Source of the DNA: Cymbomonas tetramitiformis
Lineage: Eukaryota; Chlorophyta; Pyramimonadophyceae; Pyramimonadales; Pyramimonadaceae
Assembly (NCBI GenBank): GCA_001247695.2
Contig: LGRX02027232.1
Span: 18,469 to 82,468 of the forward strand
Direction: 5' to 3'
Length of the DNA stretch: 64,000 nt
The notes under the pieces were generated by a model. That model was given only the letters and a program-made list of their open reading frames with translations. It did no database searches and was not told the DNA's origin. The position numbers were made by a program, and so were the translations under genes. This document shows, piece after piece, positions 1 to 64,000 of this stretch. Positions within the stretch are counted from its first letter, which is position 1. Every line of letters begins with the position of its first letter.

Positions 1-1310
1 GCCAAGGAAGGGGTCCAGCAACAGCCGCAGCGCGCCGTTGAAGCAGAAAAGCAGGGTGTCCTTGCACGGGACTGCCTGCAATCTGCCCCTCCTGCGGAAC
101 CCGCGGTGTCCCCGCTGAGCCACGGTCCGGCGGTTTTCCAAGAGAAGCCTTCCGCGAGTGGCCCACAGGCCCCCGCTAACAACCCATCACCTGTACAGAC
201 CCCAGAGTTTGAGCGCAGCAGGAGAGTCACGATGCAGAGGAACCAAGACAGGATGAAACCTATGCTCGAAGCGGCAAGACAGTTGCAATTGGTCGCCCTG
301 AGCGCGGCCGACTCCACGCCGTCAGCAGGGCTGAAATTGCTGAGCGAAGTATCCGACGAGCGTCTTCTGGAGCACATGCAACGTCTGGCCGCGGATGGCA
401 AGTTCCAAGCAATTACTTACAAGAACGTGCTGGAAACATTGCCGCAGCCTTACACATTCGGCGCTTACAAGCACTTGCCACCGGTGCTGGAGAAACCGAT
501 GAACTCAGCGCTCACGGCTGCCTTGAAGAAACGGGTGGCGGACAACCCTGCCATGTCCCTCCTTCAGCAGGCAATCAGTACCAAGCGCAACGCCCCCCCT
601 ACAGTCCCTCCGCGACAGAGCAAGGCGCGGACGGCGTCTTCTGCGGGGGCCACACGCACAGCCAGCGCCCCTCCAGCCGACAGTCGCCAGGTGCAGGTGT
701 CCGGGCAAGGCATGCCCGAGCTGATTGAGAACATACGGCTGAAGGCCCTCGAACGCGCTAAGAAGAACCGTGTTAAGGACCTCCCCAAAGATGCTGATAT
801 AACGAAGTGGACCAAGGAGATGAAGAAGTCCTTGGACGGGAAGTGTAAAGGGATCGCGTGGGCGGACAACGTGTACGGAGCAATGTTCGAAATGGAGCAC
901 GCGGGCGGTGTCCTCTCCGGCTCAATTGGCCGATCAGTGCATGCCCTCACCAACGACGAATGGTCAAGCGACCATGATTACTACTTCATGGTGGCGGGGC
1001 ACGATGATGGCAGCCACCTCCCCGTAAAAGTAGCCGCGGTGTACATGGAGTTCGCTCCCTTCCATGCCGAGTTTGACTCTCGCCCTGAGAACAAGAATCG
1101 GCTTGCCAAGATGCACGTGCGCACCGTGCCGAATGTGCACGTTTCCGAGGAGGGGCTCGTGTACATCACCTCTATCGGAGAAGCGTTGCCTATGGACAAG
1201 CTGCCGGAGCTGCTAAAGAAGCGTTCCACGGTCCCGGATGCCTTGCGCCTCGACCTGGCGGCCGAGGCCGCTTCGAGCGGCCAACGACGAAAGCCGCGGA
1301 CTGCAACCAG
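1..1310 (+). CDS. First visible exon of CACTA-like gene (unknown domain)
   Basis: The frame is open from base 1, so the protein starts upstream of the window. About 435 residues are visible. The first part is rich in Gln, Pro and Ala and is probably disordered. A Lys/Arg-rich stretch follows, then a compact region from about 840 to 1230 with patterns such as WADNVYGAMFEMEHAGGV and SDHDYYFMVAG that looks folded, but I do not recognise it. The exon probably ends at AACCAG|GTGCGT (1310), with an acceptor TTTTTCAG at 1984. These two sites are not in compatible phase with the next frame, so either a different donor is used or the gene has a frameshift. It may be a separate accessory protein rather than the transposase N-terminus. 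Confidence 0.5.
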
Positions 1311-1984
1311 GTGCGTGACTCACTCTCTTTATTAGTGTGTTGGCAATTCCTCGAATCAAGTCGGCCTACAGGTGTTTTAGGGTGAGAGTGGGGGGGGGGG
1401 GGGCTGATACAAGATGTGCCCCACGCTTTCCTTCGCAGGCGTGCAGCCGACGATGTGCGAATATGAACCTTCACCCGAAACGAAGACATGTGCCGCGGAA
1501 GTCCGAAGAGATGCGGCGCGGCAGATCTGCGCACCTCTTAAAGCAAGCTGAGACGGCATGTTGTATACAGTGTGTAGGCAGTAGTACTGTAGTTAGTACC
1601 TAGTGGAATGCGCGCCGATGGTACAGCCAACAAACTTATACCTGTTTATTTGTGCATGTGATGAACAATGCCGAAAGCTGCTTCGGGTCAATCACCGTAA
1701 CACCGGGTATATTGTAATTACGATATGGTGTGGGACTCCGTCTTAAGCCGTGAACACCGGTGCTGAGAGCGGTGCAGGCACCTCGTGCACCTGCGTCACG
1801 GCACCTGTTGCATGTTGCATGTCTATAATACCACCATACGGCGCGCACGCACCCTGCCAGCATGTGTGCAATGCATGAATCAACTGAGTGGCCCGCGCAC
1901 GCACGGCACATGGACTTGTGGTGCATGTTGATGCCTTGATTTTCGTATCCAACACCCTCCTTCCTCCATTGCTCTATTTTTCAG

Positions 1985-2992
1985 GGACTCTCCTTCCCCG
2001 ACGACGCTGTGCTTCAGGATCGCTTGAAGGCCATGGGTGCAAGCGAACGTCCGAGAGTTTCAACGTTTGGTGTGGATAATGGCTGGATCCCGCGATCTGC
2101 CCGTGGTAAGGACCAAGCTATGGCGAAGCGCGACCTGGTCAATCAGCTCGCTGGTCGTCTGCCGGACCTCGGGTACACAATTGACGACAGAGGGCGCATC
2201 AAGCCCCGGCGAGAGGCAATGCCACCCGAGGATGGCGGACGCCCTGGTACAGCTGAAGCCCCCCGACAAGGAGCCACCCAACCTGCTGCTGGTGAAGCGA
2301 GCGCCCCTTCCACCCCTTGGGACAGCAGTCACGTGTCCGATCAACGCCTACTAGACTTGGCGCGCCAAGCATACAGCACGTCGGACATCGTGAAAGAGCG
2401 GCAGAGCATTTGTGCCTTGTTCACCGCAGAAGACTTGCTGATGCCAAGGACGACGGGAAGATGGCACAAAGTGTCCAAACGGATTGCAGACGTGCTTACG
2501 GAACGCCTGCGACGCCTTGGAGTGGCGCTCGATGCCAGAAACAGGGTGTGCGGTGTGCCGGCACCGTACGTGGAGCCTGAATCGTCTGACGTCCTCCTCA
2601 GTTCGGATGAAGGGCAGGACGTGGTGATGGAGGAACCGGACACCAGAAGCCGTACTGATCGGTGGCGTAGCGGCAACTTGGTAGGTGGCGCTGGGACAAA
2701 CGGTAACCAGGTTAACCACGACATGAGGGACCTGTTGGCGGCGGATCTCAGTTGCCCACTGCAGCAGCTGCCGGAGTGCACGCTGATGTCCGGCCTGATG
2801 GCATTTGGGGAAATGTTCTGCGGATCGGTGCCCTCCCCGGCTGAGAAGGAATACTGGGAGGAGGCGAAGGAGAACCAGGATATCGTTGTGGAAGATGTCG
2901 TAGAAGCTCTGGAAAAGACCCACCTTGTGGCGGAGGAAGAAATGAATACGCCTACAGAGGATATGCTTGATCTGCCAGACTTCTTGTTTGAG
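1985..2992 (+). CDS. Internal exon of CACTA-like transposase gene
   Basis: A long open frame follows a good acceptor (pyrimidine tract ending TTTTTCAG at 1984) and stops at a good donor (TTTGAG|GTATGC, 2992/2993). The roughly 330 residues begin with a region rich in basic and polar residues (RSARGKDQAMAKRDLVNQ), then a Pro/Ala linker, a helical part (around 2340-2560) and an acidic tail (EEAKENQDIVVEDVVEALE). I see no catalytic motif; by position this is the N-terminal, possibly DNA-binding, part of the transposase. Joining to the next exon at 3120 is in phase 0. Confidence 0.5.
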
Positions 2993-3119
2993 GTATGCAA
3001 CCCGCCCTGCCCATACTGGCACCAAGATGTTTCCACTGTAACCCACTAACGATGCGTGAGCGTGCGTGGAGTAGTAATATGACGGGGAGCGCTGGTGGTG
3101 TGACTCCCATTGTAAGCAG
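2993..3119 (+). other. Predicted intron in CACTA-like transposase gene
   Basis: The donor GAG|GTATGC at 2993 and acceptor TGTAAGCAG at 3117-3119 bound 127 bp. The flanking frames (1985-2992 and 3120 onward) join in phase 0, and the unspliced frame hits a stop at about 3047. Confidence 0.55.
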
Positions 3120-3999
3120 GGGTTGGCAGTGCTGGTGGATATGAATACCGAAGTCAGTATCGCGACGGAGTCCGTGCAGGACATTGTGCTGGCCCTGCAG
3201 GCTGAGCCCGCCCCCGCGATTACGTTGTGTGTCACGGACGTGCCAAACCTAGCAGCAGGAAAGCAGTCGCAACCGCTGGTCACGCACGGGAAGGCGAGTC
3301 CGAACGGAGTGACCGTGCAGGAGGCCGTATGGTACTTCATGGATATGAAAAGGCGACAGAGGTGGACTGATGACCATTTCGACACCTTCCTGAAAGTCCT
3401 GAAGATGCTCCTGGGCGGCAATACATGCAACCTGCCGGGATCGCTATGGCACATGAGACGGGCGCTCGGTGCGGAGAGCGTATGGGACTATGCGATACAC
3501 GTGTGTCCCAAGTTCCACCGCAATTTCGCATGGCAAAACGGGGAGGGAAAGCCCGGGAAGAGGGTGCAAGAGGTATGCGGCGTGCCCACGAAGCGTGGGG
3601 CGGATGGCGAGCCCACAGAGTGGTGCACGGAGGCGAGGTACGACGTTGTTAAAACGGCGCGCGGGGAGGAGTATCGTCCCAACCAAGGAGTACTACTTCT
3701 ATTTCACCGTGAAGCGGCTGGTGCGGCGCTGGATGATGGACTACGACTTTGCTAAGCAGCGTGCGAGTCCCACGGCCAGAGCTCCCGAAAACGCTTGTGT
3801 CATGAGCAGCCCGCACGGGCTACGAGTCAACGAGCACCCTAGCGTCGGTGGCAGACTACTGCGTGAGACGCCGAGTGGGAACCAGGGGAAACCAGGGGTA
3901 TTACGAACTGGGATGGGCATCGAATATGGAGAGGACGACGGGCAAGCAAAGAAGCATGACAAACAGTGCGACCCGTGCCGATGTTCTTACTCCTTGTAA
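3120..3999 (+). pseudogene. tnp2-like transposase, N-terminal part of core, frame broken
   Basis: The frame starting at 3120 reads AVWYFMDMKRRQRWTDDHF, then a helical stretch and ESVWDYAIHVCPKFHRNFAW. This corresponds to the region just before the cysteine-rich IHxCP segment of CACTA/Plavaka-type transposases. After a GAGGTATGCGG at about 3570, identical in form to the preceding donor, the meaningful frame appears to change: from about 3680 another frame reads KEYYFYFTVKRLVRRWMMDY, which fits the Leu/Phe-rich linker normally next in these transposases. This may be a small intron or a frameshift; I cannot decide. The stretch 3780-4090 has no convincing coding content. Confidence 0.5.
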
Positions 4000-4301
4000 C
4001 GGACGAGTGCCGCGGCTGATTGTATACGAACGTTGCCGATAGGCGATGCGTGATGGGTGAAAGGACCGCAACTGACTAGCGCGTTGCCATCGCAGGAATT
4101 GGTCCACGCGGTTCGGCGCGATGCGAAGTGCGGACCTCCCTCCCAAGGTAGGTAGTGCGTCACGACGTGTGACAAAGCCCAACCCGCAGTCAACATCTAC
4201 ATGAGTGTGTGCGCACGGAGGTGCGTGTGACGCTCCAGCGCGGCTTGAAGAGATCATAGGCTATTGCGCTTGACTGCGTGTGCAATGGAGGGTATCCGCA
4301 G

Positions 4302-5189
4302 GAACGTGTGAAGATGAAGCACTGCGGTGTGATCTCGATTGCCCCTGGCCCACGTCAACACTGGAAGGACGTCGACGTGTTGCTAGAACCCATGATGGAA
4401 GAGCTGAAACAACTGAGTAAGGGCCATGCCGATGCTGACCAAACCCCTTTCAGGGTGTATGACGGGTACTTCCAGGTGTGGCATGAACAGCTCAGCGTGT
4501 TCCTGATGTTATGCTACTGCAATACGATTGCGCGTAACGACTTGGGGAAGTTCGCTCCCGTGGCGGCAAGGCGCAACGACTTCAAAAGCATCTGGGAGGC
4601 CACTAAGGGCCCTAACGGTAATGGTATGTACTGCTTGGGCTATGCGAACCCCATCTCGTAGACATACTTGGACGAAGGGGAGGTGTTGTATGCCAATGAT
4701 CCGAGTGTGTGGTTAACCAAGGAGGACCACAAGGAACTGGTGAGGCTGACCGCGGAGGATGGTGTGGATCCGATGCGAACCGGCCGATATGCAGCCGGGC
4801 CGTTAGAGCAGCTGGACTACTTTGACCCCATCTACGGGTACGTGCTGCCGTTCATGCACATGATGTGTTACGGCGTCATCAAGAAGTTCCTGAAAATGCT
4901 GCGAAACAAGGTGAACAATTGCCCAAACACGTGCTATTTCTCACCCATGCAACTGAAGCAGTTGCAGGCCAACGGAAAGGGACTGACCGCGCCGCATGAC
5001 ATGCACCGGGAGTACCAGGACTTCGTGCAATACGCGGGTGAGCACCCGGATCTTACCACGGATACCGACACCCATCACCTTGCATGTGCCTTGTTTAGTA
5101 GGAACGGGCGTGGCAGATGCGCCAACCTTATTCGCCCGGTCCGCGTGCAACCATGTTTGTGTGCACCGGCAGGGAATGGCCACACCTAC
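4302..5189 (+). pseudogene. tnp2/Plavaka-like transposase catalytic region with in-frame stop
   Basis: An acceptor-like ATCCGCAG ends at 4301 and a new exon reads ISIAPGPRQHWKDVDVLLEP and MMEELKQL, the classical GP....D..L.P...EL..L signature of CACTA/Plavaka transposases, followed by FRVYDGYF. The frame is interrupted by TAG at 4659-4661 and continues in the same frame with EGEVLYANDPSVWLTKEDH and FDPIYGYVLPFMHMMCYGVI, the Asp/His-containing segment near the end of the DDE core. The single in-frame stop makes this copy inactive unless the stop is read through. After 5190 a region of about 150 bp has no recognisable coding content. Confidence 0.6.
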
Positions 5190-5334
5190 TAACCGTAGGG
5201 ATGAATGCTACTACAACCAGGTATATATGTATGCACTGCTGTTAGTTTGTTGGTGTCTGACAGCGAAGGGTCTGAAAAAGGTTCCGTGTATCTTCAAGAG
5301 GAAGATGGGAAGATAGTGAAAGAGAGTCTAGTGT

Positions 5335-6048
5335 GTGGCATCTCGGACTTTCACCGAGAACCTCCAAACCGATTGGTTTGGCGCTCTAGAAGTTGAGCTA
5401 ATGCCACTAGAAACTAGGAACTACACCATGGATTCTGGGACCACCCGGGCTGACGATTCCTCCAAGGTGTGCCATCTCCTTGACACCGGCCACTATCTCG
5501 TCCGCGACGGTGTACCAACCGCTGCGTTGGCAAACGAGGAGGGGGGTCGTCTGCACCGGGAACTGGTGGGGTGCGTCCGATCCCTTTTTAGCGATCATGC
5601 AAGCCCTTCCCTGGATGCAGCCATGGACGTCCTTCGATTCTCGCGCATGCGAAGAGGCGATGAGGACTTCACATCCCGGGTTTACACCCGGGCAAAAACG
5701 CGTATCTCCTTCAACGTGGCTTTGAGTACATGCGCGGCCGACGCTTTTGAGTACGGCACCGTGGAGGCTTACTACTTGATCTTCCTGAAGCGTTCCGCCG
5801 AGAACTCCGCCGCCAACGACACCGTGTGCCGCCTGGCTATGGTGACCGCCTACCCCACTGTTGAGGACCTTACCATGAACAGCCGGGGCGTGTATGTGTG
5901 TAACGAGGCAGAAAAACGTACACTTCTCCTACCGGTAAGCCGTCTCGAAACCAAGGTCATTATCCATCGCCCACCTGGAAACCGCGTACCTCTACACGCC
6001 ACTTACCTATGGCCGGGGATGAAAGCGGTACGTTGCAAGAAGCAATAG
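5335..6048 (+). CDS. C-terminal region of CACTA-like transposase
   Basis: An open frame of 237 codons on the same strand reads EAYYLIFLKRSAENSAAND, CRLAMVTAYPTVEDLTMN and a segment ending HATYLWPGMKAVRCKK. This matches the C-terminal beta-rich region of CACTA/tnp2 proteins, which often describes a short domain with a G.V...YY.I.F pattern followed by LA.V. It probably joins the 4302-5189 exon through an intron, but I could not place a convincing donor-acceptor pair. It is the last coding part; non-coding subterminal repeats begin about 170 bp downstream. Confidence 0.5.
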   Translation: MASRTFTENLQTDWFGALEVELMPLETRNYTMDSGTTRADDSSKVCHLLDTGHYLVRDGVPTAALANEEGGRLHRELVGCVRSLFSDHASPSLDAAMDVLRFSRMRRGDEDFTSRVYTRAKTRISFNVALSTCAADAFEYGTVEAYYLIFLKRSAENSAANDTVCRLAMVTAYPTVEDLTMNSRGVYVCNEAEKRTLLLPVSRLETKVIIHRPPGNRVPLHATYLWPGMKAVRCKKQ

Positions 6049-6218
6049 CGCAAGCTACCTCATGAGCTCCGCGCAGCAATCGAAGGAGGACACCGAACGC
6101 CAGCGCAGCTTCATCAGCTCCGTCCAATTGCTCTGTGTCGATAGCGAATGCCTGCTTGCCACATGGAACGTATCTGTTCCAGTGGTACTTTTAGTAGCAT
6201 CGGCAGTCCCTCTTAGCA

Positions 6219-6350
6219 TGCCACGTGGAACAATCTGGAATTTCTGTTAATAGCTAGTGGTGCTAGTGTTAATAGACATGCCACGTGGAACAATCTGGAA
6301 TTTCTGTTAATATCTAGTGGTGCTAGTGTTAATAGTCATGACACGTGGAC
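6219..6350 (+). repeat. 59-bp tandem repeat, two full copies plus degraded third
   Basis: The unit begins CATGCCACGTGGAACAATCT and runs to GTGTTAATAG. It occurs at 6219-6277 and 6278-6336 with only one or two changes, and again in degraded form as CATGACACGTGGACGATC just after. Each unit carries CACGTG (E-box/G-box core) and TGTTAAT. Such repeats in the subterminal region of CACTA elements are commonly transposase-binding sites. Confidence 0.8.
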
Positions 6351-7595
6351 GATCCGGTCAAATCTGTTAATTTATGACCGTTTACAGTCTGCCAAGTGTT
6401 AGTATCCGGTAAAACTGCTAATCCGAGTGCCACGTGTATGATTCCTATTAAAAGTGTTAATTTTCTGTTAATATTCCTTACATGTGTAACGATCTCGCGA
6501 GGGGGGCCTATTTTAACTCCCTCCGGCACCCCTCCGATTAAGTGTTAACATTCTGTTAACCCCTTAGCTGCGACACGTTGAGAATTCTCAACAAGGCCTC
6601 GAAAATGAGAGCGTGGCTTACCATGAAACTGCATATGCGCGGTTGGCGCATCGAATATTGTAAGGTTTGTGGGTGCGCTCATGATATATGGCTACAGGTT
6701 AACCAATAGTATAGCACATATACTAGTGCGATATATCTCTCACGTGTTAGTATTTCCAAACCCAAATTTGTCTATTTGTGTCATTTTGCGCTTAAATTTG
6801 GCTTTGAAAAGTAGCTAACCAACCCATAAACATCCCGTATTGGTAAGCATATACGTGGCCATGTGGAAATATACGATAGAAATGGATCCCAACGCCAGTC
6901 TCGCATGCAACATGGGATATTATATCACCACATAGTCTCATTTTATGAGCAAAAACACCTGAGTTTTAGCTTAAGTATGGAAAACATTTCTTAAGTGAGG
7001 AAAACATTTGAATCCAAGTGTTTTTTCGGTGTTTTTTTGGCCATTTTTGGTATTTTTTGACACATTGGGCGGTATTAATGCGTACTATGGATTAGGGATA
7101 GTCTAATATGTTAATTTCCGCGATATTTTACCATGATACAGGTCAATAAGACTGCAGTCACGCATCGTACACAAGACGTATGCGTAATTTCTATGCTCAA
7201 AATACTCAAAATTTTGGTTGGATAATCCATATATCTCGAGATATACGATAGATATAGCTATACCATGATTCGTTGTGGCTTATTTGATGGTCTCCTACAA
7301 CATACATGATGTCGTATGCGTGCATGCGGCCATGATCACGCAATACTTTGAATTGTCCCCAAACCACATATTTTTGCAAAAGATTCCAACCGCAACTAAG
7401 GGGTTAAAATTGTGTTAATTTAACATTCTGTTAACATTCTGTTAACATGAATTATATAATTCCTTAACTTTCGCCCAAGCCAATCAATAAGTACCACCGG
7501 GATTTATAACACCACTATTAACAGTTCCTACCCGTTAACACTTTTTAACACATAATTAACACTTTTTAACACTTTATTAACAGAAATCCTCAGTG
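6351..7595 (+). other. AT-rich non-coding 3' subterminal region of the CACTA-like element
   Basis: No coding content is seen. The stretch is AT-rich and contains many TGTTAA/TTAACA motifs, dense at 6440-6560 and again at 7400-7585 (for example AACATTCTGTTAACATTCTG). The symmetric placement towards the right end supports a terminal role. Confidence 0.55.
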
Positions 7596-10055
7596 GTGTG
7601 TGACTTCCCGCAGGCTGACTGGCGGCCCTTGCTACGAGAGTACGGAATGGAGATTGCGGAGACCATACCCCGAGTGAACGAGCAAGGGGAGCCCAATCGG
7701 ATGTTCATCTCTCCTGGCGAAGAAAGGGGACACCGTACAGCTTTACAGGAGTTGCCCATTCCATGGCCCGTCTTGGTAGTGTTGGCCAAGCCACAGCGAA
7801 AGCACTTCGACGAGATCACAGCTCCAAGGGTAAGACCCTCAGCATCACCAGCAGTGACTCTCAAGGGTGCGGCAGCTAAGATCAGGGACCAAGCAGGTGT
7901 GGTGGAACCGGGCATGTTTCTGCGTGCCTTACGGGCAGAGCACAGGCGCAGTGAGTACCTTTCAGCCCTGAAGCAAGAACTACTGGCCACTCAGCATCAC
8001 CGCACCGAGCATTTTCGGCTGGTGAGCAACATCATCTGGAGAGTAGCGGAAGGACGCTATCAGGTGGTTTTAGCTCCCGACTCCCCTCTGAGAGAGCTGG
8101 TCTTGAGGGAGGCTCATGAAGCACCTGCAGCAGGTCACACAGGGAGGGACAAGACCTTGGACAGAGTCAGACGACGATTCTGGTGGCCGCGAATGGACCT
8201 GGACGTAGCTGAATGGGTGAAGACGTGTGTAACCTGTCAGCAAACCCAGCCGCGCCAAGGATACCCAGCAGGCCTGTTACAGCCTCACTCTGTGCCTAGT
8301 CGATTGTGGGAAGTGGTGAGTATAGACTTTGTTACTGGGCTTCCCACGACAGAGAGAGGTGTGAATGCCTTCGCCACCTTTACTTGTAAACTGAGTAAGA
8401 TGGTGCACGGGGTCCCAATGGCGTATAACGATAGCTCAGCAGAGGTGGTGACCAGAATGTTCATGGATGCAGTGTGGCGACTGCACGGGGCCCCGATGAA
8501 GATTGTGTGTGACCGGGACCCGCGCTTTCGAGACGCTCTGACTCAGGAGTTCATGCGACTGATGGGCGTGAAGGTAGCCAGCACCACCCCTTATCACCCG
8601 CAGAGTGATGGCCAGGCTGAGCGCAGTAACCACACCGTGGAGCGCATGCTGCGTTGTTACGTGGCAGAGAACCAGGAGGATTGGGACCTGTGGGTGGCTC
8701 CAGTGGAGTACGCCATCAACGACTCCAAGTCGGCAGTGACAGGGTTCTCACCGTTCGAACTGGTGTACGGACATGCGCCAGCGACCCAGTTGGACCTCTT
8801 CATGGACGCAGCTCTGGAGGGAGGCGCAAAGAGGAGGAAGGGAGGTCGCACAGCAGCGGACAAGCAGGGTACCGCTCACCAGTTGGCCAAGCAGTTCGCG
8901 CAGCAGCTGCAGGCGGCACGAGAAGGTTTGCAACTGGCTCAGCAGCGTATGATAGAGCAGTTCGATGCACGGCACCGTCTCCAGCAGTATAAGGTGAATG
9001 ATCAGGTGTGGGTGGATGGACAGCACTTGGCGTTGCCCGGTGACAGGGGCTTGAAACCCAAGCTGCGCAAATTGCGGCACGGACCTCTGCGAGTAGTAGA
9101 GTGTTTGTACAGCGATCGACAGCAAGAACTGCCAGTACAGGACCGAGGAGCCCCGTCAGCATACAGACTGGAGTTGCCCGTGCACTGGAAGGTGCATGAC
9201 ACTTTCACTGCAGACAGGCTTAGCCCAGTACAGTCAGGCGCAGATCACTTTGTCAGCAGACGGGAAGAGATGGCACCGCCGCCAGTAATGGTAGAAGGGC
9301 AAAAGGAGCGCGAGGTGGAGCGCATCATCCGCACACGCTTCAGAAAGCTAGGCGGGAAAACTGGCGGGTCAGTACAGGAGTGGTTGACCAAGTGGAAGGG
9401 ATTACCACACAGTCACAGCCAGTGGCGGACCCAAGAAGACCTGGAGGGCAAGGGAGGCAGGCTGGAACCCCTGAGGGCCTTTGAGGCCGATGAGAAGAAG
9501 CAGAGGAGGGCTCCAGAAAAGAGGCGTAGGGAGACGCACGGTCAGCAGCAGAAGCAGAGGGCTCAGCTCATGGCAATGAGAGCCCCCACTCCGAAGGTTT
9601 ACAGTAAGGGTGCCAGTCAGGTCTACCAGCCGCATCTTACGACGGTGCAACATCCTGTGAGGATCCTCGTCCTCTTCTGTGGGACTGGGTCTGTAGAACA
9701 ACAGTTCCAACGACAGTTCGACGACTGCGAAGTGGTGACAGTGGATATTCTTCCCAAGTGGCAAGCAACATGCACCGAGGACATTCTCCACTGGAACTAC
9801 AGGCTGTACCCCCGACACTATTTCGACGTGATCTGGGCGAGCCCACCATGTAAGGAGTACAGCAAGGCCAAGACTGTGGGAGTACCAGACCTGGAGCTGG
9901 CTGATCGGCGAGTGAAGCGTACCCGGCAGATCATCGAGTACTACGATCCAGTATACTACTTCATTGAGAACCCAGCTGGAGATGCTCTGCGAGGGCTGCA
10001 CACGCGATCTGTGATGAAGGGTTTGCCCGCTCCTCACCCCGTCTCCTACTGTAGG
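7596..10055 (+). pseudogene. Integrase-chromodomain-C5 methyltransferase fusion (part 1, interrupted)
   Basis: One frame of about 820 codons carries: an integrase zinc-binding HHCC (H at about residues 174 and 182, CVTC at about 211-214); the DDE core with D in VVSIDFVTG, D in IVCDRDPRFRD and E in DGQAERSNH (about residues 244, 306, 342); and a chromodomain (EVERIIRTRFRKLGG with EWLTKWKGLPHSHSQW, about 573-625). Then comes a methyltransferase: motif I ILVLFCGTGSV, an acidic VVTVDI strand, TEDILHWNY, catalytic motif IV IWASPPCKEYS with the Cys, and motif VI YFIENPAGD. The 5' end is cut by the CACTA insertion and translation stops at TGA 10056-10058, the first bases of the inserted transposon. 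Proteins of this kind would integrate element cDNA and could methylate it; cytosine methyltransferases captured by retrotransposons have been reported from charophytes and dinoflagellates (de Mendoza and colleagues, 2018). Confidence 0.85.
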
Positions 10056-10086
10056 TGACCACTTCCGCGACTCAGATGGGATGGAT
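10056..10086 (+). repeat. Left terminal inverted repeat (31 bp)
   Basis: Starts TGACCACTTCCGCGACTCAG and is the exact reverse complement of 15892-15922. It is preceded by GG at 10054-10055. Confidence 0.92.
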
Positions 10087-10112
10087 TGACTGTTTTTTGT
10101 ACTCACCCATAT

Positions 10113-10900
10113 GGTGCACGATTCCTATAGTTTAGCATTTTTGAGAACCAATTTTCATGTTGAGAATCTGATATTTGATGTCCACATATGTCAGTTGCAT
10201 GTTACCACAACCCTAATTTGGGTTTAAAGGTCCCAAAATGGACTCAAATTGCAGTTTTAGCCACATTTTAGCAACTTTCACCTTGATTGCGCCCATATGG
10301 GGCGCGATCCCTACGGTCTGGCATTTTTGAGAACCAATTTTCATGTTGAGAATCCGATATTCGATGTCCGCATATGTCAGTTGCATGTTACCACAACCCT
10401 AATTTGGGTTTAAAGGTCCCAAAATGGACTCAAATTGCAGTTTTAGCCACATTTTAGCAACTTTCACCTTGATTGCGCCCATATGGGGCGCGATTCCTAC
10501 GGTCTAGCATTTTTGAGAACTACCTCTAATGCTGAGAATTCGATATTTGATGTCCGCACATGTCAGTTGCATGGTACAATAACCCGAATTTGGGGTTTAA
10601 GGTCCCAAAATGGACTCAAATTGCAGTTTTAGCCACATTTTAGCAACTTTCACCTTGATAGCGCTCATATGGGGCGCGATTCCTACGGTCTAGCATTTTG
10701 AATAACCAATTTTGATGTTGAGAATCCGATATTTGATGTCCGCATATGTCTGTTGCATGGTACATTAACCCGAATTTGGGGTTTAAGGTCCCAAAATGGA
10801 CTCAAATTGCAGTTTTAGCCACATTTTAGCAACTTTCACCTTGATAGCGCTCATATGGGGCGCGATTCCTACGGTCTAGCATTTTTGAGAACTACCTTTC
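10113..10900 (+). repeat. ~186-bp satellite, four copies plus a partial fifth
   Basis: Units starting at about 10113, 10299, 10485, 10672 and 10857 share GGGGCGCGATTCCTACGGTC, TTTTGAGAACCAATTTTCAT and CAAATTGCAGTTTTAGCCAC. Units 3 and 4 share variants absent from 1 and 2, such as a TTTGGGGTTTAAGG form, which suggests stepwise duplication. The array sits just inside the left inverted end. I see no gene in 10901-11690. Confidence 0.88.
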
Positions 10901-11691
10901 ATGTTGGTGGTGACAACTCCGAGATGGAGGATGGTGGAGATGAGACGACATGGGTTGTGTGTGCTCTATACGCATGTCGCCCTCGCGGCGGCCTCTTGTT
11001 GGCATCGGATGCGGATCGGTGTCATTCCACCGGAAATTTTGTTCACTGCATGCATTGCCTGTTAATTTTGCATCGGCTGCGTCGACATGAGCATAACCGC
11101 GTTGCTCTCCCCGCAGCGGAGGTCCGAGGTGCTACAAGCGGGCATCACGCAGCTTTCGCCGTTGCAATAAGTGAACGTGCAATGGGCCCTTTATTATGAG
11201 TGTGATGAAAACCTCAGAGGATAGGGAATTGATGTTCTTTGTGGTTATGACTTATGCATGTTAAGATCTTCCCATATTCACACGATCGCGTAGACGCGTA
11301 CGTAATCGGAGCAGACAGGATGAAGCGGATGGCCACTCGTTTATTATTTGTGCAGCGGTGATTATAAAAATATTCATCTCATCAAGCGATCAGAGGAATT
11401 CGTCACAATCTATCCATCAATGAAGATATCAAACTATGTTGAAATGCTTACTACTCATCATAGCATTATGTATGGCAGGATGCCATGACGTGAGTTATTG
11501 GATCGCCCATATCACATCCATGGGTTTATAACATAAAACACATTTTATGTTCTCGCTCCTCGCTAGCATAACAACATAATCGACCTCTGTGTGTTCACAT
11601 TGAGTGTGTCTATGTCACATACTTGTTGCCACTTTTGCTCTACTCTCGATGATATGGTCTACAAGTGCATTATATATACTCGTGCCGCGGA

Positions 11692-12432
11692 TCAAACTTT
11701 CCTCTTGTTGCCTCGGCCACGAGCAGCAACTTGCGGTGTGGCCGCAGATGATGTAGTTTCTCCTGGCCCTTTGCCTCGTCCACGAGCAACAGGTGGCTGT
11801 GCATCCGCGGATGATGCAACTCCCCCTCGCCCCTTGCCTCGGCCACGAGCAGCAACTTGCGGCACCGCCGTTGATGACGATGCAGCTTCGCCTCGGCCCT
11901 TGCCTCGTCCACGAGCAACAGGTGGCTGTGCAGCCGCAGATGATGCAACTCCCCCTCGCCCCTTGCCTCGGCCACGAGCAGCAACTTGCGGCACCGCCGT
12001 TGATGACGATGCAGCTTCTCCTCGGCCCTTGCCTCGTCCACGAGCCACAGGTTGTGGTGCAGCCCCAGATGATGTAGCTCCTCCTCGCCCCATGCCTAGG
12101 CCACACACAACAAATGGCAGTGCAGCCACTGAGTCGATGTCAGCATCCTCTCCACCCTCTTGATTCTGATATCTTGTGGCATCAACACCCACTTGTCCGG
12201 TGCGACGCACCCTAGAGTAGATCCGAGACAGAAATATTTGGACTTTGGAATCTAAGAGTTGCAACTCTTCGCGCCCTACAAAATGGACATCCATTCTCTC
12301 CCGGAGGGATGCGGCTGTGATCTTGTTATTGAGTTCCCACTGAGCAAGCATGAGGACTTCTTGTTCCTCTGAGAATTGGATGCGCGCGGCTCGTGTTAGC
12401 ATACGCGCCCAGCCTCGCTTTAGCATGGGCGG
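11692..12432 (-). CDS. Last exon: HTH-like segment plus AT-hook-like RGRGKGRG repeats
   Basis: After an acceptor CTCCCTCAG (12433) the frame reads MLKRGWARMLTRAARIQFSE and continues with a helical region (AQWELNNKITAASLRERMDV, LDSKVQIFLSRIYSRVRRTG) that looks like a compact helix-turn-helix or Myb-like DNA-binding fold. A tail made of repeats of VARGRGKGRG/VAARGRGKGRG follows, each resembling an AT-hook (RGR core), ending GRGNKRKV and TGA. A DNA-binding, chromatin-associated role is an inference from composition. In some transposon groups the second protein is such a binding partner of the transposase, which is one possibility here. Confidence 0.58.
   Translation of the reverse strand, partial: PPMLKRGWARMLTRAARIQFSEEQEVLMLAQWELNNKITAASLRERMDVHFVGREELQLLDSKVQIFLSRIYSRVRRTGQVGVDATRYQNQEGGEDADIDSVAALPFVVCGLGMGRGGATSSGAAPQPVARGRGKGRGEAASSSTAVPQVAARGRGKGRGGVASSAAAQPPVARGRGKGRGEAASSSTAVPQVAARGRGKGRGGVASSADAQPPVARGRGKGPGETTSSAATPQVAARGRGNKRKV
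11716..12100 (-). repeat. GC-rich coding minisatellite (AT-hook repeats)
   Basis: A composite unit of about 147 bp, containing GCCTCGGCCACGAGCAGCAA and CTTGCCTCGTCCACGAGC, occurs about two and a half times and encodes the RGRGKGRG tail of exon 4. Because the unit is a multiple of three, all frames stay open through it and several spurious frames appear on both strands. Confidence 0.85.
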
Positions 12433-13847
12433 CTGAGGGAGAGTGAACGTGAAAGCACATGGAAATGATTGTATAGATGTATGCCGCATTATGTTGAAGA
12501 TGCCGTGTGTAAGAGATCACAATGCGCAATATATAGTAGGCACCCGCTAAAACAGCAGGCTCTGGAAGACTAATGAAACTCCATAATGAAAATTGTTTTT
12601 TCCCAAAAGTGTGCCGTGAGCGTGTGTGTGTGTGTGTGACCACGCTCATGCATTTGTATCGTGGATGGATAAATATTGTTATGTGTGTATGTGTGGTGCG
12701 GCCTGTGTGGTGCGGCCTGTGTGGTTTTAGCATGTTTCATATATTACGCATGCTCGGATTTGCTATGCATGCATGTATAGGCTGTGGCATAATTGTCACT
12801 GTGAACATCACTGCATCATTATTAGGCAACTTGCCCCCGGAGAATTTTCTATCCATATTTGTTGGCAATGTGATTCTAGACTTCATCAAAACCCAGCAAA
12901 ATAATTAAGTAATCAACCTTGTTTTGTTTTTGTGCAGTGTTGTGTGTGTGTGCGCGCGTGCGCACGCGCGTGTGAACATGCTTGTGCGGCATGTGTATGA
13001 ATGGATGCATATTGCTGTGTGTGGGTGTGTGGGTGTGTGTGTGTGCAGGCTTTGTGTGCAGGCTGTGTGGCTTTAGTAACTTGTCTAAATTAGGCATGCT
13101 CGGATTTGCTATGTACATTTGTATAGTAGTAGGTTGCATAAACTAAATTGTGTATGCTTGGATTTGCTATGTATACTATCTTGTATATAAGCTGTATATA
13201 CAAGTAGTATACATAGCAAATCCAACCACACTTCTATTGTAGAAAAGTTGCTAAAGCCACACAACATAATACAACCTATACAAGATAGTATACATAGAAA
13301 ATCCAAGCATGCTTAATTTAGAAAAAAAATGCTATATCACCCATGCAGCCTATACAAGTATACATAGTAAATCCAGCCCTACATAATTTAGAAAATTTGC
13401 TACTAAAGACACAACATATTACAGCATATGCAAGATAGTATACCTAGTAAATCCAAGTATAAGTATACACATTGTGATATATCACAGCCTATACAAGTAT
13501 ACATACTCAATCCAAGCATACATAATTTAGAAAAGTTTCTACATCACAGTCTACACAAGTATACAACATAGCAAGTACACGCATACTTAATTTAGAAATT
13601 ATGCTAAAGCCACACAGCCCGCAACACATAACAATATTCATTCATCCATACACACACCGACACGCACACACGCACACACACACAAACACACATATTTAAG
13701 TATTTTGCAATCTTCAACTACACGCATACACTTACACACAATGCGTGGTGGTAAGCCAAGAGTGAATACTAATGTGTACACTTACACACATGAGCACACA
13801 TGAGCACACATGAGCACACATGAGCACACACATGATCACGAGCTTAC
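12433..13847 (-). other. Intron rich in simple repeats and inverted repeats
   Basis: Between exons 3 and 4 the sequence has GT/CA-rich tracts (12624-12640, 12940-13050, 13650-13695), a ten-base TGAGCACACA array (13791-13830) and many copies, in both orientations, of a motif like TACATAGCAAATCCAAGCAT. No coding content is seen. Confidence 0.6.
13158..13225. repeat. Near-perfect 32-bp hairpin
   Basis: The arm TTGGATTTGCTATGTATACT... (13158-13189) is the reverse complement, with one extra base, of 13195-13225, separated by five bases. It is the most complete of several dispersed copies of the same motif in 13080-13610. Confidence 0.85.
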
Positions 13848-14560
13848 CTTGAGGTTTGCTTCCGCTGGAATCTCCACCTTGACGACAGTACCAAGTCCGA
13901 TGCCCCCAAAAATCCAACATCGGAGCATATTTGATTCTGGCCCACCCTCTCGCTCCTTGACATTGTATTTCGATTGAAGATGATGAATGCTATCAAGCTG
14001 TGTATTTTCGGGCAATTTGTGTATGGGAACATAGACAGCCTTATTATCAAGGCCTTTCATGGGTAGGAGGTCCAAAGAGTTCGTGACCTCCTTTGCGGTT
14101 TGCTGATTGGAGCCTTCGCCCCCGCGTCCACGCATGCGCTTCAAGTGTTGGCTGAACTGGCCACCTTTCATGGCGTTTCTACTCTTCCCCTCTCCTGGAA
14201 TGCTGTGAGTGTGCCTCCAGAATGACATGCCGGTGCTGTCCATTGTATCCTCGACCAATGTACCAAACAATAATGCGGCACCGACATAATCCCCTGCTTT
14301 GTCACTAGCTATACTAGCTTTAACTCTCTCGGGATGCATCTGATGATGCGTTGCTGCCGAGAATTTCACTACTCCTAATGCCGTGACAGCACTTTGATTG
14401 CTTTCATCGCTCAGCACATTGTACGTGGAGATGTCAAGCATATGCCTTCGTTGCTCTGGAGATAAATCAGGGGCATCAGCCTCCCGGACTTTCTGATATA
14501 CGCATGCTATATGATGTGAAATTCTGGTCGCATCCCCATAGCCCTCCGCCTGTGTCACCT
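13848..14560 (-). CDS. Exon 3 of the transposon-borne gene
   Basis: About 237 codons, from EVTQAEGYGDATRISHHIAC to EIPAEANLK, at a strong donor CTCAAG|GTAAGC. The N-terminal 130 residues look helical (VYQKVREADAPDLSPEQRRH, GAALLFGTLVEDTMDSTG) and contain scattered His and Asp. I cannot match them to a known transposase or DNA-binding family. The stretch after about residue 150 is basic (KRMRGRGGEG). Splicing to 12432 is in phase 0. Confidence 0.55.
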
Positions 14561-14627
14561 CTGTGGTAAGTCAGCATCAAAGCTAAAAACACATATGTGT
14601 GCGTGCATGTAATGAGCGTGGACCTAC

Positions 14628-14843
14628 CTCGGATACGATGTTTGTCGGCGTGCGACACGGAGTGCATTTCGTTGATCGCCTCGCATTGTTTATGAGATAT
14701 ATACTCCCCAACTTCTTTGTAACTAGATAGTGTTGTCGAAGTGCCATGTGGTGATGTCACCTCCACATTTACATCTGATGCAACTACCATCAACAGTGGT
14801 CGTTTGCGCGGTGTGGTAGTCGTCACTTCGAAAGTAGCACGAT
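14628..14843 (-). CDS. Exon 2 of the transposon-borne gene
   Basis: After an acceptor GTTCAG the frame reads ATFEVTTTTPRKRPLLMVVA and later SYKEVGEYISHKQCEAINEM, ending at CCGAG|GTAGGT. The PRKRP stretch could be a nuclear localisation signal. The splice to exon 3 (acceptor CTTACCACAG at 14561) keeps the frame: KHRIR joins EVTQAEGYG. The link from exon 1 to exon 2 is less certain. Confidence 0.5.
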
Positions 14844-15144
14844 CTGAACTTCAAAGCTCCCTTTCATGCAACACCTCTGCAGCCGTGTCGATGGCAGTCG
14901 TGGCGATGTTATTGGCGGTATGCGCTTGGGCTGCAGCATATCCGATCACCAGCACCGCGTCATGTCGCCGCACACAACTGACACAATGCGCACTCTCTGC
15001 ATGGCGCGCATATGTTTGTGCATAGCTACACGGACGACGCGCGTATTATTACCATTATTATAGAGCGCATACGTTGCCATTATGTCCACAATTAACATCT
15101 GCCGTACTAATATGATAATTCACAATAAGCGTGTGCATGCGTAC

Positions 15145-15514
15145 CATCATCGGCTGTGCAACTTTCCGATCTTGAACGGCCTCTCCTTGTTAACCACTTC
15201 GCGGGGAGTTGATTAGTTGCAGCGTCATCGCCGTCCGTCTCAACTATCAATTGTCGCTCTACATTGATGATAGAATTACTGTCCGAAGCCGAGAAAGCAG
15301 ATACGCCATTCTTTCTACGATCCCGCAACGTCGGCGCATCAGTTTGTATTATTGAAGTCGGAGCTCCGCGTGGATGTCGCCAGTCGTTATCAGAAGGAGG
15401 TTGCTGGGGCAACAAGTGCGCGTTGCTGCAACCTGCCTGCTTAGAGACGCAGCGCGAACACTTATCGTTGGCCGCAAAGTTTAGGATAGAACACGCCTTT
15501 CTATTGCTCGCCAT
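15145..15514 (-). CDS. Exon 1 of the transposon-borne gene (Cys-rich start)
   Basis: The first ATG of a minus-strand frame gives MASNRKACSILNFAANDKCS with further Cys (RCVSKQAGC), a possible small zinc-binding or disulfide-rich N-terminus. A Ser/Arg-rich linker follows (LTRRGRSRSESCTADD). The exon ends at a donor GATG|GTACGC (15145/15144). I do not recognise the domain. It is placed first because it lies nearest the right end and the next exons follow on the same strand. Confidence 0.45.
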
Positions 15515-15891
15515 ATCAGTTGCGAATAGGTTCGGCTACACGACAGCAACTATGCGGCATAATCGCACATACCGCCATTTGCGTATGCGCCATTGACGCT
15601 CGGCTTTGAAACGCTCATGCGCGAAAATTCTCGAGACACTGTGTCTAAAAACATTGCAGAAGCTTACGAAGTAATGCCGTGCATGGCGCTCGCGAATTCA
15701 ACCAACCGGCTTAACAGTGGCTTCACAGTGGCTATCGGCTTCAATGTAAGCTTCTGTAAGCCAAGCACTCAGGAATTTATAAATTCGCGCCAATTCGGCG
15801 TTTCAGGCACCGTGTAATTATTGGTTCGAACGAACCCCCCCCCTTCGCGCCCGACCATCGTCCCAATTCGACGTGTGGGGACCAGTACAAC

Positions 15892-15922
15892 ATCCATCCC
15901 ATCTGAGTCGCGGAAGTGGTCA
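15892..15922 (-). repeat. Right terminal inverted repeat (31 bp)
   Basis: Ends CTGAGTCGCGGAAGTGGTCA, the exact reverse complement of the left end, and is followed by GG at 15923-15924. Confidence 0.92.
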
Positions 15923-16260
15923 GGTATGGGACACCCTACATGAAACCTACACATATCTGGACGAACGCCGTGCTACCCGTACCCCTGCTGCAGTGTACCC
16001 AAGCAACACCATGTCCCGCGAGAGCTGTGCTGGGAAAGCACGAGAGTTCATCGCAGGCAGGAGTTTCAGCGTCCAGAACACGAGGCATGGGGTCAGCGCA
16101 AGCAGTGTGCGCGATCCCCCGCACCTTGTTGCACCATCTGTTCGTGTGGACTGAAGTTGGGGAAGCGCATGAGCGAGGAGAGCGCAGCAGCAGTCATGGA
16201 CATCATCGCCACTCTGACAGCGCAGACGGACGAGATCCCGATGCAGGAACAAGATACTGA
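15923..16260 (+). pseudogene. C5 methyltransferase C-terminal end (part 2, after inserted transposon)
   Basis: Directly after the right inverted end of the inserted transposon the frame continues YGTPYMKPTHIWTNA, which fits the residues expected after the VSYCR that ends part 1 (the ...YCRYG...K.T.IWTN segment at the C-terminal end of the catalytic domain). Joining 10055 to 15925, with one copy of the GG duplication, gives an uninterrupted frame. It goes on for about 95 low-complexity residues rich in Ala, Ser, His and Arg to TGA at 16258-16260. That tail is probably a non-conserved extension of the polyprotein. Confidence 0.8.
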
Positions 16261-16389
16261 GGTCTAAAACCCTCAGGGCGCAAAGCAGCGCAAGACCCGC
16301 AGAGCGAGAGGAGTACCAGGGCGACAGAACCGTTTAAGCGTTGGCAGCGTAATTCGGGGACGGAGCCTCGGGAAACCTCCAGCGCGGAA

Positions 16390-16511
16390 GGGGACTCAGA
16401 CCCAAGGACTGAGGGGCACGGGACCCAAGAACCCGAGGCTTAGAAGCCAGGGGGACTCAGACCCGAGGACTGAGGGGCACGGGACCCGAGAACCCGAGGC
16501 TTAGCAGCCAG
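16390..16511 (+). repeat. 61-bp tandem duplication downstream of the methyltransferase
   Basis: Two adjacent 61-bp units, each starting GGGGACTCAGACCC and ending GAGGCTTAG.AGCCAG, at 16390-16450 and 16451-16511, differ at only a few positions. They lie between the stop codon and the 3' LTR. The rest of 16261-16607 is non-coding 3' region ending in the polypurine tract. Confidence 0.85.
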
Positions 16512-16607
16512 CATCACTGTGCATGTTTGTTGATCCCCAGACAATGTAAATGCAGGCGAACACTAGACGCTAGCGAGGACGTAAGCGCGCGCCTAGGAGG
16601 GAAGAGT

Positions 16608-17266
16608 TGTGCTAGGGTAAGTCACGAGACAGAATGACGACGTGTCAGAATGGCGAGTGACGGGTACTGTGACAGTCACCAATGACAGGCATTTATATGA
16701 CCAGATGACGAGAGTGTCTGACAGAAATGACTGACAGAAATGCCTGACCCGAAAGTGAGTTTTGAAGGTTGAGAGAATTGGTGGGAAACCATTCCAGAAA
16801 TGGTGGGAACCATTTCATATTCAAACAGCCACACAGAACTGGAGGGAAACCAGGAGAGCCCCAGTTCTTGCCACATCATCAGATCTATGACTATTCAGTA
16901 ATTCAGAGCAGAGATCATTGTATGACTGGCAGCTGCAGCCCAAGGGCCAAATGACAAGACCTATCATAGGATATGTGAACATGAAGTGACTGAGCACTGT
17001 GACTGTCGAATTCGGATGAGATCTGAGGGAATTCGAGTCGACATGTTACTACTTAAAGAGCTGAACAAGCTCTCATGGGAGTTTTTGAATTAGTTACACA
17101 CTGGCACTGACCTCTGGTGTCTTGTAACTTCAAACAGTGAAAGTTCACCTAAGTATTAAGAAATATCCGACAATATACAAAGTATTCCGATATCAACCTA
17201 TGGTCCCAGTACCATATTCCCTGTAAGTGTTACTTGCACCCTTGTGAGACTGGTTCAGTCCTCACA
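16608..17266 (+). repeat. 3' LTR of the methyltransferase-carrying gypsy element
   Basis: The stretch begins TGTGCTAGGGTAAG right after a purine tract and ends GGTTCAGTCCTCACA, giving the TG...CA ends of LTRs. Immediately after it, sequence homologous to the gag of gypsy copies B and C resumes (ACACAATCCTTTGTG). The 5' LTR is not in the window, so the boundaries rest on TG...CA, the purine tract and the homology break. Confidence 0.65.
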
Positions 17267-18389
17267 ACCGAACACAATCCTTTGTGACGTGATTGATACG
17301 ACCACAACGTTGGAAAGGCTTAGGAGGATTTGATACTGATCCTTTCCTTTTCCCTTTGCCTTTGCCTTTTCCTCCTTTCCCTTTATTCCTTTGGGAATTC
17401 TGATTGGCATTTTGATTTTGATTGCCATTCTGATTCTGATTCCAATTCCGATTGGATCTGTCATATGGCTTCTTGCCACGGCCTTTGTCCTTGTCTTTTC
17501 TGACTGGGCCTCCTGACTGTTCCTTTTGCCCTCTATAGTGCAGGGTCTCTGACTGCTTCGAATGAACAACATAATTCAAATCGAGCAGGATCTGTGTGGT
17601 TTGTGCCCACGACAGATTATTCCTTTCGTCTTCTGTAAGGAATCTCAGATGGAACTGTTTGCGAAGATCTGATTCCATATTGCGGATGAATCTGTCCTTT
17701 ATCAAAGCATCATCCAGATCAACTGATGCCAAGGCAGCCAGTGATGTGATCGTGCGGAGATAATCTGAAAAGGTCTGGTTTCCTTGATTCAGCGCCATAA
17801 GATGCTTTTTGGCTACTGATCTTTTGTGTGGATTGCCAAACTGACTGAGGAATGTCCTTCTGATATTCTCATACGTGGCATCTGGCTGTTTGGCCACGAC
17901 CTGAAAATAATGTCGGTCATTGTTCTGTATGAGTGTCAGGAAGACTGTAATAATGTCCTTGTCTGGTACTCCTGGATAGGTGAACTGAAAGTATCTATCC
18001 ACTGTATCCAACCAAATCTCAGCATCCTGTCCTGCCTTATATTCCTTAGGTGGAGTCATTTCCACCTTTGGAACTAATGCGGATGGAGCTGGTGCTGGCA
18101 CTGGACCACCATCAGGGTCTGTGAAAACTGTTGGAGCACGATCCTCTGTATACTCTTCGTCTGGTTCATGTGGTTCTGACTCAGGATCTCTATATCTGCT
18201 CATGTCGGGTCTCATACGACTGATGTTGTCGAAGTACCCTATCTCATCGAATCTGGTCTGGGTATTATCATAACCAGTAAGCCATTTGGGTATCTTAAAC
18301 CGACTGTAGGCATCGTAAGAGCCTAAGATATCAAAGAACCAGGTAGATGGATCTGGATTGATAGCTGGAACATCTGGTTCTTCTGCCAT
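17267..18389 (-). pseudogene. Gag of gypsy copy A, truncated at zinc knuckle
   Basis: The protein starts MAEEPDVPAINPDPSTWFFD at 18389 and matches the Gag of B and C over its length. It has a capsid-like helical region (AEIWLDTVDRYFQFTYPGVP, HLMALNQGNQTFSDYLRTIT), an Asn/Gln-rich stretch, a Lys/Gly tract and a zinc knuckle that reads CGRINHVTKDC, where the first Cys pair is already altered. Homology ends at about 17273 where the LTR of the inserted element begins, so the last residues are not Gag. The protein would form particles and bind genomic RNA in an intact copy. Confidence 0.82.
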
Positions 18390-18625
18390 CTATAAGACAA
18401 AACACAACACCAAAATACCTTCAACTGGCTGAGTGTGTGTGTGTGATATATATAATATGATATATATCTATATATTGTACATGTATTATTTCTGTACATA
18501 ATAATGAGGTGATGTATGTATATACCCACCTTCTTCCCCCCTCAAGGAAGTGTGAACACATAGGCAGTTGTCAAGTGCCTTAATACCTCATAATATAGCA
18601 TGCAGTCCTTATAGGAAGCAGCTTA

Positions 18626-18720
18626 TACAGTTTTAGGGTTGCAGCCCTACAGTCCTTGGGTTGTCGCCCTACAGTTTTTGGGTTGTTGCCCGACAGTTCT
18701 TGGGTTGTTGCCCGATATAT
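18626..18720 (-). repeat. Leader minisatellite, unit like GGGTTGTTGCCCGACAGTTC
   Basis: About four diverged copies of a ~24-bp unit (TTTTAGGGTTGCAGCCCTAC, TTGGGTTGTCGCCCTACAG, TTGGGTTGTTGCCCGACAG and so on). The same array occurs in copy B at 33806-33891 and only about one unit remains in copy C near 49800, so copy number varies between family members. Each unit has a short internal inverted repeat (GGGTTG...CCC). Confidence 0.7.
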
Positions 18721-18964
18721 TGTCATGATTGTACTGATTTCAGCATGACATACGACTAATGCCAAACACAGAGTGTTTTGCTAGTATATAGCGGCATTTC
18801 AGGGTATATAGTGTTACAGTGACCCTTATCTCTTACAGTGACATTAGGGTGTTACTTGGTATCAGTAACCCTAAATTATGTCAACTTAAAGCAGTATGAA
18901 CATTTTTCAAGGAAATTGAAGCAAAACTGCATTTAATATATCACTGTGTATCACGTGGTATTTA

Positions 18965-19924
18965 TAGGGGCTTCCCAGGATTTCGCGAAATTTTTTGCGA
19001 AATATAGGTACCCCGGCGAAATCGAAAAATTTCGCGAAATTTGGGGCCCTTTTGGCGAAATTTCACCCCTCCCCGGTAAATATGCCGAAATTCTCGAATT
19101 TACCGTCGCGGGCGCCCGTAGCGTGCGTGAGAAGCTGATAACGCCGCGCAGATTTTGAATTTCAATTTTCTGTTTTACCTTAACCTTTAGAAGATAGTGT
19201 TAGTTCAACGTTAAGGGATTCAAGGTTCCACGGCGGCTCTTTCTCTCAGCAGACATCCGCGGTCAGGTCTCGTTAAAGTTTGGGGTGGCACAATCATCGC
19301 CATCACTATCAGTCGGCATTCTCAACAAGTCCCCACGCTGCGTTGACGCAGCCGGTTCGATTGCATGTCGATATGCCTCATCGTCTGAGTTTTCGCTCGT
19401 TGAGCACAGTTATGGTTTGGCTTCAGACGAAGACGACGACGAGCCCTCAGAGGCCGAAGAGCGATGACGACGAAAACGAGCGATCGGAGGCCAAGCTGTG
19501 GTATGTTGGATTGTTGCACCTAGTTACCATCATGCTCTTAGGTTATCATCCTGCTGATAAGTTTACATCATGCCGATAACTTATCAGTTATCACCATAGG
19601 GTGTTGTTTCTCCGCTTCATCTCATCGTCACCACGACATCCCATTTGTCATATAAGATATCACCGCGACTTCTCATATCACCGTTACATACCATAGGACC
19701 GCGACTTGCCGACTTCTCCTATCGTCTCCAACATAGAATACTATATCACCTTCTAGAATTCGGACATTAAGGCTCACGGAGCTTGCGAAATTTTAGGCTT
19801 ATAAGGGTATATCGGAAGATTTCGTGCGAATTTCTCGAGAAATTTATGCGAAATATAGGGGCGACGTTGCGAAATCCGAGAAAAAAATATAGGCGATTTG
19901 AAAAGAAATCCTGGGAATTGTGTA
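18965..19924 (+). mobile_element. 960-bp non-autonomous transposon with 8-bp target duplication
   Basis: The ends read TAGGGGCTTCCCAGGATTTC and, reversed, TACACAATTCCCAGGATTTC, flanked by GGTATTTA on both sides (18957-18964 and 19925-19932). Copy B has no insertion at the matching leader position. The interior has subterminal GCGAAATTTC motifs like those of the tnp2-type element 36638-41297. It also has a short frame with an acidic GLASDEDDDEPSEAEER, similar in style to that element's N-terminus (VTDDSDDGSEE), so it is probably a deletion derivative of a related element. Confidence 0.78.
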
Positions 19925-20444
19925 GGTATTTAGGAGGTATGTTACACCCCTGTAACTGTACACGTGATTATATATAGTTATAGGGTGTTACAAGTGCTGT
20001 ACTATTTTGAGCATATTTTTCAATAGCTAATAAAATGGAGTAACGAAAAAAAATGAAACCCAAATTTTCATTTTGAAATCATACGTATTAGTTTTTCACG
20101 TATTTTGTTACAGCAACTTTGTATACCCCTAGGTGTTACACACCTGATATTTAGGGTGTTACACGAGATATGACTGTGCACATTATGTTTTTCAGATACC
20201 TTAATAGGTATAAAATGATAATTCGTGAAAAAATGTAGTCCGAATTTCAGTTTTGAAATCTCCCGCCAAGGGTTTTTACCCATTTTTCACCTTTTCTGGC
20301 CACTTATATATGTACTATAGTACATATATATCAGTGGTTGTGTAATGTGCAACTTACAGAACTCACGTGACTTATCTCACTTTTGCACATGACAATTTTC
20401 ATTGCTTTTTAGTAAAGATATCTGATGGTCAATATGTGTGGTTG

Positions 20445-22161
20445 TACACGTTTATTTAAACTGGGGACAATCGGGACTGAAAACTGCCCCTACTGCCAAC
20501 AAAATACAAAATGCACCTTCGAACACATCCAACTTGAATGCTCAGGACATAATAATAGTTTGTATAGTCTTAGAACAACCCAAGATAGCGAACTAAGGAA
20601 AATCATCGCTGAAGAAATCTCAGAAAAGCCCAAACTACTAAACCCTGGAAAAGGTACCACATACATCAAAACACAGCCATCGAAACTTTTTCCACTTGCT
20701 GACCTAAGACAGGAAATGAATGAGGAATTATACTTACACGCTCTCCCGGAAGCTAGCATGTACCGTCCATCAAGTTCAAAAAAGAATACCATTGCTGTGA
20801 CCGCTAAGCCCGAAGTGGACCATGTTACGGGAACAATTAAATATCCCGAACTCCAATATGTCCAAAAGAAAGAGTTTTGGAAACTTTTGGCTTGGCACCG
20901 CCTTTCCAACAAAGCAGTCCCATGCTCACTTGCGGAGTACTCGAAAAGGGCACACGATATTCATGAAGCACTCAATGCATGTAAGTTTGAATCGGGAGAT
21001 CCTAAAAACTGCTACGCAATCAGAAGAAGCCTCTTAGATATTTTGGTGGATGACAGAAACCTTGACAAAAACGGCTGTGAACTTTTCTCCAATTCACTAA
21101 ATGCCCACCCTAGAATTCACTCGAGAAGATGCATACCCACCACAATAATGAAAAAAACCCTCAGGCCCTTCTGCCATCGTGGGAAAATCGGCTTTGATGG
21201 TCTCGCTTGGGATGCCTACGTGGACCCGATAACAGGCATTGGGAGAATCGTTTACGGAAATCCCCCCTTTGATGGGAAGGATAAGGGCAAATCTTCGGCG
21301 GTTATGACTACCTTGGAAATGGGACATAAAGCGGCCAACACCGTCCCTGGATTTTCAGGAACATGGGTTCTTCCGCTGTCTCCCAAAAACCAAAAAAGAT
21401 GGTTTGATAAAGGCTTTAAACTTGTTTTCAGATTCCCGCATAACACTATTCCATTTATCCCACATGGTTATTGGACGGGTGATGACCCCTACGTTCTTCC
21501 AGGTGGCGGATGCTATAAGGATGACTTTTCGGATGTCGTTATCATAGCTATAGAAAGTGCACCCAGTGATACTCAACCAGCCTTTGACTGGAGGCCTACA
21601 CAGAAAAAGTTTGCCAGATGGTTCCTCAACGTCCTTCCTAAGTCCAGAGTCACGGAGAAGAGGCTAGAATACACAGGAGTCAGCCCTGATATTTGGAATG
21701 AAGTTCTGAACGAAAGCGACAAAGTACTTCCTTCTTCGCTTTGCCCATGGCCCACTCAAGACCCTCCTTATCATCAGAGTGATGTTGAGCCTTATTATGG
21801 TGGTCACCACGACACGACAATCACCAACGCAAATTCCAAGCCCTTCATAAGCACCGTGAAATGGCCCAAAGTTCTTACACTCATGGGATACCTCCCTCCT
21901 CACTTTGGTACTGTCCTCAACACCATAGGTGTTCCCCGTGGCAAGATTAAACCTCTCCTTAAAAAACTTTCAAGAATTTGTCGGCAACACACCAAAAATA
22001 GGCGAGACGTGTTTCTATTAAACACCACCACCACCTTAAACACTGACCCGCATACAGTTGACATCTCGAGCAGTGAAACCATGACAGAAACAAAAGCTGT
22101 GCAACAGTCAAACGACTTTCTTCAAACCCTCCTGCAATACTTTTCAAAAGTCTTGCAATAG
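20445..22161 (+). CDS. LINE ORF2 C-terminal part: CCHC knuckle and NPPF-motif methyltransferase-like domain
   Basis: The frame reads straight in from the flanking leader, so no own start is claimed. A knuckle CPYCQQNTKCTFEHIQLEC (CX2CX9HX4C) lies at the position where LINE proteins have one after the reverse transcriptase. About 240 residues on, GLAWDAYVDPITGIGRIVYG is followed by NPPFDG (residues 279-284 of the open frame), then GTWVLPLSPKNQKRW, FRFPHNTIPF and GGGCYKDDFSDVVIIAIES. An (N/D)PPF/Y/W motif followed by hydrophobic strands and an aromatic-basic loop is the pattern of amino-methyltransferases (N6-adenine or PCIF1-like). A classical motif I (SAM site) is not obvious, so catalytic activity is unproven. 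A second, partial copy lies at 60709-60925. Confidence 0.55.
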
Positions 22162-22550
22162 AAGATGGTTCCGTGCCCCCAAGGGGAGGGGCCGTCCCCC
22201 CCCCTCCCCTCCACCCCCTCTCCCCCGCCCACCGACCCCCTTCCTCAACGTCTCCAAATACCCCCTTAATTCTTCGACTTCCCTCCCCACCGCTCAGATT
22301 CAGCCACCCCTCCACTCACCCGGCCATGGCTGCTTCTCCATCCTCTAGAGTTTTTTTGCCTAGCACTTAGCGTTTTCTCTAGATATCCCCTTGCTGAAAA
22401 GTGGGCTGAGCCCCTTTGTGAGCGCGCTATAGCAGAGGGAGTAGCCCCTGGTGTTTTCACTAGCCTGCTTTGCAGGGATACCGCACTCTCAGGACTTTGT
22501 CCCCTTTGCTAGCGTAAATGTTTTATTATTATATTATTAGTATTATTGAA
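20445..22550 (+). mobile_element. 5'-truncated LINE with zinc knuckle and NPPF methyltransferase-like domain
   Basis: Homology to the gypsy leader stops after GTGTGGTTG (20444) and a LINE-like ORF begins. The ORF stop is followed by a C-rich 3' UTR and a TTATTATTATATTATTAG tail (about 22520-22545), as in LINEs ending in short tandem repeats. 5' truncation just upstream of the zinc knuckle is the usual outcome of target-primed reverse transcription. I could not find a target duplication: the leader of A does not resume on the right side, so a later rearrangement is likely. Confidence 0.6.
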
Positions 22551-22778
22551 AAATAGCGCGGAAATAAAATAAAATTCTACACTAAAATTCAGCTCACGCA
22601 AACGTGAGAGGGACCATAACCTGCTAGAAACAGCTGAACAGGCAGTGGGGACCCGCTGCCGACGGTGAAACAACGGATCACGAAGCTTGGGTAAAACACA
22701 AGATATACCCGAACTGAGTGTCACAGCTCACAGGCTGACCACCGAAGATGACACACTGGGAATGACACTAGACTGTAC
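22551..22778 (+). repeat. LTR-like remnant (left part), also present inverted at 60541-60708
   Basis: From 22620 the sequence begins TGCTAGAAACAGCTGAACAG and includes GCAGTGGGGACCCGCTGCCG and GCTGACCACCGAAGATGACA. The same sequence occurs on the other strand at 60541-60708. It resembles the LTRs of the gag-only elements (TGCTGG start, TGTATGA.TGTCACC segment) and is split by element D at TGTAC. 22551-22619 is AT-rich and unassigned. Confidence 0.5.
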
Positions 22779-22963
22779 TGCTGGAACAGTCACACCGCTT
22801 GCTTTGTGACTCTTCCTATAGTAGTGTGTATGACTGTCACCCGAACCCGAACCCTAACTGTTTATTATGCCCGTTATATCGGGTTAACTTATCAACTTTA
22901 TTACATTCTGAGAAAACCTATCACTGAGTGAATATATCCCGAGTCCTAGGGGTATATCCAACA
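22779..22963 (+). repeat. 5' LTR of element D
   Basis: Begins TGCTGGAACAGTCACACC and ends GGGGTATATCCAACA. Compared with the 3' LTR I see one substitution and a 3-bp indel (TTATTATG against TTATG), so the insertion is recent. Confidence 0.9.
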
Positions 22964-24405
22964 GGTTTGGCCCCACTCACTCTTTATTTAGACACTGCGA
23001 AGTTTGCCCATGTCTGGCTAAACAACGACGATTGAGATGGAGTGAGGGGCTCCTCTAGAGGCGCGGCGGAGCGGTATGGCTACTATCCTTAATCCAGATC
23101 CTCCCACAAGAATCTAGCGCAAATGGGCATGGCGACCTTGTATGTCGTATATAGTGGCCCGGCATATGCTTTGGGGCAATATTTATGAACCTTTTGAATT
23201 ATCTATAACATTTCTTTGCTTGAAATGTCGATGGTTTGACCTTTAATCTTAGCGTGGTTTGGGTGGGTGCTTTCACAGAATTTTAATCAAAATGCTAGAT
23301 CCTACCACAAGGATCTAGGGTACCGACAACTCTAGGCCTTGCTACACGAGCTCGGGTTGGTGCGTATGTTGTTAACCCTCGAGAATATGACCAAAATTAA
23401 TTTTGTAAGCCCTTTAATATCATACTAGCCGGATTAATCGCCGCATATGCGCATGCTATGGTGTAGTACCGTCGAAATTCGATATTTCCATCATTATCAG
23501 GGTCTGAAAATTGTATTCTAGAACCTCTAGCGGTAGTTCTAACCGTTCAAAAAATCCCCCAAAAAATCCCAAGGAGACTTTGAAGTCATATTAAAGTACT
23601 GAAGTGCTCACCAAGGCAAAGATCTAGCCTTAAAGCTAAAAATGGACCAAGACTCGCGCCCAAAATGCGAAATCATCCCCATACTTAAGGAGTGTGTATA
23701 TCTTACCCATGTGACCGCGTTCGTGTGATGTGTCCAATATACATTATCCAAGTCGTATTTTGACCCAAACATAATTAATATACATGCTACCTTGAGATAT
23801 ATCATGTCTATGGTGGCAAAGGATCCATATACGATTGGCAAAAGATTATGGAAGATACACCCCGCTTTTGAAGCTTTAAAAGGCGTAGCAGTTCAAAATT
23901 TGGTTGGGGCATGCTATAAATGCATTAGCTAGGAGTATATATGACGGATTCTCGTCAAACCACGCACCATACTACTTAGTATAGGTCCCATGTGGAAAGT
24001 ATTCCTTGGTGTTGACTTGTAGAAAGCTCGTGGGGCGCCTAAATAAATTATTGAAAAAGTGATCCTTGTGGGAGGATCTAGAGCGTTCTAGGTCCTCCCA
24101 CAAGGATCTCGGGATAGTAGCCAGGTATGGCCTAGTTACATGATGACTGGTTGATTGGATTTGTGGAGGGCTCGTGCACGTGGCCGCTTATTTTTCCTTG
24201 CTGCGCGCTGGTAGACGTTGGAATTTTGGTCGGATCCGACACCGCGTTCCTTGGCCGCGTTATTTAATCCACATGCACGTTTGGTGATCTTTGCGCGCCG
24301 CAGCTTTCCACTGATTCCTCGGCGACCTCATTTCGACTCTTGGCCGCCCCTCCTTTCGCACCTCGCAACTCTTACCCTCGCTTCATCTCTACAGTCTTCT
24401 ACACC
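22964..24405 (+). other. Non-coding leader of element D with palindromic repeat motifs
   Basis: No coding content is seen between the 5' LTR and the gag start. Four copies of a motif close to AGATCCTCCCACAAGGATCT occur at about 23097, 23298, 24061 (inverted) and 24087. A packaging or dimerisation role is speculation. Confidence 0.6.
24061..24108. repeat. 22-bp hairpin in leader of D
   Basis: The arm GATCCTTGTGGGAGGATCTA followed by GA (24061-24082) pairs with 24087-24108 with a single mismatch, around the four-base loop GCGT. Confidence 0.9.
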
Positions 24406-25704
24406 ATGGTTGCGACTAGATTGACATCGAGTATGGCGTCTCGCCGCCGCTCACTAGCTACTATTTTCGACTCCGCTGCTGCCCGTAATTCCGTCACGCC
24501 GGCTACGCCGGCACCTGCTGGTGTTCCGGCTGCGAACTCCGCCCAAGCTGTTTTCTTGGCGGGTGTTCGCTCGCTCACCCGTGAACGGTTCGACGAGAGC
24601 GTGGCGAAGCACGTGATCCGGAAATGTTTCCGTGAGAAGCATGACCGATTCACGGGAACGGAGTCCAACGCGCAGGTGCTTCTCTCCAAGCTGGTGCCTG
24701 CTCTCCAGGAGGCGTTCGAAGCGCAGGATGCTTTGTTTGCGCCGATGTTCGACTTGGAGGACTCCACGTTGGCCGTACGTCCCGAGGCCAACAAACTTCT
24801 TTTTTCAACGCTCGAGCTCATCGTGTGTCCCGCCTCTCCAGCGGGTGACTGGCTCGAGGCCTCTGCGACGTTGCACCCGCTGGACGGCAAGCGAGCCCTT
24901 CTGGAGCTCGCACGACGACTGCTGGACTCCGGTGCACCCTTTCAGGGGACATCGGACCTCCTTGGCGTCCGCTTTAAGGCCCACACCGACCCGTCCGAGT
25001 CCGTCACGGATTTCAACGCGGCCTTACGGTCCGCCAAGAGGCGCAACACTCTCGACGATGACGAGGTGAAGGAGCTGTTCCTCGCGGCGCTGGACCCTGG
25101 ATTCTACGCGCCGGTGGTGTCGAGGCTCTTCACGCACCAGCAGCGGGCGGCCGTGGACCTCCTCACCATTCAACAATTGGTCCTCGAGTGCTACGCCCGA
25201 CACGTTGCGGCCGGTACGCACACTACCTCGTTCACCCTGTCCGCGGCAGCCGTGGCCACTGACGGCGACGCCTCGCAGCTGTCCGACCTCACGGCCATCA
25301 TCCTCGACGTGAAGCGGCAGCTGAAGGTCCTCACGGACAAGGTCAACGGGCGGGGTTTTACCCCGCGAGCGGACAAGAACAAAATCGGCAACGGGGGAGG
25401 CGGCTCCGGTGTTCGTTTTGCGGCAGGTGACCTCCCGACGGGGGGAAACTGGCTGCAGTCGCAGGCGAGGAAGCGCGTTGCTTTTCACAAGGGCAGCGGT
25501 GACTTCATCCCGTTCTGCCAGAATTCGACGTGCAAGAAGGACGAGATGCGTCACTGGCACCGCGACTGCCCGAACGGCGGCAAGCACGGCGCTGGGGGGA
25601 GCTTCCACAGCTTCTCCCTCGGTGACATCGAGAACGACTTACTGGCGGAGCAGTTTCAGACGGCCATGGACGAGCACGACGGCGAGCGGTTCGATGCGCT
25701 CTGA
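24406..25704 (+). CDS. Gag-like protein of element D
   Basis: An ATG in a good context (CTACACCATGG) starts MVATRLTSSMASRRRSLATI. The middle is a helical capsid-like region (VAKHVIRKCFREKHDRFTGT, DGKRALLELARRLL, LDDDEVKELFLAALDPGFYA) that aligns in style with the Gag of E (DGKRALLEVTKRLLPPG). A zinc knuckle of unusual spacing follows: CQNSTCKKDEMRHWHRDC (CX4CX6HX4C). Gag would form the particle and package RNA. The frame ends at TGA (25702-25704) but the second ORF continues in the same frame 24 bases later, and in E there is no stop at this place. The stop may be read through or may be a lesion. Confidence 0.78.
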   Translation: MVATRLTSSMASRRRSLATIFDSAAARNSVTPATPAPAGVPAANSAQAVFLAGVRSLTRERFDESVAKHVIRKCFREKHDRFTGTESNAQVLLSKLVPALQEAFEAQDALFAPMFDLEDSTLAVRPEANKLLFSTLELIVCPASPAGDWLEASATLHPLDGKRALLELARRLLDSGAPFQGTSDLLGVRFKAHTDPSESVTDFNAALRSAKRRNTLDDDEVKELFLAALDPGFYAPVVSRLFTHQQRAAVDLLTIQQLVLECYARHVAAGTHTTSFTLSAAAVATDGDASQLSDLTAIILDVKRQLKVLTDKVNGRGFTPRADKNKIGNGGGGSGVRFAAGDLPTGGNWLQSQARKRVAFHKGSGDFIPFCQNSTCKKDEMRHWHRDCPNGGKHGAGGSFHSFSLGDIENDLLAEQFQTAMDEHDGERFDAL

Positions 25705-25728
25705 CTTCTAGCGGGAAGTAAGCCGGAG

Positions 25729-26583
25729 ATGCTCGTGGACGGCGTTTCGGCGTGTACCTTCGGGCTCGAGCCGGAGCGGGAGCACGGTGCGTTGCAGGAC
25801 TTCCTACCCTACTGCCAGCCTGCCACCCACATGGGGGGCTTCACAGTGGGTGGTGTGGCAGAAGGCATCTCGGCTGCCGCTTGCACGCACTTCCGCGAGG
25901 ACGCACCGCCGGCGCCACCGCCGGCGGCAATCGAGCATGTTTACCCGGACGAGTCGGAGGCGTCCGACGCCGGTGACATGATGCCGGTGGACCCCATGCA
26001 CGCGCACGAGCCCGACCTCTGCTTTGCGGACCGGATCGCGAGGATGGGGGGACTCTCGATCACGGCTGAGGGCAAGGACTTGGCGATGCGGTGCATGCAC
26101 GCCGAGTCGGAGACCGACTCTTGCGACGGCGACGTGGACGACTCTGCAGCTGGGTGTGACCCTATTGACGGTGAGGATGCGGTCCCGCAGCCTCCAGCAT
26201 CTCGTCGGGGATGCGGTGCACCGCCTTGGGGGTTTGCCCGCTCTTCGGCAATTACGGTGATGCTTTGTGCATTCTTCTGTGTGTGCGCCACCGCGACGCC
26301 ACTCACAGCTGCCGCTCCTGGCGGGGCGTGTGCACCGGACCACACCGGCCTGGAGGTCGGTGGTGCTGCTGAGGCGACCACTGGCGAGCCTTCATTACTC
26401 TCTGCGACGCCGGCTGCTATTCCGCCGCGCCGGCACGGCCGGCACCGTGCTCGGCAAGGCCTCCACAATGCACCGATCGGGCTTTACATCCCGGTACACC
26501 CGCCCCCTCCTCCGCTGTATTGGGATGCCCCACCGTCACCGGACTACTCACCGGGCCCGACTACGGACCAGGAGGAGGGGGAG
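25729..26583 (+). CDS. Second ORF of element D with hydrophobic segment (part 1, cut by element B)
   Basis: In the same frame as gag, the ORF encodes about 285 Pro/Ala/Asp-rich residues and one hydrophobic stretch SSAITVMLCAFFCVCATATP followed by small residues, like a membrane anchor or internal signal sequence. No protease or polymerase motif is present. The frame is interrupted after GAG 26581-26583 by the LTR of B, whose first bases supply TGA. It resumes at 46201-46221 between B and C and finishes at 57022-57147. The function is unknown. A position after gag with a membrane segment recalls envelope-like ORFs of some plant retrotransposons, but no sequence similarity is claimed. Confidence 0.6.
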
Positions 26584-27179
26584 TGATAAGGACGCAGACG
26601 CGAGCCTTAAGATATATTATGATATAATAAGATATATAGCGCAGGTGTTATTGAACAGTAACACGCGCACAGCTTATGAGCGGGTGATGAGTGCAGACTT
26701 CGTCCGAAGATACTGCTGTAGCACAACGCTATCTCATCTATACCGAATGCCTCCCATCTCACAGATGGTACCGCTATTGGGTTGTGAACCCGAGGCATTG
26801 GTTGAACGACTAGTATCGGCAGAACGAATGATGCGTTCGCCATATGATACTCGCATGCTTGTTCCGCACATGCTAGAAGCGAAGATGATTTCTTCTCCGA
26901 ACCGTTCGGTACTTCAAGATAGCATCTTGCTTCGTCATTCTCGAGTCCGACATACGGCCTCTCGATGACAGGTGTCATTCAAGTCTTTCCTTGAATAAAT
27001 GACAGATGATGTGATTTATCATCTCGATGACATGTACAGTCATAGTCGACCGTACTGACGACTGTCTGTCATTATAATATATGACATGACTCGACATGAC
27101 ATGACATGGTATGACACGTCTGACAGGTATGACACGTATGACATGTATGAAACATGTGTCATCGGTCATAACCCTGACA
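26584..27179 (-). repeat. 3' LTR of element B (contains the empty site of element E)
   Basis: On the plus strand it reads TGATAAGGACGCAGACG ... ATAACCCTGACA. At about 27045 it carries CAGTCATAGTCGACCG uninterrupted, exactly where the other LTR of B holds element E. The polypurine tract (plus-strand GATCTCCCCTCTT) lies at 27180-27192. Confidence 0.92.
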
Positions 27180-28279
27180 GATCTCCCCTCTTAAAAGAGT
27201 TGTGACCTCACAACGGGCATACCTTTGTATATGTCTTTGATGTCTTTGTTGTTGTTGCTTCTGCTGGTACCAGTCTTCTTACACCGATTTGAGGCGTCCC
27301 TCATGGTGTTTTTAGGATATTGGGGGGAACTGAGTCCACTTTAGTCCCTCACCTTAGGCAGTAGCCTTACAGTTCTTAGGATGTAGCCCCCATGAATTGC
27401 GTATCGTATTGCAGAGTGACGATTCAAGGTTCAATGAATTGCGATTCGTGATACAGATTGACGCTGGATTGCTGATTGATCTCATGCGTATCGTGTTTCA
27501 GAGTGACGATTCAAGGTATCCGAGGTATACGTTACGGATTATTTGCGCTAGCCGTCGACGCCTTTGCGAACGATGATCCCACGATTTAACAATTTATAAT
27601 CGCACGATTCTCGGCCTTATATATATATAACTGATCGTTTGCTGTTCGTTTCCACAGTTATTATATATTAGTGCACCCAACCCTTCCTCCCCTCCTGAAG
27701 CTACTTTGGAGGTTCACAGGCGGTCATGGGGAGCCCTTTGGATGTTTCCGGAGTTATTTCACCGGGGGCTTGTTTTAATGCAAACGGAGTGGCCCTGCTT
27801 AACGGGATTGGACTTGTAATCCTTTACCCGGTCTGCTCAACTACTCAATTATTGGTCCAGTACGCACGCTTTGACGAACATCTGTCGCGATGAGTGAGAG
27901 TGGATTCGCCACGTACTAATGTGAAATTTATTTTAGTTATGTTTGTCGGGCATAACTTAGGATCACAACTCCGTCTACCTCAGTCGATGTCTCCGGTAGC
28001 TTCGGATGACTGGCCACAGAATCCGATGACTAACCACGGTCTTGGCAAAGGTAGCATTTAGCAGTTTTTATTTATCCACAGATATGATATCTCGCATGCG
28101 TGCGTATCTGTGCAAGGGTGTGATTTTGTACAAGGCTCACTACACCTTTAGCAAGGAAGGATCGAATTCCCGCTTCTATGCAACATAATGATAAAACATT
28201 AAGAGCAAGGTATATATATTATCGACATGTATTAGTATATATATTACAAGAAGTAAGGGCATCAGGCTTAATATAATGT
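27180..28279 (-). other. 3' non-coding region of element B
   Basis: About 1.1 kb between the pol stop and the LTR, homologous to 55369-56388 of element C in the opposite orientation. It ends at the polypurine tract. No coding content is seen. Confidence 0.75.
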
Positions 28280-31200
28280 TTAGCCTTCATGGGCAGCTAG
28301 CATGTCTGCTGCATTGGTCAGCTCTGTGGCTTTGACCCAGGTGTCATGCTCAGGGCCGTAGCCTGCATATCGCACTAAGTAGTACTTGACACCTCTAGTG
28401 ATCTTATCTGAGAGTATATGTGATATCTCAAACAGTGGTTGCCCTTCTTCGGTGATCATCTGTGGCAGAGGCAAAGGTGCTTGGATCGAGTCGTTATACA
28501 GCTCTATTCTGGATATAGGCTGTACCGGATGGATACGAATATCGAGATCCCCGAAATCTAACTCGTATGCACGCCCATGGCTTAGCACTTTGGATATAGT
28601 AAACGGCCCAATATATGGCTGCTTGAAGTGTCTGCCTGCCTCTGTCAAACCAGTCCATTGGATAAACTCGGTCCGTAAAAGACTTTCTGCCCTACTGCAT
28701 ATTGCCGGGGCATGTGAGTCTTATTGAATCTGGCTTGGCTAATTTCTGCTGCTCGGGAAATGTTGTCTACCGCATTGGCATGTACAGCCGAGTACTGGTC
28801 AAAATGATCTCGAATAGCATTCTGTATTGGAACAGGAGCTTCTGGCGGAATAGTGATTGCCAGGTCATGAGGCGAAAGTGGCTGCGCCATCGAGTCGAGA
28901 TAGAATGGTGAATAACCAGTAGATGCAGAAACTGTGTTGTTAATTGCAAACTCCACCAGAGGCAACTTGTCCTCCCACGAATTGGCTGAAGTATCATTGC
29001 AACAACACCTGTGGATGAAAAAATACCATCTAATCAGTTTATAAACCAGAGGATGGTGAATATCGAATCAACAAATTGAAAAGTACCTGAGGATATCCTC
29101 AATGAAGGCATGGCTCCTCTGATTGGCTGCATTCGACTGTGGATGGTGTGAAGACGTCATAGACAATCTCGTACCAGTAGATTTCCACAGTGTTTGCCAG
29201 AATGTAGAGGTGAATCTGGGGTCTCGATCTGAGATGATGTTCCTCGGAAGACCATGGAGCTTGAAGATATGCTGCATATATATAGAAGCAGTATGCTGAG
29301 CAGTCCAGGTCATGCTGAAGGGAATGAGATGACAGCGATGAGAGAATTGGCACATTACCACAAATATACTGTCGTGCCCATTAGTGGTGATAGGCAGGTC
29401 AGTAATCCAGTCAAGCGATACATCAAGCCATTTTGTCTTAGGCACACAATATCGTATATGTGACTGACCATAAGGTTTGTGTCTCCTCGTTTTCTGGCGT
29501 TGACAAACGGGGCACTCCCGAATGTACTGAATGGCTGCCGTCGTCATTCCTGGCCAATAATTTTATCGGCTACGCAGTAGATGAAGCATGCGATTTTTGC
29601 CTACATGACCAGAAATAGTGGCTGAGTGGCACTCATGAAGGAGAATGTGGCGAAGCTGTGTAATCTCACCGTCATCTGTAGGGACCTTGGCTGTAGGTGG
29701 AATGTACAGCTGTCTGCCATATATGGTCTTGCGAGAGATCAACCCCTGAATGAGCTCGAAGCTGCAGCTGCTGACTGACTGTGATGAAGTCGATGATGTC
29801 AGCTTAGCCAATATAGTTTGTGCAAATGTGTCACGATCATACTAGGATATAATGATGTCGTGAAGCTGATGAGCTGATGAAGAAGATATAAGAGCAATGA
29901 ATGTAGGATCTGCAGATGGCATGACTGGAACCTCGCTGATGTCTATATGTTGCAGACAATCAGTGAGTTCAAAGAGTGTAGAGATACGAGTGAGTGCGTC
30001 TGCAACCTTATTCTTTTCGCCAGAAATGTGCTCTATTCGAAAGTTGTACTCGGAGAGCTCATCCAACCACCTCGCCTGTTTTGGGCTTAGTGTGGATTTA
30101 GACTGGAAATAAACCAGTGGCTGATGATCTGAGCGTACAATAGTCTCAGGAGCTCCCAACAAGATGTGGCGAAAGAATCGGAAGCCCTCCACAATGGCAA
30201 ATAGCTCGATCTCAGGAATAGGCCAACGTCTCCGTGTATCGGAGAGAGTGACGCTGTGATAGCCACATGGCTTCATACCTTTTCCTTGATCCTGTAGTAT
30301 CACTTGACCAACGTGTGTGCCTGATCCATCGACCTCCATAATAGATGGCAGTTTCTGATCTGGAAGTTGTAGTACTGGCGCATTGCAGATGGCACTTTTG
30401 AGGTCATATCAAATGCCTGCTGCTGCTCAGATTCACAGACAAACTCTGCATTATCTTTAAGGAGACGATTGAGCGGCTCGGCAATCTTGGAGAACTTTGG
30501 TATGAATCTCCTAAATTGACCGACCATGCCCAAGAATGACCGAAGGGATGACTTGCCATCTTTAGCCATACGGCGTAGAGGCTGCTTTCCAACGGTAGGA
30601 CCATAAGACACTGGAGGCTGTATTGCCATGACTGCTCGGATTCTGTCTTCGATGATGGATAAGCCTGCTTCAGAGATGTGATGTCCGATAAAGTCTATGG
30701 ATCTGACGAATAACTCCAGGATTGGAAGGCCTGGTGAAGAACTGGTGATCTCTGCAACGCTGGAGAAACTGTCGGACATGACTCACGTGGCTGTCAAAGT
30801 CCGGACTGTATACCATATATAGTATCATCCATGAAAATGACAAGGAACCGATCGATGAAGTCGAAGAATGCCCGATTTCCTACACGTAGAGCTGTTGCAG
30901 GAGCATTGTTCAATCCGAAAGGCATAACTGTCCACTCATAGGAACCATATCTGGTGCGAATAGCTGTTTTGTGAATGTCATCTGGATGTATAGGGATCTG
31001 ATGGGAAAACTGGTTGAAGTCAAATCTGCTAAACCATCGTGCACCTTTTAGCTGTTCAAGAAGGGTGTCGTGAGGTGGCAATGGATACGTGTCCTTAATT
31101 GTGATGTTATTAAGGGCTCGATAATCACAGCACATCCTCCACTTCCCACCTGGCTTAGGAGCGAAAATGATTGGACATCCATATGGAGATGATGACGGAC

Positions 31201-32213
31201 GAAGGATACCCAATTCGACATATTTGATGATCTGTCGTTTAAGCTCTTCCATCATGGGCACTGGTATTGTGCTACCTACGAACTGGCTGCGATGGCGGCT
31301 TGTGCCCAGGTTCAATGTTGATTCGATGATAACCACCTTCAAGCCGTTCTGGCCTATGACCAGCTGGAAGATCCTCCTGGAATATGTCTGAAAAGTCTTC
31401 CCTCATTTGATCACGTGCTGCCTTGAACTCTGGGACTTCCATAGTGGTGTCTGAGTCTGCTGCTGCGAAGACCAGTTCACCGTCGACCTCTGAGAGAAAG
31501 ACGAGATAAGCTACGGCTTCTTCAGCCGAACCACTGGATCGAATACGACGTAGGTGCTTTCTCATGGTGGTGCCACTGACCAATTCCATTTCAGGAAGGC
31601 CATCTGAGCCTGGAGTCTGTTCAACTCTGGATAAAACTGTGCGAACACTGGAGCCTGATGAGTGCTTCCTAGTGATCGTCAGATTTTTGGACTGGAAGTC
31701 AATGTGTGGATTTCTCCTTTCCAACCAATCTTGACCCAGGATGACAGTGAAGGGTTTCATGTCAATGATGTAGAAATCCTCTGTGTCCTTATACTTACCC
31801 AGCGTGAATGTAGCATTGGGAAGATAGGATGTGCAAGGTAGTTGGCTTCCTCCAGCCAATCCCACTGAGAATGATGAAGAATCTGTGGGTGTTATACCAA
31901 GCTGAGCAGCGAACTGTCTGTCGATGAAAGACGATGTAGCTCCTGGATCTACCAATATGTGAGTACTCTGTCCATATACTTTCCCTTTGTACAACAACAG
32001 CTTCTTCTGTGATTTCAGCTGTGCTGTCTGAGACTGCATCTGTGCGATGTGCTCTGAGGGAGTGTCCATCTGCTGAAACTGTAATGTCAGACTGGAAAGG
32101 ACTTCTTCTGAGATACTCTCAACCCGGCCACTTGCTTCAGTGGCATCTTCAGGCTGATTTACCTCGAGGGTGCTCTCAACACTGGTACCTGTGCAGTACC
32201 CTGAGAGTTTCCC
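28280..32213 (-). pseudogene. Pol of element B, broken by several frameshifts and stops
   Basis: This is homologous throughout to the intact pol of C. Domains in order: protease (LVDPGATSSFIDRQFAAQLG), reverse transcriptase (CCDYRALNNITIKDTYPLPP, FLVIFMDDTI), RNase H (EVDGSGTHVGQVILQDQ), integrase zinc finger and core, and a chromodomain. Lesions against C: an insertion near 31268 shifts the frame after protease; a short duplication just after FMDDTI near 30820; a deletion near 30405; a TAG for Glu near 29845; a frameshift and stop near 29562; a frameshift near 28670. The third integrase catalytic residue is changed (NAANQRSHAF against NAANERSHAF). This copy cannot make active enzymes. Confidence 0.9.
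29009..29086 (-). other. 78-bp intron in integrase of element B
   Basis: On the minus strand the donor is CCTCAG|GTACTTTTC and the acceptor is TTTTTTCATCCACAG|GTG. It lies at the same codon as the intron of element C and its interior is similar (CACCATCCTCTGGTTTATAA in both). Confidence 0.82.
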
Positions 32214-33538
32214 TGAGGAGCTGGAGCTGAAGCTGGAGCTGGAGTTGCAACTGCTGCATTGATGCTGTGCTGACTCTTTAACTCCTTAACCAGGGTGTTG
32301 ATTGTATTGATGAGTTTGCCGGACTCATTTTTAGCACCCTGATTCTGTTGCTGCTGTCTCCTGAAAGGATTCTGAGCTGGTGGCTTGCCTTGTATGGTTT
32401 TTCCATCTGGGGTCTTGGTGGAATAACAATCCTTTGTGGCGTGTTTGGTACGACCACAACGTTGGCAAGGCTGTGAAGGATTTTGTGCTTTCCCTTTCCC
32501 TTTACCTTTGCCTTTTCCACCTTTCCCTTTGCTCCGATTCTGATTGGCATTTGAGTTCTGATTGCCATTCTGGCTCTGATTCCAGTTCCTGTTGGATTTA
32601 TCATATGGCTTTCTGCCACGCCCCTTGTCCTTGTCCTTTTTGACTGGGCCTCCTGATGACTGCTCCTTCTGCCCCCGATAGTGAAGGGTCTCTGACTGCT
32701 TCGAATGAACAACACAATTCAAGTCGAGCAGTATCTGTGTGGTTTGTGGCCACGACAGATTATTCCTTTCATTCTCTGTTAGGAATCTTAGGTGGAACTG
32801 TCTGCGGAGATCAGGGTCCATGTTGCTGACAAATCTGTCCTTTATTAACACATCGTCCAGATCAACTGCTGCTAAAGCAGCCAGCGACGTGAACGTGCGC
32901 AAATAGTCTGAGAAAGTCTGGCTCCCTTGAGTCAGTGCCATTAGGTGTTTCTTGGCCACTGATCTTTTATGGGGGTTGCCAAAATGACTGAGGAAAATCC
33001 TTCTGACCCTCTCATATGTGGCATCTGGTTGCTGTGCCACGACCTGGAAATAGTGTCGGTCATTGTTTTGGATAAGCGTTAGGAATACTGTGATCAGGTC
33101 CTTGTCTGGAACTCCTGGATAAGTGAACTGGAAATATCTGTCCACTGTGTCCAACCATACCTCTGCATCCTGTCCTGCTTTAAATTCCTTAGGTGGTGTC
33201 ATTTTTACCTTTGGAACCAAAGTGGGTGGAGCTGGTGCTGGAACAGAATCATCATCAGGATCTGTAAAAACTATTGGAGCATTATCTTCTGTTTTCTCAT
33301 CTTCTAGTTCCTTTGGTTCATTCTGAGGATCCTTATATCTGCTCATGTCGGGCCTCATGCGACTGATATTGTCGAAGTACCCTATCTGGTCGAATCTGGT
33401 CTGAGTATTGTCATAACTAGCGATCCACTTGGGAATCTTGAACCGACTGTATGCATCATAGGAGCCTAAGATGTCAAAGAACCATGTTGTTGGATCTGCA
33501 TTGATGGCTGGGATTTCTGGTTCTTCCTCTTCTGCCAT
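32159..33538 (-). CDS. Gag of element B
   Basis: An intact 459-codon frame from MAEEEEPEIPAINADPTTWF to RAPSR. It has a helical capsid-like region (AEVWLDTVDRYFQFTYPGVP), then Asn/Gln-rich (NRNWNQSQNGNQNSNANQN) and Lys/Gly tracts, a zinc knuckle CQRCGRTKHATKDC (CX2CX4HX4C) and a Gln/Pro-rich end. A GGGAAAC heptamer lies in frame near the end (GTTTCCC on the plus strand, 32207-32213) and the pol frame is -1 relative to gag, as in C. Gag being intact while pol is ruined fits a copy mobilised in trans. Confidence 0.88.
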   Translation of the reverse strand: MAEEEEPEIPAINADPTTWFFDILGSYDAYSRFKIPKWIASYDNTQTRFDQIGYFDNISRMRPDMSRYKDPQNEPKELEDEKTEDNAPIVFTDPDDDSVPAPAPPTLVPKVKMTPPKEFKAGQDAEVWLDTVDRYFQFTYPGVPDKDLITVFLTLIQNNDRHYFQVVAQQPDATYERVRRIFLSHFGNPHKRSVAKKHLMALTQGSQTFSDYLRTFTSLAALAAVDLDDVLIKDRFVSNMDPDLRRQFHLRFLTENERNNLSWPQTTQILLDLNCVVHSKQSETLHYRGQKEQSSGGPVKKDKDKGRGRKPYDKSNRNWNQSQNGNQNSNANQNRSKGKGGKGKGKGKGKAQNPSQPCQRCGRTKHATKDCYSTKTPDGKTIQGKPPAQNPFRRQQQQNQGAKNESGKLINTINTLVKELKSQHSINAAVATPAPASAPAPQGNSQGTAQVPVLRAPSR

Positions 33539-34907
33539 CTAAGAAACAAAACACAACACCAAAGATGCCTTCAGCTAACTGAGTGTGTGTGTTGGTATAT
33601 ATATAGTATATATATCTATGTTATATACATATAGTATATCTGTATGTTTATATACATGTAGTATATCTGTACATTATAATGAGGTAATTATGTATATATA
33701 TCCACCTTCTTCCCCCCTCAAGGAAGTGTGAACATAAGGCAGTTGTCAGTTGCCTTTATACCTCATGATATAGCATGCAGTCCTTATAGGAAGCAGCTGT
33801 TACAGTTTTAGGGTTGCAGTCCTACAGTCTTTGGGTTGTAGCCCTGCAGTTTTTGGGTTGTTGCCCGACAGTTCTTGGGTTGTTGCCCGAAATATTGTCA
33901 TGTCCGTGCTGATTTCAGCATGACAAATATGCCAAACACGAAGTGTTTCCTATTATATAGGTGGCATTTAGGGTATGTTACGCTACAGTGACCCTTATCC
34001 CCCACAGTGATGTTAGGGTGTTACTTGCCATCAGTAACCCTAAAATATGTTAAATTAAAGCAGTATAAACATTTTGCAAAGATATTTAAGCAAAACCGCA
34101 TTTAATTTTTCACTGTGTGTCACGTGGTTTTTTAGAGGTACGTTACACCCCTGACACACACACACACGTGATTTTAAGGGTGTTACAGGGTGTTACAAGT
34201 GCTGTAATATTTTGGGCATATTTATCAATAGCTGAATAATCAGATCAGCGAAAAAAATCAACCCAATTTTTTCATTTTGAAATCATGCGTGTGGAGTTTT
34301 TACGCATTTCGTTACAGCCAATATGTACATCCCTATATATTACACACCTAATATCTAGGGTGTTACACGAGATATGACCATGGTCATTATGTTTTTCTGA
34401 TACCTTAATAGGTATAAAATCATAATTTGAAATAAAATGGGGTCGAAATTTCAATTTTGAAATTTATCGCCAACGATTTTCACCCATTTTGCACCTTTTT
34501 GGCCATTTAATTATATCACCACAGTAATATATCTCAATGTGTGTGGAAGCTGCAAGTTACAGAACTATTGCAACTTACTTCACTTTTGCACATGATAATT
34601 TTCATGGCATAATAGTGAATATCTCTGATGGTCAACATCTGTGGTTGATCATAAATATGGGTTTTACTGATTTGAAACCCATGGAAGTTAATTCACTTCC
34701 TGGTGATTTAATAGGTGTATCAACTGTAAGCGGATTAACCACTTAAGTGATAACTTGTCAGAACCTATGATATATTTGGGCATATGGCTGTGCACTAAGA
34801 GCATATCAAAGTGATATCTCTAGATTCCAAATATATCAGGACACAGCTTGATAATAATCTAAGCAGTTCAACACAACACAATGTGTGTGTGTGTGTGTGT
34901 CCACAAC

Positions 34908-35645
34908 TCGAATGATTTGGATGATGGGATGTGGCTGTCCCTGTGGTACCCTTCTGATGGGTACTGCCTCTTTGAGTGCGTCGGGGATTCGTCTACGGCT
35001 CGCTTTTTGGGAGCGTCTTGGATTCGTCTGACGCTAGCTCCCTCTCCGTGTACAGTGCTCATGGTTATTACACATGCCGGGGGACTTGCGTTCTTTGACC
35101 TTGATATGAAGTACTGGCGGATCGCTGTGAACGGGGACGGCCGCCGGGTGGAAGTGGGTTTTGGGAGGCGGTTATCCCTGTGGTGCCATTCTGGCGGGCA
35201 CTGCCTCTTGGAGAGCTCGGTAGATTCGTCTGTCGTGCTGCGAGGAGAGGCAGAAGGTGGTGATGTACAACTTCTGTGTTCTCCCTTGAATTTTGTGGGG
35301 AGCACTTAGGTGCCCGCATGTTTCCTTTTTTTGACATGGGGTGTCCATGCTGTGTGGTGTGACTGCATTCATGACATAACCATGGACCAACAGGTCCCAT
35401 CCATCGACCGGGAGCCACTGGGGGGCATGCCAGCAGGGTCCGCTTACTCCGTTACCCAGAGACCAACAATTGTTGGGCGATGATCGGTCACATCGTATCA
35501 TTCTTCCATGCTGCCTTGCATCTGGGTTGGGAATATGTATGAGTTTGTGGTATCTTGTCACGGCCCCGCCCTGCTCTTGATTTGCTTTTCACATCCACTG
35601 GGATGATGATGGGCTGGCTTTTGTTGGCCGATCTCATGCCGTTCA
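34908..35645. mobile_element. 738-bp retroposon-like insertion with ~15-bp duplication
   Basis: GTGTGTGTCCACAAC occurs at 34893-34907 and again at 35646-35660, and the leader of C lacks the intervening sequence. The insert contains two imperfect copies, about 238 bp apart, of a segment like CTGTCCCTGTGGTACCCTTC (34934 and 35172) and ends with a GGATGATGATGGGCTGG stretch. It has no clear coding content and no A-tail. The long duplication suggests a non-LTR retroposon such as a SINE, though expansion of the GT repeat makes its exact length uncertain. Confidence 0.55.
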
Positions 35646-36926
35646 GTGTGTGTCCACAACAACCTATGTCAGTCAGTTCAATATGTAAGTACTGATCTGA
35701 GTAGGTACATGCTTTTTGTGCTGATCATTACTGAATCAATTGTCACAATGCATTGAGGTTGTTGTTCTTGCTCCAGCGATAATGAAAAGGTATGGACAGT
35801 GTTCAGCAGTTACCAGCTGCATTGTGAACACCGTATACTGCCTTCGGGTCTGGAGATATTCTCCATCAAGCCCTTCAGCATGTAGTTTTATCCTGTTACC
35901 TTAACTATCGCCATCACTGACATCCAACACGCACATGTGTTTGTTGGATGGTATCTATATTATCATACACATAGTTGATATTATAGTTGATCATTTCACT
36001 TACTGAGTCAGTGGTGTGTGCATTATGCAGGTACTTGCTGATTTAGTACATGTAGGTGTGTGTGTGTGTGTGGAACTTTACTACACACTTGTATGCAGGT
36101 GATAATGGTATTACAATATACCAAGATAATTCATCATGCAGGATGATCTGTATACCAAGTACTGAATAAATCCAACATGATATATATATATCAGATTAGT
36201 GGTTATTGTAATCTTGCATACTCTCATTTACAATAACGAGTTGCTTGATTTATTTTACATGTAGCTCCGGTGAGCATTCCATTCAGTGATCCACCATACA
36301 ATGATCATGCTCATCCCAAATCCTTCGTCAGAGCATGTCGAGCTAATTATGGTATTAAGATCACCTTCAGGCACCTTACACTTACATGATTCCAATATAG
36401 CTAACATGCACTGCAATATGCCTTGTGCAATGTATAATGTATTGTGATGTGATGCTAATGTTCCAGTTGTTATCATGATCAAACTGGTAATATATATTAC
36501 AGTTGTTACCGTGGTCAAGCTGTATCAATAATGCATGCACAATTCACAGTGTTGCAGTCACTCAGTATATAATGTATATGTAGTGTAATGCATATGTGCT
36601 GCATGCACTCATTATATACTTCATGATGGTGTATACTTTGGGCCTTGCGTAAATTTCGCGAAATTTTTTAAGAAATTTGGGTGGAAATTTTGGTCGAGAA
36701 TTTCGAAGAAATATTTGAGAAATTTGGGTGAATTTGGCGAAATATCGAGAAATTCACGAAAAGTCGAAAAGAAATATGCGCGGAATATGACTCCGTCGAT
36801 CATGTGGGCCGCCATCCCGCCAAATGCTATTCGAAATTTAACTTTCTTATTGTTCAGTTCGGCGCTCTAGACTCTTTCGTTACAACAGGCAATCCTCCAT
36901 TCCATCTAACAATCTACACTGTCGCG

Positions 36927-37528
36927 ATGATGGGCTCACTTGTCGAGGCTTACTCCTCAGTTACCGATGATAGTGATGATGGCAGTGAAGAACTAGTCAC
37001 TTTGCGCCCAGTTCACCTGTCGAGGTGGGCTGTCACAGGATATCCTACTCGACTTATTGGAGTGGAATCTGGATGGCAATATGACTCAAGAATCCTTTGG
37101 GCAACTGCTGCACATTTTGAAAACTAATCACCCGGACGTGTTTTCTAAGTTGCCCGACTCCTTCAAACAAAGCATTGCTCGGTTTAAGGTCATTGATATC
37201 CCACTCCTAGTGGTGGACCTTTGCCCGCATGGGTGCGTGATGTTCGAAAAACAATTCGCGGACTTTGACTTCTGTCCAAGGTGCGGGGCATGCCGTTGGG
37301 AGGGAGGTAAGGATCGGTGCGGTGCGGGGAATGCCGAGGGTGCGGACGACACCCGGAATGCCGAAGCCACCCCGAGTGCAAAGCGGGGGAAGGCGAAGTG
37401 CCAATTCTATCATTGGCATTTAAAGGATTTACTTCAAGCAATTTACAGCCATCCCGACGTTGCTGGGCTCATGCGTTCGCACGCCACGCGGGAAAAGTCT
37501 GAGGAAGGCATTCTGGAAGACATTCCCG
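36927..37528 (+). pseudogene. tnp2-type transposase, N-terminal exon(s)
   Basis: An ATG at 36927 starts MMGSLVEAYSSVTDDSDDGS, an acidic N-terminus. At about 37035 the frame must change to reach DILLDLLEWNLDGNMTQESF and then the cysteine-rich signature DLCPHGCVMFEK with FDFCPRCGACRWEG, which matches the C.NDC..F.....L..CP.C...RW pattern of CACTA transposases. The exon ends at a donor ATTCCCG|GTGAGT (37529). Whether the frame change is a tiny intron or a lesion is unclear. Confidence 0.7.
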
Positions 37529-37671
37529 GTGAGTAACACATTGATAAAGCATATCCCGAATTGCCCCGAAGAGGTACAGAAGATGCGCAGAATGTCTTCC
37601 GTGCACCTTCCGTATAACTTCCCGATTCCTGCTACTTGAATGAATTTAAGTTGTATTTATGTAACTTGCAG

Positions 37672-38595
37672 ATGGATCTGAGTGGAAGGCGAAGCAAGCT
37701 GCATATCCTGACTTCTTCAAGGACCCTCGCAACGTCATCCTCATGCTTTGCGCCGATGGGGCCACCGTTTGGAAGGACAAGTCGGGGGTTTTCCCTATCT
37801 ACTTTCAAGTGTTGAACTTGCCACCGGAAATCCGCAAGAAGTTCGTGGACCTTGAGTTGTGGGGAATGATGGCGGGGAAGCCGAAGAACACCACCATCCT
37901 CTCCTCGACGAGCTTTTGGAACTTTGGGGAGTTAGGTTTCCATGTTGGGACTCCTTCACGGACGACGTGTTCCAATGCCGGGCGATGCTTCTTGCCGCCG
38001 TGTTTGACTATGTAGGGCTCGTCGATGCTATGAACATTATGGGCGTGGGCAGCTTCTGTGCGTGTGCAAAATGTTTGATCCGGGGGAAGGGGAAATGCCC
38101 GCATCTAAATAAGATGTTGTACAAGTTTTGCGAGCAAGATCCGCCAGGTCCGTTTTCCCCAAAGACATGCCGAATGTATTCACAACATCTTCCGGGTGTC
38201 ATCTGAGCGTCTTCCTGTTATTGTACGCAGGGCCCGCCGTACCAAAGACCGACGAGTTCATTCGACGCGCGGGCCAACGACACGTCTTGCTTAGCACGTG
38301 TAAGAATGCGGCCAATCTTCAGGAAGTGTTGGAGGAGGAAATCGGCGAAACCGGTGTGAAGTTCCCATCGGCACTATCTCGTTTGCCGTATTTCGATCTT
38401 TCCAAGAATGTCATCCTTGACGGCATGCATCAACTCCGAAACCTTGGGCTATATGTCCATGAGGCACTCATGGGGTTCGACTTTACGCCGGATGTAAGAG
38501 AGCACGCTCGCGCGAACGATATGCATCCCACGTGGTGGAAGCCGACAAGGGACGACAAAGGTGATGCAGTCAAAACCCGACCACGAGCTAGGAAG
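37672..38595 (+). pseudogene. tnp2-type transposase, catalytic core exons, one frameshift
   Basis: After the intron 37529-37671 the frame reads DFFKDPRNVILMLCADGATV, with the first catalytic Asp region (L.L..DG), then SGVFPIYFQVLNLPPEIRKK, the family's wPi...NLPP motif. Near 37892 the frame has to shift by one base to continue PLLDELLELWG, FTDDVFQCRAMLLAAVFDYV and the zinc-binding CACAKCLIRGKGKCPHLN. A second intron (38148-38230, CCAG|GTCCGT to GTACGCAG) is in frame. The next exon runs to about 38595 with RLPYFDLSKNVILDGMHQLR, the FD....DGMH region holding a later catalytic residue. Confidence 0.75.
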
Positions 38596-38642
38596 GTGCC
38601 CGGAAGGTGCCCCAAGTATCCTCTACGTGTCTTCCAGATGTC

Positions 38643-40441
38643 TTCCTGTTACCACTAACTTTCGCGCCCGGGAAAATGACAGGTGTGGAACGATATTCAA
38701 TGGCAATTGGTCCGTTTCAAATCCCGATGCGGGCAAAAGGGTCGAAATCTTTGAGGTCGCTAGAGACCGCCTTGAAGTTCATGACGGAGCTCTCGTTGGG
38801 AAGGTCATGGGGGCAAGGCCATAAGAAGATGTTGCGTCCGGACGGCACGAACACCGGACCGAAGACGCTCAAGTGTCACGAGGCGTTGAAAATGCTACAA
38901 GCGGGCATCATGAGCGTGCTAGCGTCTTGGGATAGAGACGAGGGCTACTCGAAAAACATGCTTGAAGACTTGATCGGGCAGTTGACGGTCATAACGAGAG
39001 AGCTCACTTCGGAGCTTGTAGACTGTAAGGTACGGAAGACATCTGGAAGACATCCCGAATACGTTCTGAGTACATTCCACACGTCTTCCTTAATTGCATT
39101 TTATTTGGTGATTTTGCAGGATGTTCCTAAGCTTCAAAATCTGGTGGATGAGTTCTTCAAGTCACTCGAGCGCGATGGCTCACCTGACTGGCTGGTCATC
39201 AACACGCATTTGCTTTCCCACTTCCCCGACCAACTCCTCACTCATGTATGGTCCAATACGGGGGACATGGATATGTACGTGTTCGAATCATTCAACGGGA
39301 AGATTCGAAGGTGGGTGAAGAACAATGCATGTCCGGTTCAGAGTGTTATGCAAGGCTTCGGGCGGTACCGGATGGTACATGTGGTGCGAGGGTTAATCTT
39401 GGTACTTCGTCGCCGGCGGGAGGCAACCACCAATCCCACCCGGCCACCCGTGCTCCCGTTCTTGGCCACCGCACCGTTGAGGGCGCCGAACACCGTGGTT
39501 TTGGGAACACAAGGCAAGCGCCATGTACTCTCCCGCGCTGAAACGAAAGCGCTGGAGCTGTGGATGCATGGCAACGTGCCCCAATACCGCAAGTTGAAGG
39601 CAAAATTCGACGCCTACGTCACCTACTGCAAGAGGTAAGTAAGAAATGAAACCCATAAGGTGCCTGGAAGACGTTTTATATATCTTCTAGGCATCTTCCA
39701 CACGTCTTCGGTAAATACATGTCCTGACACTGTGCACGTATACATTCGCAGGGAAAACCATATGGTTCGGAGAAGTATTGGCGCACGAGCCGGAGCGTCT
39801 CGCCTGATGGATGTGGCGCTGCATATGCACGGTAGCGACCCCAAGGTCTGGCTGGGGAGACCATTCACGGAGAATGAAGCGGCACTCGTCGAAGGGCCTC
39901 CTCACGTGTGCCAATCTTTCGGCTCGGTCGTGGTTCGAGGAGTTTGCTATCGCACGGCAGCTCAGGACAAGACGAAGAAAACTTGTCAACGTTACTTCCG
40001 AGCCTTTTTCTCTGGAGAAAACATCAAAGGCGAGGAAATCGAGACTGACCGGTGCGTCCGTGCATTACGTTTTGGTGAATGTGCGCAGAATATGTACCGA
40101 ATGTCTTCTGCGTGTCTTCCCCACGTCTTCGGGGATTCTTACTATAGAGTATAATTGTGGCTTCAACTCGCAGGTACGCCATGGTAGATAGCATCTACAA
40201 GGTCGACTTGGCGCCGGCCGCGAAAGAGTACATTCTTGTGAAGGGAAAGTGGTTCCCTGAATTCAACCAAGCGACGACAAAACGGTTTGCCAAGCTAAAC
40301 TCGAAGTACGGGCCGGACAATACCGCAAAGGTGGTGTACACATACGACCCGGATGATCCCGAGACACCTTGTGACACTACTGATCCATTCATCCTGGCGG
40401 CTCAAATTGAGCACCAAGTTGTAATAAAAAACATCCTGTGA
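38643..40441 (+). pseudogene. tnp2-type transposase, C-terminal exons
   Basis: Exons at about 38643-39029, 39120-39634, 39752-40051 and 40174-40441 join in frame through introns 39030-39119, 39635-39751 and 40052-40173 (all GT-AG). They encode MLEDLIGQLTVITREL, then VINTHLLSHFPDQLLTHVWS and MDMYVFESFNGKIRRWVKNN, the conserved C-terminal half of CACTA/tnp2 transposases (N.H.L.H.PD, FE..NG.......N). A C-terminal region (DSIYKVDLAPAAKEYILVKG) follows and ends in TGA at 40439-40441. The boundary of the exon starting near 38643 is not resolved. The gene is expressed, if at all, from the plus strand. Confidence 0.75.
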
Positions 40442-40680
40442 TGAAGACGGCGGTGGTATTTGATTTAAAGGCTGACTTTTTCGAGTGCATCGACGATGAT
40501 GGTTCACGACCGAAAGGTGCAAGACGCAAGAGGCGATCATGATAATACGCCGGGCATCGTACTTAGTGGTCTGTATGTTGAATAGATGCAATCGTACATG
40601 TATGTGTAGATAGACCTATCAATTAACTTAGCCGTATATTATGTATCATAGCAACAGAGCATGATGACAACCCTGAAGTT

Positions 40681-41095
40681 GTTAGGAAGATACCCGGAAT
40701 GTCTTCCGCATGTCTTCCGTGCGCCTTCTGAATGTCTTCTGTGATTACGCGACTAGTGTACGTGTGGTATGAAGTAGCTATGTGGCCAAATTGCATAATC
40801 ATCACATATGTGTCGATAACACATGTCAGAATGTATTCTGGCCCAGAAGACATTCGGAACATCTTCCGGGTATCTTCCGGGAAGACTGCCCTTTGCATGT
40901 CTTCCGGGAAGATGTCTTCCGAAATCCGGAAGACATTCCGCACATCTTCGGCACGTCTTCCCCGAAGAGTGTCTTCTGGTTTCCAGAAGACGTTCCACTC
41001 AGAAGACGTCTTCTGGAAACCAGAAGACATCATTTCTACGAAGACGTCTATAAGACGTTCAGAAGACGTCTTCTAGACGTCTTCTGATTTTCCCA
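40681..41095. repeat. Array of GGAAGAC/GTCTTCC motifs near 3' end of tnp2-type element
   Basis: Dozens of overlapping copies in both orientations, such as CGGAATGTCTTCCGCATGTC (40697) and CAGAAGACGTCTTCTGG (41015), many forming the palindrome GAAGACGTCTTC. They continue until the subterminal AAATTTGGGTG zone. The same motif is found in each intron of the transposase gene. Confidence 0.9.
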
Positions 41096-42652
41096 GAATG
41101 TAGGGTTATAGGTGGGTAAGCAGCCCTCATTCTCACACGTTAGATAGCAATTTTAAAGTCGAGAAATATTTGAGAAATATGGGTGAATTTCAGGGCCCGA
41201 GAATTTCCCGAGAAATATATGAGAAATTTGGGTGGAAAATCGAGAAATAAGAGAAAGAAATTTGGGTGATTTTAAAAGAAATGTACGCATGGGCCAATGT
41301 ATACTGCAAGTCAAGTATATGTGTGTATGCGTGTGTGCTGCAATCATTGCAATCTCCGCACACTCTAATTTTGCACATATTATTATGTTGCTGCAGAATA
41401 TTCAGTGATCTGTCATGTTGAGCGTGTACGTGTGTGTAAGCTATTCACACAGTATTTATGCAGTTCACACTCTTGATTGCAAGTAAGTATACAAATTTGA
41501 CAGTGAATAAATTGCAATATCTCAGCAGTCATCAAAGTATTGTGTGGCATGCTGCAATATTTGTCATCATGCGTCCATTCATGATTATCCCTGTAAGTAT
41601 ACACATATTTTGCAGAGGATATCGTGACGCGCGCATATGATGCGCAGATGATTATTGCAACTATCGATGATGATGGTATATTGATGACATTTTGTATATT
41701 GACATCGTCATCATAAAACTGCAAAATGATTGTCGTGCGCTGCAAGTGATTTATTTGCGATCACGAAAATCGCAATGTGCGCGCTGCTGATAAAAAGCAT
41801 ATCTTGTCGCCGTATGCATAGCATATGATACGAATGCTAATTTTCGCACGGATCATGATTCCGCTGATGATTATCGTGTCCGCATCTCATACTGCGAATT
41901 TCTTATAGCTGCGAATCATTTCTGCGCGTGCATATGTGATCGACGTGCATTTGTATGCCGCATGCACACCTTTTCGCGCAGTCTATACGACGCTCAGCTG
42001 CTGTGTACGATTCTGCGAATGCGACGATTATCCTCGCGCACTCTATTCGCTTTTGCAGCGATTAGTAGATGCAGTATATCAATATTTATGCGATTGCGTC
42101 GCCAGATATGATTTGCGCTCCGCAACCTGCATACACAAAATTATTGATATCTATGCTGCATCTCGTTTCTCGCCTTGACGATCGAATACCAACTGATAAG
42201 GACGCAGACGCGAGCCTTAAGATATATTATGATATAATAAGATAGCGCAGGTGTTATTGAACAGTAACACGCGCACAGCTTATGAGCGGGTGATGAGTGC
42301 AGACTTCGTCCGAAGATACTGCTGTAGCACAACGCTATCTCATCTATACCGAATGCCTCCCATCTCACAGATGGTACCGCTATTGGGTTGTGAACCCGAG
42401 GCATTGGTTGAACGACTAGTATCGGCAGAACGAATGATGCGTTCGCCATATGATACTCGCATGCTTGTTCCGCACATGCTAGAAGCGAAGATGATTTCTT
42501 CTCCGAACCGTTCGGTACTTCAAGATAGCATCTTGCTTCGCCATTCTCGAGTCCGACATACGGCCTCTCGATGACAGGTGTCATTCAAGTCTTTCCTTGA
42601 ATAAATGACAGATGATGTGATTTATCATCTCGATGACATGTACAGTCATAGT

Positions 42653-42845
42653 TGCTGGATTCAGTGACCCGTAGGTCATAACTTACTCTGACTCCCGATA
42701 GCTGTACCAGTACTCGTACAGTACTAGGTGACAGATACCTAGGTCACAGACCGCCTTATATTCGTTTATCTTTATAATCAGTTTACACTTGTATGAGAAA
42801 CCATTCAGTGACCACCCGATATAATACGGTATATTATATCTCACA
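42653..42845 (+). repeat. 5' LTR of element E
   Basis: Begins TGCTGGATTCAGTGACCC and ends ATTATATCTCACA. It differs from the 3' LTR by one A/G near its end. Confidence 0.92.
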
Positions 42846-43217
42846 GGTTATGGGGTATTACCCCGCTTTTATCACTGCTGACTTTACCATGATTGGCTAA
42901 GCTTTTCCGCTTGGCGGGGCGTTGGGGCCTCGCGAGGTGTTGAATTGGCCACTTTAGGGCGTGCGGTTTACACCATGTTGCGGTGAGATTTCGAGTTGGG
43001 ACTTTCGGCAACTTTTTCGAGTGTCCGCGTTGGATTTTGTTTTAGACTGGGCTTGATCACCCCTGTCAACATCTCCTTGGCCGTCGCGTATTCGACTTCG
43101 TTGGTTTCGTTCGACCCCATCTTCTCCTTACTCCGCAACTGCATTACGGTCGCCCGCCACCTTACAATTTGCACCTCGCCTTTTCCCCAACCCCCCTCCT
43201 ATAGGAATTTATTCTGA
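42846..43217 (+). other. Short leader of element E
   Basis: 372 bp of non-coding DNA between LTR and gag. It begins GGTTATGGGGTATTACCCCG, a small hairpin (GGGGTA/TACCCC) directly after the LTR. I cannot match a primer-binding site. Confidence 0.5.
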
Positions 43218-45651
43218 TGACTTCATCCTCCGTTGGTACACCGGCCGTGGGCGCTAGGATGCGCCTAGACTCTATTTTTGCTAGAAATGTGGGTGCTCGC
43301 TATAAGAGCACCCCGCAGTCAGCGAAAGTTGTACTCGCTGCTGCTGACAGGACACGCGGCAATGCCGTTTTGCAATCGTCCTGGGACACTGAGTAGACGT
43401 CGTTCAGCGTGTTGCAAAGGACACCTTAGGTACTAAGGCGTCCTCATTTTCCGGAAGTGAACCTCATCGACAACTTCTTTGGGATTCCTTGGTTACTGCC
43501 TTGGAGGCGTCCTTTGTCAACAAGGACAACGCCAACGAGGACATCTTTGACCTCGTGGACGTCACCAAGGAGGTTCACCCGATCTTCAACGACATTTTGC
43601 TTCGTGCTTTGGTGTCTTTGACGACTCCCCATTCTCCAGCTCGAAGGTGGGTTGACGCTTCGGCCCGAATTTCTCCGCGTGACGGCAAGCGTGCTCTGCT
43701 TGAGGTCACCAAGCGGCTCCTGCCGCCTGGACATCGACCGCTCCGCCACCACGAAGAACTCCTGAGCATTTCTTTTGGTTCGTCTAGTGACCCTGAGCCC
43801 TTGGTCGCGCAATTTGACGAGTGTCTCAAAGCTATCGCGGCTAGCGGAGCGGGCCCCCTGGACGACGAGGCCGCCAAGAGGCAGCTGCTGGCGGCACTGG
43901 ACGTCGAGTTCTACAAAGAGGTGATTACCCCACTTCGTCTGGACACTGAACTGGCGAAGGTGGGCATCGAAGAGATTTATACCCACGTTCTGGAGGTTTG
44001 GTGGTGTGCGAACCCTAATGGCCCTCCCGCCCGCCCCAAGGCAGCCGCACCTGTCCCGACGCACACGCCTCTCGGGTTGGCCTACACGGGTAGCGAGCAG
44101 AATGACATTACGGACTTCCTCGAGGAGTTCGCTCGTGTGATTGGTGAGGCCACTAACCTTCTTGCCTCCCTACGACATGACAAGCGGGATGTTTCACGAG
44201 ACGCACCGCCGCCACGGAGAGACTCTCACCGTCCGCATGGGGGCGGTGGTGTGAGATTTCCACCGTCCAAGTGGCGTGATGAACGTAACCGTCGTACGGA
44301 CGGTAAGTTTCACGGGCGTAATCGTCACGTGGGATGGAAGCACCGCTTCGGAGCGTCCCCGCTCCCGAAGGGCGGGAATTGGCCTCAAGGTATTAGGGCG
44401 CAGGGTGCTAGGAGCATCTCCTTTCACTCCGCATCCTCGGCCTTCGTGCAGGAGTGCCCGCTCTGCCCTGGGCACTTTCACGACACTGCACGTTGCCCTG
44501 AGGTGTGTGGTTCGTGCGACGTTGACTTGCGTGATGCCGCCATGGACTTGGACGAGGTGGTTTCGGCCTTGCAGACCGCCTTTGACAACGAGAACGACGA
44601 GGAATTCGCTGACCTGTGCCACGAGCACGACCAGCCACTGGTGCGTACCGATCCTGAGCCCTTCACCTATCCGGTGCGGCACGACGTGGGATTGCGTGCC
44701 CACTATGCGGGCTTGGCTCATGGTGCTTCGGGCGACGGCATGGAGGGTGTGCTCTCGGATGCACGGGGCGTCCTTGCGTCCCTGCGGTCTGCGGCTACGG
44801 CTGCACAGGTCGGCGGTGCTACCGCCGCTGGTAAGCGACCACCGCTACACATCGGCACTTTGTCTGTGCCGCAGGTGGTGTGCGATGCGCCACCACCTGC
44901 CGATCACGAGATCGACGCTGGGCTCCGCCCGGTTTCGGCATCGGACCCTGCTTCTTTCGGGTCCCCTTTCGAGGAGCCCTTTCGAGTCCCCTTTCGAGTG
45001 TCCTTTATGGACCGGGTAATGCCAACATGCCCTGACACCTCCCTTAAATTATGCTCGATTGACTCGATTCACGAGCCGGTTCACACGGGAGAGCTTTCCG
45101 TGATCGACGATGACAACGACTCCGACGGTTATTCCTTTTCCGGAGACGAGATTCCCTCGGCCCCACCGGCTGCACAATCACGTGTCGGTGTGGCAACATT
45201 GCCGAGAGTATTCTCTTTTGCATCTCTAGCCCTGCCCGCGCTCATGTGTCTTGCATGTGTGTCAGCGGTTCAGGGTTCGGTGGTGCTCGATCGAGCCCCT
45301 GCATTCACCGCAGCGGTACATCCCATTGGGGTGGCTGCCAACAGTCTGTCTGACTTTCCGTGCTATTTTGCTTTCGGCATTCCTTTTCCTTCTGTGGTTT
45401 CGGCAGGTTTGAATTCTGGTTTCCAATTTTCGGAATTCCTAATTTTACTCTACGAATCTTTTCCTGCCTCTGGTTTCTGGTCTTGGCTTCTGGATTATGG
45501 TTCTGGCTTCTGGTTCTGGACTCTGGGCTCTGGACTCTGGTTCTGGATTATGGCTTCTGGGCTCTGGTTCTGGTTGAACATCTTTGACACTGACAACTTC
45601 TTCAACTCTGGTGAACTCTGCAGCTTTGTGGACCACTTTGAAAGTGGCTGA
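43218..45651 (+). pseudogene. Gag plus membrane-segment polyprotein of element E, one early frameshift
   Basis: An ATG at 43218 starts MTSSSVGTPAVGARMRLDSI but hits a stop near 43396; one base away the frame continues VVQRVAKDTLGTKASSF and stays open to TGA at 45649-45651. Capsid-like part: SARISPRDGKRALLEVTKRL, AAKRQLLAALDVEFYKEVI. Zinc knuckle: CPLCPGHFHDTARC (CX2CX4HX4C). Unlike in D, no stop separates gag from the C-terminal half, which has acidic and Pro-rich stretches, a hydrophobic segment (VFSFASLALPALMCLACVSA) and a second hydrophobic zone made of a GSGLWFWIMASGLWFWL-type repeat. No protease, reverse transcriptase or integrase motif is present. Confidence 0.72.
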
Positions 45652-45855
45652 GTAGCCTTAAGATTGAGCTGTAAGAACTTAGCTTGAAAGCAGTATCCTA
45701 GCAGCAGTTTTAGGAAGGGACCGCCCTGGCTAAAGCACAGGCCTCCCTCTAGCAGTTTCCAGCTACTAGCTGTTTGTTGTTTCGGAACAATTTGCTTTGT
45801 CTGTGCTCCGCTCTCTGCCACCTGTAACAGCACTATGTACAGTCACAGGGTGGTG

Positions 45856-46048
45856 TGCTGGATTCAGTGACCCGTAGGTCATAACTTACTCTGACTCCCG
45901 ATAGCTGTACCAGTACTCGTACAGTACTAGGTGACAGATACCTAGGTCACAGACCGCCTTATATTCGTTTATCTTTATAATCAGTTTACACTTGTATGAG
46001 AAACCATTCAGTGACCACCCGATATAATGCGGTATATTATATCTCACA
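45856..46048 (+). repeat. 3' LTR of element E
   Basis: Begins TGCTGGATTCAGTGACCC, ends ATTATATCTCACA, and is preceded by ACAGGGTGGTG and followed by ATAGT. Confidence 0.92.
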
Positions 46049-46195
46049 ATAGTCGACCGTATTGACGACTGTCTGTCATTATAATATATGACATGACTCG
46101 ACATGACATGCCATTGTATGACATGTCTGACATGTATGACACGTATGACATATATGACATGTATGAAACATGTGTCATCGGTCATAACCCTGACA

Positions 46196-46221
46196 GGGAG
46201 AGTCCCTCGCACGACGATCGA
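46196..46221 (+). other. 26-bp spacer between elements B and C, a piece of element D
   Basis: It consists of the second GGGAG copy of B, 16 bp of D, and the first ATCGA copy of C. From 46201 it reads SPSHDDR in the frame of D's second ORF. Confidence 0.88.
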
Positions 46222-46845
46222 TGTCAGGGTCATGACCGATGACATATGTGTCATACATGTCATACGTGTCATGCCTGTCAGACATGTCATACCATGTCAT
46301 GTCATGTCGGTCGTGTCATATATTATTATGACAGTCGACAGTACGGTCGACCATGACTGTACAAGTCGAGTCGCGTCATATATTATTATGACAGTCGTCA
46401 GTACGGTCGACGATGACTGTACATGTCGCCAGATGATAATGTCACATCATCTGTCATTATTCAAGGAAAGACTTGAATGACCTTGTCATCGAGAGTTCGT
46501 ACGTCGAACTCGAAGATGGCAAAGCAAAGATACATCTTGTTTGTACTTCAAGAACCATCTTCGCTTTTAGCATGTGCGGAACACGCATGCGCAGCATGAA
46601 CGAACTAGTCGTTACCACAATGCTGGTCGTTCAACCTATGTCTCGGGTTCACAACCCAATGGCGGTACTATCTATGATGATAGGAGACATATGGTATAAA
46701 GTGAGGAAGCGTTGGGCTTCAGCAGATCTTCTTACAGAGACTGCACTCACAACCCGCTCATACGTACACTCGCATTGCTGTCCAACTTTGCAGTGTTTAT
46801 TTGTATATTGTATAATATTTGTGGGCTCGCATATCAGCTCTAACA
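46222..46845 (+). repeat. 5' LTR of element C
   Basis: Starts TGTCAGGGTCATGACCGATG and ends ATATCAGCTCTAACA. The first 220 bp (U3) hold many TGTCA/TGACA motifs and a ~60-bp tandem duplication containing TATATTATTATGACAGTCG. A TATTGTATAATATTTG stretch near 46805 is a possible TATA box or polyadenylation region. Confidence 0.92.
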
Positions 46846-49800
46846 TAATGGTATTCTGAAAGAAACTCGTCAAGGCACGATACGAGAACTCAAGTGGGTG
46901 CAGCGACCGATATAGTATATTTCATATTGTTCGCAGGTTTGCAGGTGGGCGCATAAGCGACAGCGCTCGCAGTGATATTGAATATCTGCAACTCGAATAA
47001 TATACGCTTGCATATCGACAGCGCAGAGATTGTGCGAGGAGATTTTTAATCGCGAACATAATCGCAGCAAATAGCGTCAGCAGAGAAGTCGTCTTGATTT
47101 TATACGCGACAAGGTGTGCGCACAGCGTACGAACGCATGCAGTGATGTCAAAAATTGCAGGAATGTCACAGTATGCAAGATGCAGATGCGCGCACATAAA
47201 ATGATCGTCAGCACATATGATTTCATCAAGTGCGACTGGACGCGCATAATTTCGTATGGCAGCGCGCTCGCATTCGTTCATGCGGCGTGCATCAGCGATC
47301 AGCAGTATGCGACGTACATCGGCAATCGATTTTGCAAATGATCCTTTCGCACTGTTCGCAATAACCAGCGCGTACAATGATTTTTAGCCTGTCAGCACGA
47401 TATGCATTTTCCATGATTTCATCAGATACGATGGACGCTCGATTTTAGCGCGTACGATTCCTGATGTGTCTACATGCAGTGAGACATACATATGTGTACG
47501 CGCGTCAAAATCCTCGGCAGAATGATTGTATATATGCAGGGATGCTGTGAACATATAATCGTTATGCTGCTGTGGATACATGATCGTTATGCTGTGGATA
47601 CATACTCAACGTGACAGATCATGAATAATCATCAGCATTCATGCTTATCAGAAGCATAGTAATGTGTGTGCGGAGATTTCAATGGTTACAGCATGCACAC
47701 ACACACATGCACATATACTCACTTGCAGTTCACCAACATGCAGTACATAAAGAGTGCATTCAGCATTATACCACATGTACATTATATGCTGAGTGACTGC
47801 AATACTGTGAATTGTGCATACTTTACCAATACAGCTTGACCACGATAACAGCTGTAATATATATATATATATCAGTTTGATCACGCTAGCAACTGGTATA
47901 CTAGCATCATGCTGTAATACATGAACATTGCATAAGCATATTGCAGTGCATGCTAAATTATATTAGAACCCATGATAGTATAAGGTGCCTGAAAGTAGTC
48001 TTAACACCATAATTAGCTTGTCATGTCCTGGTGGAGCCGAGATGCTCTTCAGATCACATGTACATTCTATGGTGGATTACTGGATGGAATGCTCACCTGA
48101 GCTTCATGTGAAATCTACCCAGCAACTCATTTTGTAATGAGATCAACATGGAATTACAATCATCCCTAAACCTAATATATCACGCGAGATTTACTCAGTG
48201 CATGGTATGCTGACTGTCTTGCATGATGAATTGTCTAGGATATTGTAATATCCAGAACATATCCTGCAGAGTGTGTAAAAGTAAACACACACACACACAT
48301 ACACTGGCAGAAGTACTAATCAGCAGTACTACACATTACACATACACTGGCATTCATTATATATGTTGAGATTCACTGACTCAGAGTGAATAGATCAATT
48401 ATACTGTACATGGTAATATGGATACCACTTTCCAAACACATGTGCGTGGAAAGTGTCAGTGATTGCGATAGATAAGGGAGCAGGATAAGACAACATGCTG
48501 TAGGGCTGGATAGAGTTATCTCCAGACCCGAAGGCAAGATACTGCACCCATAAAACAGCTGGTAACTGTTGGGTGCAGTCCACTCGTCTCATCCCACATA
48601 TCATCGCTGGAGCAACAACAACAACTACGTTGCATATTGACAGTTGATTCAGATTGATCAGATCAAATGCATGCAACTCACAGATCAGTATCTACATGAC
48701 ATCTGACAATAGTTGTTGAGGACAGCACACACATACAAATGTGTTGTGTCAAATTGCTGTGATTGTATCCAGCAAAGTCCAGATATGTTCTAAATAAGAT
48801 ATATCACTTTAATAAATCTTAGAGCACAGACCTATGCTCAGAACAAATCATAGATTGACAAATATCACTAAATTGGATGTTCCTGAATGGATGTTCCCAC
48901 TTAAGTTGATAAATCTATACATAATCAGAATGTACATTTGCTGTACATGGGTTTAAATCAGTAAAACCCAGAATGCTGTCAACCATAGATGTTGATATAC
49001 AGCACAATTCACTTATTTGCCATGAAATTTGTCATGTGCAAAAGTGAAGTTTATTGCAGTGATTCTGTACTTTACATTCCACATACACAGAGATATGTAC
49101 ATAAATCAACATATATATATATATATGTTGAAAAACGGCCAAAATCGGTGAAAATCTCTGGCGATTAATTTGAAAATTGAAAATTGGACCTTGTTTTATT
49201 TGATATTATGATTTTATACCTATTAAAGTATGAGGAAATCATAATGACACATGTCATATCTCGTGTAACGCCTTAGATATTAGGTGTGGAATATATAGGG
49301 GTATACATATTGCTGTAACAATAAATCGCTTAAAATGCTGTACGTAAAATATTTTTTCAAAATTTCGGATTGATTTTTTTTGCTAAAATGAATATTTAGC
49401 TATCAAATAACAATCCCTGATTTATGCAGCATGTGTAACGCCCTGTAACACCCTAAAAATTGAATGTGTGTGTCAGGGGTGTAACGCACCTCCTGAAAAC
49501 CACTTAACATTCAGTATGGTATTAAATGCAGTTTTGCTTAAAAACCTTTGCAAAATATTTATACTGCCTATAAATATATTTATACTACCTATCTAAAAAT
49601 ATTTTTAGATAGGTAAAAATATTTTGTAAAATATTTTTACCTATCTTAGGGTTACTGATACCATGCAACACCCTAATCACATTATTGGGTATAAGGGCCA
49701 CTGTAACCATATATGCCCTAAAGTGCCACTATGAATTCGATAAACTTCATGTTTGGCATTAAAATATCATGCTGTTTTCGATACGGACATGATTATATAT

Positions 49801-50067
49801 CGGGCAACAACCCAAGAACTGTGACAGATGCTTCCTACATGGAATGCATGCTATTTATGAGGTATTGGCAATTGACAACTGCCACTATATCACACACTTC
49901 CTTGAGGGGGGAAGAAGGTGGATATATATATATATATTACCTCATTATTATGTACGAATGTACTACATGTATGTAAACATACCGATATACCATATATAAC
50001 ATATAAATCACACACACTCAGTTAGGCAATTAGCTGAAGGTATTTTTGTGCTGTGTTTTGTTTTTAG
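46846..50067 (+). other. 3.2-kb leader of element C
   Basis: Non-coding, homologous to the leaders of A and B. It contains short CA repeats (47695-47710, 48285-48300), GTGTTAC/GTAACGC motifs and the AAGGTGGATATATATA segment just upstream of gag. No ORF with protein-like composition is seen. Confidence 0.7.
46849..46856 (+). promoter_or_regulatory. Candidate primer-binding site of element C
   Basis: TGGTATTC starts three bases after the 5' LTR. The same TGGTATTC is found two bases after the 5' LTR of B while neighbouring sequence differs. TGG is the expected complement of tRNA CCA ends. The tRNA cannot be named from eight bases. Confidence 0.5.
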
Positions 50068-51483
50068 ATGGTTACTATCGAAGAGGAAGAGCATGAGGTT
50101 CCTGATATCAACCCAGATCATTCGACTTGGTTTTTCGACATACTTGGTTCATACGATGCATACAGTCGGTTTAAGGTTCCAAAGTGGATCGCTGGTTATG
50201 CTGAGACACTAACCAGATATGACCACATAGGCTATTATGACAACGTCAGTCGCATGAAACCAGATATGAGCCGGTACAAGGATCCTGCCAATGAGCCTCG
50301 AGCACCAGAAGCAGAGTATACAGAAGACAGTCCTCCGATGGTCTTTGTAGATCCAGATGCAGATTCAGTACCAGCACCAGCTCCACCATCTCCACCCAGT
50401 TTGGTTCCCAAGGTGAAAATGACACCACCTAGGGAATTCAAAGCAGGACAGGACGCGGAGGTCTGGTTGGATACAGTGGACAGATATTTCCAGTTCACTT
50501 ATCCAGGTGTCAATGATAAGGATTTGATCACAGTGTTTCTTACTCTCATACAGATTAACGACAGACACTATTTCCAGGTCTTGGCACAACAACCATATGC
50601 CACCTATGAGATGGTCAGACAGACATTCCTCAGACAATTTGGTAATCCTCATAAGAGATCAGTAGCCAAGAAACACCTTATGGCACTGACTCAAGGAACC
50701 CAAACCTTTGCAGACTATTTGCGCACATTTACATCACTGGCTTCTCTAGCAGCAGTTGATTTAAATGATGTGCTGATAAAGGACAGATTCGTCACTAGTA
50801 TGGATCCAGATCTCCGCAGACAGTTCCAACTCAGATTCCTGACAGAGGAGCAGAGGAATAATCTGTCGTGGCAAGAAACCACACAGATATTGCTTGATTT
50901 GAACTACGTCATTCACTCAAAGCAATTAGAAACCCTTCACTATCGGGGTCAGAAGGAACAGTCATCTGGAGGTCCAGCCAAGAAGGATAAGGACAGAGGA
51001 CGTGGCCAGAAGCCATATGACAGATTCAACAGATTTAACAGAAATCGGAATCAGAATCAGAATGGCAACCAGAATTTCAATCAGAATCGGAACAAGGGAA
51101 AATGTGGTAAAGGCAAGGGCAAAGGAAAAGGAAAAGGAAAAGGACAGAATGATAGGACTTGCCATCGTTGTGGTCGTGTTGGTCACATCGAGAAGGATTG
51201 TTATGCCACCAGGACCGATGATGGAAAAGAGATCAAGGGAAAGTCACCAGCTCAGAATCCTTTTCAGAATCGGAGACAGCAGCAGCAGAATCAGGGTGCT
51301 AAGGATGGATCTGGCAAACTCGTCAACACCATCAACACCTTGGTTAATGAACTGAAGAGCCAGCACAGCATCAATGCAGCAGTTGCAACCCCAGCTCCAG
51401 TTCCAGCTTCAGCTCCAGCTCCTCAGGGAAACTCTCAGGGTACTGCACAGGTACCAGTGATGAGAGCACCCCAGCGGGGATAG
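50068..51483 (+). CDS. gag: Gag polyprotein of element C
   Basis: 471 codons starting MVTIEEEEHEVPDINPDHST (ATG 50068). After a variable acidic N-terminus comes a helical capsid-like region (AEVWLDTVDRYFQFTYPGVN, HLMALTQGTQTFADYLRTFT), then Asn/Gln-rich (NRNRNQNQNGNQNFNQNRN) and Lys/Gly-rich tracts, a zinc knuckle CHRCGRVGHIEKDC at about residues 365-378 (CX2CX4HX4C), and a Gln/Pro/Ala tail. Gag builds the cytoplasmic particle and binds the genomic RNA. It is the closest intact relative of the Gags of A and B. The in-frame GGGAAAC near the end leads into pol by -1 slippage. Confidence 0.92.
   Translation: MVTIEEEEHEVPDINPDHSTWFFDILGSYDAYSRFKVPKWIAGYAETLTRYDHIGYYDNVSRMKPDMSRYKDPANEPRAPEAEYTEDSPPMVFVDPDADSVPAPAPPSPPSLVPKVKMTPPREFKAGQDAEVWLDTVDRYFQFTYPGVNDKDLITVFLTLIQINDRHYFQVLAQQPYATYEMVRQTFLRQFGNPHKRSVAKKHLMALTQGTQTFADYLRTFTSLASLAAVDLNDVLIKDRFVTSMDPDLRRQFQLRFLTEEQRNNLSWQETTQILLDLNYVIHSKQLETLHYRGQKEQSSGGPAKKDKDRGRGQKPYDRFNRFNRNRNQNQNGNQNFNQNRNKGKCGKGKGKGKGKGKGQNDRTCHRCGRVGHIEKDCYATRTDDGKEIKGKSPAQNPFQNRRQQQQNQGAKDGSGKLVNTINTLVNELKSQHSINAAVATPAPVPASAPAPQGNSQGTAQVPVMRAPQRG
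51426..51455 (+). promoter_or_regulatory. Predicted -1 ribosomal frameshift signal (gag to pol)
   Basis: GGGAAAC (51426-51432) lies in gag phase as G GGA AAC, the X XXY YYZ pattern. A six-base spacer TCTCAG follows, then GGTAC TGCACAG GTACC (51439-51455), a five-base-pair hairpin with seven-base loop. The -1 frame is open from there into pol. The heptamer and hairpin are conserved in B. Confidence 0.68.
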
Positions 51484-54400
51484 ATCAGCCTGCAGATGCC
51501 ACTGAAGCAAGTGGCCAGGTTGAGAGTATCTCAGAAGAAGTTCTGTCCAGTCTGACATTGCAGTTTCAGCAAATGGATAATCCCTCAGAGCACATCGCAC
51601 AGATGCAGTCTCAAACAGCACAGCTGAAATCACAGAAGAAGCTGTTGTTGTACAAAGGGAAAGTATTTGGACAGAATACTCACATTTTGGTAGATCCAGG
51701 AGCCACATCATCTTTCATCGACAGACAATTTGCTTCTCAGCTTGGTATATCACCATCAGACTCATCATCATTCTCAGTGGGGTTGGCTGGAGGAAGCCAA
51801 TTACCCTGTACATCTTATCTTCCCAATGCTACATTCACGCTGGGTAAGTATAAGGATTCAGTAGACCTCTATGTTATTGATATGAGGCCCTTCACAGTCA
51901 TCCTGGGACAGGATTGGTTGGAGAGAAGGAACCCACACATAGACTTTCAGTCGAAGAACATGACGATCACCAAGACACACTCATCAGGTTCCAGTGTTCG
52001 TACAGTTCTATCCAGAGTTGAGCAGACTCCAGACTCAGACTCAGATGGCCTTCCTGAAATGGAATTGGTCAGCGCCACCACTATGAGAAAGCATCTTCGT
52101 CGCATTCGATCCAGTGGTTCGGCTGAAGAAGCCGTAGCATATCTCTTTTTCCTCTCAGTGGTCGATGGTGAACTGGTCTTTGCAGCAGCAGACTCAGACA
52201 CCACTATGGAAGACCCCGAGGTCACAGCAGCACGTGACCAAGTGAGAGAAGACTTTTCAGACATATTCCAGGAGGATCTTCCAGCTGGTCATAGGCCAGA
52301 ACGGTTTGAAGGTGGATATCATAGAATCAACATTGAACCTGGACATAAGCCACCATCCCAGCCAATGCGTACCATCCCAGTGCCCATGATGGAGGAGCTC
52401 AAACGGCAAATCATTAAATATGTCGAGTTGGGTATCCTTCGTCCATCATCATCATCATATGGGTGCCCAATCATTTTCGCTCCCAAGCCAGGGGGGAAGT
52501 GGAGGATGTGTTGTGATTATCGTGCCCTGAATAACATCACCATAAAGGACACGTATCCACTGCCACCACACGACACCCTGCTTGAGCAGCTGAAGGGAGC
52601 ACGCTGGTTCAGCAGATTTGATTTCAACCAGTTCTTCCACCAGATCCCCATTCATCCAGACGACATTCATAAAACTGCTATTCGCACCAGATACGGTTCT
52701 TATGAATGGACAGTCATGCCTTTCGGATTGACCAATGCTCCTGCAACGGCACTTCGTGTAGGAAACCGGGCATTCTTTGACTTCATCGACCAGTTTCTTG
52801 TCATATTCATGGACGACACTATTGTATACAGTCCAGACTTTGACAGCCATGTGAAGCATGTTCGACAGTTCCTCCAGCGTTGCAGAGATCATCAGTTCTT
52901 CATCAGGCCTTCCAAGGTGGAGTTGTTCGTCAGATCTATAGACTTTATCGGACATCACATCTCTGAAGCAGGCCTATCCATCATCGAAGACAGAATCCGA
53001 GCAGTCATGGCAATTCAGCCTCCAGTGTCTTATGGTCCCACCGTTGGAAAGCAGCCTCTACGCCGTATGGCTAAAGATGGCAAGTCATCCCTTCGGTCAT
53101 TTTTGGGCATGGTCGGTCAATTTAGGAGATTCATACCAAAGTTCTCCAAAGTTGCCGAGCCGCTCAATCGTCTCCTTAAAGATAACGCAGAGTTTGTCTG
53201 GGAAACTGAGCAGCAGCAGGCATTTGATAACCTCAAAAGTGCCATCTGTAACGCTCCAGTATTGCAGCTTCCAGATCAGAAACTGCCATCTATTATGGAG
53301 GTCGATGGATCAGGCACACACGTTGGTCAAGTAATACTCCAGGATCAAGGAAAAGGTATGAAACCATGTGGTTATCACAGCGTCACTCTATCCGATACAC
53401 AGAGACGTTGGCCTATTCCTGAGATCGAGCTATTTGCCATTGTGGAAGGCTTCCGATTCTTTCGCCACATCTTGTTGGGAGCTCCTGAGACCATTGTACG
53501 CTCAGATCATCAGCCACTGGTTTATTTCCAGACCAAATCCACACTGAGCCCCAAACAGGCACGGTGGTTGGATGAGCTCTCCGAGTACAACTTCCGTATA
53601 GAGCACATTGCTGGCGAGAAGAATAAGGTTGCAGACGCACTCACGCGTATCTCTACACTCTTTGAACTCACTGATTGTCTGAAACATATAGACATCACCG
53701 AGGTTCCACTCATTGACATACCACCTACAGATTCTACATTCATTGCTCTTATATCTTCTTCATCAGCTCATCAGCTGCACGACATCATTATATCCGAGTA
53801 TGATCGTGACACATTTGCACAGACTATTTTGGCTAAGCTGACATCATCGACTTCATCACAGTCAGTCAGCAGCTACAGCTTCGAGCTCATTCAGGGATTG
53901 ATCTATCGTAAGACCATATATGGCAGACAGCTGTACATTCCACCAACAGCTAAAATCCCCACAGATGACGGTGAGATCACACAGCTTCGCCACATTCTCC
54001 TTCATGAGTGCCACTCAGCCACTATTTCTGGTCATGTAGGCAAAAATCGCATGCTTCATCTTCTGCGTAGCCGGTATTATTGGCGAGGAATGACAACGGC
54101 AGCCATCAAGTACATTCGGGAGTGCCCCGTTTGTCAGCGCCAGAAAACGAGGCGACACAAGCCTTATGGTCAGGCACATATACGATATTCCATGCCTAAG
54201 ACAAAATGGCTAGATGTATCTCTTGATTGGATCACTGACCTGCCTATCACCACTAATGGGCACGACAGTATATTTGTGGTAATGTGCCAATTTTCTCATC
54301 GCTGTCATCTCATCCCCTTCAGCATGACCTGGACAGCTCAGCATACTGCTTCTATCTATATGCAGCATATCTTCAAACTCCATGGTCTTCCGAGGAACAT

Positions 54401-55368
54401 CATCTCAGATCGAGACCCCAGATTCACCTCTACATTCTGGCAGACACTGTGGAAATCTACTGGTACGAGATTGTCCATGACATCATCACACCATCCACAG
54501 TCGAATGCTGCCAATGAGAGGAGCCATGCCTTCATTGAGGACATCCTCAGGTAATTTTCAAATTGTTGATTCATGATTTGATTTCACCATCCTCTGGTTT
54601 ATAAACTGATTAAGTAGTATTTTTTTTTACATCCTCAGGTGTTGTTGCAATGATACTTCAGCCAATTCGTGGGAGGACAAGTTGCCTCTGGTGGAGTTTG
54701 CAATTAACAATACCGTTTCTGCATCAAGTGGTTATTCACCATTTTATCTCGACTCGATGGCGCAACCACTTTCGCCTCATGACCTGGTTATCACTATTCC
54801 GCCAGAAGCTCCTGTTCCGATACAAAGAGCTATTCGAGATCATTTTGACCAGTACTCGGCTGTTCATGCCAACGCGGTAGACAACATTTCCCGAGCAGCA
54901 GATATTAGCCAAGCCAGATTCAATAAGACTCATATGCCTAAGCAGTTTGCAGTCGGGCAGAAAGTTCTTTTACGGACTGAGTTTATTCAATGGACTGGTT
55001 TGACAGAGGCAGGCAGACACTTTAAGCAGCCGTATATTGGGCCGTTCACTATATCCAAAGTGCTTAGCCATGGACGTGCATACGAGTTAGATTTCGGAAA
55101 CCTCGATATCCGTATTCATCCAGTACAGCCTGTATCCAGACTAGAGCTGTACAATGACTCGATCCAAGCACCTTTGCCTCTGCCACAGATGATCACCGAA
55201 GAAGGGCAACCACTGTTTGAGATATCACATATACTCTCGGATAAGTTCACTAGCGGTGTCAAATACTATTTAGTGCGATATGCAGGCTACGGCCCTGAGC
55301 ATGACACCTGGGTCAAAGCCACAGAGCTGACCAATGCAGCAGACATCATAGCTGCCTATGAAGGCTAA
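51433..55368 (+). CDS. pol: Pol polyprotein of element C: PR-RT-RNaseH-IN-chromodomain (one intron)
   Basis: It is translated by -1 shift from gag; coding is 51433-54550 joined to 54639-55368. Domains: aspartic protease LVDPGATSSFIDRQFA (about 51690); reverse transcriptase with WRMCCDYRALNNITIKDTYP, MPFGLTNAP and FLVIFMDDTIVYS (FMDD at about 52806); RNase H EVDGSGTHVGQVILQDQGKG through VRSDHQPLVYF to KNKVADALTR; integrase zinc finger (HECHSATISGH ... CPVCQRQK), catalytic D in SLDWITD, D in ISDRDPRF and E in NAANERSHAF (GAG 54516-54518); then PLVEFAINNT and, at the end, a chromodomain (EISHILSDKFTSGVKYYLVR, YAGYGPEHDTWV). No stop or frameshift is seen. It makes the cDNA and inserts it, with the chromodomain probably guiding integration. 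Confidence 0.93.
54551..54638 (+). other. 88-bp intron in integrase of element C
   Basis: The donor is CATCCTCAG|GTAATTTTC, with a poly-T tract before the acceptor TTTACATCCTCAG|GTG. Splicing joins DILR to CCCNDTSANSWEDKLPLVEF, the expected continuation of a gypsy integrase; unspliced, TAA follows at once. ACATCCTCAGGT is repeated exactly at both splice sites. Confidence 0.88.
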
Positions 55369-56373
55369 ACATTATATTAAGCCTTATGCCCTTACTTCTT
55401 GTAATATATACTAATACATGTCGATCATCTATATAACCTTGCTCTTAATGTTTTATCATTATGTTGCATAGAAGCGGGAATTGATCCTTCCTTGCTAAAG
55501 GTGTAGTGAGCCTTGTTCAAAATCATACCCTTGCACAGATACGCACACATGCGAGGTATCATATCTGTGGATAAATAAAAACTGCTATATGCTACCTTTG
55601 CCAAAGCCGTGGTTTGTCATCGGATTCTTGGCCAGTCATCCGAAGCTACCGGGAACGGGACTGAGGTAGACGGAGTTGTGATCCTAAGTTGTGCTTGGCA
55701 AACATAACTAAAGAAATTTCACATTAGTACGTGGCGAATCCATTCTCACTCATCGCGATAGATGTTCGTCAAAGCGTGCGTACTGGACCATATCAGGAGT
55801 TTGGCAGACGGGTGAGGATTTAAAGTGGACTTATAAAGACCCTCCGATACCTCGTAAGCAGGGCCTTCTCCGCTTTGCATTAAAACAAGCCCCAAAAATC
55901 GGGCTCCCCATCGCTACCTATGATCCTCCAAAGTAGCTTAAGGAGGGGAGGAAGGGTTGGGTGCACTATATCAGGCCGAGAATCGTTCGATTATAAATCG
56001 TGGGATCATCGTTCGCAGCGTCGACGGCTAGCGCAAATAATCCGTAACGTAGACTTCGGATGCTTTGAATCGTCACTCTGACGCACGATACGTATGGATC
56101 AATCAGTAATCCAGCGTCAATCTGCATCACGAAACGCAATTCATTGAACCTTGAAACGTCACTCTGAAATACGATACGAACTTCAAAGGTGGGCTACATC
56201 CTAAGAACTGTAAGGTGAGGGACTAAAGTGGACTCAGTTCCCCCCAATAACCTAAAAACACCACGAGGGACGCCTCAAATCGGTGTAAGAAGACTGGTAC
56301 CAGCAAGAAGCGACAACAACAAAGACATCATAGACATATACAAAGGTATGCCCGTTGTGAGGTCACAACTCTT
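55369..56373 (+). other. 3' non-coding region of element C
   Basis: About 1 kb, homologous to 27200-28279 of B. No coding content is seen. It ends at the polypurine tract. Confidence 0.75.
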
Positions 56374-56388
56374 TTAAGAGGGGAGATC
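56374..56388 (+). promoter_or_regulatory. Polypurine tract of element C
   Basis: TTAAGAGGGGAGATC directly precedes the 3' LTR start TGTCGGGG. The same tract precedes the 3' LTR of B. Confidence 0.8.
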
Positions 56389-57016
56389 TGTCGGGGTCAT
56401 GACCGATGACATATGTGTCATACATGTCATACGTGTCATACCTGTCAGACATGTCATACCATGTCATGTCATGTCGGTCGTGTCATATATTATTATGACA
56501 GTCGACAGTACGGTCGACCATGACTGTACAAGTCGAGTCGCGTCATATATTATTATGACAGTCGTCAGTACGGTCGACGATGACTGTACATGTCGCCAGA
56601 TGATAATGTCACATCATCTGTCATTATTCAAGGAAATACTTGAATGACCCTGTCATCGAGAGTTCGTACGTCGAACTCGAAGATGGCAAAGCAAAGATAC
56701 ATCTTGTTTGTACTTCAAGAACCATCTGCGCTTTTAGCATGTGCGGAACACGCATGCGCAGCATGAACGAACTAGTCGTTACCACAATGCTGGTCGTTCA
56801 ACCTATGTCTCGGGTTCACAACCCAATGGCGGTACTATCTATGATGATAGGAGACATATGGTATAAAGTGAGGAAGCGTTGGGCTTCAGCAGATCTTCTT
56901 ACAGAGACTGCACTCACAACCCGCTCATACGTACACTCGCGCGCATCGCTGTCCAACTTTGCAGTGTTTATTTGTATATTGTATAATATTTGTGGGCTCG
57001 CATATCAGCTCTAACA
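56389..57016 (+). repeat. 3' LTR of element C
   Basis: Starts TGTCGGGGTCATGACCGATG, ends ATATCAGCTCTAACA and is followed by ATCGA. Confidence 0.92.
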
Positions 57017-57021
57017 ATCGA

Positions 57022-57147
57022 GACTTTTCAGATTTCTTCTGGAGCTCTACGAATGATTCAAACACGGTGTCGACAACTTCAATTCACGGCACCGCCATGA
57101 TTGTGCTGCGGGCTGGCACAGCAGTGCCACCGCCGACTAGTGGCTAG
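57022..57147 (+). CDS. Second ORF of element D, C-terminal end (part 3)
   Basis: After the ATCGA duplication that follows element C, the frame continues from codons in the 26-bp spacer 46196-46221 (SPSHDDR) with DFSDFFWSSTNDSNTVSTTS and ends PPPTSG, TAG at 57145-57147. That the frame stays open after two 10-20 kb insertions are removed is strong support for the nesting model. 57148-57362 is the non-coding 3' region of D. Confidence 0.75.
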   Translation, partial: DFSDFFWSSTNDSNTVSTTSIHGTAMIVLRAGTAVPPPTSG

Positions 57148-57362
57148 CAAGTTAATCATGCCGCTCCTGCACAGTGAAATTGACAGTAGCTGTATGTGCA
57201 GAGGGGTCCGATCACGGGCCGGATTTCAGATTTGCAACTCTTGAGTGGGAACAGCCCTGCCAGAAAGGACAGGCCTTCCCTTAGGACTCAGTTTCCACCG
57301 CTCTAGATGGTGTTTGTTCACAAGTTTCACATTCGGCTAGCCAGTCACCACACTAGGTGGTG

Positions 57363-57544
57363 TGCTGGAACAGTCACACCGCTTGCTTTGTGACTCTTCC
57401 TATAGTAGTGTGTATGACTGTCACCCGAACCCGAACCCTAACTGTTTATGCCCGTTATATCAGGTTAACTTATCAACTTTATTACATTCTGAGAAAACCT
57501 ATCACTGAGTGAATATATCCCGAGTCCTAGGGGTATATCCAACA
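57363..57544 (+). repeat. 3' LTR of element D
   Basis: Begins TGCTGGAACAGTCACACC and ends GGGGTATATCCAACA. It is preceded by CTAGGTGGTG, like the AGGGTGGTG before the 3' LTR of E, probably the polypurine tract, and followed by the TGTAC duplication. Confidence 0.9.
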
Positions 57545-57883
57545 TGTACGAACTAGTCGTAGTGTCAATTCCAGCAGTTAGGGTGTATGAATGTCACCGG
57601 TCCCGGAACCCTAAACCCCGAGCATACAACGGGAAGACTGAGTATTCTCACGGGTTATCTATTCTGATTATCTATCTCACCGAATATACGGTCCAGCTGA
57701 TATATTCAGCACAGATCACTGAGTGACACACGGAGTCACCTACTACTAGATACTACTATAGGGTACCTAATATTGTACTCTACGTGACTATGGCAAATTC
57801 TACCCCGTTTTAACTTCTCCATCGCTTGACGATTTGGTTAATTTTTCGAAAACAAGTTACCTTTATGCCTCGAAACCCTATCG
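57545..57883 (+). repeat. LTR-like remnant (right part) interrupted by element D
   Basis: Starting with the second TGTAC, the sequence reads GAACTAGTCGTAGTGTCAAT and TGTATGAATGTCACCGGTCC, similar in layout to the LTR of D (TGTATGACTGTCACCCGAAC). CTACCCCGTTTTAACTTC near 57803 resembles the post-LTR TTACCCCGCTTTTATCAC of E. It is probably the other half of an older LTR of this gag-only group, so D inserted into an LTR. The exact end is not clear. Confidence 0.45.
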
Positions 57884-60031
57884 ACGCGCCTTCCAGATTT
57901 TGCGGACCTCAAACAAGCATTTGACAGAGCTGAATTCTGGATGAGCAATTTAGCGCTGAGAAAGTTGGGACTCCCATCACAAATAATCAACATCATCTCA
58001 GACATTACCAATGATGCTTCTAGAATGGTACTCACTGAAGAAGGCCTCACGGATGAATGGTCCCTAGAATGTGGAGTTCCTCAGGGAGAAGTTTTGAGCC
58101 CACTAAGGTTTGTAGCCATTATGGACATTCTGGCAATTTGGTTAGCAAAAAGAGCAAACGGTGTAAACCCGACAGGATCCACATATGGATATGAACTGAA
58201 CTCGGAACGCCATAGACCAGACAACCCAGGAAATAATGTTATTCCTCCCTCCCAAAACCTATTAGAAAAGGACACCACTTTAAATATCTTTGCACGGTTC
58301 TTTTGTGATGACATCATTCTCGTGGGGAAAACTAAAGACGAAGTTCAAGACATGCTAGGTATAGTTAATGAATTTATGAGCTTCATTGGTATTCCCATAA
58401 ATGTTAAGAAATCCAAATACTCTTACAGAAAGCGCATCAAACCTCAGGGCAAAACAGTAACGCGATATGACCTGTCCGATGATTTACTCATCTCAGGGGG
58501 TCATCTGGAGCCCAATACAAATGACTCAAGTCCTTCCATTGATTCGAAATGGATAACCCCTGAGTCACCAGAATTCCTCGATTTCTCCAACAGCAAAGAG
58601 GTAAACAGATATCTCGGGGTATGGTTTGCACTAAATGGGGAATGGGACAAACAGGCGGAAATCCTTATCGACAGACATAAATCTACCTTAATATCCATCC
58701 AACTGCAACACATGACTCTACACCAGCTAAGATATGTTATAAATGCGGTTGTAGTTCCGAGGATGGCATACCCCCTTAAAGTTACCTCAGCAATTGCCAA
58801 CTCCTCAAAGAATGTCGCAATTGAATTAGACAAAATGATAGCTTCGTTTATAATTAAATATTTGGGCTGCCCAGTTGACACCAATCACCAAATAATCTGG
58901 ACGGCAGTCTGCCAAGGCGGGTACGGTATTGATAGTGTCTTTGATGTTGTAACCGCGTCGTGTATCACCGAAACTATGAACACCCTGTGTTCTGCGGATG
59001 AACACGAATAATGGCAACACAACCACACGGACCGTATCACTGATCCCCACCTCATCTCACTATACCGTAGAAATAGCAATCTATGGCTTAAAATAATAAT
59101 TCAAAACATGAACAACGAAATGGGTAAAAATGTTATCTCGGGTTTCCCCTTATCACACTATGCAACCTACAGTCATACTAAAGACAAACGCTTTAACTGG
59201 TTTAGGCGTACAGGTCACATTATGGCAAAACTTGGTTACGCTATTGACTCTAAAAATTACCCTGAAAATGAAGCGGGTGAAACCACATTAATCACCACCC
59301 TTCCCAGACAACTCTACATGTCGAGGAATGTTACCTCCGCAATACAAAAATACAACCTCAAGCACACAGGCTCCTTTCTAACTCCCTGCGGTGGAATGTT
59401 AAAAAACTGGCAAGAAAGTAAAGGCTTTTTCAAACTGAATGGTAATAGACCCCCTGGATGGCTAACCGAAATCGAAAAGGAAATGCTTCAAAACCCTGTA
59501 GATTTGGACCCCCAGGCTAGATATGTCAAGAAACAATATAGAGACAACATAGTACCCCCCGACACGGGTGAATTTCATTGGAAAGGAAATGGTGACCGAA
59601 ATTCCATCTCTCTTATTCACATTACCAATATTGACTTAGAGGCCATGTCAATACAATATGCAGAATACAGTAACAATGCCATAAACCCTAATGTCTTTGT
59701 CAGAATCAAAGGTACCAACAGTCTTCAATACGACTTTGAATATAGCATCACCAATGACGGTTGCATCCTAATTCCAGCAGGTTCTATTTTCGAATATAAT
59801 GACCATATGGACCCGCCCTCTTCTGTCCTTGCTACAGTTAGTGATATTAACTCACACTATGATTACATCTCAGACAGACAGTATGAAACCATTATTGCCA
59901 GAATGAAAAACAAAACTGCGGAGGAAGAAAGTGAATACAGCTGCCCTAGCGACTCGGAAGAAGAATCCACCCCCAACGCCGAAAAGAGCAAACAAATGGA
60001 AGATTATGATACAGTAAACACTCATATCTAA
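57884..60031 (+). pseudogene. LINE reverse transcriptase fragment, one in-frame stop
   Basis: The frame enters in the palm domain: ADLKQAFDRAEFWM (motif A), then SLECGVPQGEVLSPLRFVAI and FARFFCDDIILVG (the F/YxDD motif as FCDD, with Cys replacing the usual Ala). The thumb-like region (NAVVVPRMAYPLKVTSAIAN) follows. TAA at 59009-59011 interrupts the frame, which continues unchanged to 60029-60031 with about 340 more residues (NWFRRTGHIMAKLGYAID, DLDPQARYVKKQYRDNIVPP) and a Glu/Ser-rich acidic tail. Endonuclease and zinc knuckle are missing. It may be the 5' half of the same LINE family whose 3' half lies at 20445-22161, but nothing overlaps to prove it. Confidence 0.75.
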
Positions 60032-60049
60032 TGAAACAGAGATCTGGCT

Positions 60050-60508
60050 CCAGCCAGCCAAATCACTAAAATCGTGACCCCCCGCCAGCGCCAGCGTGCT
60101 AATGAATTGTTCATTAGAAGGAACGCGAATCATGAGCCAGCCAGCACCATTCGTTATTTTCCTCACGTCAGCCTTACAAACTGAAATTTTCGAGAAAACT
60201 GTGTGCTGATTTTTCGAAGTGATAAAATGGACCCAGCGAGTAGGCAACAGCTTAGAGAGCTGCACACAGACATGAAGACAGACCGACAGATATTATGGTG
60301 TGTACACCATAACACCAATAATTGCCTACAGTAATGCCATGTGCAATAATTAGCCTAAAGCCATGTGCACCGCGTCAAGTTATGCCAGCGTCAATTCCTT
60401 ATGTTAAGATTGCCGAAAGCATGCCAGCCAGCGAGCGCCTTCCTTATTTTGGACCTCTTCCTTATTTTTTTGGGTCCAGCCAGCCAAATCACTAAAATCG
60501 TGACCCCC
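60050..60508 (+). repeat. Direct repeats of ~33 bp, 424 bp apart, in non-coding DNA
   Basis: TCCAGCCAGCCAAATCACTA followed by AAATCGTGACCCCCC occurs at about 60051-60084 and 60475-60508. CCAGCCAGC also recurs between them (60131, 60421). The stretch 60032-60540 holds no gene that I can see. Whether the repeats are the ends of a small element is unknown. Confidence 0.65.
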
Positions 60509-60540
60509 CCCCAAAACGCTGGCTGATTCCTTAACGGTGA

Positions 60541-60708
60541 ATTCCTTATCTCCCGAGGTGTCTACTGTAGTGTCATTCCCGTATGTCATCTTCGGTGGTC
60601 AGCCTGTGCCACTCATCTCGGGTATATGTCGTTTGTATATCCGAGTTTAGTGATCCGTTGTTTCACCGTCGGCAGCGGGTCCCCACTGCCTAAGCTGTTG
60701 TTTCCAGC
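60541..60708 (-). repeat. Inverted copy of the TGCTRGAAAC LTR-like remnant
   Basis: On the minus strand it starts TGCTGGAAACAACAGCTTAG and contains GCAGTGGGGACCCGCTGCCG and GCTGACCACCGAAGATGACA, as at 22620-22760. Its start abuts the NPPF-domain fragment, interrupting it after YKDDF. Confidence 0.7.
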
Positions 60709-60925
60709 AGAAGTCATCTTTGTAACATCCTCCGCCCGGAAGAACATATGGGTCATTTCCCGTCCAGTAGTCGTGTGGAATGAAAGGAATGGTGTTATGA
60801 GGAAATCTGAAAACCATTTTAAATCCTTTAGCAATCCACTTTTCTTGATTTTTTGGAGAGAGTGGGAGGATCCAGATGCCTCGGAATCCCGGTACAGTGT
60901 TTGCTGCACGGTGGCCGAGTTCTAA
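60709..60925 (-). pseudogene. Fragment of the LINE NPPF methyltransferase-like domain
   Basis: The minus-strand frame reads ELGHRAANTVPGFRGIWILP, LSPKNQEKW, FRFPHNTIPFIPHDYWTGND and GGGCYKDDF, closely matching residues about 296-363 of the domain in 20445-22161. The NPPF motif itself is not included. The right side ends in a simple-repeat region; the left side is cut by the LTR-like remnant. Confidence 0.8.
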
Positions 60926-60944
60926 GCAGGGCGTGGTATCGAAG

Positions 60945-61190
60945 TGTTTTTGGCGTATTGATATTTTTTCGATATCGCAAAAATCATATTGATCAATATC
61001 AATATATCGGCTAAGGGTATTGATCAATATCAATATATTCCAGCCGTATATCAATCAATATCAATATTCCAAGGTTGAATATCAATCAATATCAATATTC
61101 TAAGCGGGAATATCAATCAATATCAATATGTTACCCGTTCTCACAATATATCAATATATTGATATATTGATACTAGCCAATGTCAATTTA
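60945..61190. repeat. ATCAATATCAATATT minisatellite
   Basis: Irregular tandem units of ATCAATATCAATAT separated by short GC-containing spacers (CCAGCC, CCAAGG, AAGCGGG). Because the unit is close to its own reverse complement (ATATTGATATTGAT), the tract is rich in inverted repeats and could fold extensively. Confidence 0.85.
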
Positions 61191-61246
61191 CTCAATTACT
61201 GAACAGGCAAGCAAGCAAGACAAAGTATGTTGATTTGAGTAATAAT

Positions 61247-61707
61247 TTACTCAATGTTTAGAGCTGCCATCAATGAATGCTGAATGGTACCTTCATCCAA
61301 AGATTTCCTAAGGTCCGAGTGCATGAAACTAACTTTTGAAAATGCTCTCTCTACCCCTGCTGAAGAGGCTGGCACTGCAAGAAACTGGCGTGCCATTCTA
61401 CTTAAGTTGGGAAAGTCTTTTGCATGCCCTTTCCACCATTCAAGCAGGGCGGTATCAGGTGGCACATCTGGCAATAGCAAATATCTATCAAACTCATCAC
61501 TAGACACTTCCACCACTGTGGCTTCTTCCTCACATTCATCATCAGAGTCCGCAAGAAAAGATGCGACTGTCACCACAGCTACACCATCTTTGCCTTTGGC
61601 CTTTTTCCTAGCCTCTACCGCTTCTTGCTGTTGCACAGGCAAAGGCCGCCAGTCCTTCTCCCAAGCATGCCGCGCCCAGCTCACTGCTTGCTCTTTACTA
61701 AGGCCAC
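61247..61707 (-). CDS. hAT transposase, C-terminal dimerisation exon
   Basis: After an acceptor TTGCTATTTGGCAG (61708) the frame reads GGLSKEQAVSWARHAWEKDW, an acidic linker, then DTALLEWWKGHAKDFPNLSR, MARQFLAVPASSAGVERAFS and LRKSLDEGTIQHSLMAALN. This is the hAT C-terminal dimerisation domain with its W......P.L...A...L..P.SS...ER.FS signature. It stops at 61247-61249. Confidence 0.9.
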
Positions 61708-61801
61708 CTGCCAAATAGCAACAGGGCTCACAATCAACTTAAAGGGGGCATATAACAAAATTAAGACACAAACATAAAACAACAAGATTCACGAAAAACA
61801 T

Positions 61802-62850
61802 CATGCTAGTTTTGTGACAAGCCAATCCCGGCGCCCCCGAAAAAGAGGACAAGGTTGCTTCAGCCCGAGCTGTACTCACATACAGTCCCTTGCGAAGGCC
61901 TTGGCTGCCATGGAACAGCTAGTCACAAAACTAGCATAACACAACCGGGCATGAACACTACATACAGAACACAGTAACAAACAGTAAACATAAACAGAAA
62001 CACTAAACAGAATCACCTTTATTCCAAGAGGTTGCTCCCTTGAACTTACAAAAAACATCATGCTAGTTTTGTGACAAGCCAATCCCGGCGCCCCCGAAAA
62101 AGAGGACAAGGTTGCTTCAGCCCGAGCTGTACTCACATACAGTCCCTTGCGAAGGCCTTGGCTGCCATGGAACAGCTAGTCACAAAACTAGCATAGCACA
62201 ACCGGGCATGAACACTACATACAGAACACAGTAACAAACAGTAAACATAAACAGAAACACTAAACAAAATCACCTTTATTCCAAGAGGTTGCTCCCTTGA
62301 ACTTACGAAAAACATCATGCTAGTTTTGTGACAAGCCAATCCCGGCGCCCCCGAAAAAGAGGACAAGGTTGCTTCAGCCCGAGCTGTACTCACATACAGT
62401 CCCTTGCGAAGGCCTTGGCTGTCATGGAACAGCTAGTCATAAAACTAGCATAACACAACCGGGCATGAACACTACATACAGAACACAGTAACAAACAGTA
62501 AACATAAACAGAAACACTAAACAGAATCACCTTTATTCCAAGAGGTTGCTCCCTTGAACTTAAAACTCTTGTATCGAAAAACATCATGCTAGTTTTGTGA
62601 CAAGCCAATCCCGGCGCCCCCGAAAAAGAGGACAAGGTTGCTTCAGCCCGAGCTGTACTCACATACAGTCCCTTGCGAAGGCCTTGGCTGCCATGGAACA
62701 GCTAGTCACAAAACTAGCATAACACAACCGGGCATGAACACTACATACAGAACACAGTAACAAACAGTAAACATAAACAGAAACCCTAAACAGAATCACC
62801 TTTATTCCAAGAGGTTGCTCCCTTGAACTTAAAACTCTTGTATCTCGGGT
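61802..62850 (-). repeat. Four-copy ~257-bp tandem array inside the hAT gene
   Basis: Units start at CATGCTAGTTTTGTGACAAG: 61802, 62059, 62316 and 62585 (periods 257, 257, 269). Copies are nearly identical. Each contains the end of the middle exon (minus strand, encoding FKGATSWNK) with its donor GTGATT, so four donor copies face one downstream acceptor. Within each unit TGCTAGTTTTGTGAC and its reverse complement GTCACAAAACTAGCA flank about 100 bp, like a small inverted-repeat insert. Confidence 0.92.
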
Positions 62851-63244
62851 CCAAGATGGTGGCGACACAAAAATCCTCCAGTTTGCAGAGCATCAGGTCA
62901 TTGAAGAACCTGGTTACGATTGCCCCGTGTAGCTTCGAACGAGCCTTCACGACGGCCTCATTATGAATCTGTACCGCCTTCCCTTCGTGTTTTAGAGGCG
63001 CTCCTGCAGCCATGGTGGCACCCAGCTTGCCAATGATAGGCAGGATCAAACTAATGGTAGGGTAGTGCGTCCCTTGCAGCAGCTTTGTGGCCGAAGATGC
63101 ATATGATAGCACCCAAGTGCTCTCACAGACGATGTCCCAATCGTCTCCCACCAGTTGATGGTCCTTGTAGACGCTGCCATCGACGTTTGGAACCGCGTTT
63201 GCCGCTTTCATGGGGTGCTCGATATCATATTGTCTCACAGCTGC
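62800..63244 (-). CDS. hAT transposase, middle exon
   Basis: After an acceptor TTTCTTTTTGTAG (63245) the frame continues AAVRQYDIEHPMKAANAVPN and later GTHYPTISLILPIIGKL, the L.G..YPT....LP.I segment. LEDFCVATILDPRYKSFKFK follows, containing LDPRYK, highly conserved in hAT transposases. The exon ends ATSWNK at donor ATAAAG|GTGATT (62800/62799). The exon end and its donor are duplicated in the downstream array. Confidence 0.85.
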
Positions 63245-63452
63245 CTACAAAAAGAAAGAGTTGCATGCAGATTTCAAACGAAAAGGTGCAACCACCTATT
63301 GTTATGATATGAGATCCTATGGTATGATATGCACCACACAGACTGCACAGACAATAAGCAAACGCGCGTGTTATGCAAAATGATACATGAACCACACAGA
63401 CAATAAGCAAACGTGTTATGCAAACAAAATGATACATGAACATCTCACGCAC

Positions 63453-64000
63453 CTTATTCTTAACATACCACGCAGCCATAGTGCAAGCCCCACCCCACCC
63501 AGAACGCGTATCGTTGTCCTGGGGCGGTTTGCTCTCCACTAAGCCAAGTCGCCGTTGGCAATCATACAGCAGCTTCGAACCAATCACCGAGTGGGAAAAG
63601 TGTCCGGTCATTCCACGCAATTTGCCGAAAACCTTTTTCACACGCTCTTGCTCCAGATATGCTTTCACAATCAAAGCCAAGGTATGGACTACACACTCAA
63701 AGCCATCGAAACAGTTCCAGCCATTCACGATGTTGGACGCGTTGTCAGAGACAGTGCAGTGCACAGAGCCAACCACGGTGTCCACCTTCTCATTCTCGTC
63801 GAATTCCCCTATCCCAATTTTAGCACAGGCAACCTTGGTCGCTATCTCGAGCTCATAGCCAGTGTGACGAACTGCTGAGAACGGTATGGCGCTGACCAAT
63901 CTCTCTTTAAGGTTGAACTCGACGTCAATGTAGTACACCAAAACCCCAAAGATAGCTATCCCACCTTCAGACCATATGTCCCCACTCACACTGCAAAGAA
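63453..64000 (-). CDS. hAT transposase, catalytic exon (N-terminal end outside window)
   Basis: The frame is open at the window edge. It reads MSGDIWSEGGIAIFGVLVYY, the SGD.W...........I...F segment around the first catalytic Asp, then HCTVSDNASNIVNGWNCFDG with the second Asp, and CVVHTLALIVKAYLE, the C..H.L.L.V motif of hAT proteins. LRGMTGHFSHSV and SGWGGACTMAAWYVKNK follow, ending at a donor AATAAG|GTGCGT (63453/63452). The protein cuts and joins DNA at the element ends. No lesion is seen in this exon. Confidence 0.85.

Follow-up and report, generated by a model that had tools for sequence, protein, structure and literature searches.

A Ty3-like chromodomain retrotransposon family of Cymbomonas tetramitiformis with a C5 cytosine methyltransferase within pol

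Introduction

Retrotransposons bearing a C5 cytosine methyltransferase are already known from Symbiodinium and Klebsormidium (PMC5890265). KnitGypsy-Dnmt3 of the green-lineage alga Klebsormidium nitens likewise carries such an enzyme in the Pol of an element with Gypsy domains, and its methyltransferase is also under purifying selection; however, that enzyme is of the DNMT3 type and its element has DIRS-like repeats, whereas the Cymbomonas element described here has a short virus-type C5 enzyme after a chromodomain, ordinary LTRs and a Dam domain (PMC5890265). SymbioLINE-Dnmt and SymbioDIRS-Dnmt3 of Symbiodinium are also high-copy, C5 methyltransferase-bearing retrotransposons, but they are LINE and DIRS (tyrosine recombinase) elements with orphan or DNMT3 enzymes (PMC5890265). 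A Dam-type methyltransferase has been reported in the polyprotein of DIRS elements too (PMC6338049, PMC3783388); in contrast to these, the Cymbomonas Dam domain belongs to a Ty3-like element, where it follows RNase H and precedes a DDE integrase, and has the C5 methyltransferase as a companion. The same short C5 fold is found in Tetraselmis virus 1 and in phrog_757 and phrog_363, but the viral protein has 218 residues and is unfused to an integrase, whereas the Cymbomonas enzyme is fused.

For Cymbomonas itself, a Chlamyvir-related chromodomain pol has been reported (PMC10675990), and the chromoviruses of that study, with a Ty3/Gypsy pol and a chromodomain, perhaps include the elements described here; the word 'methyl' was not found in its main text. 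The papers searched on Cymbomonas yielded chromoviruses and a methyltransferase hit without element assignment, and the methyltransferase-bearing element itself was not found in it. What sets the Cymbomonas element apart from the known ones is the short virus-type C5 methyltransferase after the chromodomain, together with the Dam domain.

Results

The window, the whole 64,000-nucleotide stretch of Cymbomonas tetramitiformis DNA that was analysed, contains on its forward strand the 3' half of the pol gene of a Ty3-like retrotransposon, which was delimited up to an insertion (7593..10055) by its open reading frame, Pfam matches and alignment to positions 6286-8734 of another genomic copy, L134 (83% nucleotide and 90% amino acid identity). 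The open frame (7593-10058, 821 aa) encodes an integrase with its H2C2 zinc-binding domain (8079..8255; PF17921, Integrase_H2C2, residues 163-221, E 4.4e-23) and catalytic core (8310..8600; PF00665, rve, residues 240-336, E 3.4e-8), then a chromodomain (9312..9452; PF00385, Chromo, residues 574-620, E 3.4e-8), each match lying above its own Pfam cut-off, and finally the N-terminal part of a C5 cytosine methyltransferase (9657..10055), recognized by a match to phrog_363 (E 4.9e-11) and by CGTGS, SPPC and ENP, which we take to be motifs I, IV and VI. The frame is closed by a stop codon at 10056-10058, which already belongs to an insertion of 5,867 bp (10056..15922), namely to its left inverted repeat. 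This inserted element ends in perfect 31-bp inverted repeats, 10056-10086 on the left and 15892-15922 on the right, with 31 of 31 positions complementary. The related proteins P0002 and P0007 are uninterrupted across the insertion site, and the matching window sequence resumes from 15922; L134 is likewise unbroken, with its positions 8731-8734 matched on both flanks. The target duplication of the inserted element is GG, possibly AGG to AGGT, which is ambiguous.

Beyond the insertion, alignments of relatives place the C-terminal part of the methyltransferase, from YGTPYMKPTHIWTN to the pol end QEQDTEV-stop, at 15923..16267 on the same strand; it aligns to P0002 626-749, P0007 840-917 and P0001 834-873. 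Residues 2354-2467 of the L134 pol match this end in two frames, nucleotide identity to L134 on this side of the insertion is 98% over 762 nt, and relative to both L134 and the P-series relatives there is a frame change near 16143. Two 61-bp tandem units of the 3' untranslated part (16390..16511, forward strand) are shared with L134, and the long terminal repeat follows at 16605..17128 (forward strand), with 97% identity to that of the C17390 copy (L136 318-839); this match extends to 17274, into leader-like sequence. The 5' part that this copy lacks was sought with the pol and gag of L134; neither the rest of the window nor the 18.5 kb upstream has anything closely similar, and the other retrotransposons of the window match these queries at 23-41% only. 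The window copy is dead: nothing of it lies upstream of 7593, its methyltransferase is split by the insertion at 10056-15922 and its frame is shifted near 16143. The initial annotation had read a single frame from integrase to a terminal YCRYG...IWTN block. The order integrase, chromodomain and methyltransferase holds within 7593-10058, but the YCRYG...IWTN block lies outside this frame, and the frame does not begin with integrase; 7593-7810 resembles the tail of a Dam domain. Four features had been overlooked: the insertion, the loss of the 5' part, the shift of frame and this second methyltransferase domain.

The organization of the family is seen in L134, an LTR-flanked copy whose pol encodes, in order, protease, reverse transcriptase, RNase H, Dam, integrase, chromodomain and C5 methyltransferase. 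Profile matches were obtained for the protease (residues 365-455), reverse transcriptase (850-1010), RNase H (1106-1207), H2C2 (1696-1754) and rve (1773-1869; 30.4 bits, cut-off 32.6), and a gag frame with a CCHC knuckle (20.6 bits, cut-off 20.8) lies upstream. The nearest solved chain to the reverse transcriptase and RNase H is that of Ty3 (PDB, 3.8e-115), and PF00385 was found C-terminal to the integrase in L134 as in the window, where only the Dam tail and the integrase onward remain of pol. Among database proteins, P0141, P0143 and P0006 are single proteins that span Dam, integrase and chromodomain as well as a C5 stretch containing SPPC (Chromo in P0141 scores 20.9 bits, under the cut-off of 25.1), and the literal chromodomain motif VERII stands in frame in 26 of the 29 relatives inspected. 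This architecture is drawn from one genomic copy and the database proteins. In the C17390 copy, the only one measured, the LTR pair aligns over 522 nt with 99.2% identity; no target-site duplication was evident at the ends of the one copy inspected for it. As had been proposed, the element is a Ty3-like, chromodomain-bearing LTR retrotransposon with a C5 methyltransferase within pol, and intact relatives run through the methyltransferase rather than ending before it.

A match to PF05869 (Dam, cut-off 28.1 bits) and the motif W[C..]NPP[YF] were found in P0006 (37.0 bits), P0141 (43.6), P0143 (40.1) and P0132 (38.1), and L134 scores just under the cut-off (27.7 bits) with the motif WCNPPF. In the window, the remnant at 7593..7810 (forward strand) aligns to the C-terminal tail of these Dam-bearing proteins with 37-46% identity over 65-71 residues, and to P0010 with 70% identity over 87 residues; the NPP[YF] part is absent. 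Because the Dam-type domain lies between RNase H and integrase in the LTR-flanked copy, the predicted N6-adenine-type domain is part of the retrotransposon family, and the window keeps only its tail.

Recognition of the cytosine enzyme by PF00145 (cut-off 22 bits) varied with the protein. The truncated piece in the window reaches 12.0 bits (E 0.14), and P0006 (21.4), P0007 (21.3), P0002 (21.1), P0141 (20.1) and P0143 (17.3) lie under the cut-off, while P0012 (23.7), P0031 (24.4) and P0078 (36.5) lie above it, so that the DNA_methylase match looked for since the initial annotation does exist in some relatives. For the L134 pol, a search at E 0.1 does not list PF00145, and the C5 part of that pol is assigned by the 98% identity to the window. 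The whole P0007 domain matches phrog_757 (1.5e-16), which like phrog_363 is a DNA-methyltransferase family. In an alignment of 53 rows, short stand-alone enzymes among them, SPPC, ENP and several C-terminal positions are invariant, and G48 and S51 of motif I are nearly so. The predicted fold of P0012 matches DNMT3, DNMT1, M.HaeIII and M.HhaI (TM 0.35-0.49 by query length), and its best solved-structure matches are DNMT3s, with a TM of about 0.5 and 13-16% identity; a PDB sequence search with the P0007 methyltransferase segment gave one chain only, at E 0.6. The PHROG matches, the relatives above the cut-off and the predicted P0012 fold together secure the domain as a C5 cytosine methyltransferase.

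The methyltransferase domain was found free of stops and with 95-100% identity to that of the window at all 150 genome places scored, which were drawn from 7,115 first-look candidates; nine of the 150 have frames of at least 2,400 aa around it. The full-length C5 domain (258-259 aa) is kept in 23 of 29 inspected relatives, and CGTGS, SPPC and ENP are present in 30 of 30 loci, counting the window's own. These 30 loci are those closest to the methyltransferase of the window, a biased subset of the 150. In a codon-aligned count, which allows for an extra codon in one copy, pN/pS was 0.093 for the N-terminal part of the methyltransferase (29 copies) and 0.15 for the whole domain (23 copies), and 17 copies gave 0.077 over the integrase region; a second program gave 0.144 over 210 pairs of 21 copies. 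The pS is very unequal between regions (0.04 for the methyltransferase and 0.43 for the integrase). The methyltransferase is thus shown to be under purifying selection close to that on the integrase. The family is very abundant and, by the LTR identity of 99.2% in one copy, looks recently active.

A lineage of short stand-alone methyltransferases of algal DNA viruses, rather than a host DNMT, is the probable source of the cytosine enzyme. The nearest viral model of the enzyme is a putative cytosine methyltransferase of Tetraselmis virus 1, a giant virus of green algae (A0A2P0VN45; Foldseek E 1e-21, 36% identity, TM 0.88 by target length); in fold comparison this model is closer to the C5 enzyme than DNMT3 structures are. 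In a first tree, a split with SH-aLRT 98 keeps all ten chromodomain-fused rows together on a side of 58 rows; P0020 (short) and P0023 and P0126 (without SPPC) were dropped from it, and P0003-5 and P0008-11 had been left out beforehand. In a second tree, built from 57 proteins of a list of 120 hits plus four other proteins, 19 IMG/VR rows, kept from 45 loci tried (81 fetched), and the host C5 methyltransferase lie outside a 35-row element group (SH-aLRT 98). That host enzyme, L002, is the best PF00145 match of the genome and branches far outside the group; it is the sole host row, two of three host loci having given no segment. Both trees were built without a DNMT1/3 reference set. The chromodomain-fused label requires nine changes on the first tree and eight on the second, many rows being partial gene models, and ten of the 35 element-side rows are short, of which P0053, P0063, P0078 and P0082 are perhaps true stand-alone enzymes. 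Since the root is unsure (midpoint in the first tree, very long outgroup branches in the second) and these rows are short, the trees do not fix the direction of gene flow between virus and element. A scan of viral contigs with the methyltransferase piece of the window gave one locus. A virus-like source, as originally suggested, agrees with the PHROG matches, the trees and the viral model. The accompanying contrast with DNMT1 and DNMT3 may hold, but among solved structures the best matches, at moderate TM-scores, are DNMT3s. The PHROG and viral-model matches make a DNMT3-type origin like that of the Klebsormidium enzyme less likely.

A footprint of cytosine methylation was looked for in the copies. 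No excess of C-to-T changes at CpG was found in polymorphic columns (44/221 CG versus 190/907 CH); across all 30 loci the fraction of comparisons was 0.090 for CG, 0.060 for CA, 0.074 for CC and 0.097 for CT, and 72 close pairs of 21 loci gave no CpG-specific excess either (CG 0.0202, CHG 0.0189, CHH 0.0195). SymbioLINE is CG-depleted (PMC5890265), whereas no CpG-specific decay was seen in the Cymbomonas element. The CpG observed/expected ratio is 0.64-0.80 in this element versus 0.50 in the other chromodomain element of the window (50068-55368), which ends at the chromodomain and whose three frames are without a PF00145 match; CpG is thus less depleted in the methyltransferase-bearing element. 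The C-to-T test lent no support to the suggestion in the initial annotation that the enzyme could methylate the DNA of the element that encodes it.

Discussion

A retrotransposon with its own DNA methyltransferase is a puzzle, as it writes the mark that usually silences retrotransposons. On balance, we lean towards the reading that the C5 enzyme, probably of viral lineage, methylates the element's own DNA and that the Dam-type domain makes this a two-base modification. After processing of the polyprotein, the C5 enzyme would probably still be tethered to the integrase and chromodomain, and could then methylate either the cDNA, while this is still in the particle or in the preintegration complex, or the newly inserted element; the Dam-type domain would add an adenine mark before or as the element joins the genome. 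A retrotransposon may in this way chemically mark DNA within its own life cycle. More tentatively, the two writers flanking the integrase, one of the N6-adenine type and one a virus-derived C5 enzyme, could form a portable modification unit, with A and C of the cDNA marked before or at integration, to shield it from restriction-type nucleases that algal giant viruses encode or to seed a heritable chromatin state.

Several other explanations have to be weighed. The integrase-chromodomain-methyltransferase unit might act after integration, methylating the neighbourhood of the landing site; new copies would then come to lie in silent chromatin that is tolerated and that host enzymes maintain. The position of the chromodomain directly N-terminal to the methyltransferase in the same frame and the retention of VERII in most relatives agree with this, as do the prasinophyte methylomes described as DNMT5-regulated (PMC12344493), but the copies lack a CpG transition excess, and we regard it as doubtful. 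It is unlikely, and purely inferential, that A and C modification keeps the cDNA safe from cleavage by restriction-type nucleases, whether encoded by algal giant viruses or derived from bacteria, or that the enzymes disturb co-infecting DNA viruses, for which one could cite the two methyltransferase types in one pol, the nearest viral model being from an algal giant virus, the richness of the Cymbomonas genome in endogenous viral elements (PMC10675990) and the antiviral role proposed for element methyltransferases (PMC6338049).

Chromodomains appended to the C-terminus of integrase serve as targeting modules, as is also stated in the title of a 2008 paper cited in PMC5741210, and the methyltransferase fold might by analogy be retained only for DNA binding or targeting, with catalysis dispensable; the conservation of CGTGS, SPPC and ENP in every compared locus, and the invariance of SPPC and ENP in the 53-row alignment, make this very improbable. 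Finally, the window copy alone, truncated, split and frame-shifted, might pass for a passenger produced by chance read-through or an assembly join, which is hardly conceivable given a pN/pS of about 0.1 and the same chromodomain-methyltransferase fusion in the metagenome proteins P0031, P0041, P0065 and P0108 (44-55% methyltransferase identity); a chance fusion or assembly artefact is ruled out by the 150 of 150 scored places.

The Cymbomonas family makes the puzzle directly testable, as it combines high copy number, recent-looking activity, a constrained methyltransferase, two methyltransferase types and a published assembly, which is nanopore-based (PMC10675990). Through this family, giant viruses of algae are connected with retrotransposons and with the methylomes of hosts. 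A second Ty3-like family was observed in the Cymbomonas genome, in which the C5 methyltransferase lies between RNase H and integrase and a PHD finger is present; a second C5-bearing Ty3-like family may indicate that retrotransposons combining writer and reader were selected for independently more than once.

Structure of the element and decay of the window copy

An LTR-flanked copy of the Ty3-like element on contig C17390 has an LTR pair that aligns over 522 nt with 99.2% identity, a gag frame with a CCHC knuckle scoring just under the cut-off, and a pol of 2,467 amino acids in which the profile scan found protease, RT, RNase H, a Dam-type methyltransferase, H2C2, integrase core and chromodomain. 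The Dam match reached 27.7 bits against a cut-off of 28.1, and the integrase core was also under its cut-off. At E 0.1, the profile scan of this pol did not list the C5 methylase profile PF00145, and the C5 methyltransferase of the pol was recognised by 98% identity to that of the window copy and by a common C-terminus. The solved structure nearest to the RT and RNase H was that of Ty3 (E 3.8e-115). No target-site duplication was evident at the ends of this single copy.

The window copy is dead. Its ORF at 7593-10058 encodes an integrase zinc finger, an integrase core and a chromodomain, all above the curated Pfam cut-offs, followed by a methyltransferase with the motifs CGTGS, SPPC and ENP, and its first ~70 residues align with the tail of the Dam-type domain. 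The single frame from integrase through chromodomain into methyltransferase described in the initial annotation holds up to 10058 and is broken beyond it: the pol frame ends at 10056 within an inserted element (10056-15922), the relatives P0002 and P0007 match the window again from 15922, and the frame shifts near 16143 with respect to the relatives. P0002 and P0007 are uninterrupted across the insertion site, as is L134, the stretch fetched from the C17390 copy. The methyltransferase assignment was borne out by PHROG methyltransferase families: PF00145 alone was weak on the window piece (E 0.14), but phrog_363 matched this piece with an E of 4.9e-11 and phrog_757 matched the whole domain of P0007 with an E of 1.5e-16. 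When the L134 pol and gag were used as queries, neither the remainder of the window nor the upstream 18.5 kb contained a close match to the missing 5' part (gag, protease, RT, RNase H and the front of Dam); the other retrotransposons of the window were 23-41% identical to these queries. At its 3' end, the window copy carries 61-bp tandem units as in the C17390 copy, and its LTR lies at about 16605-17128, by match to that copy. Similarity to that copy's 5' LTR continues for ~146 bp beyond the LTR into leader sequence (17128-17274), which looks as if a second, truncated element were present in tandem.

The element inserted in the methyltransferase is flanked by perfect 31-bp terminal inverted repeats (TIRs). 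Its ends (T...A) lie within an (A)GG(T) site and thereby generate the junctions AG/GT...AG/GT, so that GT-AG splicing exactly at the element ends would restore an uninterrupted frame. Such an arrangement would be introner-like, and introners bearing TIRs have been described (PMC9860276). The 31-bp TIR was absent from all other fetched loci.

Copy number and selective constraint

The element family is large and under selection. The window (C18187:18469-82468) belongs to the 851.7-Mb assembly of C. tetramitiformis, a pyramimonadophyte green alga to which seven of the 10 proteins closest to the fused frame are assigned. When this assembly was searched with the window's 145-aa methyltransferase piece, 150 places were scored out of 7,115 first-look candidates, and every one of them matched at 95-100% identity without a stop. 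Relatives running through the methyltransferase, for which the initial annotation had proposed a search of the assembly, were found: nine of the 150 places lay in frames of at least 2,400 aa, and the whole domain of 258-259 aa was present in 23 of the 29 returned loci, with the window's own left out. The chromodomain motif VERII (scored as a literal motif, not a profile) occurred in the methyltransferase frame of 26 of these loci, together with the full methyltransferase domain in 21, and in 12 the sequence fetched contained, in addition to both, the integrase motif DRDPRF. Among the most similar loci, a sample biased to close copies, pN/pS was 0.093 in the N-terminal part of the methyltransferase (29 copies), 0.15 across the domain as a whole (23 copies) and 0.099 around the chromodomain (29 copies); in the integrase region it was 0.077 (17 copies).

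Co-occurrence of Dam-type and C5 domains

The cut-off of the Dam profile PF05869 was passed by the database proteins P0006, P0132, P0141 and P0143. In P0132 and P0141 the domain is located between RNase H and integrase, and in P0006 it follows a weak RNase H match; P0143 begins at the domain, with integrase downstream. In both P0141 and P0143, Dam, integrase, chromodomain and a C5 methyltransferase with SPPC are found within a single protein, with PF00145 under the cut-off in both and Chromo under the cut-off in P0141. A search with the Dam region gave 18 matches from 99 candidates, 12 of them named Cymbomonas and the other six ENA or EukProt entries. P0143 may itself be from Cymbomonas, because its methyltransferase end is close in sequence to that of P0034. 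Two further ENA proteins were observed: P0145 (1,517 aa), a pol of the Ty1/copia type (RVT_2), has a Dam domain above the PF05869 cut-off between integrase and RT, and in P0146 (1,736 aa), a Ty3-like pol, Dam and PHD matches that are both sub-threshold lie in the region from RNase H to integrase.

It has been reported that C5 methyltransferases are carried by LINE and DIRS elements of Symbiodinium and Gypsy elements of Klebsormidium (PMC5890265), and a review places Dam in DIRS elements and Dcm in both DIRS and Ty3/Gypsy elements, the hosts of such retrotransposons including green algae and charophytes (PMC6338049). The 2015 Cymbomonas genome paper noted very high-coverage scaffolds with chromodomain, RNase H and cytosine methyltransferase matches (PMC5741210), and a 2023 paper described Chlamyvir-related chromoviral pols (PMC10675990), in the main text of which "methyl" does not occur. 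Among the matches listed from titles and abstract openings of the openly licensed literature, we found no description of this element or of a Ty3 element combining Dam and C5 domains.

Possible sources of the C5 methyltransferase

A profile search with the C5 domain matched 4,441 proteins (8,000 candidates scored), and many stand-alone proteins of about 190-220 aa were among the 120 matches listed. In an unrooted tree of 122 rows, one side of 58 rows (SH-aLRT 98) held every one of the 10 chromo-fused rows, as well as 20 of the 21 rows of at least 260 aa, 23 short rows and five other Cymbomonas rows; the opposite side comprised 63 short rows and one long. When 19 IMG/VR sequences, one host C5 methyltransferase and the methyltransferase of a second Ty3-like family were added, the element side formed a 35-row group (SH-aLRT 98) outside which all added rows fell. 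Ten of these 35 rows were short proteins, and P0053, P0063, P0078 and P0082 clustered as one group.

The initial annotation had favoured a phage- or virus-like source over DNMT1/DNMT3, and the AlphaFold model of the relative P0012 (pLDDT 80.9, pTM 0.72) was compared with viral models and with solved structures. Among the viral models it came closest to a putative cytosine methyltransferase from Tetraselmis virus 1, with an E of 1e-21, 36% identity and a TM of 0.88 (by target length). Among the solved structures it came closest to DNMT3A/B (TM about 0.5, E 5.6e-9 at best), followed by DNMT1, M.HaeIII and M.HhaI. In phage records, the stand-alone P0078 had only distant relatives, with 28-36% identity in 11 records. 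A short methyltransferase of the same type, P0129 (EukProt Tetstr1, which we take to be Tetraselmis striata; 23 member sequences), is 49% identical to the window's; its host is probably another green alga, and it possibly represents another mobile family.

Possible methylation of the element's own DNA

Our analyses established the domain order, copy number, constraint and predicted fold of the element, and the C5 enzyme may act catalytically on the element's own DNA. De Mendoza et al. suggested self-methylation of retrotranscribed DNA; they reported de novo CG methylation in yeast by some retrotransposon DNMTs, and a reduction of CG in SymbioLINE elements only (PMC5890265). Among the element copies compared, there was no CpG-specific C/T excess, and CpG O/E was 0.64-0.80, higher than the 0.50 of the chromodomain element at 50068-54554, whose three frames had no PF00145 match. 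Both results speak against these copies having long been heavily methylated at CpG, and are compatible with methylation that targets a different motif or is confined to cDNA.

A second methyltransferase-bearing Ty3-like family and other repeats

The PF00145 search of the genome gave 124 matches (123 candidates scored), most of them short, around profile positions 57-126, with E about 1e-9; four were in frames of exactly 2,398 aa. From the places with short matches, twelve were fetched and five frames were scanned: L010 1085-8278 (G000:C24634), L012 (C1237), L014 (C163), L016 (C21975) and L019 (C23118). In all five, RT is followed in turn by RNase H, C5 methyltransferase and integrase zinc finger, and a PHD finger is present in four. 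They represent a second Ty3-like family, in which the C5 methyltransferase precedes the integrase. Near the C-terminus of L010, a further methyltransferase-like stretch (WDPWAGTG...TSPW) was noticed by eye, with no Pfam match.

In the window itself, another Ty3-like element at 50068-55368 has frames for gag, for PR-RT-RNase H-IN and for a chromodomain. A 60-bp tandem array with an identical consensus unit occurs twice, ~10 kb apart (46291-46428 and 56458-56595), and a 257-bp tandem repeat is present in four copies with 96% matches at 61794-62831.
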